Origin: Winogradskyella sp. PG-2
GTDB lineage: Bacteria; Bacteroidota; Bacteroidia; Flavobacteriales; Flavobacteriaceae
Direction: 5' to 3'
DNA: 64,000 bases
NCBI RefSeq assembly: GCF_000828715.1
Contig: NZ_AP014583.1
Location: 680,001-744,000 of the forward strand
The notes below the pieces were generated by a model. It saw nothing but the letters and a program-made list of their open reading frames with translations, ran no database searches and had not been told where the DNA came from. Below are positions 1 through 64,000 of this stretch, piece by piece (the stretch's first letter is position 1; every line of letters begins with the position of its first letter). Position numbers and translations under genes: made by a program.

Positions 1-1282
1 ATTAATACCGCCTTTTAAGCTAAAATCTTTAAATAGCTTTACATTTATTTCACCATTTAAATGACTTCCAACGAATTCATCTGAGAGATTTACTCCTCCA
101 TTTCCTTTTATATTAAATCCTTTATAGGTTTTCGCATAAGAAGCTTCTACACCAAAATAATTCGACTTAATTCTATTAGGTATAGTTTCATTTGGAAATA
201 ATACTACACTATCATATCCATAGTTAAGGTCAGTAAAATTAACAGCGAACATAAAGTCACCTAATAGATTATTAGAATAATATAATCCAAGTGCTGATTT
301 AAAATTCTCTAATTTAACTTTATCGTTAATATTGTTGGTAAAAGAATCACCAAAAAAACTTGTTACTGGAGTTGTTTGGGAAAACTGGTAATATTTATCT
401 TCTAAAGAAATGGTATTAAATACAGCAAGTCTATTCTTACTTAATGAGTCTTTTATCTTTCCAAAATCATAAGAATGCTTGATATAAAATGTTTTACCTC
501 TTAAAATATTTTCAGCATTTTCAAAATTAGGATCGAAAACAGACCTGTCAATAAAATCTTCGTTACCCGATTCAAAGTTTTCAAGATCTTCGTCCTTTAA
601 ACCACCGTTTTCTTGATTTAATATATCCTGCATAACAACATGTAACTTAGCGTCATATCTTTCATTCTTGGACTTAATATTTGACGTAAATCTAAAATTA
701 CCTGAACTGGTAAGTGAATTTTGATAATTACCTAACGACCTTAACCCTTTATAGGCAAGTGAAAAATTAAATTGTCTTGATAAATTAACAGCGATGAAAG
801 CATCCAGCATTTGCCCTTGCTCAAAAGCAGTTTTGTATGTTAATCGTGTCCATGGAGTAGGCACTTCATAGTATCTAATATCATCACTTTCCATATAATT
901 AAAATGACGAGCCCTTGCTCCGAACAAAGGTGATGTATTATCAGATAATAAATTAAATGTTAATGAATTATATGTTTGCCCTATATTGGCAAAAGGCATT
1001 AACCCAAAATTATCTCTTTGTAAGTAATTAAATTTATAATCCTTTTTAATTGACAATGTAGTATCTACCACTGAAGTATCAATCTCAGTATTAAATTGTA
1101 AGTACATATCTATAGAAGCCAGCTTTTTAAAACCTTTTGATTTTTTTTACAGCAGAAGAATCATTGGCAAATGGATTTTCACGATTTTCAACATTTCCTT
1201 TATTTAATTTTGTCTGACCTAGAATACCATAAGTGCAAAAAAGTGAAAGAATTAAAAATATGAAATGTTTTGAGTTTAACAT
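1..1282 (-). pseudogene. Putative porin, frameshifted and cut by the window edge
   Basis: The minus strand starts with ATG at 1282 and encodes a signal peptide (MLNSKHFIFLILSLFCTYG) followed by a polar segment, but this frame stops at 1127 after 51 codons. Removing one A from the run of eight A (1141-1148 on the plus strand as T) restores a frame that stays open to the window edge, with residues such as DNTSPLFGARARHFNY that resemble the flavobacterial 'putative porin' family, an outer-membrane beta-barrel. It follows the SusC/SusD/lipoprotein genes on the same strand but lies beyond their terminator, so it is probably its own unit. The 3' end is outside the window. The single-base change in a homopolymer could be a sequencing error, a true mutation or a slippage site. 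Confidence 0.7.
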
Positions 1283-1400
1283 GAAAAGATTTATATACAA
1301 AAACTATTATTAATGGATATTATTATGGCAAAAATAGATAATAATACTATAATTAAAATGTAAGTGTTAAAAGTTAAATAATAAACTTAAGTTAAATCCA

Positions 1401-1432
1401 TAAAAAAACCACCTTAATAAAATTAAGGTGGT
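1401..1432 (-). terminator. Rho-independent terminator of the susC-susD unit
   Basis: Perfect 11-bp stem ACCACCTTAAT / ATTAAGGTGGT (1408-1418 and 1422-1432) with a 3-nt loop. Read on the minus strand it is followed by a run of seven T, so it ends transcription of the genes at 1456-6931. Confidence 0.85.
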
Positions 1433-1455
1433 CTAAATATTATTAGATAGATATA

Positions 1456-2169
1456 TTAATCTATTGTAAAAGTTTCTGTATTTCCTGTACCAGAAACTGT
1501 ACCAGAAACTAATGAAGCACCACCAACTGATACATCATAAGCTGGTCCACCATCTCCCCAAGAATCATTAACTTCTAGAGTGTAAGTACCAGAGGCTAAA
1601 CAGAAATCCCAACTGTAAGTTACAAAATCGTCAGCTGGATTATCATATGGTCCACCTGCAGCAACTTCAGATCCACCACCGTCTGTAAGAGACCAAGTTG
1701 TTTCATCTGGATAGTTATCCATAGTAATAGAAAGCGTCGCAATTGTATTAGGACAGTCTTCTGCTACGTTAATAGTTAAACTTCCACCTAAACTAGCTCC
1801 ACTTAACTCAGCAAACTCAACTATTAATGTTTGAGCTACATACTGTAAATTAGCGTCATCTGTAACAGAAACTGGTAACACTCCTACATTAGAATTTGCA
1901 GGAATAGTCACTGTACTTGGTACAGAATAACTAGTTGCAAGAGTAGAACCTTCGTTTACTAATACTGAATAAGTACGGTCAGATCCTGTTTTATTTCCAG
2001 CGTATACCATTACATCTTTTGTTGATGTAGCATTTTCAGCAACTCTAAATGTAGTTGGACTAGATTCAAAAGTTACATAATCTACGCTATTTGAAGTAGC
2101 ATCTTCATCACAGCTGTAAGCAGCTGTGATAAAAACACCAAGAACTATATATTTAAAAATTTTCTTCAT
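1456..2169 (-). CDS. SusC/SusD-associated lipoprotein with Calx-beta-like domain
   Basis: A 237-aa protein with a lipoprotein signal (lipobox AAYSC, Cys20), so it is predicted to be anchored in the outer membrane. After Cys come Asp/Glu residues. Residues about 30-135 look like a Calx-beta or similar Ig-like strand repeat (VTIPANS, VAEDC). The C-terminal part has WSLTDGGG and YTLEVNDSWGDGG, resembling pre-peptidase-type beta domains that often bind calcium or glycans. It lies 22 bp after susD and before a strong terminator, which suggests a surface substrate-binding role next to SusD. The substrate is unknown; family assignment is by pattern only. Confidence 0.65.
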   Translation of the reverse strand: MKKIFKYIVLGVFITAAYSCDEDATSNSVDYVTFESSPTTFRVAENATSTKDVMVYAGNKTGSDRTYSVLVNEGSTLATSYSVPSTVTIPANSNVGVLPVSVTDDANLQYVAQTLIVEFAELSGASLGGSLTINVAEDCPNTIATLSITMDNYPDETTWSLTDGGGSEVAAGGPYDNPADDFVTYSWDFCLASGTYTLEVNDSWGDGGPAYDVSVGGASLVSGTVSGTGNTETFTID

Positions 2170-2191
2170 GAGATAAGTCTTAGTTTATTAA

Positions 2192-3688
2192 TTAGTTTTG
2201 TTCGTTAATGAAAACGTTACTTTGAATCTCTAATTCAGGGATTTCAAAAGTCATTTGCTCAGAGTTATGTGCAAAAGATTCACCTACAAAAGATAAGTGA
2301 TTACTTCCTCTTGCTCCTGTCATCTGCTGATTACGCTTAAGCGATAAGTAAGATTTACCCTCACCCCAGAACTCTATACGAGTTTGTAAATGAATTTCAT
2401 CTTGTAAAGCTGTTCCTGATAATCCATTTAAATAAGATGTATCTGGCAAACGCTGATCTAATACATTTGCTAATGCTGTTCTAGCTGCTCCATCTTGTCC
2501 CATCTTAGCTAATGCTTCTGCTTTTAACATATGTAATTCTGCAATTCTCATATATACGTAATCTGCAACTACTGTTCCACTTGGACCACCAATGATTCTA
2601 CTAGCATCGTAAAACTTATCTAATGGCATTAAGTTATAATAACCTGTACCTGGGAAGAATTGTGCCTTTCTTGCATCATCTGCAGGAATTGCATCATATA
2701 AATTCTGATCGATTGCTTTTGCATCACCTGCCCAAGCATAACTGTATGAAAACGCATCAACTTGTCCCCACCAAGATACTAATCTCAATCCGATATCTGG
2801 GTTAAGGTCTACACCCCAAATCCATCCCGGAGTTGCTAAGTTGTTAAATCCACCTGTTATTTCTGCTGCACTCATTACTGTTGCACCAGACTCAGCGATA
2901 ACTGCATCACATAGAGAAACCACTTCACCCATACGAGATACATCACGTGTTGCTGCAATAGTGTAAGCTAATACTGCTTTAGCTATTGTCTTATCAGCTT
3001 GTGTTTTTGTCGGTCTTGTATAATCCGCCATTAACACTATCGCTCTGTTTAAATCACTTTCAATTAATTCAAATACTTCTGCCGTTGTAGACTTACCAAC
3101 ACCAATGTTAGAAACACCTCTGTATATTGGAAGTATCTCCGCTGATGGATTATAATCATTAGACATGTACTGAGTTAAGTAAAAATAAGAGTGAGCTCTC
3201 ATTGTTAAAGCTTGACCTAAATTTGCTCTGTTAGTAAGGTTTTCTGGATCAGCTGCCTCACCACCTAAAGCATCAATAACTGTATTTGCAGAACGAATTA
3301 CTCTGTAGTAATGTCTCCAAACTTGGTAGTTATCAGTAAAGGTGAAATCTTCTGTACACTGATATTCAGTAATACTAGCTCTGTACCATCCATAAGTACT
3401 TACAGATAAAGCCATATCACTAGTTAGAAAGTCAGCAAATAAATCTTAAGCTTTATGACCAAAATCATCGTGACCAGTAGTACCACCAGTACCTGTTGTA
3501 TACATATTTGAGTATACACCTTCAATGAAACCAGATAAAATATCTGGATTTGACTCAGCAATCTCACCAAACTGATTTATTGTTTGAAACCCACTTTCAG
3601 GTGCCTCATTTATAAAATCATCAGAACAGCCAAACACTGTTAGGACTAATCCCGAGATCATCATTAATTTAATTACACTTTTTTTCAT
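2192..3688 (-). pseudogene. SusD/RagB family lipoprotein interrupted by an in-frame TAA
   Basis: Two open frames (3446-3688 and 2192-3415) are in the same frame and separated only by one TAA at 3446-3448. Reading through gives a 498-residue SusD-like protein: lipobox VFGC, then DFINEAPESGFQ, then GHKA-stop-DLFADFLTSDMAL, then TPR-like helices. From my knowledge of the family, the stop takes the place of a Tyr codon (TAT/TAC to TAA) in the usual GQK-x-YD motif. SusD proteins are the surface lids that pass oligomers to the SusC channel, and the gene follows susC by 18 bp. The C-terminal part could be made from the downstream ATG (M at 3415) but without a signal peptide. Confidence 0.85.
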
Positions 3689-3706
3689 TTTTCGCTTTTT
3701 TTTAAG

Positions 3707-6700
3707 TTAAAATTTTAATCTCACACCTAATGTAAATGTACTTAATGGCGCATATAATCTACGACCAGTATTTCCACTTTCACTTGTTCTTGGGTTGAAA
3801 CCTTCTCTAGCACTTGTTAGAAACAAGTTATCACCAGAGACATATACGTTTACTAAATCTAATCCTGTTTTATCTAAGAATTTAGATGGTAATGTGTAAC
3901 CTACTAAAATATTATTTAAAGCAAGGAAGTCAGTTTTAGTTAAAAATCTTGTTGATGTAGATGTACCATTAACGATAGCATTATCTGTTAATGCAGGTAC
4001 GTTAGTGATATCACCTGGATTTTGCCATCTAGCTCTAATATCTGAATGGAAGTTATTACCAGCGGCACCAAAACGATCACTCATTAATTCACCATATTGG
4101 TTATCTAATGCGTATCCTCCTATTTGATATGTGAATTGTGTTGAAAGATTCCAGTTCTTATACTTAGCTGATAAACGGAAAGCACCAGATACATCAGGAA
4201 TACCTCCTTTACCTACATACTTTTGAGTAGCTGCAGAGTAATCCTTAGTAATTGTTTTTCTGATATTAGCATCTTCATTTGCTGCTAAATACTGAGTTAA
4301 TCCTAAACCAAGTTCTTCACCAGTATCTAAAATACCATTATCATTAGCATCATCATAATATTGATTCCACATTGGGGCACCATCTGAAGGATCTACACCA
4401 GCCCATTCTCTAATATAGAAATCAAAGATAGAACTACCTACAGAATATCCATAAGGAGCGTTTCTATTATCTAATATTTCTTGCTCTCCAGTCTGAGGAC
4501 TGATATACATTTCTTTAATTTCGTTATCAGTGATTGCTCCGTTAACAGATAAATCTAATTTAAAATCACCTGAATTTATTATGTGACCAGTAAAATCAAA
4601 TTCTAAACCATTGTTTCTAAGAACACCTTCATTAATAGTTAATGTTGCTACACCTGTAGATGCTGCATTCGCTCTTGTGAAGAATAAATTTTCTGTATCC
4701 TTGATAAAGTAATCAATAGAACCATCTAACCAAGAACCTAAACTAAATTCTACACCAGCTTGGTACTGCACTGCAGTCTCCCAAGTTAATTCAGGGTTCT
4801 GGAAAGTATCTGCTGGGAAAGAAAATGCACCAGCACCATTGTTATTTAAACTGAATGTATCTATACCTGTGTAGAAACCTACACCAGTTTCATCACCTGT
4901 AATACCATAAGAACCCTTTAACTTTAAATAGCTAAATACACTATCAGACATAAAATCTTCATTAGATATAATCCAAGCAGCACCTATAGAACCAAAGTTA
5001 TCCCATTTGTTGAATGCGAACTTAGAAGACCCATCACGACGACCAGATAATGTTAAATAATATTTATCATCAAAATCATAATTAATCTGAGCAAAGTAAG
5101 ACTCTAAAGTTCTTGCAGATCTACCACCTATTACTTGACCATTCTGAATAATATATTGATTTAGCTCATCAATATCTGGGTTAACCACCTTAGTTTTTGA
5201 AGATTCAATAAAGTTTGTTTCAAACCTATTACCTTCATGCGCCACTAATGCTTCTACAGAGTGATCTCCAAAATCTTTACGGTAACGTAATAACTGTAGG
5301 AAGTTTGTTGTTAATCTTTCTGTATTAGATTGTGTAATATTACCTTCATCATTTACTGCAGTTCCATAAAAAGGATTACCTACAGATTTAAATATCGCAT
5401 TTGAATATTGCGCTCCAAATGTAGTTTCAAAAGATAATGCATCAGTTATTTTAAACTTCGCATTAAAGCTACCGTTTAATTCATGTCTATCTGTACCTAC
5501 ATGATCATATAATGCAGTACCAATTGGATTTAAAAGGTTGGCATTTGGTCTTGCTCTAAACCCAGAAGGAGTTCCATAATCTAACTGATTACCACCAAAA
5601 ACTGGATCTGGTACCAATTGAGCGTTATCATCTCTTAAATAAACTGGGAAAAATGGTTGCATTTTATCAGCAAATTCAAAAACGTTTTCTGAACCAGCTG
5701 TTTGACCATTATTTAAACTTTCTGAAAATGCATAACCTAAGTTAGCACCAACAGTTAACCACTCTTTAACTTTAGAATTAACATTAATTCTTGTCGTGTA
5801 TCTTTTATAACCAGTGTTTAAAGCATAACCATTGTCATCTAAGAAACCAAAAGACACAAAATATCTTGAATCAGCATTACCACCACCCATTCTTAAGTTA
5901 GCCTCTGTTCTGTAAGCTGCATTAAAAGCAACATCTTGATAACGTAAAGGATCATATTTTCTTGTAACACCTGCTCTTACAGATCTAGTTACTGGATCAA
6001 TTAATTCACCACCATCAGCAGCATTCCACATATTATATCCTGGATCCACACTGTTTCCAAATAAATAAGAATTTGCAAAAGCAACAGGGTCTGCATTACC
6101 AGTTACACGTCCTCTTCCTAAGCCACCTTCCCAAACAAGAGCTATACTCTCTTCTGGAGAACTAATGACGTCGTAACGAGGAATTAATTGTGTATTGATA
6201 CCAGTTCTTACGTCTAATTCAACATAAGATTCAGTAGAACTTCCACCTTTAGTTGTAATCAATACTACACCATTCGCACCACGAGAACCATAAATGGCAG
6301 TTGCCGTCGCATCCTTTAAGATCGTTGTTGATTTAATATCTGATGGGTTAATTGAGTTCAAACTCCCAGAGAAAGGAACTCCATCAATTACATATAGAGG
6401 AGATCTATTCCCATTAATAGAACCAAAACCTCTAATACGTACTGTTGAAGTTGTACCTGGCTGACCGGATGTGTTAATTACTGTTACACCGGCAGCTTCA
6501 CCTGCAAGTGACTGAGATACATTAGAGAAGTTTTTCGTCTCAATGTCTTCAGATTTTACCACTGTAGCCGTACCAGCGTACGCCTTTTTGGTTGTGGTAC
6601 CATAACCTACAACAACAACTTCATCAAGAGTATTACCCTCCTCTAAAGCTACGTCATAAGTATTACCAGCAGCGATTGTAACTTCAGAAGGCTCCATACC

Positions 6701-6931
6701 TACATAAGAAATTACTAATACATCTCCTTGATCAACCTTAATAGTATACTTACCATCAAAATCTGTTTGAGCACCACGAGCGGTACCTTTTACAATTACA
6801 CTAGCACCAGGAAGGGGTAAACCATCTGAAGCAGTTGTAACTGTACCTGTGACAGTTTTTTCTTGTGCAAAAGAAAATTGCATCACGAACGCCATAAAAA
6901 GCGTTAATAACCATGTTAACTTTAATTTCAT
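3707..6931 (-). CDS. SusC/RagA family TonB-linked outer membrane protein
   Basis: A 1074-aa TonB-dependent transporter. Residues 1-22 are a signal peptide ending FSFA. Residues about 24-100 form a carboxypeptidase-regulatory-like domain (VTGTVTTASDGLPLPGAS, YTIKVDQGD), followed by the SusC signature LDEVVVVGYGT and a plug domain (GFGSINGNRSPLYVIDGVPF). The rest is a 22-strand barrel ending in an aromatic C-terminus (LGVRLKF). Length and order match the family. It forms a pair with the downstream SusD gene, which is interrupted, so the transporter may lack its lid. The imported substrate cannot be told; no glycoside hydrolase, sulfatase or peptidase lies next to it. Confidence 0.95.
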   Translation of the reverse strand: MKLKLTWLLTLFMAFVMQFSFAQEKTVTGTVTTASDGLPLPGASVIVKGTARGAQTDFDGKYTIKVDQGDVLVISYVGMEPSEVTIAAGNTYDVALEEGNTLDEVVVVGYGTTTKKAYAGTATVVKSEDIETKNFSNVSQSLAGEAAGVTVINTSGQPGTTSTVRIRGFGSINGNRSPLYVIDGVPFSGSLNSINPSDIKSTTILKDATATAIYGSRGANGVVLITTKGGSSTESYVELDVRTGINTQLIPRYDVISSPEESIALVWEGGLGRGRVTGNADPVAFANSYLFGNSVDPGYNMWNAADGGELIDPVTRSVRAGVTRKYDPLRYQDVAFNAAYRTEANLRMGGGNADSRYFVSFGFLDDNGYALNTGYKRYTTRINVNSKVKEWLTVGANLGYAFSESLNNGQTAGSENVFEFADKMQPFFPVYLRDDNAQLVPDPVFGGNQLDYGTPSGFRARPNANLLNPIGTALYDHVGTDRHELNGSFNAKFKITDALSFETTFGAQYSNAIFKSVGNPFYGTAVNDEGNITQSNTERLTTNFLQLLRYRKDFGDHSVEALVAHEGNRFETNFIESSKTKVVNPDIDELNQYIIQNGQVIGGRSARTLESYFAQINYDFDDKYYLTLSGRRDGSSKFAFNKWDNFGSIGAAWIISNEDFMSDSVFSYLKLKGSYGITGDETGVGFYTGIDTFSLNNNGAGAFSFPADTFQNPELTWETAVQYQAGVEFSLGSWLDGSIDYFIKDTENLFFTRANAASTGVATLTINEGVLRNNGLEFDFTGHIINSGDFKLDLSVNGAITDNEIKEMYISPQTGEQEILDNRNAPYGYSVGSSIFDFYIREWAGVDPSDGAPMWNQYYDDANDNGILDTGEELGLGLTQYLAANEDANIRKTITKDYSAATQKYVGKGGIPDVSGAFRLSAKYKNWNLSTQFTYQIGGYALDNQYGELMSDRFGAAGNNFHSDIRARWQNPGDITNVPALTDNAIVNGTSTSTRFLTKTDFLALNNILVGYTLPSKFLDKTGLDLVNVYVSGDNLFLTSAREGFNPRTSESGNTGRRLYAPLSTFTLGVRLKF

Positions 6932-7121
6932 AAAACAATTATTTGAGTTAGTCTAGTTGCAAACATCTTAATTTAATATTAAATATACAAGTGTTTTTGC
7001 CAAAAAAATGTTAATACTTTTGCGAATTCATCAGCAATGCTTTCAAATCATTTTTTCAATGTTTTACTCAATTAACTCAGTATTTAGATGTAAAAACTGT
7101 AAAAGGGTTGCGTTAAAATTT

Positions 7122-7129
7122 TAACTTTG
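7122..7129 (+). promoter_or_regulatory. -7 box of the rnhB promoter
   Basis: TAACTTTG matches the Bacteroidota -7 consensus TAnnTTTG and lies 16 bp before the TTG start of rnhB. No TTG is seen at the ideal -33 spacing. Confidence 0.4.
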
Positions 7130-7145
7130 TTTAAACTTTAACATT

Positions 7146-7748
7146 TTGACGCTTCAAATTCAGTTTTCATCTTTCGATTTAGAATGTGGTACCGACGAGG
7201 CTGGTAGAGGTTGTTTGGCTGGCCCTGTTACTGCAGCAGCAGTTATCCTCCCTCTATCATTTAACAACACTTTATTAAATGACTCAAAACAACTTTCAGA
7301 GAAGAATAGAACTATTCTAAAGCCTCTTATTGAATCTAAAGCCGTAACGTTTGCATTTCAACATATTTATGAAACCGAGATTGATAATATTAATATCCTG
7401 AACGCATCTATAAAAGCAATGCATGGTTCTATTGAAAAACTTAAACCCATTCCTAAATACATAATAGTAGACGGCAACAAGTTTAAACCTTACAAATCCA
7501 TTCCTTACCAAACCATTATTAAAGGAGATAGTAAATATTTAAGTATTGCAGCCGCTTCAGTATTGGCAAAAACGTATAGAGATGAATACATGGAAAAAAT
7601 TCATAAAGAATTCCCCATGTATAATTGGAAACAGAATAAAGGTTATCCAACCAAAGAACATAGAGCAGCAATAAAAAAATATGGGATTACAAAATATCAC
7701 AGAAAATCATTTAGATTATTACCTGAGCAATACCGTTTAGATATTTAA
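7146..7748 (+). CDS. rnhB: Ribonuclease HII
   Basis: A 200-aa enzyme that cuts the RNA strand of RNA-DNA hybrids, including single ribonucleotides in DNA. The catalytic carboxylates are visible: D17 and E18 in DEAGRG, D109 in IIVDGNK and D128 in KGDSKYLS. The start is TTG at 7146: an in-frame stop lies at 7122-7124 with no ATG between, and the N-terminus then has the usual length before the [10 protein letters not shown] motif. It is divergent from susC and is followed 32 bp later by a large lipoprotein gene. Confidence 0.95.
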
Positions 7749-7753
7749 CTTTT

Positions 7754-7761
7754 TATATTTG
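7754..7761 (+). promoter_or_regulatory. -7 box upstream of the 790-aa lipoprotein gene
   Basis: TATATTTG, a perfect TAnnTTTG box, lies just after the rnhB stop and 19 bp before the ATG of the next gene, so that gene probably has its own promoter. Confidence 0.4.
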
Positions 7762-7780
7762 TAATCATAATACTATTTTA

Positions 7781-10153
7781 ATGAAACGACTTGGTTTTTT
7801 ATTGGTTTTGTTTTCCTTTCTATTAGGCTGTCAAAAAAACTACAACAAAACTAATTTCCCATATCAACTTATTCCTAAGCAAACAAAAACTGTTATAAAA
7901 GTAAATGAAGTTAACAGCTTTATAAATAGCATTAATAATCATGATGTACTTTCCTCTATATATAATAAGGAGCTTAAAAATGCATCTACTATTTTAAAAC
8001 ACCTTAACACAACACAACAAATATTTATTGGTATTAAGGAATCTTCAGATAAACAATCAGACTTTTTAATCCTTACAAAAAATGATTCTACATTGTTTGT
8101 AATTGATTCTATTCCTAATCATATTTCAGAATCCTTAATAAAATTAGATATTAAAAAAACACAAATAGACACTACAACATTCTACCATAAAATTATAGGA
8201 GGTGTATTTGCGGGATCAAGTAACTTAGAACTTCTGAAAGACATAGATACTGAAAAAGAAAACACCAAACTAAGCAAGTTAATTGAAACCACTGATGATA
8301 AATCCATCGCTTCAATACTATTTAAAGTAGACGCAACTAATTACTCAAAACTATTGTTTTCAAATTTGAATGATAATAGTGATGAATCTAATTACGGTGT
8401 TCTTGATATAGACTTCACAGATAAAAGTCTTCTGTATAATGGTATCATTACATCTAATGATTCAATCAATAATTATTTAGATAGTTTTAAAAATACTATT
8501 CCTCAAAAAACTAACACCCCAAAATTATCGCCTTTCAATACAAAATCCTTATTAAGTATTGCTTATGATGATTTCTCTGCCTTCCAAAAAAACTTAACTC
8601 ACAGAACTAAGCAAACTATTGATAGTACAGAAACATTTTTAAATTTAACTAATGAGATTGCCTTAATAGATAATGCTCTGGTATTATATTCATTAGATCC
8701 AAACTTAATTCTAGAGTCTATTGAGGAAAAAACAAATATTGAAACATTTAGAGATATAGATATATACGAATTTGGTAACCCAGATTTTTTTCAATCACGC
8801 TTAACGCCTTTTATGAGTTTTGACAATGCCGAATTCTTTTCGGTTTACGAAAATTTTATTGTGTTTTCAAATTCTGTAGAATCATTAAAAGCTATACTAA
8901 TTAATGCACTCAATAATAATACGCTAGCTAATACTGATGCATATCTTAGCATAAGTGAAAACCTTAGCGATGAAGCTTCATTATTTGTTTTTAAAAATTC
9001 TGATGGTTTATCAGAGGTTTTAGAGAAAAAAACAAAAGGCTATAACGCTAACGCTGTACAGTTTATATATGAAGACAATTATGCTCATATTAATGGCATC
9101 ATTCAAAAGTTCAAAAAGAGAGCATCAACCAATTCAGTAATTGAAGCGTTTACCACTCAAGTTGAAGCAGAACTTATTTCATCACCACAAATTATAAAAA
9201 ATCATGTCACCAAAGCACATGATATAGTTTTGCAAGATGTTCATAATATGCTTTACCTTATTTCTGATTCAGGAAGTATACTATGGAAAAAACAACTTCA
9301 GGGAAAAATACTTGGTAATATTGAGCAAATAGATATTTATAAAAATGGAAGATTACAATTAGTTTTTGCTACTTCTAATCGTATATACGTTTTAGATAGG
9401 AATGGTAATGATGTCTCTCCATTTCCATTAAAGTTTAATGATGCGATTACACAACCACTTTCTGTTTTCGATTATGATAAAAGAAAAAATTATAGGTTAT
9501 TAATCACTCAAGGCAAAAACCTTTTAATGTATGATGTAAAAGGTAAATCTGTATCTGGATTTAATTACAACAATAATGGCTCAGATATTCTTACCCAACC
9601 AAAACATTTTAGAATAGGAAGCAAAGATTACATAACATTCGGTGCAGGTGAAACATTAAAAATATTGAACAGACAGGGAAAAGTGAGGATTAATGTTAAG
9701 GACAAAATTCGTTTTTCAGAAAATAAACTGTATTTATATCAAAATAAGTTCACCACTACTAATACACTTGGTCAATTGATACAAGTTGATACCAAAGGGC
9801 GATTAAATACTAAAGATTTAAACCTAACAGATAAGCATCATATTACTACTACAAGTAAAACTCTAGTTTCTTTGAGTGAGAATAAATTAAAAATTAAGTC
9901 TAGAACTATAGATTTAGATTATGGAGATTATACTATACCGAAAATCTTTTACCTCAACGATAAAATCTACGTCACTACTACAGATTTACAATCTAAGAAA
10001 GTTTATCTTTTCGATAGCCAAGCTAAGTCCATTCCAAATTTTCCTGTATTTGGGACTTCTACAGCAGAGCTACAGAAATTAGATAAGAGTAATGGTTTGG
10101 AGCTCATTACAAAAAGTGATGCTAAAACCATTGTGGTATACAAACTACATTAA
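7781..10153 (+). CDS. Large lipoprotein of unknown function with C-terminal propeller-like repeats
   Basis: A 790-aa protein with a lipoprotein signal (LLGC, Cys17). Residues about 30-460 alternate helices and strands with no motif that I recognise. Residues about 480-790 hold short strand repeats of the kind ILWKKQLQGKILG, RIYVLDRNGNDV and KTIVVYKLH, which look like a PQQ/WD-type beta-propeller. It follows rnhB, a pairing I recall from other Flavobacteriaceae. The location is predicted to be the periplasmic face of a membrane. Function is unknown; a role in outer-membrane protein assembly in the manner of BamB is only a guess from the fold. Confidence 0.75.
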   Translation: MKRLGFLLVLFSFLLGCQKNYNKTNFPYQLIPKQTKTVIKVNEVNSFINSINNHDVLSSIYNKELKNASTILKHLNTTQQIFIGIKESSDKQSDFLILTKNDSTLFVIDSIPNHISESLIKLDIKKTQIDTTTFYHKIIGGVFAGSSNLELLKDIDTEKENTKLSKLIETTDDKSIASILFKVDATNYSKLLFSNLNDNSDESNYGVLDIDFTDKSLLYNGIITSNDSINNYLDSFKNTIPQKTNTPKLSPFNTKSLLSIAYDDFSAFQKNLTHRTKQTIDSTETFLNLTNEIALIDNALVLYSLDPNLILESIEEKTNIETFRDIDIYEFGNPDFFQSRLTPFMSFDNAEFFSVYENFIVFSNSVESLKAILINALNNNTLANTDAYLSISENLSDEASLFVFKNSDGLSEVLEKKTKGYNANAVQFIYEDNYAHINGIIQKFKKRASTNSVIEAFTTQVEAELISSPQIIKNHVTKAHDIVLQDVHNMLYLISDSGSILWKKQLQGKILGNIEQIDIYKNGRLQLVFATSNRIYVLDRNGNDVSPFPLKFNDAITQPLSVFDYDKRKNYRLLITQGKNLLMYDVKGKSVSGFNYNNNGSDILTQPKHFRIGSKDYITFGAGETLKILNRQGKVRINVKDKIRFSENKLYLYQNKFTTTNTLGQLIQVDTKGRLNTKDLNLTDKHHITTTSKTLVSLSENKLKIKSRTIDLDYGDYTIPKIFYLNDKIYVTTTDLQSKKVYLFDSQAKSIPNFPVFGTSTAELQKLDKSNGLELITKSDAKTIVVYKLH

Positions 10154-10270
10154 TTTTTCACCAATTATACATTTCATTTTTTAGTATCAATAGTTATCAT
10201 TATTTTTATACAACTATTAATCAGTTACTTAACAATGAAAGAATTCAGAACATTGAAGTTACTTGTATAA

Positions 10271-10278
10271 TATATTTG
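10271..10278 (+). promoter_or_regulatory. -7 box of a candidate small-RNA promoter
   Basis: TATATTTG is a perfect TAnnTTTG box. A TTG lies at 10253-10255, 15 bp upstream, slightly closer than the usual 17-23 bp. No protein gene begins within 160 bp downstream. Confidence 0.45.
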
Positions 10279-10283
10279 TTTCT

Positions 10284-10391
10284 TTTTTTGCTCCTTGAAT
10301 TATAGACTCAAAAAAAGTAAACCATAACGATAACCAAATCTCAAGTCCTCGAGTCTGAAAACGCCAAATTTAATTTGGCGTTTTCTTATTT
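10284..10391 (+). ncRNA. Candidate small non-coding RNA
   Basis: The 291-bp gap between two genes holds a consensus -7 box (10271-10278), then about 100 nt without an ORF, then a very strong terminator. Inside, AGACTC at 10304-10309 can pair with GAGTCT at 10351-10356, which closes a 41-nt loop and abuts the terminator stem. Promoter, structured body and terminator together suggest a discrete transcript of roughly 105 nt. I do not recognise a known RNA family. The alternative is that the terminator simply ends the upstream lipoprotein mRNA, 200 nt after its stop codon. Confidence 0.4.
10357..10391 (+). terminator. Rho-independent terminator
   Basis: Perfect 14-bp stem GAAAACGCCAAATT (10357-10370) / AATTTGGCGTTTTC (10372-10385) followed by TTATTTTT. 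Confidence 0.85.
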
Positions 10392-10444
10392 TTAAGCTCA
10401 TGCTTTCGTAGTATTGTATAACTAAAAAACACATCTTTTTTGCT

Positions 10445-11494
10445 ATGATAAAAAGACAAAAAGCTTCAATCAAAAGTTGTATTATTCATAAAGTTGGCAA
10501 CAAATTTAATGACACAAAAAATGCATTTTCAGATACTACTATAGATTTTGACGAAGCCACTTATAATCTTATGTTGCCATATCTATTAAAACCTTTTGTA
10601 AGTGCTACTGAAAGTTATCGTTTTCATCATCATAGTGATATAGGACTCAATGAGATTAACACTTATAGCGAGCAAATTTTTAAAGATGAAGCAGATTTTG
10701 TAGAAGTATCAAAACACATTGTAACACATCTATTTGAGCAAAGCAATTCTGCACAAATAAAAACAGGAGATGTCTTAGTTTGTCATTTTGAAAACGTGCA
10801 ATACGAAGACTATTTCACAGATGCATTTGGCATCTATAAAATTGAAAATAAAACAGAGTTTTTTCAGACGTATTTAGAATCTGGTAGCTACGATATTTTA
10901 GTGCAAAAAGGCATACAAGCCAAAAAGGTAGATAAAGGCTGTTTAATCTTAAATACCTCTGATATGGAAGGCAAGATTGTATTTAGTGTAGATAACAATA
11001 CTTACGACACGCAATACTGGATTAAAAGCTTCTTAAATATTAAATATCCTGATGACTCTAACCAACATACCAAGAACTGTATAGAGTTATGCAGAGAGTT
11101 TTCTAAAGAAGTATTACAACCAAATTTTGGCGGACAGGCCCAAAGTAATTTCTTAGCAAATACGGTTGATTTCTTCAAAGAAAATGAAATTGTAAATATC
11201 GAAACTTTTAAAGAACAAGTCTTTGACGAAGAAGATCAAATACAACTATTTGAAGACTATAAAAAAACCTACGAAGCTGAAAATAAGGTCCTCATTAGAA
11301 ATCAATTTGATGTCTCTGAACGGGTCTTAAAAAAGCAAAAACAAAAGATTAAAACTGAGATTAAATTAGACACCAACATACAAATAAAGCTTGATGTGGA
11401 TGCACCAGATGCATCAGCTGAATATTTAGAGCGTGGCTACGACGATGAGAAAAAAATGCATTTTTATAAGGTGTTTTTTAATGCTGAAAACTAA
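10445..11494 (+). CDS. Nucleoid-associated protein, NdpA/YejK family
   Basis: A 349-aa soluble protein resembling the 37-kDa nucleoid-associated family (YejK/NdpA): N-terminal IKSCIIHKVGNK, then conserved helix and strand stretches (LLKPFVSATESYRF, YWIKSFLNIKYPDD, CIELCREFSKEVL) and an acidic C-terminal region. Family members bind DNA; in Pseudomonas related proteins stop replication of some phages or plasmids, but the housekeeping role is unclear. The start is the ATG at 10445, just after the terminator of the candidate small RNA. It is 12 bp upstream of a small membrane-protein gene, perhaps co-transcribed. Confidence 0.8.
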   Translation: MIKRQKASIKSCIIHKVGNKFNDTKNAFSDTTIDFDEATYNLMLPYLLKPFVSATESYRFHHHSDIGLNEINTYSEQIFKDEADFVEVSKHIVTHLFEQSNSAQIKTGDVLVCHFENVQYEDYFTDAFGIYKIENKTEFFQTYLESGSYDILVQKGIQAKKVDKGCLILNTSDMEGKIVFSVDNNTYDTQYWIKSFLNIKYPDDSNQHTKNCIELCREFSKEVLQPNFGGQAQSNFLANTVDFFKENEIVNIETFKEQVFDEEDQIQLFEDYKKTYEAENKVLIRNQFDVSERVLKKQKQKIKTEIKLDTNIQIKLDVDAPDASAEYLERGYDDEKKMHFYKVFFNAEN

Positions 11495-11506
11495 AAATAA
11501 ATACTT

Positions 11507-11788
11507 ATGAAAGTTTTCATTAAACTATTTGTAATAGTTTTTATTCTCCATATCACATTAGGATTTTCAATGTCATATATAGTTGGTAATTCTGAACCTA
11601 ATCTTCTAATTAAAATCATCGATGAGATTATTTCTTTCCCAACAAGTTTATGGAATAGATTAGTACCAGAAAAAGGTGTCTATGCCGCTACTTCAAATGT
11701 GTTTTGGCTTGTGATTTTTTTCAATGCACTAATTCAAACACTTGTAATATTTAGATTGCTAAAATTCTTAAAAAAGAAGAAAATATAG
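11507..11788 (+). CDS. Small membrane protein of unknown function
   Basis: A 93-aa protein with two hydrophobic segments, about residues 3-27 and 64-85, and a basic tail (LKFLKKKK). Between them lies a short polar loop with SFPTSLWNRLVPEKG. No family is recognised. It sits between the nucleoid-associated protein and the M50-type protease, both on the same strand, and is followed by a hairpin at 11805-11831. Confidence 0.55.
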   Translation: MKVFIKLFVIVFILHITLGFSMSYIVGNSEPNLLIKIIDEIISFPTSLWNRLVPEKGVYAATSNVFWLVIFFNALIQTLVIFRLLKFLKKKKI

Positions 11789-11804
11789 ATAAACTAAGCT
11801 TTAA

Positions 11805-11836
11805 AAACTCATTGAAATATTTCAAGAGTTTATAAT
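11805..11836 (+). terminator. Probable terminator hairpin
   Basis: AAACTC-a-TTGAAA (11805-11817) pairs with TTTCAAGAGTTT (11820-11831), a 12-bp stem with one bulged A and a 2-nt loop. The tail (ATAATTATTTTT) is only moderately T-rich. Confidence 0.5.
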
Positions 11837-11891
11837 TATTTTTAAATTAACAAATCTATTTTAAAGCTATAACTGACATTGTTTATTTAAA

Positions 11892-12629
11892 ATGGCTAAG
11901 TACTTTAAAACAAATTATCAAGCAATTCTAGGATTTATTCTAGCCTCAATTATTTTAGTTCTTATTTGGCGGACTTACTATGGGTATTACATTTTATATA
12001 CATTTACTATTCTTGGCACTTGGTTTCACGAAATGGGTCATGGCATTACGTCTATAATTGTAGGCGGTAGTTTTACGAGATTAGAAATCTTTAATAATGG
12101 TTCTGGTTTAGCATTCAGTAGTTATTTGGATTCTAATTTTTATTTAGATAAGAATATTTCACTTGGATTAGTCTCAGCTGCTGGATTGTTTGGACCACCT
12201 GTAATAGGTTCTGTTTTTATTTTAATGAGTAAAACATATAAACGCTCTAAAATAATATTATATCTCCTTTCTGCAGTGATGCTAATATCTGTAGCCCTTT
12301 GGGTAAGAACTTCAGTAGGAGTAGTTATTATTTTATTTTTAGGAGTACTTATACTTTACATTGCCATCAAAGGAAATGAAACATTACAACAATTAGTAGT
12401 ACAATTTCTAGGTGTAATTGCATGTATTGATACCTCTAAACAAATAAATTATTTATACACAAAAAGTTTTGTAAGCAATGGTATAGAAAAGCTATCAGAT
12501 ACAGGTTCTATGGCAGAGCGCATAGGGTTTTCTCATAGTTTTTGGGCAACTATGATTCTTATATTAAGTTTTTCAATGCTTTTATATAGCTTGTTTTTAA
12601 GGAATAGAATTAAACGAACTTCGCATTAA
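11892..12629 (+). CDS. Peptidase M50B-like integral membrane metalloprotease
   Basis: A 245-aa protein with about six membrane segments. The zinc-binding HExxH motif is HEMGH at residues 46-50, inside a membrane helix (LGTWFHEMGHGITSIIVGG), as in the M50B-like family related to site-2 proteases. A second conserved stretch, SLGLVSAAGLFGPPVIGS, fits the region after the second transmembrane pair. The substrate is unknown. The gene converges with lipB and their coding ends overlap by 20 bp, so its terminator lies within lipB. Confidence 0.8.
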   Translation: MAKYFKTNYQAILGFILASIILVLIWRTYYGYYILYTFTILGTWFHEMGHGITSIIVGGSFTRLEIFNNGSGLAFSSYLDSNFYLDKNISLGLVSAAGLFGPPVIGSVFILMSKTYKRSKIILYLLSAVMLISVALWVRTSVGVVIILFLGVLILYIAIKGNETLQQLVVQFLGVIACIDTSKQINYLYTKSFVSNGIEKLSDTGSMAERIGFSHSFWATMILILSFSMLLYSLFLRNRIKRTSH

Positions 12630-13308
12630 AAAGGCTTTTAAAATGTTTTAAAAGCTTTTCTTTTACTTCACCTTCATCAACTTTCTCAACACCCAATTCG
12701 TTATTTAGAGTGGTCACAGCTTTACCTTTAATACCACAAGGAATAATATTATCAAAATAACCTAAATCTGCATTAACATTTAATGCAAAGCCATGCATGG
12801 TTACCCAGCGACTTGCTCTTACTCCCATAGCACAAATTTTACGCGCAAACGGAGTATCAACATCTATCCATACACCAGTTTCACCAGGACTTCGTTCTGT
12901 TTTCAATCCATATTCTGCTAAAGTGAGAATAATCATCTCTTCTAAAAAGCGAAGATATTTGTGTATATCTGTAAAGAAATTATCTAAATCTAAAATAGGG
13001 TAACCTACAATTTGTCCAGGTCCATGATAAGTTATATCCCCTCCTCTATTAATTTTATAAAATGTGGCTCCTTTTTCGTTAAGTTGAGCTTCAGAAAGTA
13101 ACAAATTAGACAAATCTCCACTTTTTCCTAATGTATAGACATGCGGATGCTCTACAAAGAGAAAGTGATTATCTGTAACCAAACCTGCATCTTCTCTTCT
13201 ATTCTTTATTTTGGTATCTAAAATGGCTTTGAAAAGCACTTCTTGATAATCCCAAGTGGCTTTAAAATCTTTAAGACCTAAATCCTGGAGCTGTACAATT
13301 TTATTCAA
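12610..13308 (-). CDS. lipB: Lipoyl(octanoyl) transferase LipB
   Basis: A 232-aa enzyme that moves octanoate from acyl carrier protein to the lipoyl domains of 2-oxo acid dehydrogenases and GcvH. The signature RGGDITYHGPGQ is at residues 88-99; the catalytic pair is K157 (ARKICAMGVR) and C191 (IIPCGI). The start is TTG at 13308, since the alignment begins there (NKIVQLQDLG) and no ATG is available. It lies 3 bp after a lipoprotein gene. Its product would act on the BCKDH E2 protein encoded at 44072-45382. Confidence 0.95.
   Translation of the reverse strand: MNKIVQLQDLGLKDFKATWDYQEVLFKAILDTKIKNRREDAGLVTDNHFLFVEHPHVYTLGKSGDLSNLLLSEAQLNEKGATFYKINRGGDITYHGPGQIVGYPILDLDNFFTDIHKYLRFLEEMIILTLAEYGLKTERSPGETGVWIDVDTPFARKICAMGVRASRWVTMHGFALNVNADLGYFDNIIPCGIKGKAVTTLNNELGVEKVDEGEVKEKLLKHFKSLFNAKFV
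12634..12664 (+). terminator. Terminator inside the 3' end of lipB
   Basis: GCTTTTAAAA (12634-12643) and TTTTAAAAGC (12646-12655) form a perfect 10-bp stem followed by TTTCTTTT. It would end the plus-strand protease transcript while being part of the lipB coding sequence (residues KHFKSLF). Confidence 0.6.
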
Positions 13309-13311
13309 ACC

Positions 13312-14091
13312 TTAATCTTCTAAAACCACATCTAAATTCATTACTGAAGCATCACTATTTATAGCGTTCCAAGACACCTTATAAACAACGGTTTTGCCAT
13401 CCTCAGATATTACAGCATTTGTGCTTGAAACCGACTTTAACTTTTTAGGGAATTTATAAGTGAGTGTATAAAATGAGTTAGAAAACAACTCTTCAAACTG
13501 TTTCTTAAACATATCATCTTCATCGTCTTCCTCTACTTCTTCCATATCATCATCTAATTTTAATTCTGGTTGAAATCTAGAAAACGTATTATTCTCAAAA
13601 CTAAATGAAACTTTGGCGGTTTGGGTAAGCTCATCTAATTGCTGTTTTGGTGCTTTTCCCTCCTTATTACTCATCTCTTTTACATAATCCATAGCTTCAT
13701 CAGTCTCTTCATATATAGTTTTTAACTCGTCAAAAGCTTTAAATTTCTTAGACATTTCAAATTTAAAAATACCCTTCTCTTCATCCATTTGCACCTTTAA
13801 CACCATATCTTTTAACTTATCAAACTCTAAACGTTGATCATCAGTAAGCGCTGTAATACTGTCTTTATGGGTTTTGTATAAATCGTTAAAAACTACAGTA
13901 GTATCTATCTTTTCTTGTATAGGACTTTCTTTTGATGGAGGTCTATTTGCATTGGCGTAATCTAACATTGGTGCCATATCAAAAGCAGTCATATAGTGTC
14001 CACTCATATCTTTATCAAAAATGATAGATTCAGTAACATTACAGCTCGTTAAAAAACAAATAGATACAAATAATAAAATCAATTTTTTCAT
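13312..14091 (-). CDS. Lipoprotein of unknown function
   Basis: A 259-aa lipoprotein. The ATG at 14091 is preferred over an upstream ATG at 14118 because it starts directly with a classical signal (MKKLILLFVSICFLTSC). The mature part is rich in charged residues, with an acidic run (DDDMEEVEEDDEDD) near residue 190. The helical middle has EEKGIFKFEMSKKF, and the end is a beta-rich KTVVYKVSWNAI. I recall uncharacterised proteins of this type in Bacteroidota but no function. It is 3 bp upstream of lipB, and the two may be translated together. Confidence 0.65.
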   Translation of the reverse strand: MKKLILLFVSICFLTSCNVTESIIFDKDMSGHYMTAFDMAPMLDYANANRPPSKESPIQEKIDTTVVFNDLYKTHKDSITALTDDQRLEFDKLKDMVLKVQMDEEKGIFKFEMSKKFKAFDELKTIYEETDEAMDYVKEMSNKEGKAPKQQLDELTQTAKVSFSFENNTFSRFQPELKLDDDMEEVEEDDEDDMFKKQFEELFSNSFYTLTYKFPKKLKSVSSTNAVISEDGKTVVYKVSWNAINSDASVMNLDVVLED

Positions 14092-14130
14092 GCGTGATTT
14101 ATAAATTTTATAAAGCACAAAGATACGGAT

Positions 14131-14289
14131 TTATCGCTCAGGATTGTTTATTATTACTAAGGCTGCAATGACGCCTGGAACCCAACCGCATAACCATAAT
14201 AAAAATGTAATAATAAATGAACCACAGCCTTTATCTATTACTGCTAAAGGTGGGCAAAAAATGGAAAGTATAACACGCCAGATACTCAT
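14131..14289 (-). CDS. YqaE/Pmp3 family membrane protein
   Basis: A 52-aa protein, too short for most ORF callers. It begins MSIWRVILSIFCPPLAV and contains LLWLCGWVPGVIAALVII, the two hydrophobic helices typical of the Pmp3/YqaE stress-linked proteolipid family, with the family's CPP and W-PG signatures. The start ATG is at 14287-14289 and the stop TAA at 14131-14133. It is in front of the lipoprotein-lipB pair on the same strand. Family members affect membrane potential in yeast and plants; the bacterial role is poorly known. Confidence 0.85.
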   Translation of the reverse strand: MSIWRVILSIFCPPLAVIDKGCGSFIITFLLWLCGWVPGVIAALVIINNPER

Positions 14290-14401
14290 AATGTCGTTTT
14301 GATGATTTGATGTATTGATATGACGTTAATTGGTTGAATTTGTTACATTATTTTAACTTCAAGTTGTTTCAAAATATTTTTAAATTATGTAGATTCGTCT
14401 T

Positions 14402-15457
14402 ATGCGATTAAAATTTGTTTTGCTCTTTTTTGCTTTATCACTGTTTTGCGAGGCGCAATATTCGTTTTCGGGTTATGTTAATCCAGATGAATGGCAGAAT
14501 TCTGTATATCTCTCTATTGTTGAAGATTACCGAAAAATGTCTGGTGTATATTCCGAGCAAATTATTGCAAAAACTATTGCAGACGAATCTGGCTTTTTTG
14601 AATTTAAAGGCAATATACTCGATACCGAAAATCGAATTTATCGTATACATGTAGATAAATGTTCGGATGGTCAACAAGATTTTAATCACTTCAATGGCCA
14701 CTGTAATGATAGTGAAGAACTCTTATTTATTGCAAAGAATACAGATACTTTAAAATTGCCTTTCTCTTTCGGGAATCAGATATTTTGTTCTATTGAATCG
14801 AGCAACCCAAAAGCTAATGCTTTTGTAAAAATAGATTCTCTTAAAAGTGATATGCGTTTTGCTTATGGCGAATTTAGAAGTGAAGCTAACAGAAAATTGA
14901 ATAACAAGAAATGGTTTAAAACGCTTCAGTATTTTGGTGAAGCTTTAAATGAACCTATCGCAGAGCTATATATTTATTCCTATTTATCGGATAGAACTAG
15001 TGATTTACACAATTATTATGTCGAAGACTTAAAAGACAATGACTACTATGACAATCTCAAATCGAGACTAGAAACCAATTACCCAAATGCGCCTTATACG
15101 CGACAATATGCTAACGAACTAGAAGCAGATCGCTATATGTTGGCGGCTTCAAATGGGGACATAAATTTTAATTGGAATTATTATCTCTACGGAATTATAG
15201 CATTTTCTGGAATTCTGAATCTCTTTCTACTTTATCGTAACTGGCAACGTAGGCAATCAACAACTAAAGATTTAAAAGCAAAATTATCCAAGCAAGAGCA
15301 AGTGGTTTTAGATCATCTACTACAAGACAAAACGAATAAGGACATTGCAGAATCGCTTTTTTTAAGTGTTAGCACTGTAAAATCGCACACCAATAACATT
15401 TATAAAAAGTTAAATGTACAATCTAGAGATGACGCAAAGTCCCTGTTTATCAAATAG
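14402..15457 (+). CDS. Membrane-anchored LuxR-type transcription regulator
   Basis: A 351-aa protein with an N-terminal signal peptide (MRLKFVLLFFALSLFCEA), a periplasmic domain of about 230 residues, one membrane helix near residues 256-275 (YLYGIIAFSGILNLFLLY) and a cytoplasmic tail with a LuxR/GerE helix-turn-helix: LSKQEQVVLDHLLQD, NKDIAESLFLSVSTVKSHT, NNIYKKLNVQSRDDA. It lacks histidine-kinase and receiver domains, so sensing and DNA binding are in one chain. The periplasmic part may hold a carboxypeptidase-regulatory-like strand set. A near-consensus promoter (TTG at 14364, TAGATTCG at 14390) lies just upstream. Confidence 0.8.
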   Translation: MRLKFVLLFFALSLFCEAQYSFSGYVNPDEWQNSVYLSIVEDYRKMSGVYSEQIIAKTIADESGFFEFKGNILDTENRIYRIHVDKCSDGQQDFNHFNGHCNDSEELLFIAKNTDTLKLPFSFGNQIFCSIESSNPKANAFVKIDSLKSDMRFAYGEFRSEANRKLNNKKWFKTLQYFGEALNEPIAELYIYSYLSDRTSDLHNYYVEDLKDNDYYDNLKSRLETNYPNAPYTRQYANELEADRYMLAASNGDINFNWNYYLYGIIAFSGILNLFLLYRNWQRRQSTTKDLKAKLSKQEQVVLDHLLQDKTNKDIAESLFLSVSTVKSHTNNIYKKLNVQSRDDAKSLFIK

Positions 15458-15474
15458 TTAAAAAATTCAACCTA

Positions 15475-15486
15475 GGTACTAGTACC
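15475..15486. promoter_or_regulatory. 12-bp perfect palindrome
   Basis: GGTACTAGTACC lies between the LuxR-type gene and the DUF1573 gene, about 80 bp before the latter's ATG. It could be an operator; no repeat copy was noticed. Confidence 0.3.
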
Positions 15487-15566
15487 GATTTCCAACCTTA
15501 AATTTTCAAAATTCACATTGACATACTCGATGTTTGTTTCATTATTAATTATAAAACATTTTAATC

Positions 15567-15974
15567 ATGAAACGAACTATTAACATTGTAATCCTTTTAG
15601 TCTTAGCGTTAAGCTTTTTTAATGCAGCACCAACAGAATTTGACAAGAGCAACTCTAAAGTAGCTATCATAAAATTTAAAACACAAGTTGTTGATTATGG
15701 TACTATTATTCAAAATTCAGAAGGTACAAGTCTCTTCACGTTTACAAATAAAGGTGATGCCCCACTTTTAATCACAAATGTAAAAACCATTTGTGGTTGC
15801 ACTGTTCCAAGTTATTCTAAAACACCTATTCTACCAGGTGAAACAGGTCAGTTAAACATTAAGTACGATACTAAAAGACTAGGAGCTTTTACCAAAACAA
15901 TTACTGTGACTTCTAATGCTGAAAGCGGAAATAAAATCCTTAAGATTAAAGGGAATATTATCGCTGCTAAATAA
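15567..15974 (+). CDS. Secreted DUF1573 domain protein
   Basis: A 135-aa exported protein. The signal peptide is residues 1-20 (LVLALSFFNAAP). The DUF1573 domain covers about residues 38-132, with the diagnostic VDYGTIIQN, FTNKGDAPLLI and CGCTVPSY motifs and the closing ITVTSNAESGNKILKIKG. It is an Ig-like fold common in Bacteroidota envelopes; its role is not known. It lies after the LuxR-type regulator and before a thioredoxin-like gene. Confidence 0.85.
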   Translation: MKRTINIVILLVLALSFFNAAPTEFDKSNSKVAIIKFKTQVVDYGTIIQNSEGTSLFTFTNKGDAPLLITNVKTICGCTVPSYSKTPILPGETGQLNIKYDTKRLGAFTKTITVTSNAESGNKILKIKGNIIAAK

Positions 15975-15983
15975 GAATCAATT

Positions 15984-16060
15984 GTCATACTAACTGCAGT
16001 CGAAATGCTTTAAGAACTAAACTCTAAGCTTCTCGACTGCACTCAAACAGACAAACTCAC
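15984..16060. repeat. Dispersed repeat with inverted arms (copy 1)
   Basis: GCAGTCGAAATGCTT (15996-16010) and AAGCTTCTCGACTGC (16026-16040) form a 15-bp inverted repeat with two mismatches. The flanking GTCATACTAAC and ACTCAAACAGAC match the type of extragenic repeat in Flavobacteriaceae that carries the core GAG-CAGTCGAGAAG. Related copies are at 44039-44068 and 45071-45107. Confidence 0.5.
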
Positions 16061-16087
16061 TTCAATTCTAATCTCAAAATCGTCATA

Positions 16088-16978
16088 ATGAAAACGAATA
16101 TTGTATCAATCATAAGTTCACTTATATTAGCCTTTCAGCTCAATGCACAATCTTTAAATCAAGAAATAATTACAGAAGGAAAGACACCATATTTGCTTGG
16201 CAAAATAGATAAAAGCGGTTTAGAAGGAGATAATTATAAATCATGGTTCAATACAAATCACAAAGATTATGTACCAAATACTGCAATCACTAGCCAAATA
16301 GCTTCAGAATTAAGAACCTATTCAATAACTCTATTTATGGGCACATGGTGTGGAGATAGCAAAAAAGTAGTGCCAAGACTTTATAAAGTTTTAGAAGCTA
16401 GTAATTTCCCGATGAATCAATTAACCGTTGTAGCTGTTAGCAGACAACCTGGTATGTACAAACAAAGTCCTCAGCACGAAGAGAAAGGTTTAAATATACA
16501 TCGTGTACCTACTGTAATTTTCTATAAAAATGGAACGGAAGTTAATCGTATTGTTGAGCACCCAGTTAAAACTTTTGAAGAAGACATTCAGAAAATCATC
16601 ACTAATAATGACTATAAATCAAACTATCAAATCGTTACTAAAGTTGATGACATCATAAAAAAGAAAGGGATAAAAGGATTAAAAAGAAAGCAAAAAAAAC
16701 TTTTAAAGACTTACAAAGAAAAAGTCTCTAGTATGTACGAGCTAAATACGTACGGTCGTATCCTCTTTAGTACTGATAGAAAAGAAGAAGCTATTGCCGT
16801 ATTTACTTTAAATACAGAATTATTTCCCGACCAAGCAAGAAGTTTTATGAGTTTAGCGAATACTTTAGGTGTTTCTGGTTATAAAGAAAAAGCAATTAAA
16901 GTGCTTGAAAAAGCTGTGATTCTTCATCCTGAAAACGAAGACCTTAAAGAAAATTTGAAGGTCATAAAATCAAATTAA
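16088..16978 (+). CDS. Secreted thioredoxin-fold protein with C-terminal TPR
   Basis: A 296-aa exported protein with signal peptide 1-20 (ILAFQLNAQ). The thioredoxin-like domain has the active site W-C88-G-D-S91, a CxxS form without the second Cys, and the cis-Pro loop HRVPTVIFYKNG. A basic linker (GIKGLKRKQKKLLK) joins it to TPR-like repeats near residues 225-295 (EEAIAVFTLNTELFPDQA, KAIKVLEKAVILHPEN). CxxS proteins usually act as isomerases or hold mixed disulfides, and the TPR part suggests a protein partner. The exact role is unknown. Confidence 0.75.
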   Translation: MKTNIVSIISSLILAFQLNAQSLNQEIITEGKTPYLLGKIDKSGLEGDNYKSWFNTNHKDYVPNTAITSQIASELRTYSITLFMGTWCGDSKKVVPRLYKVLEASNFPMNQLTVVAVSRQPGMYKQSPQHEEKGLNIHRVPTVIFYKNGTEVNRIVEHPVKTFEEDIQKIITNNDYKSNYQIVTKVDDIIKKKGIKGLKRKQKKLLKTYKEKVSSMYELNTYGRILFSTDRKEEAIAVFTLNTELFPDQARSFMSLANTLGVSGYKEKAIKVLEKAVILHPENEDLKENLKVIKSN

Positions 16979-17008
16979 AAAGTAGTTCTCTAATTTTTCT
17001 AAATAGTT

Positions 17009-17016
17009 TAATTTTG
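17009..17016 (+). promoter_or_regulatory. -7 box of the lysS promoter
   Basis: TAATTTTG, a perfect TAnnTTTG box, 19 bp before the lysS ATG. Confidence 0.45.
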
Positions 17017-17035
17017 CAGTTCTAAAATAACAAGA

Positions 17036-18724
17036 ATGCAACTTTCAGAACAAGAATTAGTACGACGCGAAAAGTTAGAAAAATTACGTGCTTTAGGGAT
17101 TAATCCTTATCCAGCAGATTTATTTCCAGTAAACCATACTTCAAAACAGATTAAATCTGATTTTACTGAGAGTAAACAGGTTATTATCGCAGGTCGTCTA
17201 ATGGCTATTAATGTTCAAGGAAAAGCTTCTTTTGCGCAATTACAAGATAGCGAAGGTCGTATTCAGGTATATTTTAATAGAGACGAAATTTGTACTGGTG
17301 AAGATAAGTCCATGTACAATGATGTCTTTAAAAAACTAATTGATTTAGGAGATTTCGTTGGTATTGAAGGAGAACTTTTTACAACTAAGGTTGGTGAAAA
17401 AACCGTTATGGTGAAACAATTTCAACTACTAAGTAAAGCATTGAAACCATTACCAATTCCAAAACAAAAAGATGGAGTTACTTATGATGCGTTTACAGAT
17501 CCTGAGCAACGTTATAGACAACGTTATGCTGATTTAGCTGTAAATCCACATGTCAAAGAGGTTTTCGTAAAGCGAACAAAGTTATTTAACGCCATGCGTC
17601 AGTTTTTCAATGATGCAGGTTATTTTGAAGTAGAGACACCTATCCTACAACCAATTCCCGGAGGTGCAGCGGCTCGTCCATTTATAACTCATCACAATAG
17701 TTTGGATATTCCATTATACATGCGAATAGCTAACGAGTTATACTTAAAACGTTTAATTGTTGGAGGTTTTGATGGAGTTTATGAATTTTCTAAAAACTTC
17801 CGTAACGAAGGGATGGATAGAACGCATAATCCTGAGTTTACTGCTATGGAAATTTATGTGTCTTACAAAGATTATAATTGGATGATGGATTTCTGCGAGC
17901 AACTCTTAGAGCATTGTGCTATTGCTGTAAACGGAACTTCTGAAGCAACTTTTGGTGAACACAATATCAACTTCAAAGCGCCATATAAGCGTATTACGAT
18001 GCGTGATTCTATTTTAGAATTTACAGGGTTTGATATTTACAATAAATCTGAAGATGAAATTAGAGCTGCCGCGAAAGGTATGCATATCGAAGTCGATGAG
18101 ACTATGGGTAAAGGCAAACTGATTGATGAGATTTTCGGTGAGAAATGTGAAGGCAAATACATACAACCAACGTTCATTACGGATTATCCAAAAGAAATGA
18201 GTCCATTGTGTAAAGAGCATAGAGAAAACCCTGAATTAACTGAGCGTTTTGAGTTAATGGTTTGCGGTAAAGAAATTGCAAATGCGTATTCTGAGTTAAA
18301 TGATCCAATAGATCAGCGCGAGCGTTTTGAGCACCAATTAAAACTGGCTCAAAAAGGTGATGATGAAGCTACTGAGTTTATAGATCACGACTTTTTACGT
18401 GCTCTAGAATACGGAATGCCACCTACATCTGGAATGGGAATTGGTATGGATCGATTGATTATGTTCTTAACAAACAATCAAAGTATACAAGAAGTATTAT
18501 TCTTCCCTCAGATGCGACCAGAGAAAAAACAAGTTGCTTTAAGCGACAATGAGAAAGCAATTTTTGAGATTTTAAAATCTCAAAAACGAATGGACTTAAC
18601 AGTACTTAAATCTCAATCTGGATTAAGTAATAAAGGCTGGGATAAAGGCATAAAAGGTTTAGGCAAACATGGACTAACTAAGGTTGAAAAAACTGATGAA
18701 GGCTTGTTTGTAGAAATGGTATAA
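17036..18724 (+). CDS. lysS: Lysyl-tRNA synthetase, class II
   Basis: A 562-aa enzyme that charges tRNA-Lys. Residues about 55-150 are the OB-fold anticodon-binding domain (VIIAGRLMAINVQGKASFAQL). The class II catalytic core has motif 2 (FRNEGMDRTHNPEFTAMEIY) and motif 3 (GMGIGMDRLIMF). A C-terminal extension of about 65 residues after the core (LSDNEKAIFEILKSQKRMD) is of a kind seen in Bacteroidota LysS and looks like a winged-helix segment. The stop codon is 3 bp before the start of the next gene. Confidence 0.97.
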   Translation: MQLSEQELVRREKLEKLRALGINPYPADLFPVNHTSKQIKSDFTESKQVIIAGRLMAINVQGKASFAQLQDSEGRIQVYFNRDEICTGEDKSMYNDVFKKLIDLGDFVGIEGELFTTKVGEKTVMVKQFQLLSKALKPLPIPKQKDGVTYDAFTDPEQRYRQRYADLAVNPHVKEVFVKRTKLFNAMRQFFNDAGYFEVETPILQPIPGGAAARPFITHHNSLDIPLYMRIANELYLKRLIVGGFDGVYEFSKNFRNEGMDRTHNPEFTAMEIYVSYKDYNWMMDFCEQLLEHCAIAVNGTSEATFGEHNINFKAPYKRITMRDSILEFTGFDIYNKSEDEIRAAAKGMHIEVDETMGKGKLIDEIFGEKCEGKYIQPTFITDYPKEMSPLCKEHRENPELTERFELMVCGKEIANAYSELNDPIDQRERFEHQLKLAQKGDDEATEFIDHDFLRALEYGMPPTSGMGIGMDRLIMFLTNNQSIQEVLFFPQMRPEKKQVALSDNEKAIFEILKSQKRMDLTVLKSQSGLSNKGWDKGIKGLGKHGLTKVEKTDEGLFVEMV

Positions 18725-18727
18725 GCC

Positions 18728-19633
18728 ATGATTGAATTATTAAAAAAAAACAAAGCATATCTACTCATAGGATATGCTTTGTTGTTAATAATTCATTTTG
18801 TAGTAAAAGATAAATTTTACTTTACTGGTATAATTTTTTATTCGTTTCCATTACTTATTTTAATTCTTTTATTGTTATTAATTACACCCCTGTTCTACAG
18901 CAATAAAAAATATTTTATTTTTCTAATCTTTTCAGGTTTAGTATTTTCTATTTATTGGTACAAAAATTATCACGTTTCTCATGTTAATCAAAATATAAAA
19001 GGAAAAGTGAGTTCAATTTTATTTTGGAACATAGCGACTCAAGAGGATTACAATATTAAAATACTATCAAATATCATTGCAGATGAAAATATTGAAACTA
19101 TAATACTTGTGGAAGCATACCATAAAAAAAATAGTTTCAATAAAGATTTTCAAACTTTAATAGAAGATTACAATATTTTGTTTTTAAAGCATGATATGAT
19201 TGTTTTATCTAGAAAAAAAATCGAACTAGTAAATGAAATATACGAGCAAGAAAGCTTTAAACTCAATCATTTGAAAATTGGTGAAGAATACCCAAAAACT
19301 ATTGTTATTGTAGATATTCGTTCAACCCCTTTTTACAACAGAGAAAATGCTCTAGGGCAAATAATCAACTATTCTAAAAAATATAAAGCAGATATCATTT
19401 TAGGTGATTTTAATACGCCTCATAGAAGTGTTTATTTTAAAGCTTATAGAGACAACTATCAATCCTTTAGAGATTATCAGAATGGGTTTACTGCTACTTG
19501 GCCATATGGCATACCTTTATTAGAAATAGATCATATTTGGATTAATAATAGTTATAAGCCATTAAGTTTAGAAAAACAAAACTATGCAAGGTCTGATCAT
19601 TCACTTCTCATCGGAAAATTTCAAAAAAATTAA
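18728..19633 (+). CDS. Membrane-anchored endonuclease/exonuclease/phosphatase family protein
   Basis: A 301-aa protein with three N-terminal hydrophobic segments (about residues 11-80) followed by an EEP domain. Visible motifs are LFWNIATQ, IETIILVEAY, IILGDFNTPHRS, LLEIDHIWI and ARSDHSLLIG, matching the metal-binding Glu, Asp-Asn and Asp-His residues of the DNase I-like fold. It could cleave nucleic acid or phosphoesters at the membrane; the substrate is unknown. The start ATG is 3 bp after lysS, and a perfect 13-bp inverted repeat lies within codons 8-19. Confidence 0.8.
   Translation: MIELLKKNKAYLLIGYALLLIIHFVVKDKFYFTGIIFYSFPLLILILLLLLITPLFYSNKKYFIFLIFSGLVFSIYWYKNYHVSHVNQNIKGKVSSILFWNIATQEDYNIKILSNIIADENIETIILVEAYHKKNSFNKDFQTLIEDYNILFLKHDMIVLSRKKIELVNEIYEQESFKLNHLKIGEEYPKTIVIVDIRSTPFYNRENALGQIINYSKKYKADIILGDFNTPHRSVYFKAYRDNYQSFRDYQNGFTATWPYGIPLLEIDHIWINNSYKPLSLEKQNYARSDHSLLIGKFQKN
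18749..18783. promoter_or_regulatory. Perfect 13-bp hairpin inside the start of a coding region
   Basis: AACAAAGCATATC (18749-18761) and GATATGCTTTGTT (18771-18783) enclose a 9-nt loop. On the minus strand the stem is followed by nine T, the form of an intrinsic terminator; on the plus strand the T-tail is missing. It encodes residues of the first membrane segment of the EEP protein. Confidence 0.5.
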
Positions 19634-19759
19634 ACGCTTTTTATCTTAATTCAATAGGTTAAGTTGGTAATAGTACTTAATCAATTAATACTGAAACTGT
19701 TAAAAATCCATTCATTTTTAGTAAATTGTCATCGCTAGAAAAAGAAAATTCCCCCAAAA

Positions 19760-21007
19760 ATGAAAAAGTTAACTATTTTATTTGTCTTTGCTTTTATTTT
19801 ACATGCTTGTGATAAGGATGATAGTTTTACACCAGTTTGCGATATTGTAACTAATGTAGCTGCAAATTCAATAACTCGAAATTCAGCAATAATTACTTGG
19901 AACAATACAGATGACTCAGCATCTTATACTCTAGAATATGGCATATCAGGATTTGTACTAGGCAGTGGCGTAATAGTTTCTGAAACTAATCTCTCAACTC
20001 AACTTACAGCTTTACAGGCCAACACAACTTACGATGTGTATATTCAAACCATTTGTAGTTCCAATAATTTAAGTAGTTACACCAATGTCTATAGTTTCAC
20101 AACATTAGAACCAGCAGTAGTGCCTGAACTTAGGCCTACCTTATCCGAATTAAATTTGTTTTCTAATAATTTATACGATTTAAATATTACCTCGCTAGCT
20201 TTTGAATACAATCTTAATACAACCTTGTTTTCAGATTTTGCGCACAAACAACGTCTTATAGCTCTGCCAGATGGCACAAGTATGACATATGATGGTGATG
20301 GATTACCTATTTTCCCTGACAATACAGTTATAGCTAAAACCTTCTTTTATAATAATAACGAACGTGATTTAGATGAGGGCAGGCGAATTATTGAAACTAG
20401 AGTCCTTATTAAAATTAATGGTAATTGGGAGTCTGGAAATTATAAATGGAACGGCGAACAAACTGAGGCTTTTCTTGACCTAGACAGTAGTATACTTCCA
20501 GTATCTTGGATTGATAATGATGGGATTACACAATCTGTAAATTATAAAATACCATCTAATACAGATTGCTTTACATGTCATCAGAGTTTTGACAATCTTA
20601 AACCTATTGGCCCAAAATTAAGAAGCATGAATTTTAATGTAAATGGTAGTAACCAATTACAAGGATTTATAGATAATGGTCGATTAAATGGTATAACTAA
20701 TTCGACAAGTGTTAGATCGCTTCCTAACTGGGAAGATGATACTTACTCTATAGAAGATCGTGCTAGAGCTTATTTAGATGTCAACTGTGCAAGCTGTCAT
20801 ATTCCAGGTGGTCAGTGCGAAGATCAATCAGACACTAATTTTGCTTATGAGACTTCACTAGTAGATTCGAAGATTGTAGAAAGAAAAGAAACTATTGAAT
20901 TTAGAATATCGGACTATAATGAAGGGATAAGCATGCCTCTTATTGGGACAACTATTCTTCACACAGAAGGAGTAGAACTCATTCAAGCTTATTTAGACAC
21001 ACTTTAA
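19760..21007 (+). CDS. FN3-containing diheme c-type cytochrome lipoprotein, SO2930-like
   Basis: A 415-aa lipoprotein (lipobox LHAC, Cys16). Residues about 28-112 form a fibronectin type III domain (TRNSAIITWNNTDDSASYTLEY, TTYDVYIQTIC). The rest resembles the SO2930-type cytochrome family: DLNITSLAFEYNLNTTLFSDFA, then two heme c sites, CFTCH near residue 270 and CASCH near residue 342, with a late Met that could be an axial ligand (EGISMPLIG). Such proteins are thought to move electrons at the cell surface. The two heme sites are seen directly; the family name is from memory. Confidence 0.75.
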   Translation: MKKLTILFVFAFILHACDKDDSFTPVCDIVTNVAANSITRNSAIITWNNTDDSASYTLEYGISGFVLGSGVIVSETNLSTQLTALQANTTYDVYIQTICSSNNLSSYTNVYSFTTLEPAVVPELRPTLSELNLFSNNLYDLNITSLAFEYNLNTTLFSDFAHKQRLIALPDGTSMTYDGDGLPIFPDNTVIAKTFFYNNNERDLDEGRRIIETRVLIKINGNWESGNYKWNGEQTEAFLDLDSSILPVSWIDNDGITQSVNYKIPSNTDCFTCHQSFDNLKPIGPKLRSMNFNVNGSNQLQGFIDNGRLNGITNSTSVRSLPNWEDDTYSIEDRARAYLDVNCASCHIPGGQCEDQSDTNFAYETSLVDSKIVERKETIEFRISDYNEGISMPLIGTTILHTEGVELIQAYLDTL

Positions 21008-21101
21008 GAATCACGTTAAAAAAATACTAAAATCGGTTAAGATTTTGAAAGATTTTTAACAGAATCCGTACTTTCATAAAAATTTAACAAAACCGACTAT
21101 T

Positions 21102-23591
21102 TTGAAACACTTATCAATTAAACTACTTCTAGTAGTTTCAGTATTCTTGGCATTTTCATGTTCTACAGCCAAGAAAGCTAGCAAATCGAAAAAAGGTACA
21201 ACTGCGATGGCAAAACCGCCAGCTAAGAAACCTGGTAAAAATGATATTAAACCTTACAATAAGGTTATTACTAAAAAAGCAAAAACCGATAAAGGGCTAT
21301 TTGCTGTTCACAAGGTAGATGACAAGTATTTTTATGAAATTCCAGATTCTCTTTTCGAAAGAGAAATGTTAATGGTAACTCGTATTTCTAAAACTGCAGC
21401 CGGATTAGGCTTTGGTGGAGGAAAACTAAGCGAACAAGTATTGCGTTGGCAAAAGAAGGATAAAAAAGTGTTACTACGTATGGTATCTCACCAAGTGGTA
21501 GCTGCAGACTCATTACCTGTGCACGAAGCTGTTGTAAATTCTAATCTAGAACCAGTGATAGCTACATTTCCTATAAAGGCATTCAGTAAAGATTCTTTAA
21601 ACACTGTTATTGATGTAACAAATTTATTTGCTAAAGATGTGAAGCCATTAGGTTTTCCGCAAAGAAGAAGACAGCAATATAGAATTACACGTTTAGATGG
21701 TCAGCTTTCATATATTGAAAGCCTTAAATCGTATCCTACAAACATTGAGTCTAGGACTGTAAAGACATATTCTGCAGGCCGTCCACCTTCAAACTCAAAT
21801 ACTGGAGCAATTACTTTAGAGATTAATAATTCTATGATTTTATTACCTAAAGTACCTATGCAGCGTCGTATGTTTGATCAACGTGTAGGATGGTTTACAA
21901 GCGGAACTACAGATTATGGTTTAACAGCACAAGAAAGTAAAAGGTTAACTTACCTTGATCGCTGGAAATTAGAAGTTAAAGAAGAGGATATTGAAAAATT
22001 TAAGAGAGGTGAGTTAGTTGTTCCTAAGAAGCAAATAGTTTACTACATAGATAGAGCTACACCAGATCAATGGAAAAAATATATTAAGCAAGGTATTGAA
22101 GATTGGCAAGTTGCTTTTGAAGCAGCAGGTTTTAAAGATGCGATAATTGCTAAAGATCCTCCAACTGCAGAAGAGGATCCAGAGTGGTCTCCAGAGGACG
22201 CACGCTATTCTGTTGTACGTTATTTAGCTTCACCAATACCAAATGCTAACGGACCACACGTTAGTGATCCACGTTCTGGTGAAATTTTAGAAAGTGATAT
22301 TAATTGGTACCATAACGTAATGACATTATTACGTAACTGGTTCTTTGTACAAACTGCAGCGATTAATCCAGATGCACGTGGAGTTGCTTTTAAAGACGAA
22401 GTTATGGGACGATTGATTCGTTTCGTATCTGCTCACGAAGTAGGACACACACTCGGCTTACCTCACAACATGGGAAGTAGTGTTGCGTATCCAGTAGAAA
22501 AATTGAGAGATCCAGAATTCACAAAAAAATATGGAACTGCACCATCAATTATGGACTATGCGCGTTTTAATTATGTTGCACAACCAGGAGATGAAGGTGT
22601 GGCTTTAATGCCAAATATTGGTATTTATGATAAGTATGCAATTGAATGGGGTTACAGACCTATTTTAGATGCTAAGTCTGCTAAAGAAGAAAAGAAAACT
22701 TTAGATAGTTGGATTTTAAAACATGCTGGAGACCCAATATATCGCTTCGGAAGACAGCAATTTGGTGTAATTGATCCAAGTTCTCAAACTGAAGATTTAG
22801 GTGATGATGCTGTGTTAGCATCAGAGTATGGTATTGCAAACCTTAAAAGGATTGTACCAAATCTAATTGAGTGGACATCTGAAGATGGAAAAAACTACAG
22901 TGATCTACAAACTATGTATGGTCAAGTACTTGGTCAGTTTAATCGCTATATGGGACATGTCGCCTCTAATATTGGTGGTGTATATGAAATATATAAAACA
23001 TATGATCAAGAAGGAGCTGTTTATACACATGTAACTAAAGAGCATCAGAAAAAGGCTATGAAATTTTTACAAGATCAATTATTCTCTACCCCATCTTGGA
23101 TGTTAGATGAAAATATCTTTAATAAAATTGAAAGTGCTGGTAGTATTGAGCGTGTAGGAGGCATTCAAACTAGAACCTTGAACAACATGCTCGATTTTGG
23201 TAGAATGCAACGTATGCTAGAAAATGAAACTTTAAATGGTTCTGATGCTTACGGTCTTTATGATATGATGAAGGATGTTAGAAAAGGTTTATTTAGCGAG
23301 CTACGTTCTGGTAAGAGAATAGATATTTACAGACGTAATTTACAACGTGCCTATATTGAGCGTTTAGAGTTTATAATGAACAATGAACAGCCATCGATAC
23401 CAGCTCAATTTAGAAGATTCTTTGGTGGTACATCAGTAAATGTTAGTCAATCAGATATTAGAGCTGTAGTAAGAGCAGAACTAAAATCTTTACGTAGCCA
23501 GTTGCGTTCAGCTCGTGGTGGAGATGCTATGAGTAGAATTCATATCTCAGATGCTGTAGAACGTGTAAATGATATTTTAGATCCTAAATAA
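21102..23591 (+). CDS. Large secreted zinc metalloprotease (DUF5117/DUF5118 type)
   Basis: An 829-aa exported protein beginning at TTG 21102, which is followed at once by a lipoprotein-like signal (LLLVVSVFLAFSC). Residues about 30-100 resemble DUF5118 and about 110-300 DUF5117. The metzincin-type zinc motif HEVGHTLGLPH is near residues 445-455, with a Met-turn-like SIMDYARFN about 35 residues later. The C-terminal part is helical. Homologues are common in Bacteroidota and thought to be surface or periplasmic peptidases of unknown substrate. A bidirectional terminator follows. Confidence 0.85.
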   Translation: MKHLSIKLLLVVSVFLAFSCSTAKKASKSKKGTTAMAKPPAKKPGKNDIKPYNKVITKKAKTDKGLFAVHKVDDKYFYEIPDSLFEREMLMVTRISKTAAGLGFGGGKLSEQVLRWQKKDKKVLLRMVSHQVVAADSLPVHEAVVNSNLEPVIATFPIKAFSKDSLNTVIDVTNLFAKDVKPLGFPQRRRQQYRITRLDGQLSYIESLKSYPTNIESRTVKTYSAGRPPSNSNTGAITLEINNSMILLPKVPMQRRMFDQRVGWFTSGTTDYGLTAQESKRLTYLDRWKLEVKEEDIEKFKRGELVVPKKQIVYYIDRATPDQWKKYIKQGIEDWQVAFEAAGFKDAIIAKDPPTAEEDPEWSPEDARYSVVRYLASPIPNANGPHVSDPRSGEILESDINWYHNVMTLLRNWFFVQTAAINPDARGVAFKDEVMGRLIRFVSAHEVGHTLGLPHNMGSSVAYPVEKLRDPEFTKKYGTAPSIMDYARFNYVAQPGDEGVALMPNIGIYDKYAIEWGYRPILDAKSAKEEKKTLDSWILKHAGDPIYRFGRQQFGVIDPSSQTEDLGDDAVLASEYGIANLKRIVPNLIEWTSEDGKNYSDLQTMYGQVLGQFNRYMGHVASNIGGVYEIYKTYDQEGAVYTHVTKEHQKKAMKFLQDQLFSTPSWMLDENIFNKIESAGSIERVGGIQTRTLNNMLDFGRMQRMLENETLNGSDAYGLYDMMKDVRKGLFSELRSGKRIDIYRRNLQRAYIERLEFIMNNEQPSIPAQFRRFFGGTSVNVSQSDIRAVVRAELKSLRSQLRSARGGDAMSRIHISDAVERVNDILDPK

Positions 23592-23611
23592 GAAATAGGT
23601 TTATATAATTT

Positions 23612-23645
23612 AAAAAGGCTTCAAGTTATCTTGAAGCCTTTTTTA
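23612..23645. terminator. Bidirectional terminator
   Basis: AAAAAGGCTTCAAG (23612-23625) and CTTGAAGCCTTTTT (23630-23643) form a perfect 14-bp stem with a 4-nt loop and T-tails on both strands, between convergent genes. Confidence 0.9.
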
Positions 23646-23666
23646 TTCGAGAATTTGAAATTCTTT

Positions 23667-24977
23667 TTAATCCTCACCTGTCAGTTTCAAATTCTCAATA
23701 TCATTCTCAATAGACAAAATTAACAAGCTAGTTGCTGTACAAAATACAGGACTTGTAATACAATGGTGTCCATTCCAGCTACCATCGTCATTTTGTATTT
23801 TCATTAATCTTCCTGAAACATTATCATACCAAGTTTTCCAGTCATCATCATCATTTACAACCATAGATTCTCCAGTTTGTAAAAAACTTAAAAATTCTTC
23901 ACCTCCATTATTCCCAAAACCTGACATCACATCATTTCTCTGGGCTTGTACTTTTGATGCATTATAAACATTATAAGAAGATGTATAAGCAATAGCTTCA
24001 CCTTTTGTCATACCTATATCTTCCAAATTCTCGACAGTTACCTTGTCATCTACTTTCAATTTACCTTCTTTTTTGGCTTTGGCGATTAACTCTCTAGCTT
24101 TCCTCGCATCTTTAGCTGAACCTCTTACAGAATTGCTAACTGAATACAATATTATACCAGCACCATCAGCTGTCTTTACCGATTTAGATTCTTCATCATA
24201 ATTACTATTTAAATATTGTTTTTGGCTTGTTACTACTACTTCATCTAAAGTTGCACCAACCGAACCAGCAGATTCTAAAGCACTAGTTGCCAAACCAGAT
24301 TGTAAAACACCAGCCCAACCAGCACCTCTGACTTTACCGTCAGACCCTGTTGCTTTCTGAATTTTATCCACACATATATCTAAGCATTTTTCAACACGTC
24401 TTTTAGTTTTCTTATCTATTTTACCTTTTAATAAGTTTGAGAAGAATTGAGCCGTTAATACTGCATCTATATTATTTCCTAATTTCCTTTGTATCTGTGT
24501 TCCTGTTTCAGAAGTTATAAAAGCATCATCATTAGAAATACTTTCTACTTGAGTTAATAAAAACTCCAATGCCTTATTAAGTTGATCTTTATATCCCCCT
24601 TTTTTGAGTGTACTTCCACTTCTAAGGATAGCCATAGCAACCATAGACGTTGTTGCAGGATCAGCCTCAACTGCATGAGGATTCATCTCACCTTGCCTGC
24701 TATGACTTCCTGCTCCATAACCCCCATTTTCTAGTTGTGCTTTTGCCAACCAAACTAAACCATCACTGACGACAGGTTGTATATTCTCTTTAATTTTAAA
24801 TTGGGCATAACCTTCAGAAGATTGTTCACCAAAAGTGGTCATAAATACGCAACCTTTCTCTCTTTTAACTTCAGCTATTTCTTTTACATCTGAAGTTTTA
24901 TTAATAGATAAAACTGAAACAATAGATAACATAACTAAACCTATTATTCCTACTAAAACTTTTAACTTTGTTCTCAT
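23667..24977 (-). CDS. Secreted protein with prenyltransferase/squalene-cyclase-like repeats
   Basis: A 436-aa protein from ATG 24977; an upstream TTG at 24998 adds seven residues and is less likely. Residues 1-25 are a signal anchor (LVGIIGLVMLSIVSVL). Two segments have the QW-like repeat of alpha-alpha barrel proteins: WLAKAQLENGGYG near residue 75 and LMKIQNDDGSWNGHHCITSP near residue 395, with alanine-rich helices between (TTSMVAMAIL, LQSGLATSALESAG). No DxDD or DxDDTA cyclase motif was seen, so it is more likely a structural or binding relative than a cyclase. A middle insertion (residues about 260-340) is lysine-rich. Confidence 0.6.
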   Translation of the reverse strand: MRTKLKVLVGIIGLVMLSIVSVLSINKTSDVKEIAEVKREKGCVFMTTFGEQSSEGYAQFKIKENIQPVVSDGLVWLAKAQLENGGYGAGSHSRQGEMNPHAVEADPATTSMVAMAILRSGSTLKKGGYKDQLNKALEFLLTQVESISNDDAFITSETGTQIQRKLGNNIDAVLTAQFFSNLLKGKIDKKTKRRVEKCLDICVDKIQKATGSDGKVRGAGWAGVLQSGLATSALESAGSVGATLDEVVVTSQKQYLNSNYDEESKSVKTADGAGIILYSVSNSVRGSAKDARKARELIAKAKKEGKLKVDDKVTVENLEDIGMTKGEAIAYTSSYNVYNASKVQAQRNDVMSGFGNNGGEEFLSFLQTGESMVVNDDDDWKTWYDNVSGRLMKIQNDDGSWNGHHCITSPVFCTATSLLILSIENDIENLKLTGED

Positions 24978-25074
24978 AATTTTTCGTTTTTGATTCAACT
25001 AAAAGTATTATGATAACTAGAGAATAGTAATGTAAAATGAGTGTGTTCAGCTTTTCAATGAGTAAAAACCCATT

Positions 25075-25896
25075 TCAAGGAAGTATTGTTTTTATAGTTT
25101 TATGATAACTGTCAAATTCAATAAGATTATTATGGTCTCCACCTTTAACTGTCACTAAATTCAAATTAATTAAGCCTAGTTCTGAAAGTTTCTTGCCTGA
25201 TGAATATGGCACAACACTATCGTCAGTACCATGAATTATGGTTATTGGACACTTAGCGTTAGGTAAGTACTGATGAGTCGGGAAATGATACTTTAACAAT
25301 TGCTTTACAGGAAGCATAGGAAAGCGATGTTCTGCAACATCTAAAATACTATAATAAGGTGTTTCTAAAATGAGTTGTTTAGTATTGTTGCGTGAGGCCA
25401 AATAAGATGCTATTCCTGTTCCTAAAGACCTTCCATATAAAGTGATTTTATCTTCAGAATAGTTTTTCAATAAATAATCATAACAATATTGTGCATCCTT
25501 ATAAAAACCCTGTTCACTTAATTTACCTACACTTTTTCCATAGGTCCTATAGTCCATTATTAAAACATCGTAATTCATGGCTGAGAAATATTCAGTTATA
25601 GTTCCCCATCGACTTAAATCACCAGCATTACCATGAAAATAAAGAATGACTCCTTTTGGATTATTTACTTTAAAGTGAAGTGCATTTATAGTTACGTTTT
25701 CTTCAGTTTTTAGAAATAATTCTTCAAAATCATAATTAAATTGATATTTATAATCTTGTTCTAAAGTTGTTGGCAGAAATAATATTTTTTCCTGAAAAAA
25801 ATAAAGTGCAGATCCTATCATAACATATAAACCAAAAAGAACAATTGCGAACTTTTTAAGCTTTCTTTTTAGATTTTTTTGAAGAGTGAATGACAT
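25075..25896 (-). CDS. Alpha/beta hydrolase, membrane-anchored (copy 2)
   Basis: A 273-aa protein with an N-terminal membrane helix (about residues 15-35) and an alpha/beta hydrolase fold: oxyanion motif YFHGNAGD near residue 88, nucleophile S157 in GRSLGTG, acid D225/D226 in HGTDDS and H255 in GGDHNNL. It resembles the BEM46/ABHD13-like group of esterases. Its start overlaps the end of the upstream paralogue by 41 bp in a different frame. The downstream neighbour is unrelated. The substrate is unknown. Confidence 0.8.
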   Translation of the reverse strand: MSFTLQKNLKRKLKKFAIVLFGLYVMIGSALYFFQEKILFLPTTLEQDYKYQFNYDFEELFLKTEENVTINALHFKVNNPKGVILYFHGNAGDLSRWGTITEYFSAMNYDVLIMDYRTYGKSVGKLSEQGFYKDAQYCYDYLLKNYSEDKITLYGRSLGTGIASYLASRNNTKQLILETPYYSILDVAEHRFPMLPVKQLLKYHFPTHQYLPNAKCPITIIHGTDDSVVPYSSGKKLSELGLINLNLVTVKGGDHNNLIEFDSYHKTIKTILP

Positions 25897-26734
25897 TAAT
25901 ACTTGTAGTTTCTAAATCTAAGGTTTTGGGTTGACTATTTAGGATATCATCTAACATATTGTGATACGATTCAAAATTATTTAAATTTTTGTGTCCACCT
26001 CCAATTACCGTATGCAGTTTAGTAAGTTTTGGTTTTATTTGAGATAATTTCACGCTTGTTTTATAAGGAATCAACTTATCGTGTGTACCATGAATAATAT
26101 GAATAGGACATTGTACATATTTCAACCATTTATAGGTTGGTAACGGATATTTTATCAATAAAGACAATGGCATAAAAGGAGCATAACGCGCTGTAACTTT
26201 GGTTAGACTATAATATGGTGCATCTAAAATCAATAGTTTTGGATTATTCATTGATGCCAATTTTGTTGCAAAACCTGAACCTAAAGAGCGACCATAGAGA
26301 ATGATTCGGTCTTCTGTTGTTAATTTCTTTATCTCGTTATAAACTAATTGTAAATCGCGTTTAATTGCTTTTTGAGAACGTTTCCCTGTACTCTTTCCAA
26401 AGCCACGATAATCTACCATTAAAACATTGTAACCATGTCTGGTAAAGTCTACAGCGAATTTTCCCCAACCCTTTATACTTTTAGAATTTCCTTTGAGATA
26501 TAACACCACACCTTTACTTTCACCTTTTGGAAAAAATCGTAAGCCATTAATAACAGCTCCGTCTCTAGTTTCTAAATTATACTCTTTTGTTTCTTGGTTT
26601 TCGTAATCGAACTGAAAATCCTTGGGCAACTTTTCTGGTTTAAATAACATATAATCTTGCAAGTAGTACAAGGCAATACTTATACCAATATATATTGCTA
26701 AAATTAAAAGTGCGGTTGAAACCCAGTATGCCAT
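25856..26734 (-). CDS. Alpha/beta hydrolase, membrane-anchored (copy 1)
   Basis: A 292-aa paralogue of the next gene, with the same plan: membrane helix at about residues 5-25, S150 in GRSLGSG, D219 in HGTHDK and H248 in GGGHKNL. In place of the usual oxyanion HGN it has KGN (LYLKGNSKSIKG), an unusual change near the active site. The C-terminal lysine-rich tail (SSKKSKKKA) covers the overlap with the downstream copy. The two look like a tandem duplication and should be co-translated. Confidence 0.8.
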   Translation of the reverse strand: MAYWVSTALLILAIYIGISIALYYLQDYMLFKPEKLPKDFQFDYENQETKEYNLETRDGAVINGLRFFPKGESKGVVLYLKGNSKSIKGWGKFAVDFTRHGYNVLMVDYRGFGKSTGKRSQKAIKRDLQLVYNEIKKLTTEDRIILYGRSLGSGFATKLASMNNPKLLILDAPYYSLTKVTARYAPFMPLSLLIKYPLPTYKWLKYVQCPIHIIHGTHDKLIPYKTSVKLSQIKPKLTKLHTVIGGGHKNLNNFESYHNMLDDILNSQPKTLDLETTSINVIHSSKKSKKKA

Positions 26735-26774
26735 AATTCTATCTTACTTCCTACAAGATAGGAAAATTTAAGTA

Positions 26775-27467
26775 TTACAAATATTTCATAAATACATCAG
26801 CAAAAGGGTCTTGATTTACAACAGTGTAATAAAACAATGCACCTAACCAGCCGTGACAAACCCCTAACACATAAATATTCTTAATCTTTAAATACACATA
26901 CCCATAAAATAAAGCTAGAATAAATGTACCTAACATTAACCAACTTGAAGGATAATGAACAACTGAAAACAGAATAGCAGTAGAACATATAATTACTCCC
27001 TTTTTAAGTTTTAGACTCTTTAAACTATTGAGATTACCTGCAACCAAACCAATAGTTAAAAATTGTTGCACGCTGCCCCAAATTGGATAGGTAATTAATA
27101 GTGGCAAAATGTGCCAAGTCATATTTAAAGTACCTTGAAAATAGCCGATGAGAAAAAAAGATAGAATCGAAATGATTGCAAATGGCAAAACAAGTTTTAA
27201 AACCGATTTAAAATTATCTAATCTAAAACCCCAATCCTTAAGTACTAAACTATCCTTTTTATAACGATACCAAACGTAACTAGACCAACCAAAAATTGTA
27301 ATTAGCACAAAAGGTAATCTCATATTTAGATAATCTACAAATAGAAATTTTCCTATAGCTGTTAGAGTGACTGCACTAATTTCAATAAGTCTTATTCTAT
27401 CAGAAACAGGTCGTGTAAGTTTTGTATTGGAAAACTCCGTGAGGTATTTTGTTAATCTATTTTTCAT
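26775..27467 (-). CDS. CPBP-like intramembrane protein with an altered first motif
   Basis: A 230-aa protein with about seven membrane helices. The C-terminal half resembles the CPBP (CAAX protease/bacteriocin-processing) family: motif 2 as FSVVHYPSSW and motif 3 as LGVCHGWLGA with spacing as expected. Motif 1, normally EExxxR, reads QQFLTIG, so both Glu and the Arg are missing. If motif 1 really aligns here, the protein would probably not cleave peptides and may be a binding or regulatory relative. It precedes the hydrolase pair. Confidence 0.55.
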   Translation of the reverse strand: MKNRLTKYLTEFSNTKLTRPVSDRIRLIEISAVTLTAIGKFLFVDYLNMRLPFVLITIFGWSSYVWYRYKKDSLVLKDWGFRLDNFKSVLKLVLPFAIISILSFFLIGYFQGTLNMTWHILPLLITYPIWGSVQQFLTIGLVAGNLNSLKSLKLKKGVIICSTAILFSVVHYPSSWLMLGTFILALFYGYVYLKIKNIYVLGVCHGWLGALFYYTVVNQDPFADVFMKYL

Positions 27468-27538
27468 GATCTGTTTAATTTAAAACCTCGCAGCTCTAAA
27501 CCAATCTACGAGGTTTTGGGTTACTAACTAACCTATCA

Positions 27539-28018
27539 TCAAAAAAAGAATATCATATACACAATGATGCCTTCAGCGATACCTGTAACAATAGACATTC
27601 CAAGAATATCTTTTATCTTACTTCGTAAAAAAAATACAGCACTTAATATGGCAATTATACCTGCTAACAAAATCTCTAATGCATCTATTTTAGAGAGTAA
27701 TAAAGTAATTCCTGTGAACGCAATTGTTATCCCAAGAGTTATTAATCCAAATTTTAGAATCTCTTGTTTTGTATAATTCCCTTCAATAAAACCTTTTCGT
27801 AAATCACGTAATATTGAAAGTATAAATAGTAATGGTACAACTGATAGAAATGGGGCAAAAACCACTTTAATACCTTTTACAACAGATAGATTATTATAAA
27901 AGAAAAAAGCAATAGCCATGAAAGCTAATAATCCTGTTACTATTATAGTTTGAAACGTAAATAGTAATTCTCTCTTCCCAGAGTTAGTCTTAGTCTTTGG
28001 TGTTTTAATAATGTTCAT
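27539..28018 (-). CDS. Membrane protein of unknown function
   Basis: A 159-aa protein with five hydrophobic stretches (for example TIIVTGLLAFMAIAFFFY, FGLITLGITIAFTGITLLL, IIAILSAVFFL). No catalytic motif is seen. The same type of membrane protein follows at 28048-28515, 29 bp upstream in the transcript, and both probably form one operon with the small gene at 28517-28693. Possibly a DUF4199-like protein, but this is not certain. Confidence 0.5.
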   Translation of the reverse strand: MNIIKTPKTKTNSGKRELLFTFQTIIVTGLLAFMAIAFFFYNNLSVVKGIKVVFAPFLSVVPLLFILSILRDLRKGFIEGNYTKQEILKFGLITLGITIAFTGITLLLSKIDALEILLAGIIAILSAVFFLRSKIKDILGMSIVTGIAEGIIVYMIFFF

Positions 28019-28047
28019 AATTTTTAAATTTTGATGATTATTTTAAT

Positions 28048-28515
28048 CTAAGCAGACAAAAAGAAAATATGTATTGCTAAAGCCATAAGCACTCCACTTA
28101 AAATACCATTAGCTTTAAGGTTATTGTATAAAAGAAAATTCATCACATAGGAACTAATTGTTGTTGAGTTTATAAGGTGTGCAATTACTAAAGCATCTTC
28201 AAGTTTTTTATGTATTAGAAACTCTAGAAATTGCATTACTAATATCACACCAACTACAGTAACCAATAATAGAAAAGTAGCTGGCTTTTGATTTTTAATC
28301 TTATACTCATCTGTGTTTTCTGGCAGAAAATGTTCAATGACTATAAATCGGACAAAAAACAATAGTGGTAATGGAAACAAAACTGATGCAATAATTTTTA
28401 TAACATCTTTTAGTGTTTTTATTTCATCATATCCTAGAAAAACCAAATAGATAAATACAAAAACAGAAATACCAGTTGTAATGAAAAACGCAATATTTAG
28501 ATTTTTCAACTTCAT
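28048..28515 (-). CDS. Membrane protein of unknown function
   Basis: A 155-aa protein with four or five membrane segments (FFITTGISVFVFIYLVF, VIASVLFPLPLLFFV, FLLLVTVVGVILV, GILSGVLMALAIHIF). No motif is recognised. Its ATG is 1 bp after the stop of the 58-aa gene upstream, which shows translational coupling, and 29 bp separate it from the next membrane gene. Confidence 0.5.
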   Translation of the reverse strand: MKLKNLNIAFFITTGISVFVFIYLVFLGYDEIKTLKDVIKIIASVLFPLPLLFFVRFIVIEHFLPENTDEYKIKNQKPATFLLLVTVVGVILVMQFLEFLIHKKLEDALVIAHLINSTTISSYVMNFLLYNNLKANGILSGVLMALAIHIFFLSA

Positions 28516-28516
28516 T

Positions 28517-28693
28517 CTAATAACTCGTCAAATAAGTAGTACCTAATGTATTATTCGCCAAAAAGTCAACTTTACTATTATAAGAGTCTATTAAATAATT
28601 AGAAATTGATTTTGAATGTATCGCTACCAAACTCATAGTTATAGCAAACACACAAATCTTAATAAATTCTTTAGTTTTTGGTTTAAAATTCAT
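28517..28693 (-). CDS. Short single-helix protein, first gene of a membrane-protein operon
   Basis: A 58-aa ORF starting at ATG 28691-28693 (MNFKPKTKEFIKICVFAITM) and ending TAG at 28517. It has one hydrophobic segment at about residues 11-25 and a polar C-terminal part with three Tyr-Leu-like pairs. It is preceded by an AT-rich promoter region and its stop lies 1 bp before the next ATG. No family is recognised; the tight spacing is the main support. Confidence 0.5.
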   Translation of the reverse strand: MNFKPKTKEFIKICVFAITMSLVAIHSKSISNYLIDSYNSKVDFLANNTLGTTYLTSY

Positions 28694-28844
28694 AATAATT
28701 GTTTTGATGATTATGAGACAAATCTGCGGCTTAAATTTCAGTGATAAAAACTAATTTTATTAAAATACTGACGATATATTTTTTTTAAATAATTATAAAT
28801 AATATTATTTTTATTTATTTATAATAATAATTAATGACGATTAA

Positions 28845-30344
28845 ATGATTAATCTAAAATCTATAATTAAAACTTTAAACTCAGAAGAACAGCAAAAATT
28901 CATCTCTTACCTTCATCAAAAAAACAAAAGAAAGAATACAAAAAACATTCAGTTATTTAAGCTGCTATCTCATCCTGAAAATGATTCTATAACGATTTGC
29001 AAACAACTTTACAAAACAGAAAAGAGTAATGCCTATCATGCACTTAGAAAGCGATTATTTCAATCTTTAATTGACTTTACAGCAAATAAAAATCTAGAAG
29101 ATGAGAATTCTATAGATATGAAAATCATTAAATACATTCTAGCTTCTCGTACATATCTTCTTCAGAAAAACTTCGATATAGCTTATAAAATTTTAGATAA
29201 GGCCGAACATTTGGCAGATGAATATTCACTATTCCCTATACTTAATGAAATTTATCATACTAAAATTCAGTATGCTTCAGATTATCCAAAAGTTGATTTA
29301 AAAACTTTAATTTATAAGCAACAAGAAAATCAAAAAAAACATCAACTCGAAGATCGATTAAATGTTGTTTACGCCGAGTTAAAAACAGTTTTAAATGCTA
29401 TTAGCTATGAAGGTAAAATCATAGACTTTGAGACCGAGCTTAATCACATTCTAAAAGCGTCTCATATAGAACTTAATCAATCATTATCTTTTAAATCTTT
29501 ATATCAAATATTAGCAATTGCCAATATATCTGCTTCAGTGACTACAAAATATTTTCAAATTGAGGATTTTGTTTTAAAGAGTTATGACATCCTAAAAAGG
29601 AAGAAGGAAACAGACAAGCAATTATATTATCAAATTCAGATTGTATATATTATTGCTAATACGCTTTTCAGAAACAAAAAATTTGAAGCCTCTTTAAATT
29701 ATATTTCTGAGATGGAACAACTCATGCAATCTAATAGAAGTGTTCACAAAAAAGAGTTCACCTTAAAGAAAACTTTAGTTAAAGCTCTTAACCTCAACTA
29801 TACCAAACAACAAGAAGAAGCTATTGCCCTAGTTGAAAACAGCATTGAAAAAAAACATAATGACTTAGAATCAATGTTAGACTTGCATCTGTCACTTTTA
29901 ATGTTCTATTTTCAAAATGACGAATACCATAAAGCCAAATTAATAGTATCTAAATTCTATCACACAGATAAATATTATATTGAAAAAGCTGGAATCGATT
30001 GGGTTATTAAAAAGAACGTTGCCGAACTTTTACTATATATAGAACTACAAGAAGATAATTTATTTTATTCAAGACTTAAAAGTTTCAAACGTCGTTACAC
30101 CAATTATCTCAAAGACACCAATCAATTAAGAATCATGACTTTTTTAAATTTTGCTGAGCAATATTATAAAAAACCTGAATCAATAGTTACTGAAAAATTC
30201 AAAACTAAAATTAGAAATTCATTTGAATGGTCATCTGCTTACGAAGAAGATATTTTTGTCTTAAGCTCTTTCGCTTGGTTAAAAAACAAAATAGAACAAG
30301 GAAATCTCTACCAAACAACACTTCTTCTAATAAAAACAACCTAA
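28845..30344 (+). CDS. Cytoplasmic helical-repeat (TPR-like) protein of unknown function
   Basis: A 499-aa, highly charged, all-helical protein with no signal peptide. The repeating pattern (for example LLQKNFDIAYKILDKAEHLADEY, FRNKKFEASLNYISEMEQL, QEEAIALVENSIEKK) suggests TPR-like hairpins, so it probably binds a protein partner. The N-terminal 60 residues (QKFISYLHQKNKRKNTKNIQLFKLL) have the look of a small helical adaptor. Homologues are known to me only as uncharacterised proteins. An AT-rich stretch of about 150 bp separates it from the divergent membrane-protein operon. Confidence 0.6.
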   Translation: MINLKSIIKTLNSEEQQKFISYLHQKNKRKNTKNIQLFKLLSHPENDSITICKQLYKTEKSNAYHALRKRLFQSLIDFTANKNLEDENSIDMKIIKYILASRTYLLQKNFDIAYKILDKAEHLADEYSLFPILNEIYHTKIQYASDYPKVDLKTLIYKQQENQKKHQLEDRLNVVYAELKTVLNAISYEGKIIDFETELNHILKASHIELNQSLSFKSLYQILAIANISASVTTKYFQIEDFVLKSYDILKRKKETDKQLYYQIQIVYIIANTLFRNKKFEASLNYISEMEQLMQSNRSVHKKEFTLKKTLVKALNLNYTKQQEEAIALVENSIEKKHNDLESMLDLHLSLLMFYFQNDEYHKAKLIVSKFYHTDKYYIEKAGIDWVIKKNVAELLLYIELQEDNLFYSRLKSFKRRYTNYLKDTNQLRIMTFLNFAEQYYKKPESIVTEKFKTKIRNSFEWSSAYEEDIFVLSSFAWLKNKIEQGNLYQTTLLLIKTT

Positions 30345-30434
30345 TTGTTAAAATTACTGTTAAATACTGAACTCTAATTAAACTAAACAAATGAGGCTTG
30401 GTCTTAACTAACATGACATAAAACAATTATAAAA

Positions 30435-30875
30435 ATGAAAAAAATATTAGTAATTGCCTTGGCACTATTTACTTTAAATGGTGTGGCACAAGAAAAAAGA
30501 AAACGATCCTCAGAACGCCACGAAAAAATGGATATGAGAAAAGATATGTCTCCTAAAGATATTGCAGATTTAAAATCTAAAAAAATGACCTTAAGACTAG
30601 ATCTTACAGATGCTCAACAACGAAAAGTGCACAAATTAATTTTAAATCAGGCTGAAGTTAATCAGAACAAAAGAAAAGAACGCAAAGGTTATGATGAAAA
30701 AAGAGAAAAACCGTCTAAAGAAGAGCGTTTAAAAATGCAAAATCAAAGATTGGATCAAATGATAGCATTAAAACGTGAATTTAAAACGATACTGACAGCA
30801 GAACAATATGCAAAATTTGAAAAAATGCAACCTGAAAAACAAAGACGCAAAGGAAAACGAAAAAAAAGACAATAG
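30435..30875 (+). CDS. Secreted basic helical protein, Spy/CpxP-like
   Basis: A 146-aa exported protein with signal peptide 1-18 (VIALALFTLNGVAQ). The mature part is a charged helix set with two LTxxQ-like motifs, LDLTDAQQRKV and ILTAEQYAKFEKM, as in the Spy/CpxP periplasmic chaperone group. The C-terminus is strongly basic (KQRRKGKRKKRQ). A terminator follows directly. Probably involved in envelope stress, by analogy only. Confidence 0.65.
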   Translation: MKKILVIALALFTLNGVAQEKRKRSSERHEKMDMRKDMSPKDIADLKSKKMTLRLDLTDAQQRKVHKLILNQAEVNQNKRKERKGYDEKREKPSKEERLKMQNQRLDQMIALKREFKTILTAEQYAKFEKMQPEKQRRKGKRKKRQ

Positions 30876-30892
30876 TTAATATAACTTTAATC

Positions 30893-30926
30893 AAAAAAAG
30901 TATCGCTTAGGCGATACTTTTTCTTT
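30893..30926 (+). terminator. Rho-independent terminator
   Basis: AAAAAGTATCGC (30895-30906) / GCGATACTTTTT (30911-30922), a 12-bp stem with loop TTAG and a following T-rich tail. Confidence 0.85.
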
Positions 30927-30977
30927 TAATTGAATAAAATTGTTACTTTAGTATCCAAATTAAATAACTAATCCATA

Positions 30978-31304
30978 ATGAAAAAGTTAATTACACTGTG
31001 TTTATTTGTATTTGCAATGCTTTTAGGAACTGAGTCAGCAATAGCACAGACCAACAAGAAAGAAGTACATGCGCAAGCTGCACAAAAAACTGAAGCTTTA
31101 AGAAAATATGTAAAGTTTAATGATACTCAGAGAGATCAGGTTTACCAAGCAGTAAAAGAATACACACAAGCAACTTTAGATCTTAAGAAAGTAGCTGTCG
31201 TAGAAGAAGTTGTTGTTGAAAAAATTGAGAAATTACTCGAAACTAAAATGCAAGGTATTTTAACTGATGAGCAATTTGAGCGATACAAAACATTTACTGA
31301 ATAG
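30978..31304 (+). CDS. Small secreted helical protein, Spy-like
   Basis: A 108-aa protein with signal peptide 1-23 (LLGTESAIAQ). The mature part is alpha-helical, with FNDTQRDQVYQAVKEYTQ and GILTDEQFERYKTF, again LTxxQ-like. It resembles the preceding gene in plan but not closely in sequence. It has its own start region after the upstream terminator and is followed by a bidirectional terminator. Confidence 0.65.
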   Translation: MKKLITLCLFVFAMLLGTESAIAQTNKKEVHAQAAQKTEALRKYVKFNDTQRDQVYQAVKEYTQATLDLKKVAVVEEVVVEKIEKLLETKMQGILTDEQFERYKTFTE

Positions 31305-31325
31305 CAGTTCAAAAGAATTATAAAT

Positions 31326-31357
31326 AAAAAAGCCTCACAAATGTGAGGCTTTTTTAT
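31326..31357. terminator. Bidirectional terminator
   Basis: GCCTCACA (31332-31339) / TGTGAGGC (31342-31349) with A6 before and T6 after, between the convergent small protein gene and hemL. Confidence 0.9.
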
Positions 31358-32644
31358 TTATAATTCTTTTGCAATCTCTTCAACTGCTGTTATAGTTTCA
31401 TTTAAATCTTGATACGTCAATGCGTCTGTTATAAACCAAGTTTCAAATGCGCTAGGTGCTATATAAATACCTCTATCTAACATCCCATGAAAGAATTTTT
31501 TAAAGGTGTCATTATTTCCTTTTGTAGCAGAATCGAAATCTATAACTGCAGCTTCCGAGAAATGCACTGAAATCATAGAGCCAATTCTATTAATAGTATG
31601 CACTACATTGTTCTTGTTTAAGGCATCTGATATTCCTTTATGGAGGTATTTAGTTTTCTCCTCTAACCTATTCATTAATCCTTTGTCAGTATTAATAGAT
31701 TTTAACATAGCCAAACCTGCTGCCATGGCCAATGGGTTTCCACTTAATGTTCCAGCTTGATAGACTGGTCCAAGGGGTGCTAGATGATTCATAATTTCAT
31801 TTCGAGCTGCAAAGGCACCAACTGGCAAACCTCCACCTACAACTTTACCAAAACATACAATATCTGCATTAACATTCATTAATTCTTGCACACCACCTTT
31901 TGCGAGTCTAAAACCCGTCATAACCTCATCAAAAATCAAAAGAATATCATTAGTATCACAAACAGCTCTTAAACCTTCAAGAAATCCATCTACTGGAGGA
32001 ATGCAGCCCATGTTTCCAGCTACTGGCTCTACAATAATTGCGGCAATTTCATTTTTATTAGCTTCTACTAATTCTTTTACATTATCAATAGCATTAAATC
32101 TAGCCAATAAAGTGTCTTTTGCAGTACCTTGGGTAACTCCAGGACTGTTAGGAGTTCCAAACGTAATCGCACCACTTCCGGCAGCAATTAAAAACGAATC
32201 ACTATGCCCATGATAGCAACCAGAAAACTTTATAATCTTATCTCTTTCAGTAAACCCTCGAGCTAAACGAATTGCACTCATACAAGCTTCTGTTCCTGAA
32301 TTTACAAAACGAATTTTGTCAATATTTGGAACCATCGAAACAGCCAATTCAGCGATTTCAGTTTCTAGAGCAGTTGGCATACCAAAAGATGTACCAGCCT
32401 TTGTTTTTTCTACAACAGCATCTACAACAGGAGGAAATGCATGACCTAGTAACATTGGTCCCCAAGAATTGATATAATCGATAAATCGATTACCATCTTC
32501 ATCATATACATATGCTCCTTTAGCTGATTTAGCAAAAATTGGTGTACCACCAACAGCACTGAATGCCCTAACAGGAGAATTAACTCCACCAGGAATTACT
32601 TCCTTTGCAGCTTTAAATAAAGCACTACTTCTTTGATATAACAT
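31358..32644 (-). CDS. hemL: Glutamate-1-semialdehyde 2,1-aminomutase
   Basis: A 428-aa PLP enzyme that makes 5-aminolevulinate from glutamate-1-semialdehyde, the C5 route to heme. Motifs: [17 protein letters not shown] at the N-terminus, [22 protein letters not shown] and the PLP-lysine in [15 protein letters not shown] near residue 264. Full length for the family. It follows the glucosaminidase gene by 1 bp and is the last gene of a four-gene run on the minus strand. Confidence 0.97.
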
Positions 32645-32645
32645 A

Positions 32646-33452
32646 TTATTTATTCGGAATCATTATTTCTTGACCTAAAGCTAAATCATTTGAGGTCATA
32701 TTATTTAAATCTTTTATGGCTTTTACTGAAGTATTGTATCGTTTTGCTAGCGAATATAGGGTATCACCATTTACAATCACATACTTATATACTCCACTAT
32801 TAATACGAACTATTTTAGGTGTATTTCCGCCAAGAACCTCTTGGTCATATTCATACAATTTATAGCGCTCTATTAGATTAATTAACTTTTGAGGATATTT
32901 TCTATCCGTGGCATAGCCAGCTGCACGTAAACCTTTGGCCCATGCTTTATAGTCATTAGGTTTCAACTTAAAAAGTTTCGCATAACGCTTACGACCAGTT
33001 AAAAACTCAGAATGATCTTTATAAGATGATTCAGCTTTTCTGTATTTCCTAAAGCATTCTTGAGACTTATCATCATCATGATAGATTTTTGCTCCTTTCC
33101 ATCCATGACATTTAATTCCGAAGTGGTTATTAGCCTTAACTGCTAATCGACCACGACCAGAACCAGATTCTAAAATACCCTGAGCTAAAGTTATACTTGC
33201 AGGTATTTTAGATTTTCTCATTTCATCTTTTGCAATAGTTGCATATGTAACAATATACTTATCTATTGACGAAGGAATTTTAGCTGTCTTAATTTCTTTT
33301 ATATCAGTTTCAGAAACTCTTGTTTCTTGTTTCTTATTAATGACCTCCACCTTTTTACTGTTCTTCTTCTTAGTCACAATTCCTTTTTTAGGACCACAAC
33401 TAAAAACAACAATACTAAGTATCACTAATATGTATATATAAATTACTTTCAT
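32646..33452 (-). CDS. Lipoprotein glucosaminidase with LysM domain
   Basis: A 268-aa lipoprotein (VVFSC, Cys19). The middle (about residues 65-190) is a mannosyl-glycoprotein endo-beta-N-acetylglucosaminidase domain (family GH73) with [30 protein letters not shown] and [15 protein letters not shown]. The C-terminal 45 residues are a LysM repeat ([20 protein letters not shown]). It should cut peptidoglycan glycan strands in the periplasm. Its ATG overlaps the end of the upstream gene by 4 bp. Confidence 0.92.
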
Positions 33453-34369
33453 TCGTTAATTAAAGGCATATTCTTACGTTTCAATTTTAGATTCATACCT
33501 GCTATACCTTGTAAACCCCCAGTATGAATAGCTAATATTTTTGATCCTTTATGGAAAAAATCATTTTCAATTAAATCAACTATTCCGTACATCATTTTAC
33601 CCGTATAAATGGGATCCAGAGGAATATTATAATCGCTTTTAAATCTATTGATAAATGTAATTAGTTCCGGTTTTATTTTTCCATATCCACCAAAATGATA
33701 ATCTGTAACTAAATCCCAATTATCATTCTTTGCAAATTTACGAATATCTTGTTTTAAAAAGTCTCCTTTTAACGCAGGAAAACCTAATATTTTTTGATGA
33801 TTCTCTGATGCATTTAAAATACCAGAAATAGTACCGCCTGTGCCAACACTGCAACATATATAATCAAACTGACCATCATCTTTAGATATTATTTCTTCAC
33901 AACCTTTAACGGCCAATTGATTTGTACCGCCCTCTGGAATTAAATAAAATTCACCCAACTTCTTTTTAAGAGACTCAATATAATTAGAGTTAGATTTTCT
34001 TTTGTAATCCTCTCGAGAAACAAATAAAAGTTGCATACCACAAGACTTTGCAAAACTTAAGGTTGGATTACTTTTAATTTTCCCATCAAGCTCTTCACCT
34101 CTTATAATTCCAATGGTCTTAAAATTATTTATTTTACCAGCATAAGCCGTTGCCAAAATATGATTAGAAAATGCACCACCAAAAGTTAATAAAGTATCTT
34201 CTTTTAGCTTATAAGCTCTAAATAAATTGTATTTGAGTTTTCTATATTTATTACCAGAAATATGAGGATGAATTAAATCTTCGCGCTTTAAATAAAGTTG
34301 AATATTATAATCATCCTTCAGAGGAATTTGTTGGACTATTGCAGTTCTTGGAGAATCCATATTAGGCAT
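33449..34369 (-). CDS. 1-aminocyclopropane-1-carboxylate deaminase/D-cysteine desulfhydrase homologue
   Basis: A 306-aa PLP fold-type II enzyme. The Lys site is SGNKYRKLKYN, with TFGGAFSNHILATA, a glycine-rich CSVGTGGTISGI loop and a C-terminal ILAIHTGGLQG. In bacteria outside rhizobia this family is usually D-cysteine desulfhydrase. The ATG at 34369 is preferred: with the stop of the upstream gene it forms TGATG, while the longer frame would need a TTG at 34393. Confidence 0.85.
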   Translation of the reverse strand: MPNMDSPRTAIVQQIPLKDDYNIQLYLKREDLIHPHISGNKYRKLKYNLFRAYKLKEDTLLTFGGAFSNHILATAYAGKINNFKTIGIIRGEELDGKIKSNPTLSFAKSCGMQLLFVSREDYKRKSNSNYIESLKKKLGEFYLIPEGGTNQLAVKGCEEIISKDDGQFDYICCSVGTGGTISGILNASENHQKILGFPALKGDFLKQDIRKFAKNDNWDLVTDYHFGGYGKIKPELITFINRFKSDYNIPLDPIYTGKMMYGIVDLIENDFFHKGSKILAIHTGGLQGIAGMNLKLKRKNMPLINE

Positions 34370-34692
34370 CAAAAATAATGTATAAAATTCCAAAAAGTTC
34401 GTTTATCCAAAAAGTTTAAATTAGGTTCATTTTCATATGCCTCTCGTTCAAATGAAATATTTTTATAGGCCAATTTCCAATTTTTATATTTTATGAGTCT
34501 AATTAAAAATTCTAAAGTATAAACAATAAAGAAAGGAATAACCAATAACTCAAGTTGCTGTCTTAAATGTATTCTTTCGTGATTTATTAAAGTTCTTTTC
34601 CCTTTCAGAGCTTTATGCTTTAGAAGCATAAAAGGAAATAATGTTATCCCAACATAACCTCTTGGCACAATATATTTTGAAATTAAAATCAC
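34369..34692 (-). CDS. Small membrane protein with HExxH motif
   Basis: A 107-aa protein starting at GTG 34692. It has a HERIH motif near residue 39 (TLINHERIHLRQQLELL), a membrane helix at about residues 50-67 (LVIPFFIVYTLEFLI) and FEREAYEN about 40 residues after the HERIH. HExxH followed by a later Glu is the pattern of zinc peptidases of the gluzincin type, but the protein is very short. I recall uncharacterised flavobacterial homologues. Coupled by TGATG to the desulfhydrase gene. Confidence 0.6.
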   Translation of the reverse strand: MILISKYIVPRGYVGITLFPFMLLKHKALKGKRTLINHERIHLRQQLELLVIPFFIVYTLEFLIRLIKYKNWKLAYKNISFEREAYENEPNLNFLDKRTFWNFIHYF

Positions 34693-34727
34693 AATTTATT
34701 CTATTCAAAAATCAATCCAATTTACAT

Positions 34728-34735
34728 TATCTTTG
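34728..34735 (+). promoter_or_regulatory. -7 box directly before the DUF5522 gene
   Basis: TATCTTTG, a perfect TAnnTTTG box ending 6 bp before the ATG at 34742. Transcription should begin at or next to the A of the start codon. Confidence 0.45.
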
Positions 34736-34741
34736 TTAAAC

Positions 34742-34906
34742 ATGAAGGAATTTGTCCCAATTGAAGACGGGGATTATTATTTAACACCCGAAGGCTATCG
34801 TTGTTTCACAGAACAATATCACTTAAAAAGAGGTTATTGCTGTGAGAGTGGCTGTAGACATTGCCCTTATGGGTTTAATAAAAAAACAAATACACAGAAA
34901 AAATAA
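34742..34906 (+). CDS. DUF5522 family cysteine-rich small protein
   Basis: A 54-aa protein, below the size limit of many gene callers. It reads MKEFVPIEDGDYYLTPEGYR, then CFTEQYHLKRGYCCESGCRH and CPYGFNK, the pattern of DUF5522. Five Cys (in RCF, YCC, SGC, HCP) with nearby His suggest metal binding, likely zinc or an iron-sulfur site, but the role is not known. It lies divergent from the HERIH gene and 127 bp before hutU. Confidence 0.85.
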   Translation: MKEFVPIEDGDYYLTPEGYRCFTEQYHLKRGYCCESGCRHCPYGFNKKTNTQKK

Positions 34907-34945
34907 ATTTGGATTTAATTTTAATGACATATAAAGTTAAAGTCG

Positions 34946-34973
34946 CGAATATTCACCATCGTGTGGATATTCG
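34946..34973. promoter_or_regulatory. Dyad 1 in the hutU upstream region
   Basis: CGAATATTCAC (34946-34956) and GTGGATATTCG (34963-34973) are an 11-bp inverted repeat with one T/G wobble and a 6-nt spacer. Operator or RNA hairpin. Confidence 0.5.
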
Positions 34974-34980
34974 TTATCCC

Positions 34981-35020
34981 TAGATTAATCATATTCAAAC
35001 TCAGAATATGTAATAATCTA
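34981..35020. promoter_or_regulatory. Dyad 2 in the hutU upstream region
   Basis: TAGATTA (34981-34987) and CATATTC (34990-34996) pair with GAATATG (35004-35010) and TAATCTA (35014-35020), 14 bp with a 2x3 internal loop. It ends 13 bp before the hutU ATG and shares ATATTC/GAATAT half-sites with dyad 1. Confidence 0.5.
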
Positions 35021-35033
35021 AAAGAACTATAAA

Positions 35034-37028
35034 ATGACATTTAAAGAACAAATATTAGAAGGTATTCCAAATATTTTACCTCAACCAAAATTGTATGACT
35101 CTTCAATAAATCATGCTCCAAAACGAAAGGAGATATTGTCAACTGAAGAAGAGACTTTAGCGCTTAGAAATGCATTACGCTATTTCGATAAAAAACATCA
35201 CAAAGTTTTAATGCACGAATTTAAAAATGAATTAGATACTTACGGTCGAATATACATGTATAGACTAAGGCCCGATTACGAAATGTATGCGAGACCAATT
35301 GATGAATATCCTGCCAAATCAAAACAAGCAGCAGCTATAATGCTCATGATTCAGAATAATTTAGATTATGCTGTTGCACAACACCCTCATGAATTGATTA
35401 CCTATGGTGGTAATGGAGGTGTTTTTTCCAATTGGGCTCAATATAGATTAACCATGAAGTATTTGGCTGAAATGAATAATAGGCAAACCCTAGTCATGTA
35501 TTCTGGTCATCCTATGGGTTTATTTCCTTCACACAATGAAGCACCAAGAGTTGTAGTTACCAATGGGATGATGATTCCTAATTATTCCAAACCGGATGAT
35601 TGGGAAAAATTTAATGCCTTGGGTGTTACCCAATATGGGCAAATGACTGCAGGAAGCTATATGTATATTGGACCTCAAGGAATTGTTCATGGAACAACAA
35701 TTACGGTTCTTAACGGCTTTAGAAAAATAGATAAAGAACCTGAAGGAAACCTATTTGTAACTTCTGGATTAGGTGGTATGTCTGGTGCACAACCAAAAGC
35801 TGGAAATATTGCAGGCTGCATAACCGTTTGTGCAGAAGTGAACCCAAAAATTACTCAAGTAAGATTAGATCAAGGTTGGATTGATGAAAAAATTACAGAT
35901 TTAGATAAGCTTGTTGATCGCGTTAATAAAGCAAAAACTGAAAAAGAAACCGTTTCAATAGCTTATTTAGGGAATATTGTTGATGTCTGGGAAAAATTTG
36001 ATGAAGCTAATATTCATATTGATTTAGGTAGTGATCAGACTTCACTGCACAATCCATGGGCTGGAGGTTATTATCCTGTAGGTTTATCTTTTGAAGAATC
36101 TAACGAGATGATGGCTAATAGTCCTGAACTTTTTAAAGAAAAAGTAAAAGAAACATTACGTCGTCATGCTAAAGCGATTAATAAGCATACTGCTAAGGGC
36201 ACATATTTTTTTGATTATGGGAACGCCTTTTTATTAGAAGCTTCCAGGGCAGGTGCAGATATAATGTCTAAAAAATCTTCTATAGGTCGTGAATTTAAAT
36301 ACCCTAGTTATGTACAAGATATTATGGGACCTATGTGTTTTGATTACGGCTTTGGTCCATTCCGTTGGGTTTGTGCCTCAGGAAAACCTGAAGACTTAAC
36401 AAAAACAGACAAAATTGCTTGTGATGTTTTGGAAGAGATAATGAAAGATTCACCAGAAGAAATTCAACAGCAAATGGCTGATAATATTCAATGGATAAAA
36501 GGAGCTCAAGAAAACAAATTAGTCGTAGGTTCTCAAGCTAGAATATTATATGCTGATGCAGAAGGTCGAATGAAGATAGCTCAAGCCTTTAACCAAGCCA
36601 TATCAAGCAATGAAATTGGTGAAATTATATTAGGCAGAGATCATCATGATGTCTCAGGTACTGACTCTCCATATCGTGAAACTAGTAATATTTATGATGG
36701 ATCTCGCTTTACAGCAGATATGGCAATTCACAATGTAATTGGTGATAGTTTTAGAGGAGCAACTTGGGTTAGTATTCACAATGGTGGTGGAGTTGGATGG
36801 GGAGAAGTAATTAATGGTGGCTTCGGCATGGTTCTTGATGGTACTAAGGAAGCATCAAAACGATTAAAACAAATGTTATTTTGGGATGTTAACAATGGTA
36901 TTTCAAGACGAAGTTGGGCCAGAAATGAAGGAGCAATTTTTGCAATAAAACGTGCTATGGAAGTTGAACCTAATTTAAATGTAACTTTACCTAATCTAGT
37001 TGATGATAATTTATTTGAAACAAATTAA
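35034..37028 (+). CDS. hutU: Urocanate hydratase
   Basis: A 664-aa enzyme that turns urocanate into imidazolone propionate, the second step of histidine breakdown. Motifs: ITYGGNGGVFSNWAQYRLTM, LVMYSGHPMGLFPS, a glycine-rich TSGLGGMSGAQPKAGNI for tightly bound NAD+, and SIHNGGGVGWGEVINGGF near the C-terminus. The length (over 650 aa) is that of the longer form common in Bacteroidota. No other hut gene is in the window. Two dyads lie upstream; a DUF4136 lipoprotein gene begins 10 bp downstream. Confidence 0.95.
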   Translation: MTFKEQILEGIPNILPQPKLYDSSINHAPKRKEILSTEEETLALRNALRYFDKKHHKVLMHEFKNELDTYGRIYMYRLRPDYEMYARPIDEYPAKSKQAAAIMLMIQNNLDYAVAQHPHELITYGGNGGVFSNWAQYRLTMKYLAEMNNRQTLVMYSGHPMGLFPSHNEAPRVVVTNGMMIPNYSKPDDWEKFNALGVTQYGQMTAGSYMYIGPQGIVHGTTITVLNGFRKIDKEPEGNLFVTSGLGGMSGAQPKAGNIAGCITVCAEVNPKITQVRLDQGWIDEKITDLDKLVDRVNKAKTEKETVSIAYLGNIVDVWEKFDEANIHIDLGSDQTSLHNPWAGGYYPVGLSFEESNEMMANSPELFKEKVKETLRRHAKAINKHTAKGTYFFDYGNAFLLEASRAGADIMSKKSSIGREFKYPSYVQDIMGPMCFDYGFGPFRWVCASGKPEDLTKTDKIACDVLEEIMKDSPEEIQQQMADNIQWIKGAQENKLVVGSQARILYADAEGRMKIAQAFNQAISSNEIGEIILGRDHHDVSGTDSPYRETSNIYDGSRFTADMAIHNVIGDSFRGATWVSIHNGGGVGWGEVINGGFGMVLDGTKEASKRLKQMLFWDVNNGISRRSWARNEGAIFAIKRAMEVEPNLNVTLPNLVDDNLFETN

Positions 37029-37038
37029 AAAAAGCGAT

Positions 37039-37605
37039 ATGAAGAAACTATTAAAATTCACACCCATTTTAATGTTTGCCATCCTTCTATCTTCTTGTAG
37101 TTCTGTAAGAGTTGCAGCAGATTATGATAGGGAAGCAAATTTTGACGATTACAAGACCTTTGCATTTTTTAAGCCTGGTATTGATAAGGCTGAAATAAAT
37201 GATATTGATAAACGTAGAATATTAAGAGCCATTGAAGCTGAGTTAATGGCTAAAGGCATGACCAAGTCAGAAAATCCAGATATGCTAGTAAGTATATTCA
37301 CCAAATCTAACCAACGTGTTGATATTTATAACAATGCTTGGGGTGCTGGTGCTTGGGGCTGGGGAGGTTTCAACCGATGGGGTTGGGGCTGGGGACCAGG
37401 TTTAGGTTGGGGAGGTGGAAACCAAGTTTCCACAAAAACCGAAGGTGTCTTATATATAGATTTAGTTGACACTAGTAAAAAAGAGTTAATCTGGCAAGGT
37501 TCAGGAACGGGTTATTTAGTCACAAAAAATGTTGAAAAAAAGGAAGCTCGTATTAAAGAATTTGTAGCAAAAACAATGGTACAGTTTCCACCTGAAAAAG
37601 GTTAA
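37039..37605 (+). CDS. DUF4136 lipoprotein
   Basis: A 188-aa lipoprotein; the ATG at 37039 is chosen because it starts the signal (MKKLLKFTPILMFAILLSSC), while an upstream ATG at 37000 lies within hutU. The DUF4136 domain has DYDREANFDDYKTFAFF and GVLYIDLVDTSKKELIWQGSG. Between them is a Gly/Trp-rich stretch (residues about 100-130, WGWGGFNRWGWGWG). Function unknown; periplasmic or outer-membrane anchored. Confidence 0.85.
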   Translation: MKKLLKFTPILMFAILLSSCSSVRVAADYDREANFDDYKTFAFFKPGIDKAEINDIDKRRILRAIEAELMAKGMTKSENPDMLVSIFTKSNQRVDIYNNAWGAGAWGWGGFNRWGWGWGPGLGWGGGNQVSTKTEGVLYIDLVDTSKKELIWQGSGTGYLVTKNVEKKEARIKEFVAKTMVQFPPEKG

Positions 37606-37626
37606 AAAAGAACTTTATATAAATTG

Positions 37627-37654
37627 AAAGTACTAGTAATCTAGTGCTTTTTTT
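37627..37654 (+). terminator. Rho-independent terminator
   Basis: AAAGTACTAG (37627-37636) / CTAGTGCTTT (37641-37650), a 10-bp stem with one G-U pair, then TTTT. Confidence 0.8.
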
Positions 37655-37692
37655 GTTTCTATTAATTGATTAGGCTATAAATCTAAATACTA

Positions 37693-37700
37693 TATCTTTG
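37693..37700 (+). promoter_or_regulatory. -7 box of the SulP gene
   Basis: TATCTTTG, 22 bp before the ATG; a TTG lies at 37666-37668 with a 24-bp spacer. Confidence 0.45.
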
Positions 37701-37722
37701 CCGACTTGTAAAGAAATATATT

Positions 37723-39399
37723 ATGATACTAGGCCAAACCACAAGAAAAAACTTTACTCAAAACCCTAAGAATGATATTCTTTCAGGATTAACAGTCGCT
37801 TTAGCATTAGTACCTGAAGCTGTAGCATTTGCATTTGTTGCAGGTGTTGACCCACTTGTTGGACTCTACGGAGCTTTTATGATGGGAATTGTAACAGCGT
37901 TATTTGGTGGACGACCTGGAATGATCTCGGGAGCAACTGGAGCCATGGCCGTAGTCATGGTACATTTGATTCAGAAAGGAAATGAAGTTGGCTTAGCTTT
38001 AGACACACCAATTGAAAACCTTGGGTTGCAATGGCTATTTATTACATTACTATTAGTTGGTGGAATCCAAATATTAGCAGGAGTTTTTAAACTTGGTAAA
38101 TTTGTACGTTTGATTCCGCATCCTGTAATGATGGGATTCGTTAATGGTTTAGCTATTGTTATTTTTCTTTCGCAATTGGGCTTATTTCCTAATGCAGTGC
38201 CTAAAGAAATTTCTATTTGGTCAAATACATCAGATTGGTTTTCTACATTATTTACTAATGCAGCATTCTGGAAAATGATGGGCTTTATTTGCCTAACAAT
38301 GGGTATAATGTACGGGCTTCCTAAACTCACAAAAAAGATTCCTGCAGCGCTTATCGCTATAATAGTTGTAGCATGTATTACCATTTTTGGTGGTATTGAA
38401 ATGAGTACTGTAGGTTCATTTATAGCTGATGGAGGTGGAAAAGGTTTAAAAGGTAGTTTACCAACGTTTCAAGATCAAATATTTGGGTTTTTTAGCACCT
38501 TATCTGGTCATTGGAGTTTAATCTTCTCAACTGCGTTTATACTTGCCGCGGTAGGTTTAATTGAATCTCTAATGACATTAAATCTTATTGATGAGATGAC
38601 AGAAACAAGAGGAAGTGGTAATAGAGAATGTATTGCTCAAGGTGGTGCGAATATGCTTAATGGTTTATTTGGAGGAATGGGAGGCTGTGCTATGATTGGT
38701 CAATCCATAATCAATGTAGATTCTGGTGGGCGTGGGCGTTTGTCTGGAGCAGTTGCCGCAATTGCTTTACTTTGTTTTGTGTTATTTGGCGCACCTTTAA
38801 TTGAACAAATACCAATTGCTGCCTTAGTTGGCGTAATGTTTATGGTTGTCATTGGAACATTTGCTTGGTCTAGTTTTAGAATTATTAGAAAAATACCTAT
38901 TTCTGATGCGATCGTTTTAATAGCAGTTTCTGCAATCACAGTTTGGCAAGATTTGGCAGTTGCAGTAATTGCTGGAGTTATTATTTCTGCGTTAGTTTTC
39001 GCATGGAAAAACGCCACTATGATTAGAGCGAGAAAACGAATTCAGCCAGATGGCACAAAAACTTATGAAATTTGGGGCCCACTTTTCTTTGGATCTATTC
39101 AGAATTTCAATTCAAAATTTGATGCCAAAAACGATCCTGATAACGTTGAAATAGATTTTGTAGAATCTCGTGTAAGTGATCATTCTGCACTCGAAGCAAT
39201 TTTCAATTTAGTAAACAAATACGAAGCTGAAGGTAAATCCATAAAGCTAAAACACCTTAGTGAGGATTGCAAACAACTAATGTATAAAGCCAGCCCTAAA
39301 TTTAAAGAAGTAATTATTGAAGATGTGGATGATCCAAGATACCATTTAGCAGCTGATCCTGAAAAATTCACAAAACCACTTTCTGAATATAACATTTAA
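37723..39399 (+). CDS. SulP family anion transporter with STAS domain
   Basis: A 558-aa inner-membrane transporter of the SLC26/SulP family, with 12-14 helices in residues about 15-420 (VALALVPEAVAFAFVAGVDP, PGMISGATGAMAVVMVHLI, GGMGGCAMIGQSIINVDSGG) and a cytoplasmic STAS domain (about 440-540, VEIDFVESRVSDHSALEAI). Substrates of the family are sulfate, bicarbonate or dicarboxylates; which applies here is not clear. It is monocistronic, with a promoter and a terminator-like hairpin of its own. Confidence 0.92.
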   Translation: MILGQTTRKNFTQNPKNDILSGLTVALALVPEAVAFAFVAGVDPLVGLYGAFMMGIVTALFGGRPGMISGATGAMAVVMVHLIQKGNEVGLALDTPIENLGLQWLFITLLLVGGIQILAGVFKLGKFVRLIPHPVMMGFVNGLAIVIFLSQLGLFPNAVPKEISIWSNTSDWFSTLFTNAAFWKMMGFICLTMGIMYGLPKLTKKIPAALIAIIVVACITIFGGIEMSTVGSFIADGGGKGLKGSLPTFQDQIFGFFSTLSGHWSLIFSTAFILAAVGLIESLMTLNLIDEMTETRGSGNRECIAQGGANMLNGLFGGMGGCAMIGQSIINVDSGGRGRLSGAVAAIALLCFVLFGAPLIEQIPIAALVGVMFMVVIGTFAWSSFRIIRKIPISDAIVLIAVSAITVWQDLAVAVIAGVIISALVFAWKNATMIRARKRIQPDGTKTYEIWGPLFFGSIQNFNSKFDAKNDPDNVEIDFVESRVSDHSALEAIFNLVNKYEAEGKSIKLKHLSEDCKQLMYKASPKFKEVIIEDVDDPRYHLAADPEKFTKPLSEYNI

Positions 39400-39402
39400 T
39401 CG

Positions 39403-39452
39403 TAGCTATTGGCCATCCTTATAGACTAAGGATTAGCTAGTTACCTTTTTTT
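39403..39452 (+). terminator. Terminator-like hairpin after the SulP gene
   Basis: ATCCTTA (39415-39421) / TAAGGAT (39427-39433) inner stem with an outer TAGCTA pair (39403-39408 and 39434-39439) and a following CCTTTTTTT. Confidence 0.65.
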
Positions 39453-39530
39453 GTTTACGATTAAAAATATAAAATAACTGAAAATCAATTAATTAGAGTA
39501 CATTCGCATCTTAATTTAATATATTTTAAT

Positions 39531-39722
39531 ATGAGTACTGGTACAGTAAAATTTTTTAATGATTCTAAAGGTTTTGGATTCATAACAGAAGAAGGAAGCG
39601 ACAAAGATCATTTTGTACACATTTCTGGTTTAGTTGATGAAGTAAGAGAAGGTGACAAGGTAGAATTCGATTTAACAGAAGGAAAAAAGGGATTAAATGC
39701 AGTAAATGTAAAAGTTATATAA
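39531..39722 (+). CDS. Cold shock protein, CspA family
   Basis: A 63-aa single-stranded nucleic acid-binding protein with RNP1 (KGFGFI) and RNP2 (HFVHIS) motifs. The family acts as an RNA chaperone. It lacks one of the usual aromatic positions near the C-terminus but is otherwise full length. The 131 bp upstream are AT-rich with no clear TAnnTTTG box. A terminator follows at 39760. Confidence 0.95.
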   Translation: MSTGTVKFFNDSKGFGFITEEGSDKDHFVHISGLVDEVREGDKVEFDLTEGKKGLNAVNVKVI

Positions 39723-39759
39723 ATAAACATATATATATCTTACAATCTTTTTAGAATAC

Positions 39760-39786
39760 AGCCTATCTTTTTAGATAGGCTTTTTT
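39760..39786 (+). terminator. Rho-independent terminator of the cold shock gene
   Basis: AGCCTATCT / AGATAGGCT stem (39760-39768 and 39773-39781) with loop TTTT and a run of T. Confidence 0.85.
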
Positions 39787-39791
39787 AATGC

Positions 39792-40853
39792 TTACATCTG
39801 CACATTTTTTTCCTCCGGAAATTGACTCGGTATTTGACTTGGATCTTCATCTAACATTTGTCGTAAATCAATTTCAATACCTCGAGCAATTGTAGAAATT
39901 GGAACATCGTTTGGTCCTCCTTCAAAAGGATTCTCACCAGTTCTTGCTACGCGTTCCATAGTATGAAACGCCCAAGAGACTATTGCACAAAAAGGTATAG
40001 CAATCCAAATAAAATATTTACCGACTATATAAAAGTCATTCACCATAGTATCACCGATTTCTGCAAATTCTGGAATTAATCCAAATGGAATAAGTATTGT
40101 AAAAACTCTAGTTAAATAAAGTCCTAAGCTCGCATATTGTCTAGGATAAGGAAAATTTTTGATACGTTCTGATTTACCTTGGTGTGTAAAAAGAGACTCC
40201 AATACATTTTCTAACTCAAGAAAAGCAAACTCCCAAATAACACCTTTCTCCTTTAGTCGTCTTATGTGCTTAGATTGTAAATATAAAAGTGCTGTTTGTT
40301 TATTCCCTTTTGACAATACGTAAGAACGTTCTTCTTCAGACAAATACATCATTAGATTATCGTCTAAGGTCGAAACCTCCTCAGGAGTATGAATCATATT
40401 ACTCCATTCTCTATTTGTTTTTGATTGATGTTGTGTCTCCCAACTTTTCTTTTGACGCATGGCGTACCGTAAAGCAGTCATCCACGCAATATGCCTGTAA
40501 ATGAGGACCTTCTTATGATTTTTTAATTCATCATCAGAGATCGGCTCATCACAATACTCATTGGTAACCATATCTTGAATTTTCATTCCCCAAGTACGTG
40601 ATGTATTAACGATGGCTCCCCAAATCATCCGAGCCTCCCAAATACGACCGTATGCAGAGTTGTTCTGAAAACCCACTAAAAATGCTACCGCTGTACCAAT
40701 AAGTGCTACAGGTGTCCATGGTACATTTAAAAATGTGAATCCGAAAACTTTGTAGAGAATTGTTATAATTCCAGCATAAAGAAGATATATAAGTGTCTCA
40801 CCTCTTGTCCAAAGCACCATGTCTAGGACTGAGTATCGTTTTTTAGTTAGCAT
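39792..40853 (-). CDS. Bestrophin-like anion channel
   Basis: A 353-aa protein of the bestrophin/RFP-TM family, pentameric anion channels in eukaryotes. The N-terminal RGETLIYLLYAGIITILY helix, VGFQNNSAYGRIWEARMIWG, and the later helix pair (RVFTILIPFGLIPEF, YFIWIAIPFCAIVSWAF) match bacterial members. The C-terminal tail (about 300-353, GGPNDVPISTIARGIEIDLRQML) is the usual acidic part. It follows the BCKDH operon by 54 bp on the same strand, and could be co-transcribed. Confidence 0.85.
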   Translation of the reverse strand: MLTKKRYSVLDMVLWTRGETLIYLLYAGIITILYKVFGFTFLNVPWTPVALIGTAVAFLVGFQNNSAYGRIWEARMIWGAIVNTSRTWGMKIQDMVTNEYCDEPISDDELKNHKKVLIYRHIAWMTALRYAMRQKKSWETQHQSKTNREWSNMIHTPEEVSTLDDNLMMYLSEEERSYVLSKGNKQTALLYLQSKHIRRLKEKGVIWEFAFLELENVLESLFTHQGKSERIKNFPYPRQYASLGLYLTRVFTILIPFGLIPEFAEIGDTMVNDFYIVGKYFIWIAIPFCAIVSWAFHTMERVARTGENPFEGGPNDVPISTIARGIEIDLRQMLDEDPSQIPSQFPEEKNVQM

Positions 40854-40907
40854 TTAGTTGATTTTAAATATTCTTAAATATACAGAAAATGTCTAATAAA
40901 AGAACGT

Positions 40908-42956
40908 CTAGTAATTGAGTAAAGCTTCTATTTTATCCTTTACCTTTTCAGTAGATGGTATCATTGTTTGCTCTAAAGTCGAATTTAAAGGAATAGCTGG
41001 CATATTTTCACTACCAATGGTCATTACTGGCGCGTCTAAATATTTAAAGCATTCTTCTTGAATTTTTCCAGCTAAAGCTCTAGCAAAACTATTGTTAGAA
41101 GGTTCTTCTGTAACCACTAAACATTTGCTTGTTTTCTTGACCGATTTCATAACGGTGTCTTCATCTAAAGGAAATAAAGTTCTCAAATCAATAACTTCAA
41201 TTTGGTCTTGCATGCTCATTTCTTCTGAAGCATTCATTGCCCAATGCACTCCCATACCATAAGTTACAATGGTAAGTGTTTCTAAATTTTCTTGTTTCCA
41301 GATTTCTTGTAAAACCCAAGCCTTTCCAAATGGCAAGACATAGTCTTCACTTGGTTCAACAGAAGTTGCTCCTTGAGTTCCTGGCACTTTAGACCAGTAC
41401 AAACCTTTATGTTCTAAAATCACCACGGGATTGGGATCGTGATACCCAGCTTTCATCAAACCTTTTAAATCTGCTCCGTTACTTGGATAGGCAATTTTAA
41501 TACCTCGAATATTAGTAACCACACTTTCAACTGAAGATGAATGGTAAGGTCCACCACTCCCATAAGCACCAATTGGTACTCTTAAAATCATACTCACTGG
41601 CCATTTTCCGTTAGAGAGATAACAACTTCTACTAACCTCTGTAAATAATTGATTTAAGCCTGGCCAAATATAATCGGCGAACTGAACTTCAACTATTGGT
41701 TTCAATCCAACCGCTGACATACCAACAGTAGAACCAACGATAAACGCTTCTTGTATTGGTGTATTAAAAACGCGATCGTCACCAAATTTTTGTGCTAATG
41801 TAGCCGCTTCTCTAAATACTCCACCTAAGCGTCCTCCAACATCTTGTCCATACAACAAACATTCTTTATGCTCTTTCATCAGTTCTTCAACTGCGAATAA
41901 AGCACAATCAACCATCACTACCTTATCAGCACCTTCAGGTTCTCGAGTTCCTTTTTCTTCTGTTATTGGTGTTGGTGCAAAATCATTTGTGTATAAATCT
42001 TCTGGTTTTGGGTCTTCAGCTTTTAAGGCTTTTTCAAAATCTGATTGTACTTTCGTTTTCGCGGAATTTTCTATTGCATCCACCTCGGTTGAAGAAAAAC
42101 CAGCATCTAATAATTGTTGTTTAATTACAGGATAAGGATCTCGAGAACGTGCTTCTTCCAAATCATCTCTGTACCATTCCATTCGTACTCCAGACGTATG
42201 ATGGTTTAATAAAGGAACCTTTGCATGTACTAAAAACGGTCGGCGCTCTTTTCGTATAGTATTAATTACTTTTTCTAAAGCTTCATAGCTTTCTGTAAAG
42301 TTTGCCCCATCAATAGAAATAGCTTCCAATCCATGAAACCCTGCTGCATATTCAGCTGCATTCTGAGCTCTAGTCTCAGCTTCATTGGCAGATATATCCC
42401 AACCATTATCCTGTACCAAATATAGAATTGGCATTTGCTTTAATGCTGCCATCTGAAAAGCTTCAGCAATCTCTCCTTCCGTTACAGAAGCATCACCAAG
42501 TGAACAAACTGAAATCGGATTTTCAATTGAATTATCATTTAAACCTTGTAATTCTTTGTATTGCATTCCCATAGCGACACCAGTTGCTGGAATTGCCTGC
42601 ATACCAGTTGCAGAAGATTGATGAGGGATTTTAGGCTTATCATCATCCTTTAAACTAGGATGTGAGTAATACGATCTTCCAGCAGAAAAGGGATCGTCTT
42701 TCTTTGCTAACAATTGCAACATTAAATCATAAGGCTCTAAGCCAAATGATAATAACATGGCATCATCTCTATAATATGGAAATGCAAAATCTTGTGGCAG
42801 TAATTGTAGTCCTAATGCAATTTGAATAGCTTCATGACCACGAGAGGTTGCATGAACGTACTTGGAAACCTGTTTAAAATTAGCTTCGTATAATTCGGTC
42901 ATTGCTTTGGCTGTGCAAAGCTTTGAATATGCCTTTTCGAGTATTGCTTTTTTCAT
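40908..42956 (-). CDS. Branched-chain 2-oxo acid dehydrogenase E1, fused alpha and beta subunits
   Basis: A 682-aa fusion. Residues about 1-330 are E1 alpha with the thiamine diphosphate motif region CSLGDASVTEGEIAEAFQMA; residues about 345-682 are E1 beta (LLYGQDVGGRLGGVFREA, QEAFIVGSTVGMSAVGLKP). It decarboxylates branched-chain 2-oxo acids and transfers the acyl group to E2. The alpha-beta fusion is usual in Bacteroidota. Its ATG directly follows the ilvE stop, so it is translated with it. No E3 gene is in the operon. Confidence 0.92.
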   Translation of the reverse strand: MKKAILEKAYSKLCTAKAMTELYEANFKQVSKYVHATSRGHEAIQIALGLQLLPQDFAFPYYRDDAMLLSFGLEPYDLMLQLLAKKDDPFSAGRSYYSHPSLKDDDKPKIPHQSSATGMQAIPATGVAMGMQYKELQGLNDNSIENPISVCSLGDASVTEGEIAEAFQMAALKQMPILYLVQDNGWDISANEAETRAQNAAEYAAGFHGLEAISIDGANFTESYEALEKVINTIRKERRPFLVHAKVPLLNHHTSGVRMEWYRDDLEEARSRDPYPVIKQQLLDAGFSSTEVDAIENSAKTKVQSDFEKALKAEDPKPEDLYTNDFAPTPITEEKGTREPEGADKVVMVDCALFAVEELMKEHKECLLYGQDVGGRLGGVFREAATLAQKFGDDRVFNTPIQEAFIVGSTVGMSAVGLKPIVEVQFADYIWPGLNQLFTEVSRSCYLSNGKWPVSMILRVPIGAYGSGGPYHSSSVESVVTNIRGIKIAYPSNGADLKGLMKAGYHDPNPVVILEHKGLYWSKVPGTQGATSVEPSEDYVLPFGKAWVLQEIWKQENLETLTIVTYGMGVHWAMNASEEMSMQDQIEVIDLRTLFPLDEDTVMKSVKKTSKCLVVTEEPSNNSFARALAGKIQEECFKYLDAPVMTIGSENMPAIPLNSTLEQTMIPSTEKVKDKIEALLNY

Positions 42957-44024
42957 TTATGCCAATTCCGTTTCCACTTTAGTCATCCATCCAAATTTAT
43001 CTTCAAGCTGACCTGTTTTAATAGCATTTAAAGAATCATTTACTTCTAAACCTACAGGACTTTGGTCAGATACATGAATGGTTTCACCTTCTATACCTAT
43101 TTCTTGAATATAAGCAATACCCACAGCCGTTCCTGTTCCAAAGGCCTCTTCCAAAGTTCCATTACTTGATGCTTCTTTTATTTCATCAATCGTAATTTTG
43201 CGCTCAGTCACGTTATAATTCATAGCCTTAAGCATTTCTATGACACTAACTCGCGTTATACCATGCAAAACTGATCCATCCAATTCTGGGGTAATAAACT
43301 CTCCTTTAATTTTGAAGAAGATATTCATCGTACCCACTTCTTGAATATATTTGTGTTCAGCAGCATCTAACCATAATACTTGGTCGTAACCTTTTGATTT
43401 TGCTTGTTCTGTAGGTCGAATTGCAGCTGCGTAGTTTCCAGCAGCCTTTGCCTCACCAGTGCCTCCATGTGCAGCTCTTATATATTGTTTTTCTGCCCAT
43501 AACTTTATTCGCTTACTAAAAAATGGTCCAGCTGGTGAAGCCATAATAATAAACTTATAATATGTAGCTGCTCTCATACCAATAAATGGCTCATCTGCAT
43601 ACATAAATGGTCTCAAATATAATGCGCTTCCATCCTTAGGAGGAATCCAATTATGTTCTAAACCGACTAATTCTTTGAGTCCATCAACGAATAAATCTTC
43701 TGGAACATTTGGCATTCCCATACGATCAGCACTCAAATTCATACGCTTAGCATTATCCTCTGGTCTAAACAGCATTGGTTCACCTTTAGTATCCTTATAA
43801 GCCTTCATGCCTTCGAATATAGCTTGACCATAATGTAGTGCCATTGCGGCTGGATGCGTTGGAATCATTCCCATAGGAACAATTCTTGGATTTACCCATT
43901 CTCCATTTTCAAAATCACAAATAAACATGTGATCTGTAAATGTGGTTCCTAGTGGTATATTGTTGAAATCTAAAGCGTCTACTTTAGAGTTTTCTACTTT
44001 AGTTATTGAAATATTATAACTCAT
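42957..44024 (-). CDS. ilvE: Branched-chain amino acid aminotransferase
   Basis: A 355-aa PLP enzyme of fold-type IV, making 2-oxo acids from Leu, Ile and Val. Signatures: HYGQAIFEGMKAYKD, LSADRMGMPNVPEDL, GTGEAKAAGNYAA with the PLP-lysine, EVGTMNIFFKI and SVIEMLKAMNY. The position between E2 and E1 of the BCKDH operon points to catabolic use, feeding the dehydrogenase. A dispersed-repeat copy lies in the 47-bp gap to E2. Confidence 0.95.
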   Translation of the reverse strand: MSYNISITKVENSKVDALDFNNIPLGTTFTDHMFICDFENGEWVNPRIVPMGMIPTHPAAMALHYGQAIFEGMKAYKDTKGEPMLFRPEDNAKRMNLSADRMGMPNVPEDLFVDGLKELVGLEHNWIPPKDGSALYLRPFMYADEPFIGMRAATYYKFIIMASPAGPFFSKRIKLWAEKQYIRAAHGGTGEAKAAGNYAAAIRPTEQAKSKGYDQVLWLDAAEHKYIQEVGTMNIFFKIKGEFITPELDGSVLHGITRVSVIEMLKAMNYNVTERKITIDEIKEASSNGTLEEAFGTGTAVGIAYIQEIGIEGETIHVSDQSPVGLEVNDSLNAIKTGQLEDKFGWMTKVETELA

Positions 44025-44038
44025 ATTATTAGGTTTAT

Positions 44039-44068
44039 GAGATTCTGAAACGCGTTCAGAATGACAAG
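44039..44068. repeat. Dispersed repeat (copy 2)
   Basis: ATTCTGAA (44042-44049) and TTCAGAAT (44055-44062) are an 8-bp inverted repeat with 5-nt spacer, followed by GACAAG. The form GAGATTCTGAA-CG-TTCAGAATGACA is typical of a repeat family spread through Flavobacteriaceae genomes. Confidence 0.5.
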
Positions 44069-44071
44069 TCT

Positions 44072-45382
44072 TTATATTTTTCTGTTGGTATCAAATTGTT
44101 CAAAATAGTCAGCAACTCTTCGCACAAAACTTCCTCCTAAAAAGCCATCAACGACACGATGATCAAAAGAAAGCGATAAGTACATCATACTTCTAATAGC
44201 GATTTCATCTCCGTTTTCAGTTTCGATAACTTCTGGTCGTTTCTTTATTATTCCTAATGCAAGAATAGCAACCTCTGGTTGATTAATAATTGGAGTTCCC
44301 ATAACACTTCCAAAGGTTCCTACATTAGAAATAGTAAACGTGCTTCCTTTTATGTCATCACCAGACAACTTATTTTCTCTTGCTTTTTGAGCAAGCTCAT
44401 TAACATTGGTAGCTAAAGCTTTTAAATCTTTAGCATCTGCATTTTTAACGACAGGTACAATTAAGTTTCCACTTGGTAATGCTGTGGCCATACCAATATT
44501 AATATCTTCTTTAACTATGATATTATTCCCATCAACTGATGCATTAATATTCGGAAAATCCTTAACAGCTTTTGCTACAGCTTCAACAAATAAAGGTGTG
44601 AATGTTAATCGCTCACCATGCTTTTCTTGAAATGCCTTTTTATTAGCGTTTCTCCAATTCACCATATTGGTTAAATCTGCTTCTACATAAGCTGTGACGT
44701 GAGGCGACGTATGTTTAGAATAGACCATATGGTCAGCGATCATCTGACGCATACGGTCCATTTCTACAATTTTCCCTTTTCCTTTTTCAAATGTCAATTG
44801 CGGTATACGATATACCGTTGGATCTTTAGTAATGGGCTGTGCAAATTTATAAGGTCGTCCCTCTTCTATATATTGAAATAAGTCACTTTTACGCAACCTT
44901 CCATCGTTTCCAGTAGCTGGAATGCGTGCTAATTCTTCAAAACTGATATGCTGCTCTTTCGCTATTGATCTAATTAAAGGCGCAAAGAAATTATTAGAAT
45001 TTGAAACTGAAAATGACGTCGAACTTGAAGGTGTTTTAACTGATTTTGGTCTTTTTTGAGTTTTCTCTTTATGTTGAGACTTCTCGACTGTGCTCGGAGT
45101 GACATCTTGGTTCTTTTGTGCATTCAAGTTCGATTTCACTTCCGAAACTTCTAGTAAGGCAATAACTTCACCAACAGGAACGACATCTTTGGCCTGAAAC
45201 ATAGTTTTAACTAAAGTCCCTGAAGCGGGAGCTGGAACTTCATTATCAACCTTATCCGTTGCGACTTCTAAAATAATATCACCTTCTTCAAAAGTATCGC
45301 CTTCACTGATCAACCAATTTATTATGGTGCCTTCAGTAATACTCTCACCCATTTTGGGCATCTTAAGCTCAAATTCTTTCAA
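44072..45382 (-). CDS. Dihydrolipoamide acyltransferase (E2) of branched-chain 2-oxo acid dehydrogenase
   Basis: A 436-aa E2. The lipoyl domain is residues 1-80 with the lipoylated K44 in ATDKVDNEVP. A linker of about 55 residues holds a sequence coming from a dispersed repeat (NQDVTPSTVEKSQH). The peripheral subunit-binding domain is about 128-168 (LIRSIAKEQHISFEELARIP) and the catalytic domain has SFDHRVVDGFLGG with His and Asp. The start is TTG at 45382: KEFELKMPKMGES is the conserved first strand, and the next ATG would cut it. LipB (12610) would supply the octanoyl group. Confidence 0.92.
   Translation of the reverse strand: MKEFELKMPKMGESITEGTIINWLISEGDTFEEGDIILEVATDKVDNEVPAPASGTLVKTMFQAKDVVPVGEVIALLEVSEVKSNLNAQKNQDVTPSTVEKSQHKEKTQKRPKSVKTPSSSTSFSVSNSNNFFAPLIRSIAKEQHISFEELARIPATGNDGRLRKSDLFQYIEEGRPYKFAQPITKDPTVYRIPQLTFEKGKGKIVEMDRMRQMIADHMVYSKHTSPHVTAYVEADLTNMVNWRNANKKAFQEKHGERLTFTPLFVEAVAKAVKDFPNINASVDGNNIIVKEDINIGMATALPSGNLIVPVVKNADAKDLKALATNVNELAQKARENKLSGDDIKGSTFTISNVGTFGSVMGTPIINQPEVAILALGIIKKRPEVIETENGDEIAIRSMMYLSLSFDHRVVDGFLGGSFVRRVADYFEQFDTNRKI
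45071..45107. repeat. Dispersed repeat inside the E2 coding region (copy 3)
   Basis: On the minus strand the segment GATGTCACTCCGAGCACAGT followed by CGAGAAGTCTCAACAT has the same core (CAGTCGAGAAG) as copy 1 at 16029-16040. It is translated as part of the flexible E2 linker without breaking the frame. Confidence 0.55.
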
Positions 45383-45405
45383 TCTACTTCTAATTAATTT
45401 AGAAA

Positions 45406-45433
45406 TAAAGATAAGTTATATAGATTTTTTCAA
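45406..45433 (-). promoter_or_regulatory. Promoter of the BCKDH operon
   Basis: On the minus strand TTG (45433-45431), 17 bp, then TATCTTTA (45413-45406), one base from TAnnTTTG. It is about 24 bp before the TTG start of the E2 gene. Confidence 0.5.
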
Positions 45434-45461
45434 TCTTAATTAACTTTAAAAATACTCATAA

Positions 45462-45478
45462 TAAGAATTTAATTCTTA
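45462..45478. promoter_or_regulatory. 17-bp palindrome between lrp and the BCKDH operon
   Basis: TAAGAATT-T-AATTCTTA, perfect, in the divergent promoter region. It is a likely binding site for the Lrp/AsnC protein encoded next to it. Confidence 0.5.
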
Positions 45479-45516
45479 AAATATATGTTTATAAAGTTTT
45501 ATATTCTTTTTATTCT

Positions 45517-45524
45517 TAATTTTG
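45517..45524 (+). promoter_or_regulatory. -7 box of the Lrp-type regulator gene
   Basis: TAATTTTG, perfect TAnnTTTG, 25 bp before the ATG at 45550. Confidence 0.45.
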
Positions 45525-45549
45525 CGATGATTAAAAACATAATATCCTT

Positions 45550-46023
45550 ATGGCTCATAATCTTGACAAAATAGACACTCAAATACTTGCTATACTTCAA
45601 AAAGACAGTAATCGAACAACAAAAAGCATAGCTACAGAGCTAGGAATGACAACGTCCCCGGTTTTTGAACGTATTAAAAAACTAGAAAAAGAAGGTTATA
45701 TTAAAAAGTATGTTGCTGTTTTAGACAATAAAAAAATAGGATTAAAGCTAACCGTTTTTATAGGTATCACTTTACAAGGTCATACTCGAAGCTATTTAGA
45801 AAAGTTTGTAAAAGAAATTAATAATTTTCCTGAGATTGTAGAATGTCATCGTGTAAGTGGAAATTTTGATTACCTACTAAAATTAGTAGTTGAGGATATT
45901 GAAGCTTACGAAACATTTATCATCTCTAAATTGACACTCCTTCCTTATTTAGGAAATGTTCAGAGTCTGATTACACTATCTACTGGAAAGGAAACTAATG
46001 AAATTGATTTGAGTAGGATATAA
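45550..46023 (+). CDS. Lrp/AsnC family transcription regulator
   Basis: A 157-aa protein with an N-terminal winged helix-turn-helix (LDKIDTQILAILQKDSNRTT, IATELGMTTSPVFERIKKLE) and a C-terminal RAM ligand-binding domain (GLKLTVFIGITLQGH, CHRVSGNFDYLLKLVVEDI). Members bind amino acids and act as octamers or dimers. It is divergent from the BCKDH operon and most likely senses a branched-chain amino acid or oxo acid and controls that operon. It converges with paaY, with 5 bp between stops. Confidence 0.92.
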   Translation: MAHNLDKIDTQILAILQKDSNRTTKSIATELGMTTSPVFERIKKLEKEGYIKKYVAVLDNKKIGLKLTVFIGITLQGHTRSYLEKFVKEINNFPEIVECHRVSGNFDYLLKLVVEDIEAYETFIISKLTLLPYLGNVQSLITLSTGKETNEIDLSRI

Positions 46024-46028
46024 AATAA

Positions 46029-46625
46029 TTACTTTTTAAAAGTTTCTCTGAGCGTTTTATAAATATCATCTTGAACTTTCATGTTTTCTGGCACTTCTCT
46101 TAATGGTTCTACAACTTTTAAGAATTCATGACAATCAGATGGCAATTGCTGATAAAGTTCAGTACCTTTTGTCTTCCAAGCTATCATTTCGTCAGTAACT
46201 CCTCTAATCACTTTTCCAGGATTTCCGACAACCAAACTTCTGTAAGGAATTTTTGTTTCGGCTTTTATAAAAGACATCGCACCTATAATACATTCATCAC
46301 CAATTTCGGCATCATCCATAATTACGGTATTCATACCAATGAGACAATTTCTTCCCAAGTTAGCGCCATGAATTATAGCTCCATGTCCAATATGCGCACT
46401 TTCTTTTAAAATAATAGATTTACCAGGAAACATGTGTACTGTACAGTTCTCTTGCACATTAACACCATCCTCTAAAATAATCTGTCCCCAATCACCACGA
46501 ATTGCAGCTCCAGGACCTATATAACAGTTTTTACCAATAATAACATTTCCTGTTACTGCAGCCAAAGGATGCACAAAACTACTTTCGTGAACAACTGGTA
46601 TGTAGCCTTGGAAGCTGTATATCAT
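46029..46625 (-). CDS. paaY: Left-handed beta-helix thioesterase-like protein PaaY
   Basis: A 198-aa hexapeptide-repeat protein resembling gamma-carbonic anhydrases (PLAAVTGNVIIGKNCYIGPG, IRGDWGQIILEDGVNVQENC, HIGHGAIIHGANLGRN). The three metal-site His residues (VHMFPG, AHIGHG) are present. In the phenylacetate pathway PaaY is a thioesterase that removes dead-end CoA esters. It is the last gene of the paa operon, 1 bp after the enoyl-CoA hydratase gene. Confidence 0.88.
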   Translation of the reverse strand: MIYSFQGYIPVVHESSFVHPLAAVTGNVIIGKNCYIGPGAAIRGDWGQIILEDGVNVQENCTVHMFPGKSIILKESAHIGHGAIIHGANLGRNCLIGMNTVIMDDAEIGDECIIGAMSFIKAETKIPYRSLVVGNPGKVIRGVTDEMIAWKTKGTELYQQLPSDCHEFLKVVEPLREVPENMKVQDDIYKTLRETFKK

Positions 46626-46626
46626 T

Positions 46627-47379
46627 TTACTTAAATCCTTTTAATTTCTCTTTTGTAAACTCAGACAGTACTAAACGTCCACTTGTTTGAGCACGTTCAG
46701 CCAAAAGTTCATCCCAATCGTCTGTACCTTTCCAGAATACTTTTTTCATTTCTAACATAGCTTCCGTATTGTAAGTACATAAATGCTCTGCAGTTGTTTT
46801 AATAGCTTCATCAAGTTCTTCAGTACTTTCATAAACATGCGTAAATAAGCCTTTTTGTTTAGCCCATTCTGCAGGATAAAATGAATTAGCATCAATGGCA
46901 ATTTGCGACATAGCACTTAATCCCATTTTACGTTCAATAGCTGGTCCAACTACGAAAGGTCCAATCCCAATATTTAACTCACTTAACTTAATGGCTGCGA
47001 ATTTAGTTCCCATGCAATAATCGGTAGAAGCTGCCAATCCAACTCCACCTCCAACAGTTTTTCCTTGGATACGTCCTATTATAAACTTAGGACATTTACG
47101 CATGGCGTTAATGACATTAGCAAAGCCAGAAAAGAACACTTTTCCCGTAGAAGCATCATTAATATTTATCAATTCCTTAAAGCTTGCACCAGCACAAAAC
47201 GTTCGGTCTCCACCACTCTTTAGAACTATGACTTTAATCGCATCATTCTGACCAGCTTCAGTAATAGTATTCGCCAATTTTGCTAGTATATCTCCTGGTA
47301 GAGAATTGTGTGCAGGATGAAAAAATTCTATGTAACCTACTTCGTTTTCTATGGTTTGTTTTACGTATGGTTTTGTCAT
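46627..47379 (-). CDS. Enoyl-CoA hydratase/isomerase family protein of the paa operon
   Basis: A 250-aa crotonase-fold protein: DRTFCAGASFKELI forms the oxyanion region and GKTVGGGVGLAAS the second. Of the two usual hydratase Glu residues, the one in SELNIG is present but the position in GGGVGLA has Gly. It fills the place of PaaF (2,3-dehydroadipyl-CoA hydratase) in the operon, yet with one Glu it might act as an isomerase or a PaaB/PaaG-like partner. It is 1 bp downstream of paaZ. Confidence 0.8.
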   Translation of the reverse strand: MTKPYVKQTIENEVGYIEFFHPAHNSLPGDILAKLANTITEAGQNDAIKVIVLKSGGDRTFCAGASFKELININDASTGKVFFSGFANVINAMRKCPKFIIGRIQGKTVGGGVGLAASTDYCMGTKFAAIKLSELNIGIGPFVVGPAIERKMGLSAMSQIAIDANSFYPAEWAKQKGLFTHVYESTEELDEAIKTTAEHLCTYNTEAMLEMKKVFWKGTDDWDELLAERAQTSGRLVLSEFTKEKLKGFK

Positions 47380-47380
47380 A

Positions 47381-49879
47381 TTATATTAATCCAAATTGTT
47401 CAAAATGGTGATTTAAGTGCTTACGCTCCATTAAATACCATTCATATTTATTTAATTCTCCAAAAACCATATTGTTCAATATTGCATCTGGATTTTCTTT
47501 AAAATACTCTAAATAAACTTCACGTTGTGCTTTAAATTTCTCAAGCGCTGTGGCAAAATCTTCATGCTTCAAGTCATCAAGTGTATCCTTTTCTAACAAA
47601 GGAAACTGAGAATTTTGAGGAAACTTATTATAGTTCCATAAACTGTTTTTTACTTTCTCTAAAATCTTTTCTGGTGTAGAAATTTCAAAATCTTGAATTT
47701 CACCTGCAGCTATTTTATAGGTATATTCTAAATGCTCTAACATATGCTGAGGCGTCATAATGCCCCATTTAGGCTTTGTATCCTTTGAAAGCTCACTTAA
47801 GCATTCTTCAATTTTTTCAGTAGTCATTTCAACAAATGTTTCTTGCTTCTTCTGAACCATGGTCAATACCGTTGCTAATGCCACTAATTCGTCATCGGCA
47901 TCAAAGATTTCAGCAAACCATTTTACGATTCCGCTTGGATGTTCAGCGCTAGCAACATCACGATCAATTTTTTGCTTACATGTTAAGCGCACATAAATCG
48001 TATCGTTATGATATAACGGTCTTAAGAAACGACATTCTTCTAACCCATAATTTGCAGATACCGGTCCTTTATTAGGATGTACAAATAATCCTGCCGCAGC
48101 CGAAATTATAAAATAGCCATGAGCAGTTCTTTTTTCAAAAATACTTCCATCCAAAGATGTAATATCTGTATGCGCATAAAAATGATCCCAAGTTACATTT
48201 GCGAATGAAATGATATCTGTATCTGTTATAGTACGCTTATGAGTTTTCATTGACATACCTGCCTCAATATCTTCCCAATGGTATTTAAAAGGATGCTGTT
48301 CTGCTTCCTTATACTTAGCATTCTGTTGATAAATGCCTGTTATTTCTGTAATCGTTGTTGGTGAACCTTGAATTGCTGTACGTTGCAAATAGTGTTTAAT
48401 ACCACGCATACCCCCCATTTCTTCTCCACCTCCAGCACGTCCTGGACCTCCATGCACCAAATAAGGTAATGGCGAACCATGACCTGTACTTTCCTTAGCG
48501 CTTTCCCTGTTGAGTACTAAAATACGACCATGATGACTTGCTGCATTAACAACATATTCTTTAGCTATTTTATCATCATTAGTAGCAATAGAAGATACTA
48601 GTGAGCCTTTACCCATTTGAGCCAAAATAATGGCTTCATCTAAGTTTTTATAAGGCATTATGGTACTTACTGGACCAAATGCTTCACGCACATGAATAAC
48701 AGTATTTTGAAATGGATGATCTGCCCTTAAAAGTATTGGGCTTATAAAAGCACCTTTTTTAGCATCTGCTCCAATAGTTTCTATTTTATCTAAATCACCA
48801 TAAACAATTTGAGCTTCTTTAGTCAAATCAGTGACAGACTCTCTAACTGCATTAACTTGTTGTCGACTCACTAAAGATCCCATTCTTACTTCCTTAAGTC
48901 TTGGATCACCAATAGTCACTTTATCTAAAGCTTTCCCTAATGAAATTTGAACATCTTCTACTAGGTTTTCCGGCACAATAATTCGTCTTATCGCAGTACA
49001 TTTTTGCCCAGCCTTAACGGTCATTTCTTTCCGAACTTCTTTTATGAATAAATGAAATTCTGGTGTTCCTGGCACAGCATCTTCTCCTAATATCGAAGCG
49101 TTTAATGAGTCTGATTCCATTGTAAATGGCACAGATTCTTGAATTAATCTTGGATGTGCTTTTAGCAATCGACCAGTCTGGGCAGAACCAGTAAAGGTCA
49201 CTACATCTTGAGATTCTACTGTATCCAAAATAGTTCTTACTGTTCCATTAATGATTTGAAGTGCTCCTTCTGGAAGGATTCTTGAATCAATAATAGTTCT
49301 AGCAACAGCTTCTGCTAAATAAGATGATGAAGGAGCTGGTAAGACCACAGCTGGCATTCCAGCCATCCAATTCACTGCACATTTTTCTAACATTCCCCAT
49401 ACTGGGAAATTGAAGGCGTTAATATGAACAGCAACTCCTTTTTTAGGCACCATGATATGATGTGCCATAAAACGTCCACCACGTGATAAATCTATAGCAT
49501 CACCTTCTACGTGATACGGTTGATTTGGAAATAGTTTTCTCAAGGATGCATTAGCAAAAAGGTTTCCAAAACCTCCTTCGATATCAATCCAACTATCTAC
49601 TTTGGTTGCTCCGGTTCTATAACTTAATTCATAGAACGCATTTTTTCTTTTGGTAAGATATAACGCTAAACTTTTAAGCATGTTTCCACGCTCTTGAAAT
49701 GTCATTTTACGAAGTGTTTCACCACCTTTTGTTCTTCCGTAATTAAGTATTTCTGGAATATCTAATCCTTCAATGGCTACACTCGTGAATGCTTCACCAG
49801 TTACGGCATCTAGAATTGGTGTTCCTTCTTCTTTACCTGTTGTCCAATTGCCTTGAACATAATGTTGTATTTTTTTCAT
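47381..49879 (-). CDS. paaZ: Bifunctional oxepin-CoA hydrolase/semialdehyde dehydrogenase PaaZ with a C-terminal DUF1569/DinB-like fusion
   Basis: An 832-aa protein; typical PaaZ is about 680 aa. Residues about 1-520 are an aldehyde dehydrogenase with Cys in KAGQKCTAIRR. Residues about 530-680 are a MaoC-type hydratase (TWDHFYAHTDITSLDG, TAHGYFIISAAAGL) that opens the oxepin-CoA ring. The last 150 residues add a helical domain (WGIMTPQHMLEHLEYTYKIA, WYLMERKHLNHHFEQFGLI) that resembles DUF1569 of the DinB superfamily, with His residues placed as in a metal site. The extra domain may bind or reduce a toxic intermediate. Confidence 0.88.
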   Translation of the reverse strand: MKKIQHYVQGNWTTGKEEGTPILDAVTGEAFTSVAIEGLDIPEILNYGRTKGGETLRKMTFQERGNMLKSLALYLTKRKNAFYELSYRTGATKVDSWIDIEGGFGNLFANASLRKLFPNQPYHVEGDAIDLSRGGRFMAHHIMVPKKGVAVHINAFNFPVWGMLEKCAVNWMAGMPAVVLPAPSSSYLAEAVARTIIDSRILPEGALQIINGTVRTILDTVESQDVVTFTGSAQTGRLLKAHPRLIQESVPFTMESDSLNASILGEDAVPGTPEFHLFIKEVRKEMTVKAGQKCTAIRRIIVPENLVEDVQISLGKALDKVTIGDPRLKEVRMGSLVSRQQVNAVRESVTDLTKEAQIVYGDLDKIETIGADAKKGAFISPILLRADHPFQNTVIHVREAFGPVSTIMPYKNLDEAIILAQMGKGSLVSSIATNDDKIAKEYVVNAASHHGRILVLNRESAKESTGHGSPLPYLVHGGPGRAGGGEEMGGMRGIKHYLQRTAIQGSPTTITEITGIYQQNAKYKEAEQHPFKYHWEDIEAGMSMKTHKRTITDTDIISFANVTWDHFYAHTDITSLDGSIFEKRTAHGYFIISAAAGLFVHPNKGPVSANYGLEECRFLRPLYHNDTIYVRLTCKQKIDRDVASAEHPSGIVKWFAEIFDADDELVALATVLTMVQKKQETFVEMTTEKIEECLSELSKDTKPKWGIMTPQHMLEHLEYTYKIAAGEIQDFEISTPEKILEKVKNSLWNYNKFPQNSQFPLLEKDTLDDLKHEDFATALEKFKAQREVYLEYFKENPDAILNNMVFGELNKYEWYLMERKHLNHHFEQFGLI

Positions 49880-49881
49880 AA

Positions 49882-51090
49882 TTAAACGCGTTCAATTATT
49901 GCCGCATAACCTTGTCCTACTCCAATACACATCGTTACCAACGCATATCTTTTGTTCTGTTCATGTAATTCTAAAGCTGCAGAATACGCTATTCTCGCTC
50001 CTGTCACACCCAATGGATGGCCAATAGCAATCGAACCGCCATTTGGATTTAATCTTGAATCATCATCTGCTAATCCCCAAGCTCTCGTACACGCTAATGC
50101 TTGGGCAGCAAAAGCTTCATTTAACTCAATTACATCCATATCATCCATTGTCAATCCAGCTTTTTCTAAAGCTTTATTTGATGCTTGAACTGGACCAATG
50201 CCCATAATTCTAGGCTCAACGCCTACCACAGCAGAACTTACAATTCTAGCCAATGGTGTTAAGTTATATTTTTTAACCGCATCTTCTGATGCTATAATTG
50301 TTGCAGCGGCACCATCGTTTAATCCTGATGAATTTCCCGCCGTAACACTTCCGCCTTCTTTTTTAAAGGCTGCTCTTAGTTTTCCTAATACTTCTAATGA
50401 TGTGTTTGGCTTTACAAATTCATCTTTTGAAAACTGAATGGGATCTTTTTTACGTTGTGGTATTTCTACAGTGACTATTTCTTTTGCTAGTCGTCCGTTT
50501 TCTTGTGCTTTTGATGCTTTCATCTGGCTCCAATAGGCAAACTTATCTTGGTCTTTTCGGGAGATATTATATTTTTCTACTAGGTTCTCAGCAGTAACAC
50601 CCATTCCATCCGTGCCATATAATTTATGCATTTTAGGGCTTATAAAACGCCATCCAAAAGTTGAATCATACATTTTAGAATCCCCTCCAAAAGCTGTAGA
50701 CGGTTTAGCCATGACGTATGGACCTCTTGTCATATTCTCTACACCACCAGAAATAAACAGATCGCCATCTCCTGCTTTTATAGCACGATTGGCATGAATG
50801 ATTGCAGATAATCCTGAGCTACATAATCTATTAACTGTTTCACCTGGAACTGTAAAGGGTAATCCAGCCAGCAAAGAAGACATTCTCGCTACATTACGAT
50901 TATCCTCACCTGCTTGGTTAGCACAACCCATTATCACATCGTCATATGCTTCTTTTGGAATATTTGGATTTCGTTTTACAACTTCTTCAATCACTAACGC
51001 TCCTAAATCGTCCGTACGAACAGCTGATAATGTGCCTTTATAATTTCCTATTGGTGTACGCACACCGTCTATAATATATGCTTCATTCAT
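49882..51090 (-). CDS. paaJ: 3-oxoadipyl-CoA thiolase
   Basis: A 402-aa thiolase starting at ATG 51090 (MNEAYIIDGVRTPIGNYKG); an upstream ATG at 51129 lies in paaI. Catalytic residues: the nucleophile Cys in NRLCSSGLSAI, His in GHPLGVTGAR and Cys in TMCIGVGQG. In the pathway it makes acetyl-CoA and succinyl-CoA from 3-oxoadipyl-CoA, and acts a second time on 3-oxo-5,6-dehydrosuberyl-CoA. It begins 1 bp after the paaI stop. Confidence 0.93.
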   Translation of the reverse strand: MNEAYIIDGVRTPIGNYKGTLSAVRTDDLGALVIEEVVKRNPNIPKEAYDDVIMGCANQAGEDNRNVARMSSLLAGLPFTVPGETVNRLCSSGLSAIIHANRAIKAGDGDLFISGGVENMTRGPYVMAKPSTAFGGDSKMYDSTFGWRFISPKMHKLYGTDGMGVTAENLVEKYNISRKDQDKFAYWSQMKASKAQENGRLAKEIVTVEIPQRKKDPIQFSKDEFVKPNTSLEVLGKLRAAFKKEGGSVTAGNSSGLNDGAAATIIASEDAVKKYNLTPLARIVSSAVVGVEPRIMGIGPVQASNKALEKAGLTMDDMDVIELNEAFAAQALACTRAWGLADDDSRLNPNGGSIAIGHPLGVTGARIAYSAALELHEQNKRYALVTMCIGVGQGYAAIIERV

Positions 51091-51091
51091 A

Positions 51092-51499
51092 TTATTCTTC
51101 CCATTCTTTTTGAGTTCTATAAACCACACCTTTAAAAAGTGCGACTAATTCATCACCACGTTTTACTTCGATAATATTAAACCCTAATTTGTTATTTACT
51201 TTTTCAATCACAGATTCAGCAACCAACTCATCTCCTTCATCTAATGCTTCAATATGATTGATGCTTGTTTCAATCGATACTGAATATTTGCCATGTGTAT
51301 TTGCTGCAAACCCAAAAGCTGTATCTGCTAAAGAATAGCTAATTCCACCATGAGCTTTGTTCATGCTATTAAGCATGTCCTTTCTAATGGTCATTGCCAC
51401 TTTACATCTGCCAATCTCACATTCTAAAATCTCAATACCTAACCATTGACTGTAGGCATCTTGACTCAACATTTTATATGGAATCTGTTCTCCTTTCAT
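51092..51499 (-). CDS. paaI: Hydroxyphenylacetyl-CoA thioesterase PaaI
   Basis: A 135-aa hotdog-fold thioesterase: NKAHGGISYSLADTAFGFAAN is the catalytic segment with the His-Gly-Gly turn and Asp. It releases CoA from stalled ring-hydroxylated intermediates. The ATG is at 51499 directly before the paaH stop, with no gap, and paaJ follows. Confidence 0.9.
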   Translation of the reverse strand: MKGEQIPYKMLSQDAYSQWLGIEILECEIGRCKVAMTIRKDMLNSMNKAHGGISYSLADTAFGFAANTHGKYSVSIETSINHIEALDEGDELVAESVIEKVNNKLGFNIIEVKRGDELVALFKGVVYRTQKEWEE

Positions 51500-52654
51500 T
51501 TAAAAGAACGTCTTACTTTCCTTATTCATTTTGCGTAATAATGGACTACAACGATACCTGTCTTCGTGATACTCATCGTACAATTCATCTAACTTAGACA
51601 CACACCAATTTATTCCCTTTTCATCTGCCCAAGCCAATAAACCTTTTGGGTAATTTACACCTTTGGTCATCGCATTATCAATATCTTTTGCTGATGCAAC
51701 ATTCAAAAACAAAGCATCTGCAGCTTCATTAATTAACATTACTAGAACACGATCGAATATCTGTTGCGCTAATACTTTATCTTCTTTTGGTTCTGGTTTA
51801 ATAGCTCCTTCCGAATAATCATAGTATCCTTTTCCTGATTTACGACCCAAATAACCAGCTTCTGAAAGCCGTTTTTGTGTAAATGCCGGCTTATATCTTG
51901 GATCGAAATAAAATGCTGTAAATACAGTTTCTGTAACTGTATAATTGACATCATTGCCTATAAAATCCATTAATTCAAATGGTCCCATTCGAAAACCACC
52001 CAAAGATTTTAAACTATGATCTATAGTCGCAAAATCTGCTATGCCTTCTTCATAAATTCGCAATGATTCCCCATAGAAAGGACGAGCGACTCTATTGACA
52101 ATAAAACCTGGTGTGTCTTTAGCGACAGCTACTACTTTTTTCCAATCAGAAATCGTATCAATGGACCTCTGAAGTACAGCTGCAGATGTTTGAATTGCAG
52201 GAATCACCTCAACTAGTTTCATTAAAGGCGCTGGATTAAAAAAATGAATACCGACACAACGTTCTGGTTTTTCTAAAGATGCTGCTATAGACGCAATTGA
52301 TAAACTAGACGTGTTTGATGCTATGATACAATCTTCAGATACGTAACCTTCAAGTTCTGAAAAGACTTTCTTTTTTATCTCAAGGTTTTCAACAATCGCT
52401 TCAATGGTCAAGTTTGAGTCTGATAAATATTTCAAGTTATCTACATAACTAATATTAGACTGAATTCTATTCTTTTCATCAGCATCTATTCGCCCCTTTT
52501 CAATAAGGCGATTTAATATTTTCTCAAGGCTTGCCTTAGCTCTATCTAAAGCAGCATGATTAGTATCGTATAACTTTACTGCGCAACCTGAAGTAGCTGC
52601 AACTTGTGCAATACCACTTCCCATTGTTCCTGAACCTATAATTCCTATGTTCAT
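51500..52654 (-). CDS. paaH: 3-hydroxyadipyl-CoA dehydrogenase PaaH
   Basis: A 384-aa NAD-dependent enzyme with an N-terminal Rossmann motif (IGIIGSGTMGSGIAQVAA), the catalytic His in VGIHFFNPAPLMKLVE, and two C-terminal helical repeats (FELMDFIGNDVNYTV, GLLAWADEKGINW). It oxidises 3-hydroxyadipyl-CoA to 3-oxoadipyl-CoA. The length is somewhat above a single-domain enzyme, as in pathways with two C-terminal units. Confidence 0.92.
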   Translation of the reverse strand: MNIGIIGSGTMGSGIAQVAATSGCAVKLYDTNHAALDRAKASLEKILNRLIEKGRIDADEKNRIQSNISYVDNLKYLSDSNLTIEAIVENLEIKKKVFSELEGYVSEDCIIASNTSSLSIASIAASLEKPERCVGIHFFNPAPLMKLVEVIPAIQTSAAVLQRSIDTISDWKKVVAVAKDTPGFIVNRVARPFYGESLRIYEEGIADFATIDHSLKSLGGFRMGPFELMDFIGNDVNYTVTETVFTAFYFDPRYKPAFTQKRLSEAGYLGRKSGKGYYDYSEGAIKPEPKEDKVLAQQIFDRVLVMLINEAADALFLNVASAKDIDNAMTKGVNYPKGLLAWADEKGINWCVSKLDELYDEYHEDRYRCSPLLRKMNKESKTFF

Positions 52655-52663
52655 AGTTTTATA

Positions 52664-53599
52664 TTAAAACGGTAGATTTTTTACATCTACATTACCGCCA
52701 GACAAAATAATGCCGACGCTTTTATTTTTAAATTCTTCTTTTTTCTTCAAAACGGCCGCAAAAGGTACAGCACATGAAGGCTCAATAATGATTTTCATGC
52801 GCTCCCAAATGAGTTGCATCGCATTTACAATTTCGTCTTCTTCTACACGTATAATCTTATCGACATGCTTTTGAATAATCGGAAAATTGCGATCTCCTAA
52901 GTGCGTTCTTAGACCATCTGCAACCGTATGAAAACTATCGTTAGTTTCAATTTCACCGGATATTAAAGAACGATACGCATCATCTGCTTCCATTGGCTCA
53001 CCACCTATGACTTTGCAGTTATTAGAAAAATAATGCGCTGCCAAAGCCGTTCCTGCAATAAGACCTCCTCCTCCAATTGGTGTTAAAATTACGTCTAATT
53101 CTGGATATTCCTCCAGCAATTCCATAGCAGCTGTACTGTTACCATAAATCACCTCATCTTGGTTAGAAGGATGTAAAAAAGATGCTCCATTTTCTTCCCT
53201 TATTTTATTTGCTGTAGCTTCTCTAGCCTGAGGTGTAGATTCGCATTCTATAATTTCACCTTCGTAAGTTTTCACACCATCCTTTTTTACTTGAGGTGCA
53301 TTTTCTGGCATTACGATGTACGCCTTAACATCTAATTTTTGAGCTGCTAATGATACCGCTTGTGCAAAGTTTCCTGAAGAATGAGTTACCACTCCGCGTT
53401 TTCTTTCTTCTTCTGAAAGCGATAGAATTGCATTAGCCGCTCCACGCATTTTAAACGCTCCCATTTTTTGGAAGTTCTCACATTTAAACACAATATTGGC
53501 ACCTACCATTTCATTTATTAAGCTCGAACTTAATACTGGAGTTTTATGAATAAATGGCTTTATTCTATTATGAACTTCTATGAGGGTTTCTTTAGTCAA
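52664..53599 (-). CDS. Threonine dehydratase-like PLP enzyme inside the paa operon
   Basis: A 311-aa fold-type II PLP enzyme: the lysine in AFKMRGAANAI, SSGNFAQAVSLAA for the phosphate, and the glycine loop ILTPIGGGGLIAGTALAA. It resembles serine/threonine dehydratase or serine racemase without a regulatory ACT domain. It starts at TTG 53599, immediately after the paaG stop, so it is translated with paa genes. No role in phenylacetate breakdown is established; a deaminase supplying 2-oxobutyrate or a D-amino-acid enzyme are possible. Confidence 0.85.
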   Translation of the reverse strand: MTKETLIEVHNRIKPFIHKTPVLSSSLINEMVGANIVFKCENFQKMGAFKMRGAANAILSLSEEERKRGVVTHSSGNFAQAVSLAAQKLDVKAYIVMPENAPQVKKDGVKTYEGEIIECESTPQAREATANKIREENGASFLHPSNQDEVIYGNSTAAMELLEEYPELDVILTPIGGGGLIAGTALAAHYFSNNCKVIGGEPMEADDAYRSLISGEIETNDSFHTVADGLRTHLGDRNFPIIQKHVDKIIRVEEDEIVNAMQLIWERMKIIIEPSCAVPFAAVLKKKEEFKNKSVGIILSGGNVDVKNLPF

Positions 53600-54385
53600 T
53601 TAGTTGCCTTTGAAATTTGGTTTTCGTTTTTCTATAAATGCTGCAACTCCCTCTGCATAATCATTACTAGTTGCTGCTTCAATTTGTAATTTAGATTCTA
53701 AAGCCAATTGATCTTCTAGAGTATTAGTCATTGACTTATTAAACAACTCCTTAATTAAGCCTAAGGCCTTAGTTGGCATATTGGCCAACTTAATTGCCAA
53801 TTTAGAGATCGTTTCCTCAAATTCTTCTACAGAAACAGATTTATAAATCATTCCCATTTTTTCGGCTTCTTCTGCTGAAATCTTATCACCTAACATCGCT
53901 AACGCTTGTGCTTTCTGAAAACCTATTAAGCGCGGTAAAAAAAACGTACCTGCACTGTCAGGAACCAAACCAATTAAACTAAAGGCTTGAATAAAACTCA
54001 CCTTCTCGTGAGCCACAACAATATCACAAGCTAATGCGATATTAGCTCCTGCTCCAGCTGCCACACCATTAATAGCTCCAATGATTGGTTTTTTAATTGA
54101 GCGTAACCTTGTAATTATTGGATTATAATGCTCTTCTAATATTTTTTTAAATCCTGGGTTCAATTCAGGATTTGTTACTTCTTTTAAATCTTGACCAGCG
54201 CAAAAGGCTTTTCCGTTTCCTGTTAGCACTATTGCTCTTACATCGGCATTAGTTTCACAGTCATCTAAAATAGATTGAAGACTTAATGCCATTTTACGAT
54301 TGAAGCTATTAAACACTTCTGGTCTATTTAGCGTTATGTGCGCTATTTTATTTTCAATCTTTACTAGAATTGAATTATTACTCAT
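53600..54385 (-). CDS. paaG: 1,2-epoxyphenylacetyl-CoA isomerase PaaG
   Basis: A 261-aa crotonase-fold isomerase that turns ring-1,2-epoxyphenylacetyl-CoA into oxepin-CoA and also shifts a double bond later. It aligns well by eye with E. coli PaaG: LNRPEVFNSFNRKM, GKAFCAGQDLKEV, NGVAAGAGANIALACDI, LIGLVPDSAGTFFLPRLIG (catalytic Asp in VPD) and EGVAAFIEKRKPNFKG. 17 bp after paaD. Confidence 0.95.
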   Translation of the reverse strand: MSNNSILVKIENKIAHITLNRPEVFNSFNRKMALSLQSILDDCETNADVRAIVLTGNGKAFCAGQDLKEVTNPELNPGFKKILEEHYNPIITRLRSIKKPIIGAINGVAAGAGANIALACDIVVAHEKVSFIQAFSLIGLVPDSAGTFFLPRLIGFQKAQALAMLGDKISAEEAEKMGMIYKSVSVEEFEETISKLAIKLANMPTKALGLIKELFNKSMTNTLEDQLALESKLQIEAATSNDYAEGVAAFIEKRKPNFKGN

Positions 54386-54402
54386 ATCTATGTTTTTGCT
54401 GT

Positions 54403-54903
54403 CTATCTAAGACATTTAAAATAATCAAAAGGTTCTTGGCAATCATCGCATTGAAACTGCGCTTTGCATGCTGTAGAACCAAACTGACTTACTAATCGTG
54501 TATTTGTCGATGCACAATTCGTACATTTCACAATACGTTTTCCATTCAACAAAACATCTTTATCAGCGTCTGCTTCTAAAGGTGCTGCTATACCATAATC
54601 TTCTAATGCTTTACGACCTCTTGGCGTAATCCAATCAGTTGTCCAAGCTGGATATAAAATTAAATCAATTTCAGATTCATAACCAGCTTCTTTTAATGCT
54701 TTTTTAATATCATCACCTATCACATCCATTGCTGGACAACCACTATAGGTTGGTGTGATTTCTACCTTGACAATATCATTTAAAAAAATCGCGGAACGCA
54801 CTACTCCCATATCCATAATAGACAAAACTGGAATTTCAGGGTCTGACACCTGTTCCAGTATTGAAATTAATCTATGATCAATATTTTGTTCAGTTGTTAC
54901 CAT
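54403..54903 (-). CDS. paaD: Phenylacetyl-CoA epoxygenase accessory protein PaaD
   Basis: A 166-aa protein with an N-terminal MIP18/DUF59 domain (LEQVSDPEIPVLSIMDMGVV, TPTYSGCPAMDVIGDDIKKA) and a C-terminal zinc ribbon with four Cys (CTNCAS, CDDC). It is needed for iron-sulfur or di-iron assembly of the PaaABCE complex. It overlaps the end of paaC by 7 bp. Confidence 0.93.
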   Translation of the reverse strand: MVTTEQNIDHRLISILEQVSDPEIPVLSIMDMGVVRSAIFLNDIVKVEITPTYSGCPAMDVIGDDIKKALKEAGYESEIDLILYPAWTTDWITPRGRKALEDYGIAAPLEADADKDVLLNGKRIVKCTNCASTNTRLVSQFGSTACKAQFQCDDCQEPFDYFKCLR

Positions 54904-55652
54904 TCCATATTTGGATACGTACGTTGCATATATTGCAAGTCACTTAACAAATAGCCTAAATGCTCTGTATGAATGCCTTCTTTACCACCTTTTTGAAAGT
55001 ATTTAGATTCTGGTATTTGAAGTGTTACTTCTTCTAAAAGTTCACCTACTTGATTATAGTAGTTATCCTTTAATTTAGTAACATCAACACCAATTCCTTG
55101 AGCAACCATAGCTTTATCCGCTTCGGTTTGATGAAACAGCTCGTCAGTGTATGTCCATAAATCATCAATGGCTTCTTGCATTTTTGTTTTACTTTTTTCT
55201 GTTCCGTCACCTAATCGTTTTACCCAATCTGAAGAGAAACGTTCATGATAACTCACCTCTTTAATGCACTTATTCGCTATTGCAGATAATATAAGATCTG
55301 AGCTTTTCTGTAATTCTGAAAGAAATGCTAAATGATATACGTCGAATAAAAACTGACGTCCTAAGGTATATGCAAAGTTTGTATTAGGTTGCTCTACTAA
55401 TAATACGTTTTTGTAATCGCGTTCTTTACGTAACATAGCAATATCATCTTCGGTTCTGTCATCTCCCGCTATCTTAGCTGCATATTGAAAGTAGCTCCTC
55501 ACTTGCCCAAATAAATCCAATGAAATATTAGTACAAGCAATATCCGTTTCTAGGCTTGGACCATGGCCGCATAATTCCCCCATTCTTTGTCCTAGAATAA
55601 GGCTGTTGTCTGCAATACCGAGTATGTAATTATATAAGTTTTCGTTTTTCAT
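54897..55652 (-). CDS. paaC: Phenylacetyl-CoA epoxygenase subunit PaaC
   Basis: A 251-aa non-catalytic subunit of the ring-1,2-phenylacetyl-CoA epoxidase. It has a ferritin-like helical fold resembling PaaA but without a full di-iron set: LILGQRMGELCGHGPSLETDIA, ISLDLFGQVRSYFQYAA, EVSYHERFSSDWVKRLGDGT. Holds PaaA in the core complex. A 100-bp gap with two hairpins separates it from paaB. Confidence 0.93.
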   Translation of the reverse strand: MKNENLYNYILGIADNSLILGQRMGELCGHGPSLETDIACTNISLDLFGQVRSYFQYAAKIAGDDRTEDDIAMLRKERDYKNVLLVEQPNTNFAYTLGRQFLFDVYHLAFLSELQKSSDLILSAIANKCIKEVSYHERFSSDWVKRLGDGTEKSKTKMQEAIDDLWTYTDELFHQTEADKAMVAQGIGVDVTKLKDNYYNQVGELLEEVTLQIPESKYFQKGGKEGIHTEHLGYLLSDLQYMQRTYPNMEW

Positions 55653-55656
55653 GTTT

Positions 55657-55729
55657 ACTTTCCGCGAAAGTGGAAATCGTTTTAATTAAACATTTAAATA
55701 ATTTTATGTGTTTCCCGATTTCTCGGGAA
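55657..55729. promoter_or_regulatory. Two hairpins in the paaB-paaC gap
   Basis: ACTTTC-CGC-GAAAGT (55657-55671) and TTCCCGA-TTTC-TCGGGAA (55712-55729) lie in the only large gap of the paa operon. Neither has a T-tail on the minus strand, so they may affect mRNA processing rather than end transcription. Confidence 0.4.
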
Positions 55730-55752
55730 TTGTAATTAGAGTAAAACTCAAA

Positions 55753-56040
55753 TTACATATGTTTTACTTCGTCTGGTAAATCATAAAATGTTGGGTGACG
55801 ATATACTTTATCTTGTGCTGGCTCGAATAGCTCACCATTATTTTCAGGATTTGACGCAGTAATGTTTTTAGATTCTACTACCCAAATACTAACACCTTCA
55901 TTTCTTCTGGTATATACATCACGTGCATTTTCTAGCGCCATATCAGAATCCGCAGCATGTAAACTACCACAGTGTCTGTGTTCTAATCCGTTTTTACTTC
56001 TAACGAAGATTTCCCATAAGGGCCATTTTTTTGTTGACAT
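55753..56040 (-). CDS. paaB: Phenylacetyl-CoA epoxygenase subunit PaaB
   Basis: A 95-aa structural subunit of the PaaABCE complex. The start ATG is at 56040 (MSTKKWPLWEIFVRSKNGLE), the conserved beginning of the family; a longer frame from 56109 lies inside paaA. Motifs HRHCGSLHAADSDMALENAR and YTRRNEGVSIWVV fit the family. It begins 10 bp after the paaA stop. Confidence 0.95.
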   Translation of the reverse strand: MSTKKWPLWEIFVRSKNGLEHRHCGSLHAADSDMALENARDVYTRRNEGVSIWVVESKNITASNPENNGELFEPAQDKVYRHPTFYDLPDEVKHM

Positions 56041-56050
56041 GATCTTATTA

Positions 56051-57007
56051 TTATACTGCTTGTTTTTCTTTTCGTTCTTGTTTCTTACTCGCATGAGCCA
56101 TTGCCGCATCTCTTACCCATTCGCCTTTCTCCCATGCTCCAACTCTTGCTTTCATTCGTTGCTTATTCATAGGCCCATGACCTTTGACAACTTGCCAAAA
56201 TTCATCCCAATCGATTTCACCGAAATCATAACTTCCACGCTCTTCATTCCATTTTAAATCTGGATCTGGGACAGTCAATCCAATTAAATCCGCTTGTGGT
56301 ACTGTTTGATCAATAAACTGTTGACGTAAATCGTCATTAGATTTACGCTTTAATTTCCATTTCATTGATTGTGCTGTATGTATAGAAACATCATCTGTTG
56401 GCCCTAACATCATTAAACTTGGCCACCACCAACGATTCAATGCATCTTGCGCCATTTCTTTTTGTTCTGGTGTTCCGTTTGCAAGCTTTATCATGATTTC
56501 ATAACCTTGACGTTGATGAAAACTTTCTTCTTTACATACACGAATCATTGCTCTAGCATAAGGACCATAAGATGTATTACATAAAGGTACTTGATTGATA
56601 ATCGCTGCACCATCCACTAACCAACCAATAGCTCCCATATCTGCCCAAGTAATAGTTGGGTAATTAAAAATACTCGAGTATTTGGCCTTACCTGTATGTA
56701 ATTGTTCATACATCTCTTCTCTAGATATACCTAAAGTTTCTGCAGCAGAATATAGATACAATCCATGACCTGCTTCATCTTGTACTTTTGCCAACAAAGC
56801 AACTTTACGACGCAACGATGGTGCTCTTGTGATCCAATTACCTTCTGGCAGCATACCTACGATTTCAGAATGTGCATGCTGAGACATTTGCCTTATATGC
56901 ATCTTACGATACTTTTCTGGCATCCAATCCTTGGGCTCAATTTTTTCATCACGTGCGATACGTGTTTCAAATTGTACTTCTAAATTTTTTATTTGTTCTT
57001 CACTCAT
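56051..57007 (-). CDS. paaA: Phenylacetyl-CoA epoxygenase catalytic subunit PaaA
   Basis: A 318-aa di-iron oxygenase subunit that puts an epoxide on the aromatic ring of phenylacetyl-CoA. The ferritin-like helices contain [18 protein letters not shown] and [15 protein letters not shown], the two E-x-x-H iron-binding motifs, plus [22 protein letters not shown] N-terminal residues ([14 protein letters not shown]). Full length for the family, 17 bp after paaE. Confidence 0.97.
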
Positions 57008-57024
57008 AATTTTGAGTTTTATTT

Positions 57025-58098
57025 TTATACATCGAAATCAACAACTACTTTATCAGAAGTAGGTACTGCTTGGCAGCTTAATACTAAATTCTGCGACACT
57101 TCTTTATCGTCTAAGGCATAATTAATTTTCATTTCTACTGATCCATCAATAACCTCACATTTACAAGTACTACAAACACCACCTTTACAAGCAAATGGTA
57201 AATCCGCACCAGCGCCTAGTGCAGCATCTAAAATATTATCATATTCTTTTGTCATGGTAAATAAAAACTCTTTACCACCATCTACAATTGTTACTTCTGT
57301 ACCTTCTACATTTTGTTGCGCCAAACGCTCGGCTCTCTTAATATCTTCTTCAGATAGACCAGTTACAAATAACTCGTAATGCACCAATTCTTTTGGTAAA
57401 CCTACATTAATAAGATATTCACTAACGTAATTCACCATCTTCTCCGGTCCGCAAAGGAATACTTCATTAGTATCAGGTACATCTATAAACGTCTTGGCTA
57501 GTATCTGCATTTTTTCATCGTCAAATCGTCCATTAAACAACTCTATATCTCGTCGCTCTTTGGTTAAGAAATAATAAATTTCTAAACGTCCGAAATAAGT
57601 ATTTCTTAACTGTTCTAATTCCTCTTTGAATATAATCGATTTAGCCGTTTTATTTACATAAAACAATTTACATGTAGAATTTGGCTCAGAAGACAAATGT
57701 GCCTTTAGCATTGATAATACTGGTGTGATTCCGCTACCAGCAGCAAAGAACAAGTAATTTTTAGATGATTCTGGCATTACCTCAACACCAAAATTTCCAC
57801 TTGGTGCCATAACCTCTATATTATCACCCGAGTTTAACTCTTCATTGATATAGGTTGAAAATTTACCACCAGAAATTTGTTTAACAGCTACTTGCCATTG
57901 ACCATCTGAAGGTCCAGAACATAATGAATAGGAACGCCTAACATCTTCATCATTAATATCAGCTTTTAAGGTTAAATGTTGACCTTGTCTAAACTTAAAC
58001 TGTTCTTGCAAATTAGAAGGCACATCAAAAGTTACCACTGAAGTATCTTCGGTTTCTTTATAAATATCTGCAACTTTTAAGTTGTGAAATTCCGCCAT
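57025..58098 (-). CDS. paaE: Phenylacetyl-CoA epoxygenase reductase PaaE
   Basis: A 357-aa reductase starting at ATG 58098 ([16 protein letters not shown]); the longer frame from 58119 enters the operator. It has an FAD domain ([12 protein letters not shown]), an NAD(P)H domain ([16 protein letters not shown]) and a C-terminal plant-type 2Fe-2S ferredoxin domain with Cys in [12 protein letters not shown] and a later SCQAV. It passes electrons to PaaA. It is the first gene of the operon here, unlike in E. coli, where paaZ and paaA come first. Confidence 0.95.
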
Positions 58099-58117
58099 AT
58101 CGTTGTAAATATATTTC

Positions 58118-58135
58118 AACTAACAACTGTTAGTT
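58118..58135. promoter_or_regulatory. Operator palindrome 1, downstream of the paa promoter
   Basis: AACTAACA-AC-TGTTAGTT, an 18-bp dyad between the -7 box and the paaE start, at about +3 to +20 of the predicted transcript. Confidence 0.7.
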
Positions 58136-58142
58136 TGTTTTA

Positions 58143-58172
58143 CAAAGTTATTAAGTTTAATTCTAATTACAA
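58143..58172 (-). promoter_or_regulatory. Promoter of the paa operon
   Basis: On the minus strand TTG (58172-58170), a spacer of 19 bp, and TAACTTTG (58150-58143): the full Bacteroidota consensus. It is flanked on both sides by copies of one palindrome. Confidence 0.75.
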
Positions 58173-58175
58173 AAT

Positions 58176-58199
58176 AAAAACTAACAATTGTTAGTTTTT
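58176..58199. promoter_or_regulatory. Operator palindrome 2, upstream of the paa promoter
   Basis: AAAAACTAACAA / TTGTTAGTTTTT, a perfect 24-bp palindrome that overlaps the last two bases of the tetR stop codon. It shares AACTAACA-NN-TGTTAGTT with operator 1. Confidence 0.7.
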
Positions 58200-58770
58200 A
58201 TTTTGTGTAGATTCCTTTTATTAAGATTTGATTCAATGTATTAGATAAATTTTCAAGCTCTAAATCTTCCTTTTTTGGTATCCAAATGTAAAGTGAGCGC
58301 AAAGTGGTTAAAATAGAAAACATCATTACATCAGGTTTAACATTTGTTATTTTTCCTGCTGCAATACCCTGTTTAAGGATAGCAATAAAATCGTTTTCAT
58401 AATCGATACGCAGTTTTTGATAATAATCTAATTTTTCTAGAAGATGCATCCAGTCATTATTTAATGAAGCCATACCATATATGTTTTGGCTAGAAATTCT
58501 AACATGCAATTCTATAATTTGTTTAAGTTTACCAATACAATCTTCTTCTGATGATTGAATTAGTTTCATACCAGCAGTAAATTCTTCTGCCAAAGAAATT
58601 ATAATCGTATTGAGAATAGCTTGCTTAGAATTTATATGATTATAAAGACTTGCCGCCTTAATTCCCATTTCTGCAGCTAAATCTCGCATAGTGACAGCAC
58701 TATAGCCTTTTTCTTTAAAAAGCTTTGCCGCTACCCTAATAATTTCTTCTTTTCGAGTTTCTTGTTTCAA
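58198..58770 (-). CDS. TetR family transcription regulator, probable repressor of paa
   Basis: A 190-aa regulator taken from TTG 58770 (MKQETRKEEIIRVAAKLFKE); the TTG at 58806 adds 12 residues and would nearly touch the divergent gene. The helix-turn-helix is at about residues 22-48 (YSAVTMRDLAAEMGIKAASLYNHINSKQ). The C-terminal ligand domain has no recognisable signature. It lies directly upstream of the paa operon, and twin palindromes flank that operon's promoter, so it is the likely PaaR-type repressor with phenylacetyl-CoA as the inducer (inference from the paa regulators of other phyla). Confidence 0.88.
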   Translation of the reverse strand: MKQETRKEEIIRVAAKLFKEKGYSAVTMRDLAAEMGIKAASLYNHINSKQAILNTIIISLAEEFTAGMKLIQSSEEDCIGKLKQIIELHVRISSQNIYGMASLNNDWMHLLEKLDYYQKLRIDYENDFIAILKQGIAAGKITNVKPDVMMFSILTTLRSLYIWIPKKEDLELENLSNTLNQILIKGIYTK

Positions 58771-58816
58771 ACAATCATACTGTTTATTATTTGTAAATTT
58801 AAGCAAAAAAGAAGCT

Positions 58817-59122
58817 ATGGGATTTTTAGATTTTATTTTTGGAGCCGAGAAGCGACAAGTTGAACATTATATCAACAATGGAGCTGTTATTTTAGATGTG
58901 AGATCGCAACGTGAATGGGATGCTGGACATATTGAAGATTCTGTACATATTCCATTAAGTGAGTTAAATAATCGTATTGCCGAGGTGAAAAAACTTTATA
59001 AACCAGTCATTGCTTGTTGCGCTAGTGGAATACGATCTGCGAAAGCAGCAAAATTTTTAAACCTCAATAATATTGAAGCTACTAATGGTGGTGGTTGGGT
59101 AAACCTAAAAAAGAAGCTATAA
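58817..59122 (+). CDS. Rhodanese-like domain protein
   Basis: A 101-aa single rhodanese domain: AVILDVRSQREWDAGHIEDS, then the active-site loop CCASGIRSAKA with a catalytic Cys near residue 67. Members carry sulfane sulfur. It is divergent from the TetR gene and converges with the DUF4230 gene, with a 6-bp overlap of coding ends. No link to phenylacetate breakdown is known. Confidence 0.9.
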   Translation: MGFLDFIFGAEKRQVEHYINNGAVILDVRSQREWDAGHIEDSVHIPLSELNNRIAEVKKLYKPVIACCASGIRSAKAAKFLNLNNIEATNGGGWVNLKKKL

Positions 59123-59731
59123 TTTTAAAGATTGTAAAACTTCTAAGGATTCAACTGGCTTTTGATTGTATTCCAATGTCCAACCTAGAGAATTTGTTAG
59201 AATAAATAATTTTGAAAGTTCACTGATTAGTCGATTTTGAGCGTTGGACTTTAAATCTGAAGCTTCAATCTTTTTCATTAGAGACGCATTAACGGTTTCT
59301 TTTATTTCGTTGTAATCTTTTGCTTCAAACTGATTTAAAAAATCTGCTTGAATATCGTAATATTCAAAATCGGGACTAATTTTTATTTCTTCTTCTGGAA
59401 TACTTTTTATGCGAAGTGTTTTTGTTAACTCATCGACTTCATATTCAATTTTACTTAAATCGTACCCAATAGTTACATCTGCATTAACAATAACAACAGC
59501 TTTCTTTTCTGCTTCTAATAAATCCCCATAAACAGCTTTGGAATTTTTATATGTAAACACTTCACTAAAATGACCTTCAGTGACAACTAACTTACCCACG
59601 TTATTAACTTGTTCTTGGATTAAAGCAGAGTTTTCTTGAAGCGTAATTTTTTCTTCATGTTTATCTCCACAATATTTAAATGTGAATAGAACAATTAAGG
59701 TAATAATGACACCGAACAGTATTTTTCGCAT
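59117..59731 (-). CDS. DUF4230 domain protein
   Basis: A 204-aa protein with one N-terminal membrane helix (LFGVIITLIVLFTF) and a DUF4230 domain (LVVTEGHFSEVFTYKNSK, VIVNADVTIGYDLSKIEYEV, LRIKSIPEEEIKISPDFEY). The domain resembles a small SPFH-like strand-helix unit; function unknown. Its product should face the periplasm. Confidence 0.8.
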   Translation of the reverse strand: MRKILFGVIITLIVLFTFKYCGDKHEEKITLQENSALIQEQVNNVGKLVVTEGHFSEVFTYKNSKAVYGDLLEAEKKAVVIVNADVTIGYDLSKIEYEVDELTKTLRIKSIPEEEIKISPDFEYYDIQADFLNQFEAKDYNEIKETVNASLMKKIEASDLKSNAQNRLISELSKLFILTNSLGWTLEYNQKPVESLEVLQSLKL

Positions 59732-59956
59732 AGACGAATTTAATAAAAATACGACGTATTACTTAAGAAACAAGTGTATATAAATCCTGTTTTTTTGCCT
59801 TACATCGTTATCCATAGTCTATTATCCAAGAAAAATGCAACATATCCTAAATATTTAAAAATCAAAAAACTAGCCTATAACTTAGCTATAGTTAAGAATG
59901 TATTGAATTATAAACATTGCATTTTTAATCGCCTCAAACCTAAAACTGTATATATT

Positions 59957-60712
59957 ATGATTAAGAAAATATACACCCTACTCATCCTATGTTCTACCGT
60001 ATTCGGTTATGGTCAACATATTACATTATTGAAAAATTATAATCCAAAAGCTCAAGAATTAAAACATTCTTTAAACCACTCTAGAGATAGTTTGTTAATG
60101 GAATGTGAAAGCACTATTCTTAAGATAGAGATTTTTAACGAAGACTATGAGAAAACAACCATAGTAGATGCTCCTGAAATTAAAATATCGCTCATCGATC
60201 TTCCAGCTGGAAAATTTGTTATTGAAGCTAAATTAGTGGACAAAAGCATCATTATGGATTTAATAAAGTATGATTTTGAATATAAAAAATCTACTCAAAG
60301 TAAAGAAGTCGCTGAAGGAAAAGGTATGATGTTAGACGAAAATCTAAAATTGATAAAGAGTACACCTAAACGAAGTATAGAATCACTTCTAACAAGAGGA
60401 AAAAGAAAAAAAATCACAGATAGGAAGCAAAAATATTATTGGGTTATTAATGAAGTTAACAATGACCTAGGTGCTCGTAAAACTATGAAGTTAGTAAATC
60501 AGGAATCTGCAGATAAAATGATAAAAAGAAATAGACTAGAAAATAATAGTGTGGTTGGTAAATTAAACGAACTTACAGTTTGGGAAGTTTACAACACACA
60601 GCAATTTATGAAACGTCAAATCTCTAACCCTGATTTTGTTTACTCATCTTCATCAGATTTTTTCAATGTTGACCCATATTATTCTAAAGAAACCAGTATC
60701 CAAAATCCATAA
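59957..60712 (+). CDS. Secreted protein of unknown family, intact copy of a tandem pair
   Basis: A 251-aa exported protein from ATG 59957 (MIKKIYTLLILCSTVFGYGQ); the open frame runs upstream to 59774 but lacks a signal there. The mature N-terminal part (about 20-100, KAQELKHSLNHSRDSLLMEC, IEIFNEDYEKTTIVD) is beta-rich. The C-terminal part (about 160-250, KYYWVINEVNNDLGARKTM, LNELTVWEVYNTQQFMKRQ) is a separate unit. The gene at 61067 has both parts in the same order. No known family recognised. Confidence 0.65.
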   Translation: MIKKIYTLLILCSTVFGYGQHITLLKNYNPKAQELKHSLNHSRDSLLMECESTILKIEIFNEDYEKTTIVDAPEIKISLIDLPAGKFVIEAKLVDKSIIMDLIKYDFEYKKSTQSKEVAEGKGMMLDENLKLIKSTPKRSIESLLTRGKRKKITDRKQKYYWVINEVNNDLGARKTMKLVNQESADKMIKRNRLENNSVVGKLNELTVWEVYNTQQFMKRQISNPDFVYSSSSDFFNVDPYYSKETSIQNP

Positions 60713-61066
60713 TAGAACTAATTAGTAGAATACAAAAAACATGTATTTCCTAACATTTAAAGGCCCATCAAATGTTTTACTTAATTCATAACATCATAAA
60801 GCTAACTGTTTAAACCCAGTATTTTATTATCAAAAAATTACTGAAGCTTTATTTTATATCGAATATTTTGGAGCATGAACTCAAGGAATAAATAGATTCA
60901 TTTCATGGTGTCTTTTGCACTTTACATCGTTTACAAGTGCAAATCATCTAAAAAAAAGCCAAACATCTTTGATATAAAATTTAAACAACACTAGTTGATA
61001 CATTTACTATTGTAAACACAGTTTTTAGTGAATACATTGTTTCCCAAAAACAAAAACCTACTTATA
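60713..61066. other. 354-bp gap between the tandem paralogues
   Basis: AT-rich and without a credible ORF. A 9-bp inverted repeat lies at 60914-60943. TTTACATCGTT at 60921-60931 is nearly the same as CTTACATCGTT upstream of the first copy (near 59801), which may be a trace of the duplication. Nothing else is seen. Confidence 0.5.
60914..60943. repeat. Inverted repeat in the paralogue gap
   Basis: TTTGCACTT (60914-60922) / AAGTGCAAA (60935-60943), perfect, 12-nt spacer. No T-tail directly after it on the plus strand. Confidence 0.5.
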
Positions 61067-61807
61067 ATGAAGATTATATTTTCAATAGCAATATTGCTAT
61101 CTACAGCTTTGACTTATGGTCAAAAATCTACTTTAATACAAAATATTAATGTTAGAGCCAAAGAATTAAAACATAGTATAAATTCAACTGGTGACAGCTT
61201 AATTCTTGAAGGGAAAAATTCTATTGATAAAGTTGCAATCTTTAACAGTGACTTTGAAAAAACGTTCATAGTCAATAAAAACAAAGCGAAAATCCCATTA
61301 CTTAATATTCCAATTGGTCGTTTTGTCACAGAAGTTAAGCTCAATAATAAACTTATTGTTATTACACTACTTGGACACGAAAACCTGAAACCATTAGAGC
61401 AATTTTCTAAACATAAAGGGATAAAACAAACAGACACTGAAGCTATTTTTATTTCACAAAATATAGCAAAACATAAAGACTTAGTCTCAGCACCAAAAAT
61501 ATTACAAAAACCCACTAAAGCTGTTAGGTTTTATTAGATTGTAAACAAAATTTATAAGGGTTATAGTTCTAGAAAAATAATGAAAATTGGTGATCGTGAA
61601 ACAGTCTCTAAAATAATCAAACAAAATAAAATTGATCATAAAACTAAATCAGGAAAGTATAATGAACTTACTATTTGGGAAGTTTATGACACTACAAAAT
61701 TCATGAGGTTTAAAAGACAAAATCCAGATTATGCTAACGCTGAAAATGCGGATTGTTTTAATGTAATTCCATTTTTTCAAGCTCTCGTTACAATAAGTAA
61801 CGAATAA
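61067..61807 (+). pseudogene. Second copy of the tandem pair, broken by an in-frame TAG
   Basis: ATG 61067 begins MKIIFSIAILLSTALTYGQ and reads to TAG at 61535-61537. The frame then stays open, without shift, to 61807. The part after the stop (IVNKIYKGYSSRKIMKIGDR, YNELTIWEVYDTTKFMRF) matches the C-terminal unit of the first copy, and the TAG stands where that copy has Trp in YYWVINEV (TGG to TAG). It is also shorter in the middle than copy 1. The ATG at 61580 in the remainder lacks a signal peptide and is not a separate gene in my view. Confidence 0.8.
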
Positions 61808-61808
61808 T

Positions 61809-62147
61809 TTATTTCTTTTTTAAGTCTAATTTTTCTGCAAAATAATCGCAAAAATCCTTCATGGTTGCTGTCATTTTTTCATCTTGTGTGGCACGTAAAA
61901 ACGTATCACTCATTGTAACCAATGTTTGATGAAAAAACAGCTTCATTTCGTCTACAGGCATATCTTTTGTCCACAGATCAATCTTCAAAGTTTCTTGTGA
62001 TTTGCTATCCCAAACTGACAGCATTACTGCTTTAGCCTCTTCATTATTTACTCCACCATCTTGTGCAGACCAATTGAGTTTCTCTGGTACTCGATTCTCA
62101 TCAAGTTCAACATTTAGTACTATTTTAGATTTAATAATCTTAGACAT
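61809..62147 (-). CDS. gldC: Gliding motility protein GldC
   Basis: A 112-aa soluble protein matching GldC of Flavobacterium: SKIVLNVELDENRVPEKLNW, MLSVWDSKSQETLKIDLWTK and FFHQTLVTMSDTFLRAT. GldC is not essential for gliding but improves it. It is directly after gldB, with coding ends touching (62147). Confidence 0.9.
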   Translation of the reverse strand: MSKIIKSKIVLNVELDENRVPEKLNWSAQDGGVNNEEAKAVMLSVWDSKSQETLKIDLWTKDMPVDEMKLFFHQTLVTMSDTFLRATQDEKMTATMKDFCDYFAEKLDLKKK

Positions 62148-63115
62148 TACTTTTTGGGTTTAAATTTAGATTTTCTAAAAATTTCTTCAGGTTCAGTTTC
62201 TAATATTCTCATAACATTTTCACCTGTACTATCTGCATAAGCCTTTACAATTTGCCAACCTATATATTGACCTAATCGTCCTGGTGATTCATTGTCAAAC
62301 TCCATATAAAATTTAGAAAAAGGAGCATCAGCAATAAAACGATTTGGTAATTTATTATCTGTACTATATAATAATTCTTTCTCAATAAAATAACTCCAAA
62401 TTGGACTTTCATTAGCTTTAGCCCATTTTATCTGTTCTTCAGTATAACCGATTTTCTCAGCATTAGTTTTAAACGGAATCATTATATCCTTGAAGTAAAG
62501 TAACTTTCCGGAATAAATCATTTCGTCTAGTAATGTTTTTCTATTTGTTTGATAAGCATACTTCTGAGCAAAACCATTGGCAACATCTACTACAATTTGT
62601 TCCTTTTTAAAGTTTTTTGCTAAATATGCAGGAATATTACCATTAACATAAAACTTATGGTGTTCTCCTAAATAATTATCTAATGATAGAAGTAAGATAC
62701 TGTCGTTAACAATCACTTTATCTCTATATTGAACATAGTTTGTTAAAGTCACTACTCTAGGTATTGAAAAGACTTTATCATAATATTTAATGTGCTGAAA
62801 CATACTCCTCAATTCTTCTTTTATAGCCTTAAAATCTTCGAAAGTGGCATTCACCTCATTCAGAATTTCATTCTGTAAGGTATCATTTAGTCTATTCACC
62901 CATATTGAATCTGGTGTATGTTTTGAAAAGAAAAATGGAAAGGCTCGTTTTAACTTTGGCAAGTCATTTGGTGTTGCATTCAATTCTGCTTTATCAAACC
63001 GTTCAACTACAAATTTAGCTTCTATCTTAGCAATGTCAGATTCGAGTTTAGAATCTTTATTACAAGACACTAAAAACAATACTAATATTAAAATTATGTA
63101 AATTCTTAACTGCAT
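62147..63115 (-). CDS. gldB: Gliding motility lipoprotein GldB
   Basis: A 322-aa lipoprotein with lipobox FLVSC from ATG 63115 (MQLRIYIILILVLFLVSC). The open frame starts earlier, at 63184, but the consensus -7 box (63171-63164) lies inside that extension, so 63115 or the ATG at 63127 is the true start. GldB is required for gliding and for stability of the type IX secretion machinery. Conserved stretches seen: AFPFFFSKHTPDSIWV, YLGEHHKFYVNGNIPAYL and GRLGQYIGWQIVKAYAD. Confidence 0.9.
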   Translation of the reverse strand: MQLRIYIILILVLFLVSCNKDSKLESDIAKIEAKFVVERFDKAELNATPNDLPKLKRAFPFFFSKHTPDSIWVNRLNDTLQNEILNEVNATFEDFKAIKEELRSMFQHIKYYDKVFSIPRVVTLTNYVQYRDKVIVNDSILLLSLDNYLGEHHKFYVNGNIPAYLAKNFKKEQIVVDVANGFAQKYAYQTNRKTLLDEMIYSGKLLYFKDIMIPFKTNAEKIGYTEEQIKWAKANESPIWSYFIEKELLYSTDNKLPNRFIADAPFSKFYMEFDNESPGRLGQYIGWQIVKAYADSTGENVMRILETEPEEIFRKSKFKPKK

Positions 63116-63150
63116 TGGGTAAAACATTTTTAATCCTAGCACGATTGCTT

Positions 63151-63158
63151 TATTTTTG
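63151..63158 (+). promoter_or_regulatory. -7 box of the nadE promoter
   Basis: TATTTTTG, a perfect TAnnTTTG box, 41 bp before the ATG of nadE. Confidence 0.45.
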
Positions 63159-63163
63159 TTATG

Positions 63164-63171
63164 CAAAGGTA
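63164..63171 (-). promoter_or_regulatory. -7 box of the gldB promoter
   Basis: On the minus strand TACCTTTG (63171-63164), a perfect TAnnTTTG box. It lies 5 bp from the divergent nadE -7 box, so the two promoters overlap. Confidence 0.5.
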
Positions 63172-63199
63172 CACTTCTTTGCATTAAATTTTAAACATT

Positions 63200-63988
63200 A
63201 TGCAAACAGAAAAAGTTATTGATTATATCGTAGATTGGTTAAAAGATTATGCGACAAATGCCAGAGTAAAGGGGTTTGTTATAGGTATTTCGGGAGGAAT
63301 AGATTCTGCAGTAACCTCAACGCTTTGTGCAAAAACAGGTTTAGAGCTTTTATGTATTGAAATGCCTATTCACCAAGCTGCTAGCCATGTCAGCAGAGCA
63401 CAAGAACACATTGCTCAATTAAAAAAGCGTTTTCCTAATGTTAGCGACACAAGAACAGATTTAACTCCTGTTTTTGAAGAATTTAAAACAGAAGTAAGTC
63501 TTGAAGGAAAACAGGTAACAGTAGATATGGCCTTAGCCAATACCAGAGCAAGATTAAGAATGACCACTTTATATTATCATGCAGGTTTACTTGGACTTTT
63601 AGTTGCAGGTACTGGCAATAAGGTTGAAGATTTTGGTGTAGGTTTTTATACTAAATATGGTGATGGTGGAGTAGACTTAAGTCCCATTGCCGATTTATTA
63701 AAGTCTGAAGTCTATAAAATTGGAAATTATTTAAATGTACCAGAATCAATTATGAAAGCTGCGCCTAGCGATGGCTTATTTGGAGATGCTAGAAGTGATG
63801 AAGATCAGATTGGTGCCACTTATCCAGAATTAGAATGGGCTATGCAAATGCTAGACGAAGGAAAAACTGTAAACGACTTTGAAGGTAGACAACGTGATGC
63901 TTTTGAAATTTTTATGTGTTACAATACATCAAACAAACATAAGATGATTCCTATTCCAATTTGCGAAATTCCTAAAAATTTGAAATAA
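63200..63988 (+). CDS. nadE: Ammonia-dependent NAD+ synthetase
   Basis: A 262-aa enzyme making NAD+ from deamido-NAD+, ATP and ammonia, without a glutaminase domain. The P-loop is VIGISGGIDSAVTS near residues 27-40. Other motifs: LANTRARLRMTTLYYHAG, AGTGNKVEDFGVGFYTKYGDGGVDL-type loop (AGTGNKVEDFGVGFYTKY) and APSDGLFGDARSDEDQIGA. It is complete, with its stop at 63986-63988, 12 bp before the window end. Confidence 0.97.
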   Translation: MQTEKVIDYIVDWLKDYATNARVKGFVIGISGGIDSAVTSTLCAKTGLELLCIEMPIHQAASHVSRAQEHIAQLKKRFPNVSDTRTDLTPVFEEFKTEVSLEGKQVTVDMALANTRARLRMTTLYYHAGLLGLLVAGTGNKVEDFGVGFYTKYGDGGVDLSPIADLLKSEVYKIGNYLNVPESIMKAAPSDGLFGDARSDEDQIGATYPELEWAMQMLDEGKTVNDFEGRQRDAFEIFMCYNTSNKHKMIPIPICEIPKNLK

Positions 63989-64000
63989 TTCTTGCAGTTT

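Follow-up and report, generated by a model that had tools for sequence, protein, structure and literature searches.

A conserved candidate operator between tetR and paaE in Flavobacteriaceae and its second copy in Winogradskyella sp. PG-2

It is quite probable that a PaaR-like regulator of the TetR family represses the phenylacetate catabolism (paa) operon of Winogradskyella sp. PG-2 through an ancestral operator, O1, and that a second operator, O2, was gained later together with a -33 promoter element. The sequences and positions of the two sites, the conservation of the operator, its co-occurrence with the regulator and an extra stretch of DNA that is absent from aligned relatives all point in this direction. 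Coordinates refer to the 64-kb stretch of DNA that was analysed as a whole (hereafter, the window), and the features under study are collected in Table 1.

Table 1. Positions of the tetR-paaE promoter elements and surrounding genes in the window
Feature	Position	Strand	Comment
tetR (proposed paaR)	58198..58806	-	TetR_N and TetR_C_24 over cut-off; aligned with 28 relatives
O2, candidate second operator	58179..58196	-	0 mismatches; exact twin pattern in 1/68 genus and 2/397 family genomes
38-bp perfect palindrome	58169..58206		encloses O2 and the 3' end of tetR (last two codons and stop), plus TTTTG of the -33 element
-33 element TTG	58170..58172	-	sequence reading; spacing N19 to the -7 box
-7 element TAACTTTG	58143..58150	-	sequence reading; fits the TAnnTTTG sigma-A box
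O1, candidate ancestral operator	58118..58135	-	0-mismatch palindrome; counterpart (up to 2 mismatches) in 148/148 tetR-paaE regions
paaE, first gene behind the promoter	57025..58098	-	TIGR02160 413.2 bits, just under the cut-off of 420.8
Remaining paa cluster	46029..57007	-	paaA, B, C, D, paaG-like, dehydratase-like, paaH-like, thioesterase (PaaI-like), thiolase, paaZ, enoyl-CoA hydratase-like, paaY-like

Results

The tetR gene and the paa cluster

In the window, tetR precedes paaE on the same strand, in the gene order tetR-paaE-A-B-C-D; paaE adjoins tetR in 46 of 49 loci of the family sample (L017-L065). The tetR product scores 51 bits with the Pfam model TetR_N (cut-off 24) and 45.2 bits with TetR_C_24 (cut-off 26.4), none of the 20 NCBIfam equivalog matches listed for it reaches its cut-off, and among the matches listed it is up to 85% identical to Winogradskyella proteins. 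The longest tetR open reading frame begins at a TTG; comparison with relatives indicates that the true start is probably a TTG near position 58770. This protein is very probably the Bacteroidota counterpart of PaaR.

Within the cluster, the PaaA, B, C, D, thiolase and PaaZ proteins exceed the cut-offs of their NCBIfam models, matches to the PaaG, PaaH and PaaY models stay below them, and the thioesterase and the hydratase, which are named from ORF sequence and position alone, have no NCBIfam match at E 1e-30. The best NCBIfam match of the dehydratase-like gene inside the cluster (52664-53599) is BhcB, at 411.5 bits and short of the cut-off of 550.

A search for the motif ahead of paaK elsewhere in the genome, as proposed in the initial annotation, found no target: there is no further perfect site genome-wide, and the best TIGR02155 match of this genome scores 65 bits, below the cut-off of 646.3. 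Nor is this cut-off passed by any protein of the 68 genus genomes, and PaaK was dropped as a second target. The TIGR02155 cut-off is strict (it is passed in 1 of 14 control genomes), and matches of the PaaK type below it were found in one genus genome at full length (G125, 564.7 bits) and in eleven others (164-175 bits), so that ligases of the PaaK kind may still exist in the genus.

Two perfect sites flank a predicted promoter

O1 (AACTAACAACTGTTAGTT) and O2 (AACTAACAATTGTTAGTT) both match the operator AACTAACA-NN-TGTTAGTT with 0 mismatches, O2 at 16 of 16 defined bases, and their centres are 61 bp apart. Reading along the minus strand, the tetR stop codon is followed by O2, a TTG (58172-58170), a 19-nt spacer (N19), TAACTTTG (58150-58143), O1 and the ATG of paaE (58098). 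The gap between the end of O2 and the TTG is 6 nt, and that between the -7 box and the start of O1 is 7 nt. The initial annotation had placed two copies of the palindrome around the paa promoter, one just past the -7 box and the other just before the -33 element, and both the presence of the copies and these distances agree with it; its overlap of O2 with the tetR stop does not hold, as the 18-bp O2 ends 1 bp short of the stop codon (58198-58200).

A report on F. psychrophilum places the sigma-A box TAnnTTTG at -12 to -5 (PMC9723704). If the -7 box of the window is numbered in the same way, O1 would occupy positions from about +4 to +21 and O2 from about -41 to -58. Both features looked for in a flavobacterial sigma-A promoter, a TAnnTTTG -7 box and an upstream TTG -33 element (at N19), are present. 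A sigma-70 style promoter scan, which returned seven promoters compared to a shuffle mean of 5.2, was set aside as aimed at the wrong promoter class.

In the whole genome of 3,811,479 bases, O1 and O2 are the only perfect copies of the operator, and the runners-up have two mismatches. With up to three mismatches allowed, there are 54 genomic matches to the motif vs. 73 to a reversed control pattern, i.e., no excess, and the window contains two matches compared to a shuffle mean of 1.13 (at least two were found in 38 of 100 shuffles). What is striking is the perfection of both copies; their number at up to three mismatches is unremarkable. A wider regulon in this genome was rejected since the three sites with two mismatches are at no paa gene and near-matches do not exceed the control. 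By names taken from ORF reading alone, the L003 site is flanked by a 157-aa ORF and a GTP cyclohydrolase-like ORF, the L004 site by aldehyde dehydrogenase-like and ligase-like ORFs, and the L005 site lies within a peptidase-like ORF.

A single candidate operator is conserved in tetR-paaE regions

Loci were drawn from a family sample of 120 genomes, a genus sample of 60 genomes and the best 80 of the named loci listed, with the twin locus of genome G261 added. In total, 190 loci were scanned; 11 were set aside (L052, L054 and L056, where paaE is not beside tetR; L123 and L124, at contig ends; and six with a long intergenic gap) and 31 repeat sequences were removed, leaving 148 distinct regions. 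Each region was scanned up to the paaE start, beginning 60 bases ahead of the tetR stop, with up to three mismatches allowed.

The operator was found in all 148 regions (100 perfect matches, 46 with one mismatch and 2 with two), the expectation from composition shuffles being 0.04 operator-bearing regions per 148. The six loci set aside for their tetR-paaE gaps of 405-503 bp, mostly from Kordia, carry one operator each (6/6). In a base-conservation table where G261 is represented by its upstream copy, 11 of the 12 bases of ACTAAC/GTTAGT are invariant over the 148 regions and the remaining base differs in a single region; the operator centre is R-NN-Y. A single copy is present in 146 regions (57 from the genus, 46 from the family sample and 43 from the further named loci) and two copies in the remaining 2, the window and G261. 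Twin palindromes are not supported as a general layout.

The candidate operator occurs in two promoter layouts

The three bases of a TTG located seven bases before the operator are conserved in 144 (T), 146 (T) and 135 (G) of the 148 regions. In the first layout (122 regions, including the window), this TTG ends the TAnnTTTG -7 box and the operator is at about +4 to +21. In the second (31 regions), the TTG is a -33 element, and 20 bases further on a TAnnTTTG box overlaps the right half of the operator (31/31). Seven regions fit both layouts and two fit neither. The same conserved TTG seems to belong to the -7 box in one layout and to act as the -33 element in the other. By parsimony on the TetR tree, with the regions fitting both layouts or neither left open, the layout would have changed four times.

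The "full-consensus" promoter of the initial annotation is present in the window as TTG-N19-TAACTTTG, but such a -33 element is not usual for this layout. A TTG at a spacing of 17-23 is found in 3 of the 122 layout 1 regions, the window among them, and hence the textbook -33 element of the window is itself unusual. Since such a TTG is missing from 119 of these 122 regions, the -33 element may matter little.

The motif accompanies the proposed regulator across genomes

Occurrences of ACTAACNNNNGTTAGT were tallied over the family sample of 120 genomes described above, with genomes classed as TetR-positive when their best TetR match was at least 148 bits (50 genomes; the remaining 70 include four with 77-97 bits). 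The pattern is present in 50 of 50 TetR-positive genomes vs. 10 of the 70 others (Fisher p 8e-24), and p is 7e-32 when R-NN-Y sites alone are counted, a restriction that was chosen post hoc. Eight of the ten motif-bearing genomes that have no TetR orthologue lack the R-NN-Y centre; for the other two (G048 and G072), the flanks of the site that were examined gave no match to any of 15 proteins of the window.

In three of the 50 genomes (G010, G054 and G074), tetR is not beside paaE, and the site precedes the paaE match by 29 bp; G010 has another site upstream of paaZ. Taken together, the presence of the operator in 148 of 148 regions, its association with TetR in genomes and its staying with paaE in these three lend comparative support to the proposal that the adjacent TetR is the regulator and the palindrome the paa operator. 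A second operator in G087 (L220, position 2050) lies 20 bp upstream of tetR, which suggests autoregulation there. For further copies of the operator in G010 (L212, position 2389) and G079 (L216, position 3635), no target gene was identified.

Within the genus, the motif is present in 66 of 68 genomes, as a single copy in 63 and as two copies in 3 (the window genome, G163 and G169); the extra sites of G163 and G169 lack the R-NN-Y centre. In both genomes without the motif, a contig end cuts tetR. With mostly one copy per genome, the regulon in the genus would comprise essentially one promoter.

The candidate second operator lies in a 38-bp palindrome

The 38-bp palindrome that encloses O2 is the longest perfect one in the window; when the window was shuffled 30 times at constant composition, the longest reached 28 bp. 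The second longest in the window (26 bp) is at 18561-18586. The exact twin pattern occurs in the window alone among the 68 genus genomes and in the window and G261 among 397 family genomes; the relaxed twin pattern occurs in the window alone among 395 class genomes (a draw without G261; the draws overlap). The G261 twin likewise sits between tetR and paaE, and its centres are separated by 50 bp. The TetR proteins of the window and G261 are far apart on the tree, so the two twin gains (n = 2 in our data) look independent.

Alignment with five relatives reveals 34 additional bases in the window, close to the tetR stop, and these carry O2 and TTTTG. To judge from this alignment, O2 seems to be a recent arrival, brought by a short mirror-image segment by which the promoter was completed as well. 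The palindrome has an outer left arm similar to ancestral tetR bases (ACAAA; the alignment is two bases out of register), and its right arm ends in the mirror image of the left. On the strength of this resemblance and of the mirror-image end, we tentatively propose fold-back copying: a single event at the end of tetR could have written the whole 38-bp palindrome, i.e., a second operator plus a -33 element mirroring the last tetR codons. This is a possibility on the doubtful side, which depends in part on where the alignment gaps are placed. If it is true, one mutation raised promoter strength and repression together. O2 was also considered as a plain duplicate of O1: arms of 24 nt are 88% complementary, but the bases shared outside the palindromic core are A/T-rich only, and O2 need not be a copy of O1.

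As RNA, the 38-mer is predicted to form a hairpin of -17.1 kcal/mol (z -7.2). With such a strong fold, O2 could have been retained for another reason. The hairpin is exactly at the tetR stop, with an A-rich left arm and a U-rich right arm, and O2 might thus be mainly a transcription terminator of tetR whose operator match is secondary or a relic of O1 copying. However, a terminator function accounts poorly for the agreement with the operator at every defined base, the stem is poor in G-C pairs, a terminator scan did not return a hairpin at the tetR stop, and the palindromic stretch is present in 0 of the 5 aligned relatives. We regard a terminator as an unlikely explanation of O2, and an operator as the preferred one.

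Two other roles for O2 appear somewhat less likely still, and about equally so. The initial annotation suggested DNA looping, by which dimers bound to O1 and O2 would bridge and the resulting 61-bp loop would trap or exclude RNA polymerase. O1 and O2 are identical, and the centre spacing in G261 is 11 bp shorter, so the helical phase is similar (291 vs. 274 degrees at 10.5 bp per turn). Yet a phase match seen in only two cases is weak and was rejected as proof of looping (n = 2), and beyond it we found no positive evidence for this mechanism; a single site is present in 146 of 148 regions, TetR-family repressors normally work as dimers, and 61 bp is short for a DNA loop. Alternatively, O2 could be a roadblock to tetR read-through into paaE that does not act on the paa promoter, as the two genes are co-directional and O2 is at the end of tetR; but O1 by itself would suffice as a roadblock, and 57 other genus regions of the same gene order make do with a single site.

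Discussion

In the mechanism that we favour, a TetR dimer would bind ACTAAC-NNNN-GTTAGT and repress the paa operon until it is released by a CoA-thioester of the pathway, most likely phenylacetyl-CoA. O1, which would lie within the first transcribed bases, would do most of the blocking, against early transcription. The short sequence acquired in this lineage where tetR ends would have added O2 and, at N19, the TTTTG of the -33 element. The promoter would likely have become stronger and at the same time be repressed by two dimers that bind independently, with the O1 dimer covering the start site and the O2 dimer occluding DNA just upstream of the -33 element.

Several known systems are comparable. 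PaaR of Thermus thermophilus HB8 (TTHA0973) is likewise a TetR-family protein associated with paa genes (PMC6651687, PMC9493321). The window operator, written as C-N-AAC-R-NN-Y-GTT-N-G, has the same layout and centre spacing as the promoter-derived T. thermophilus site CNAACGNNCGTTNG, although the bases beside the centre are G/C in the latter and mostly A/T in the former; the selection-derived consensus AACnAACGTTnGTT is tighter, and its spacing fits the window operator less well (PMC6651687). The likeness to T. thermophilus PaaR is one of operator layout and gene context.

PaaR of Burkholderia cenocepacia (BCAL0210) is also a TetR-type repressor of paa promoters, several of them as opposed to essentially one here (PMC2770484, PMC9493321). 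Its inverted repeat is located between -35 and -10, an arrangement that resembles layout 2 and not the layout 1 of the window, and the operator ACCGACCGGTCGGTT, with a tighter centre and other bases, fits the window operator less well (PMC2770484). Azoarcus MbdR is a TetR-family repressor released by the CoA-thioester of its pathway, as proposed here; its operators span start sites, and one promoter has three predicted operators (PMC4424350). Conversely, the MbdR operator is ATAC-N10-GTAT and the pathway is that of anaerobic 3-methylbenzoate degradation (PMC4424350). A review describes known PaaR proteins as responsive to phenylacetyl-CoA (PMC9493321), and by analogy the same compound is the most likely inducer here.

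The analysis puts forward a concrete candidate operator, together with a candidate regulator, of phenylacetate catabolism in Flavobacteriaceae. Among the top results of a literature search that covered few subscription journals, no paper dealt specifically with a PaaR operator of this family. The regulator-operator pair, of the PaaR type, is of an already known kind; what is new is the twin-site arrangement with its palindromic stretch. The 146 one-site regions and the two lineages with two sites constitute a natural experiment that can gauge a second repressor site and a new -33 element. Another such experiment is offered by the two layouts, with the same operator over the start site in one and over the -7 box in the other.

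At 40908-45382, genes for a fused 2-oxoacid dehydrogenase E1, for E2 and for a branched-chain aminotransferase adjoin the paa cluster. Judging by these neighbours and by the lack of a protein over the strict PaaK cut-off, phenylacetyl-CoA may come from phenylalanine via phenylpyruvate and not from phenylacetate.
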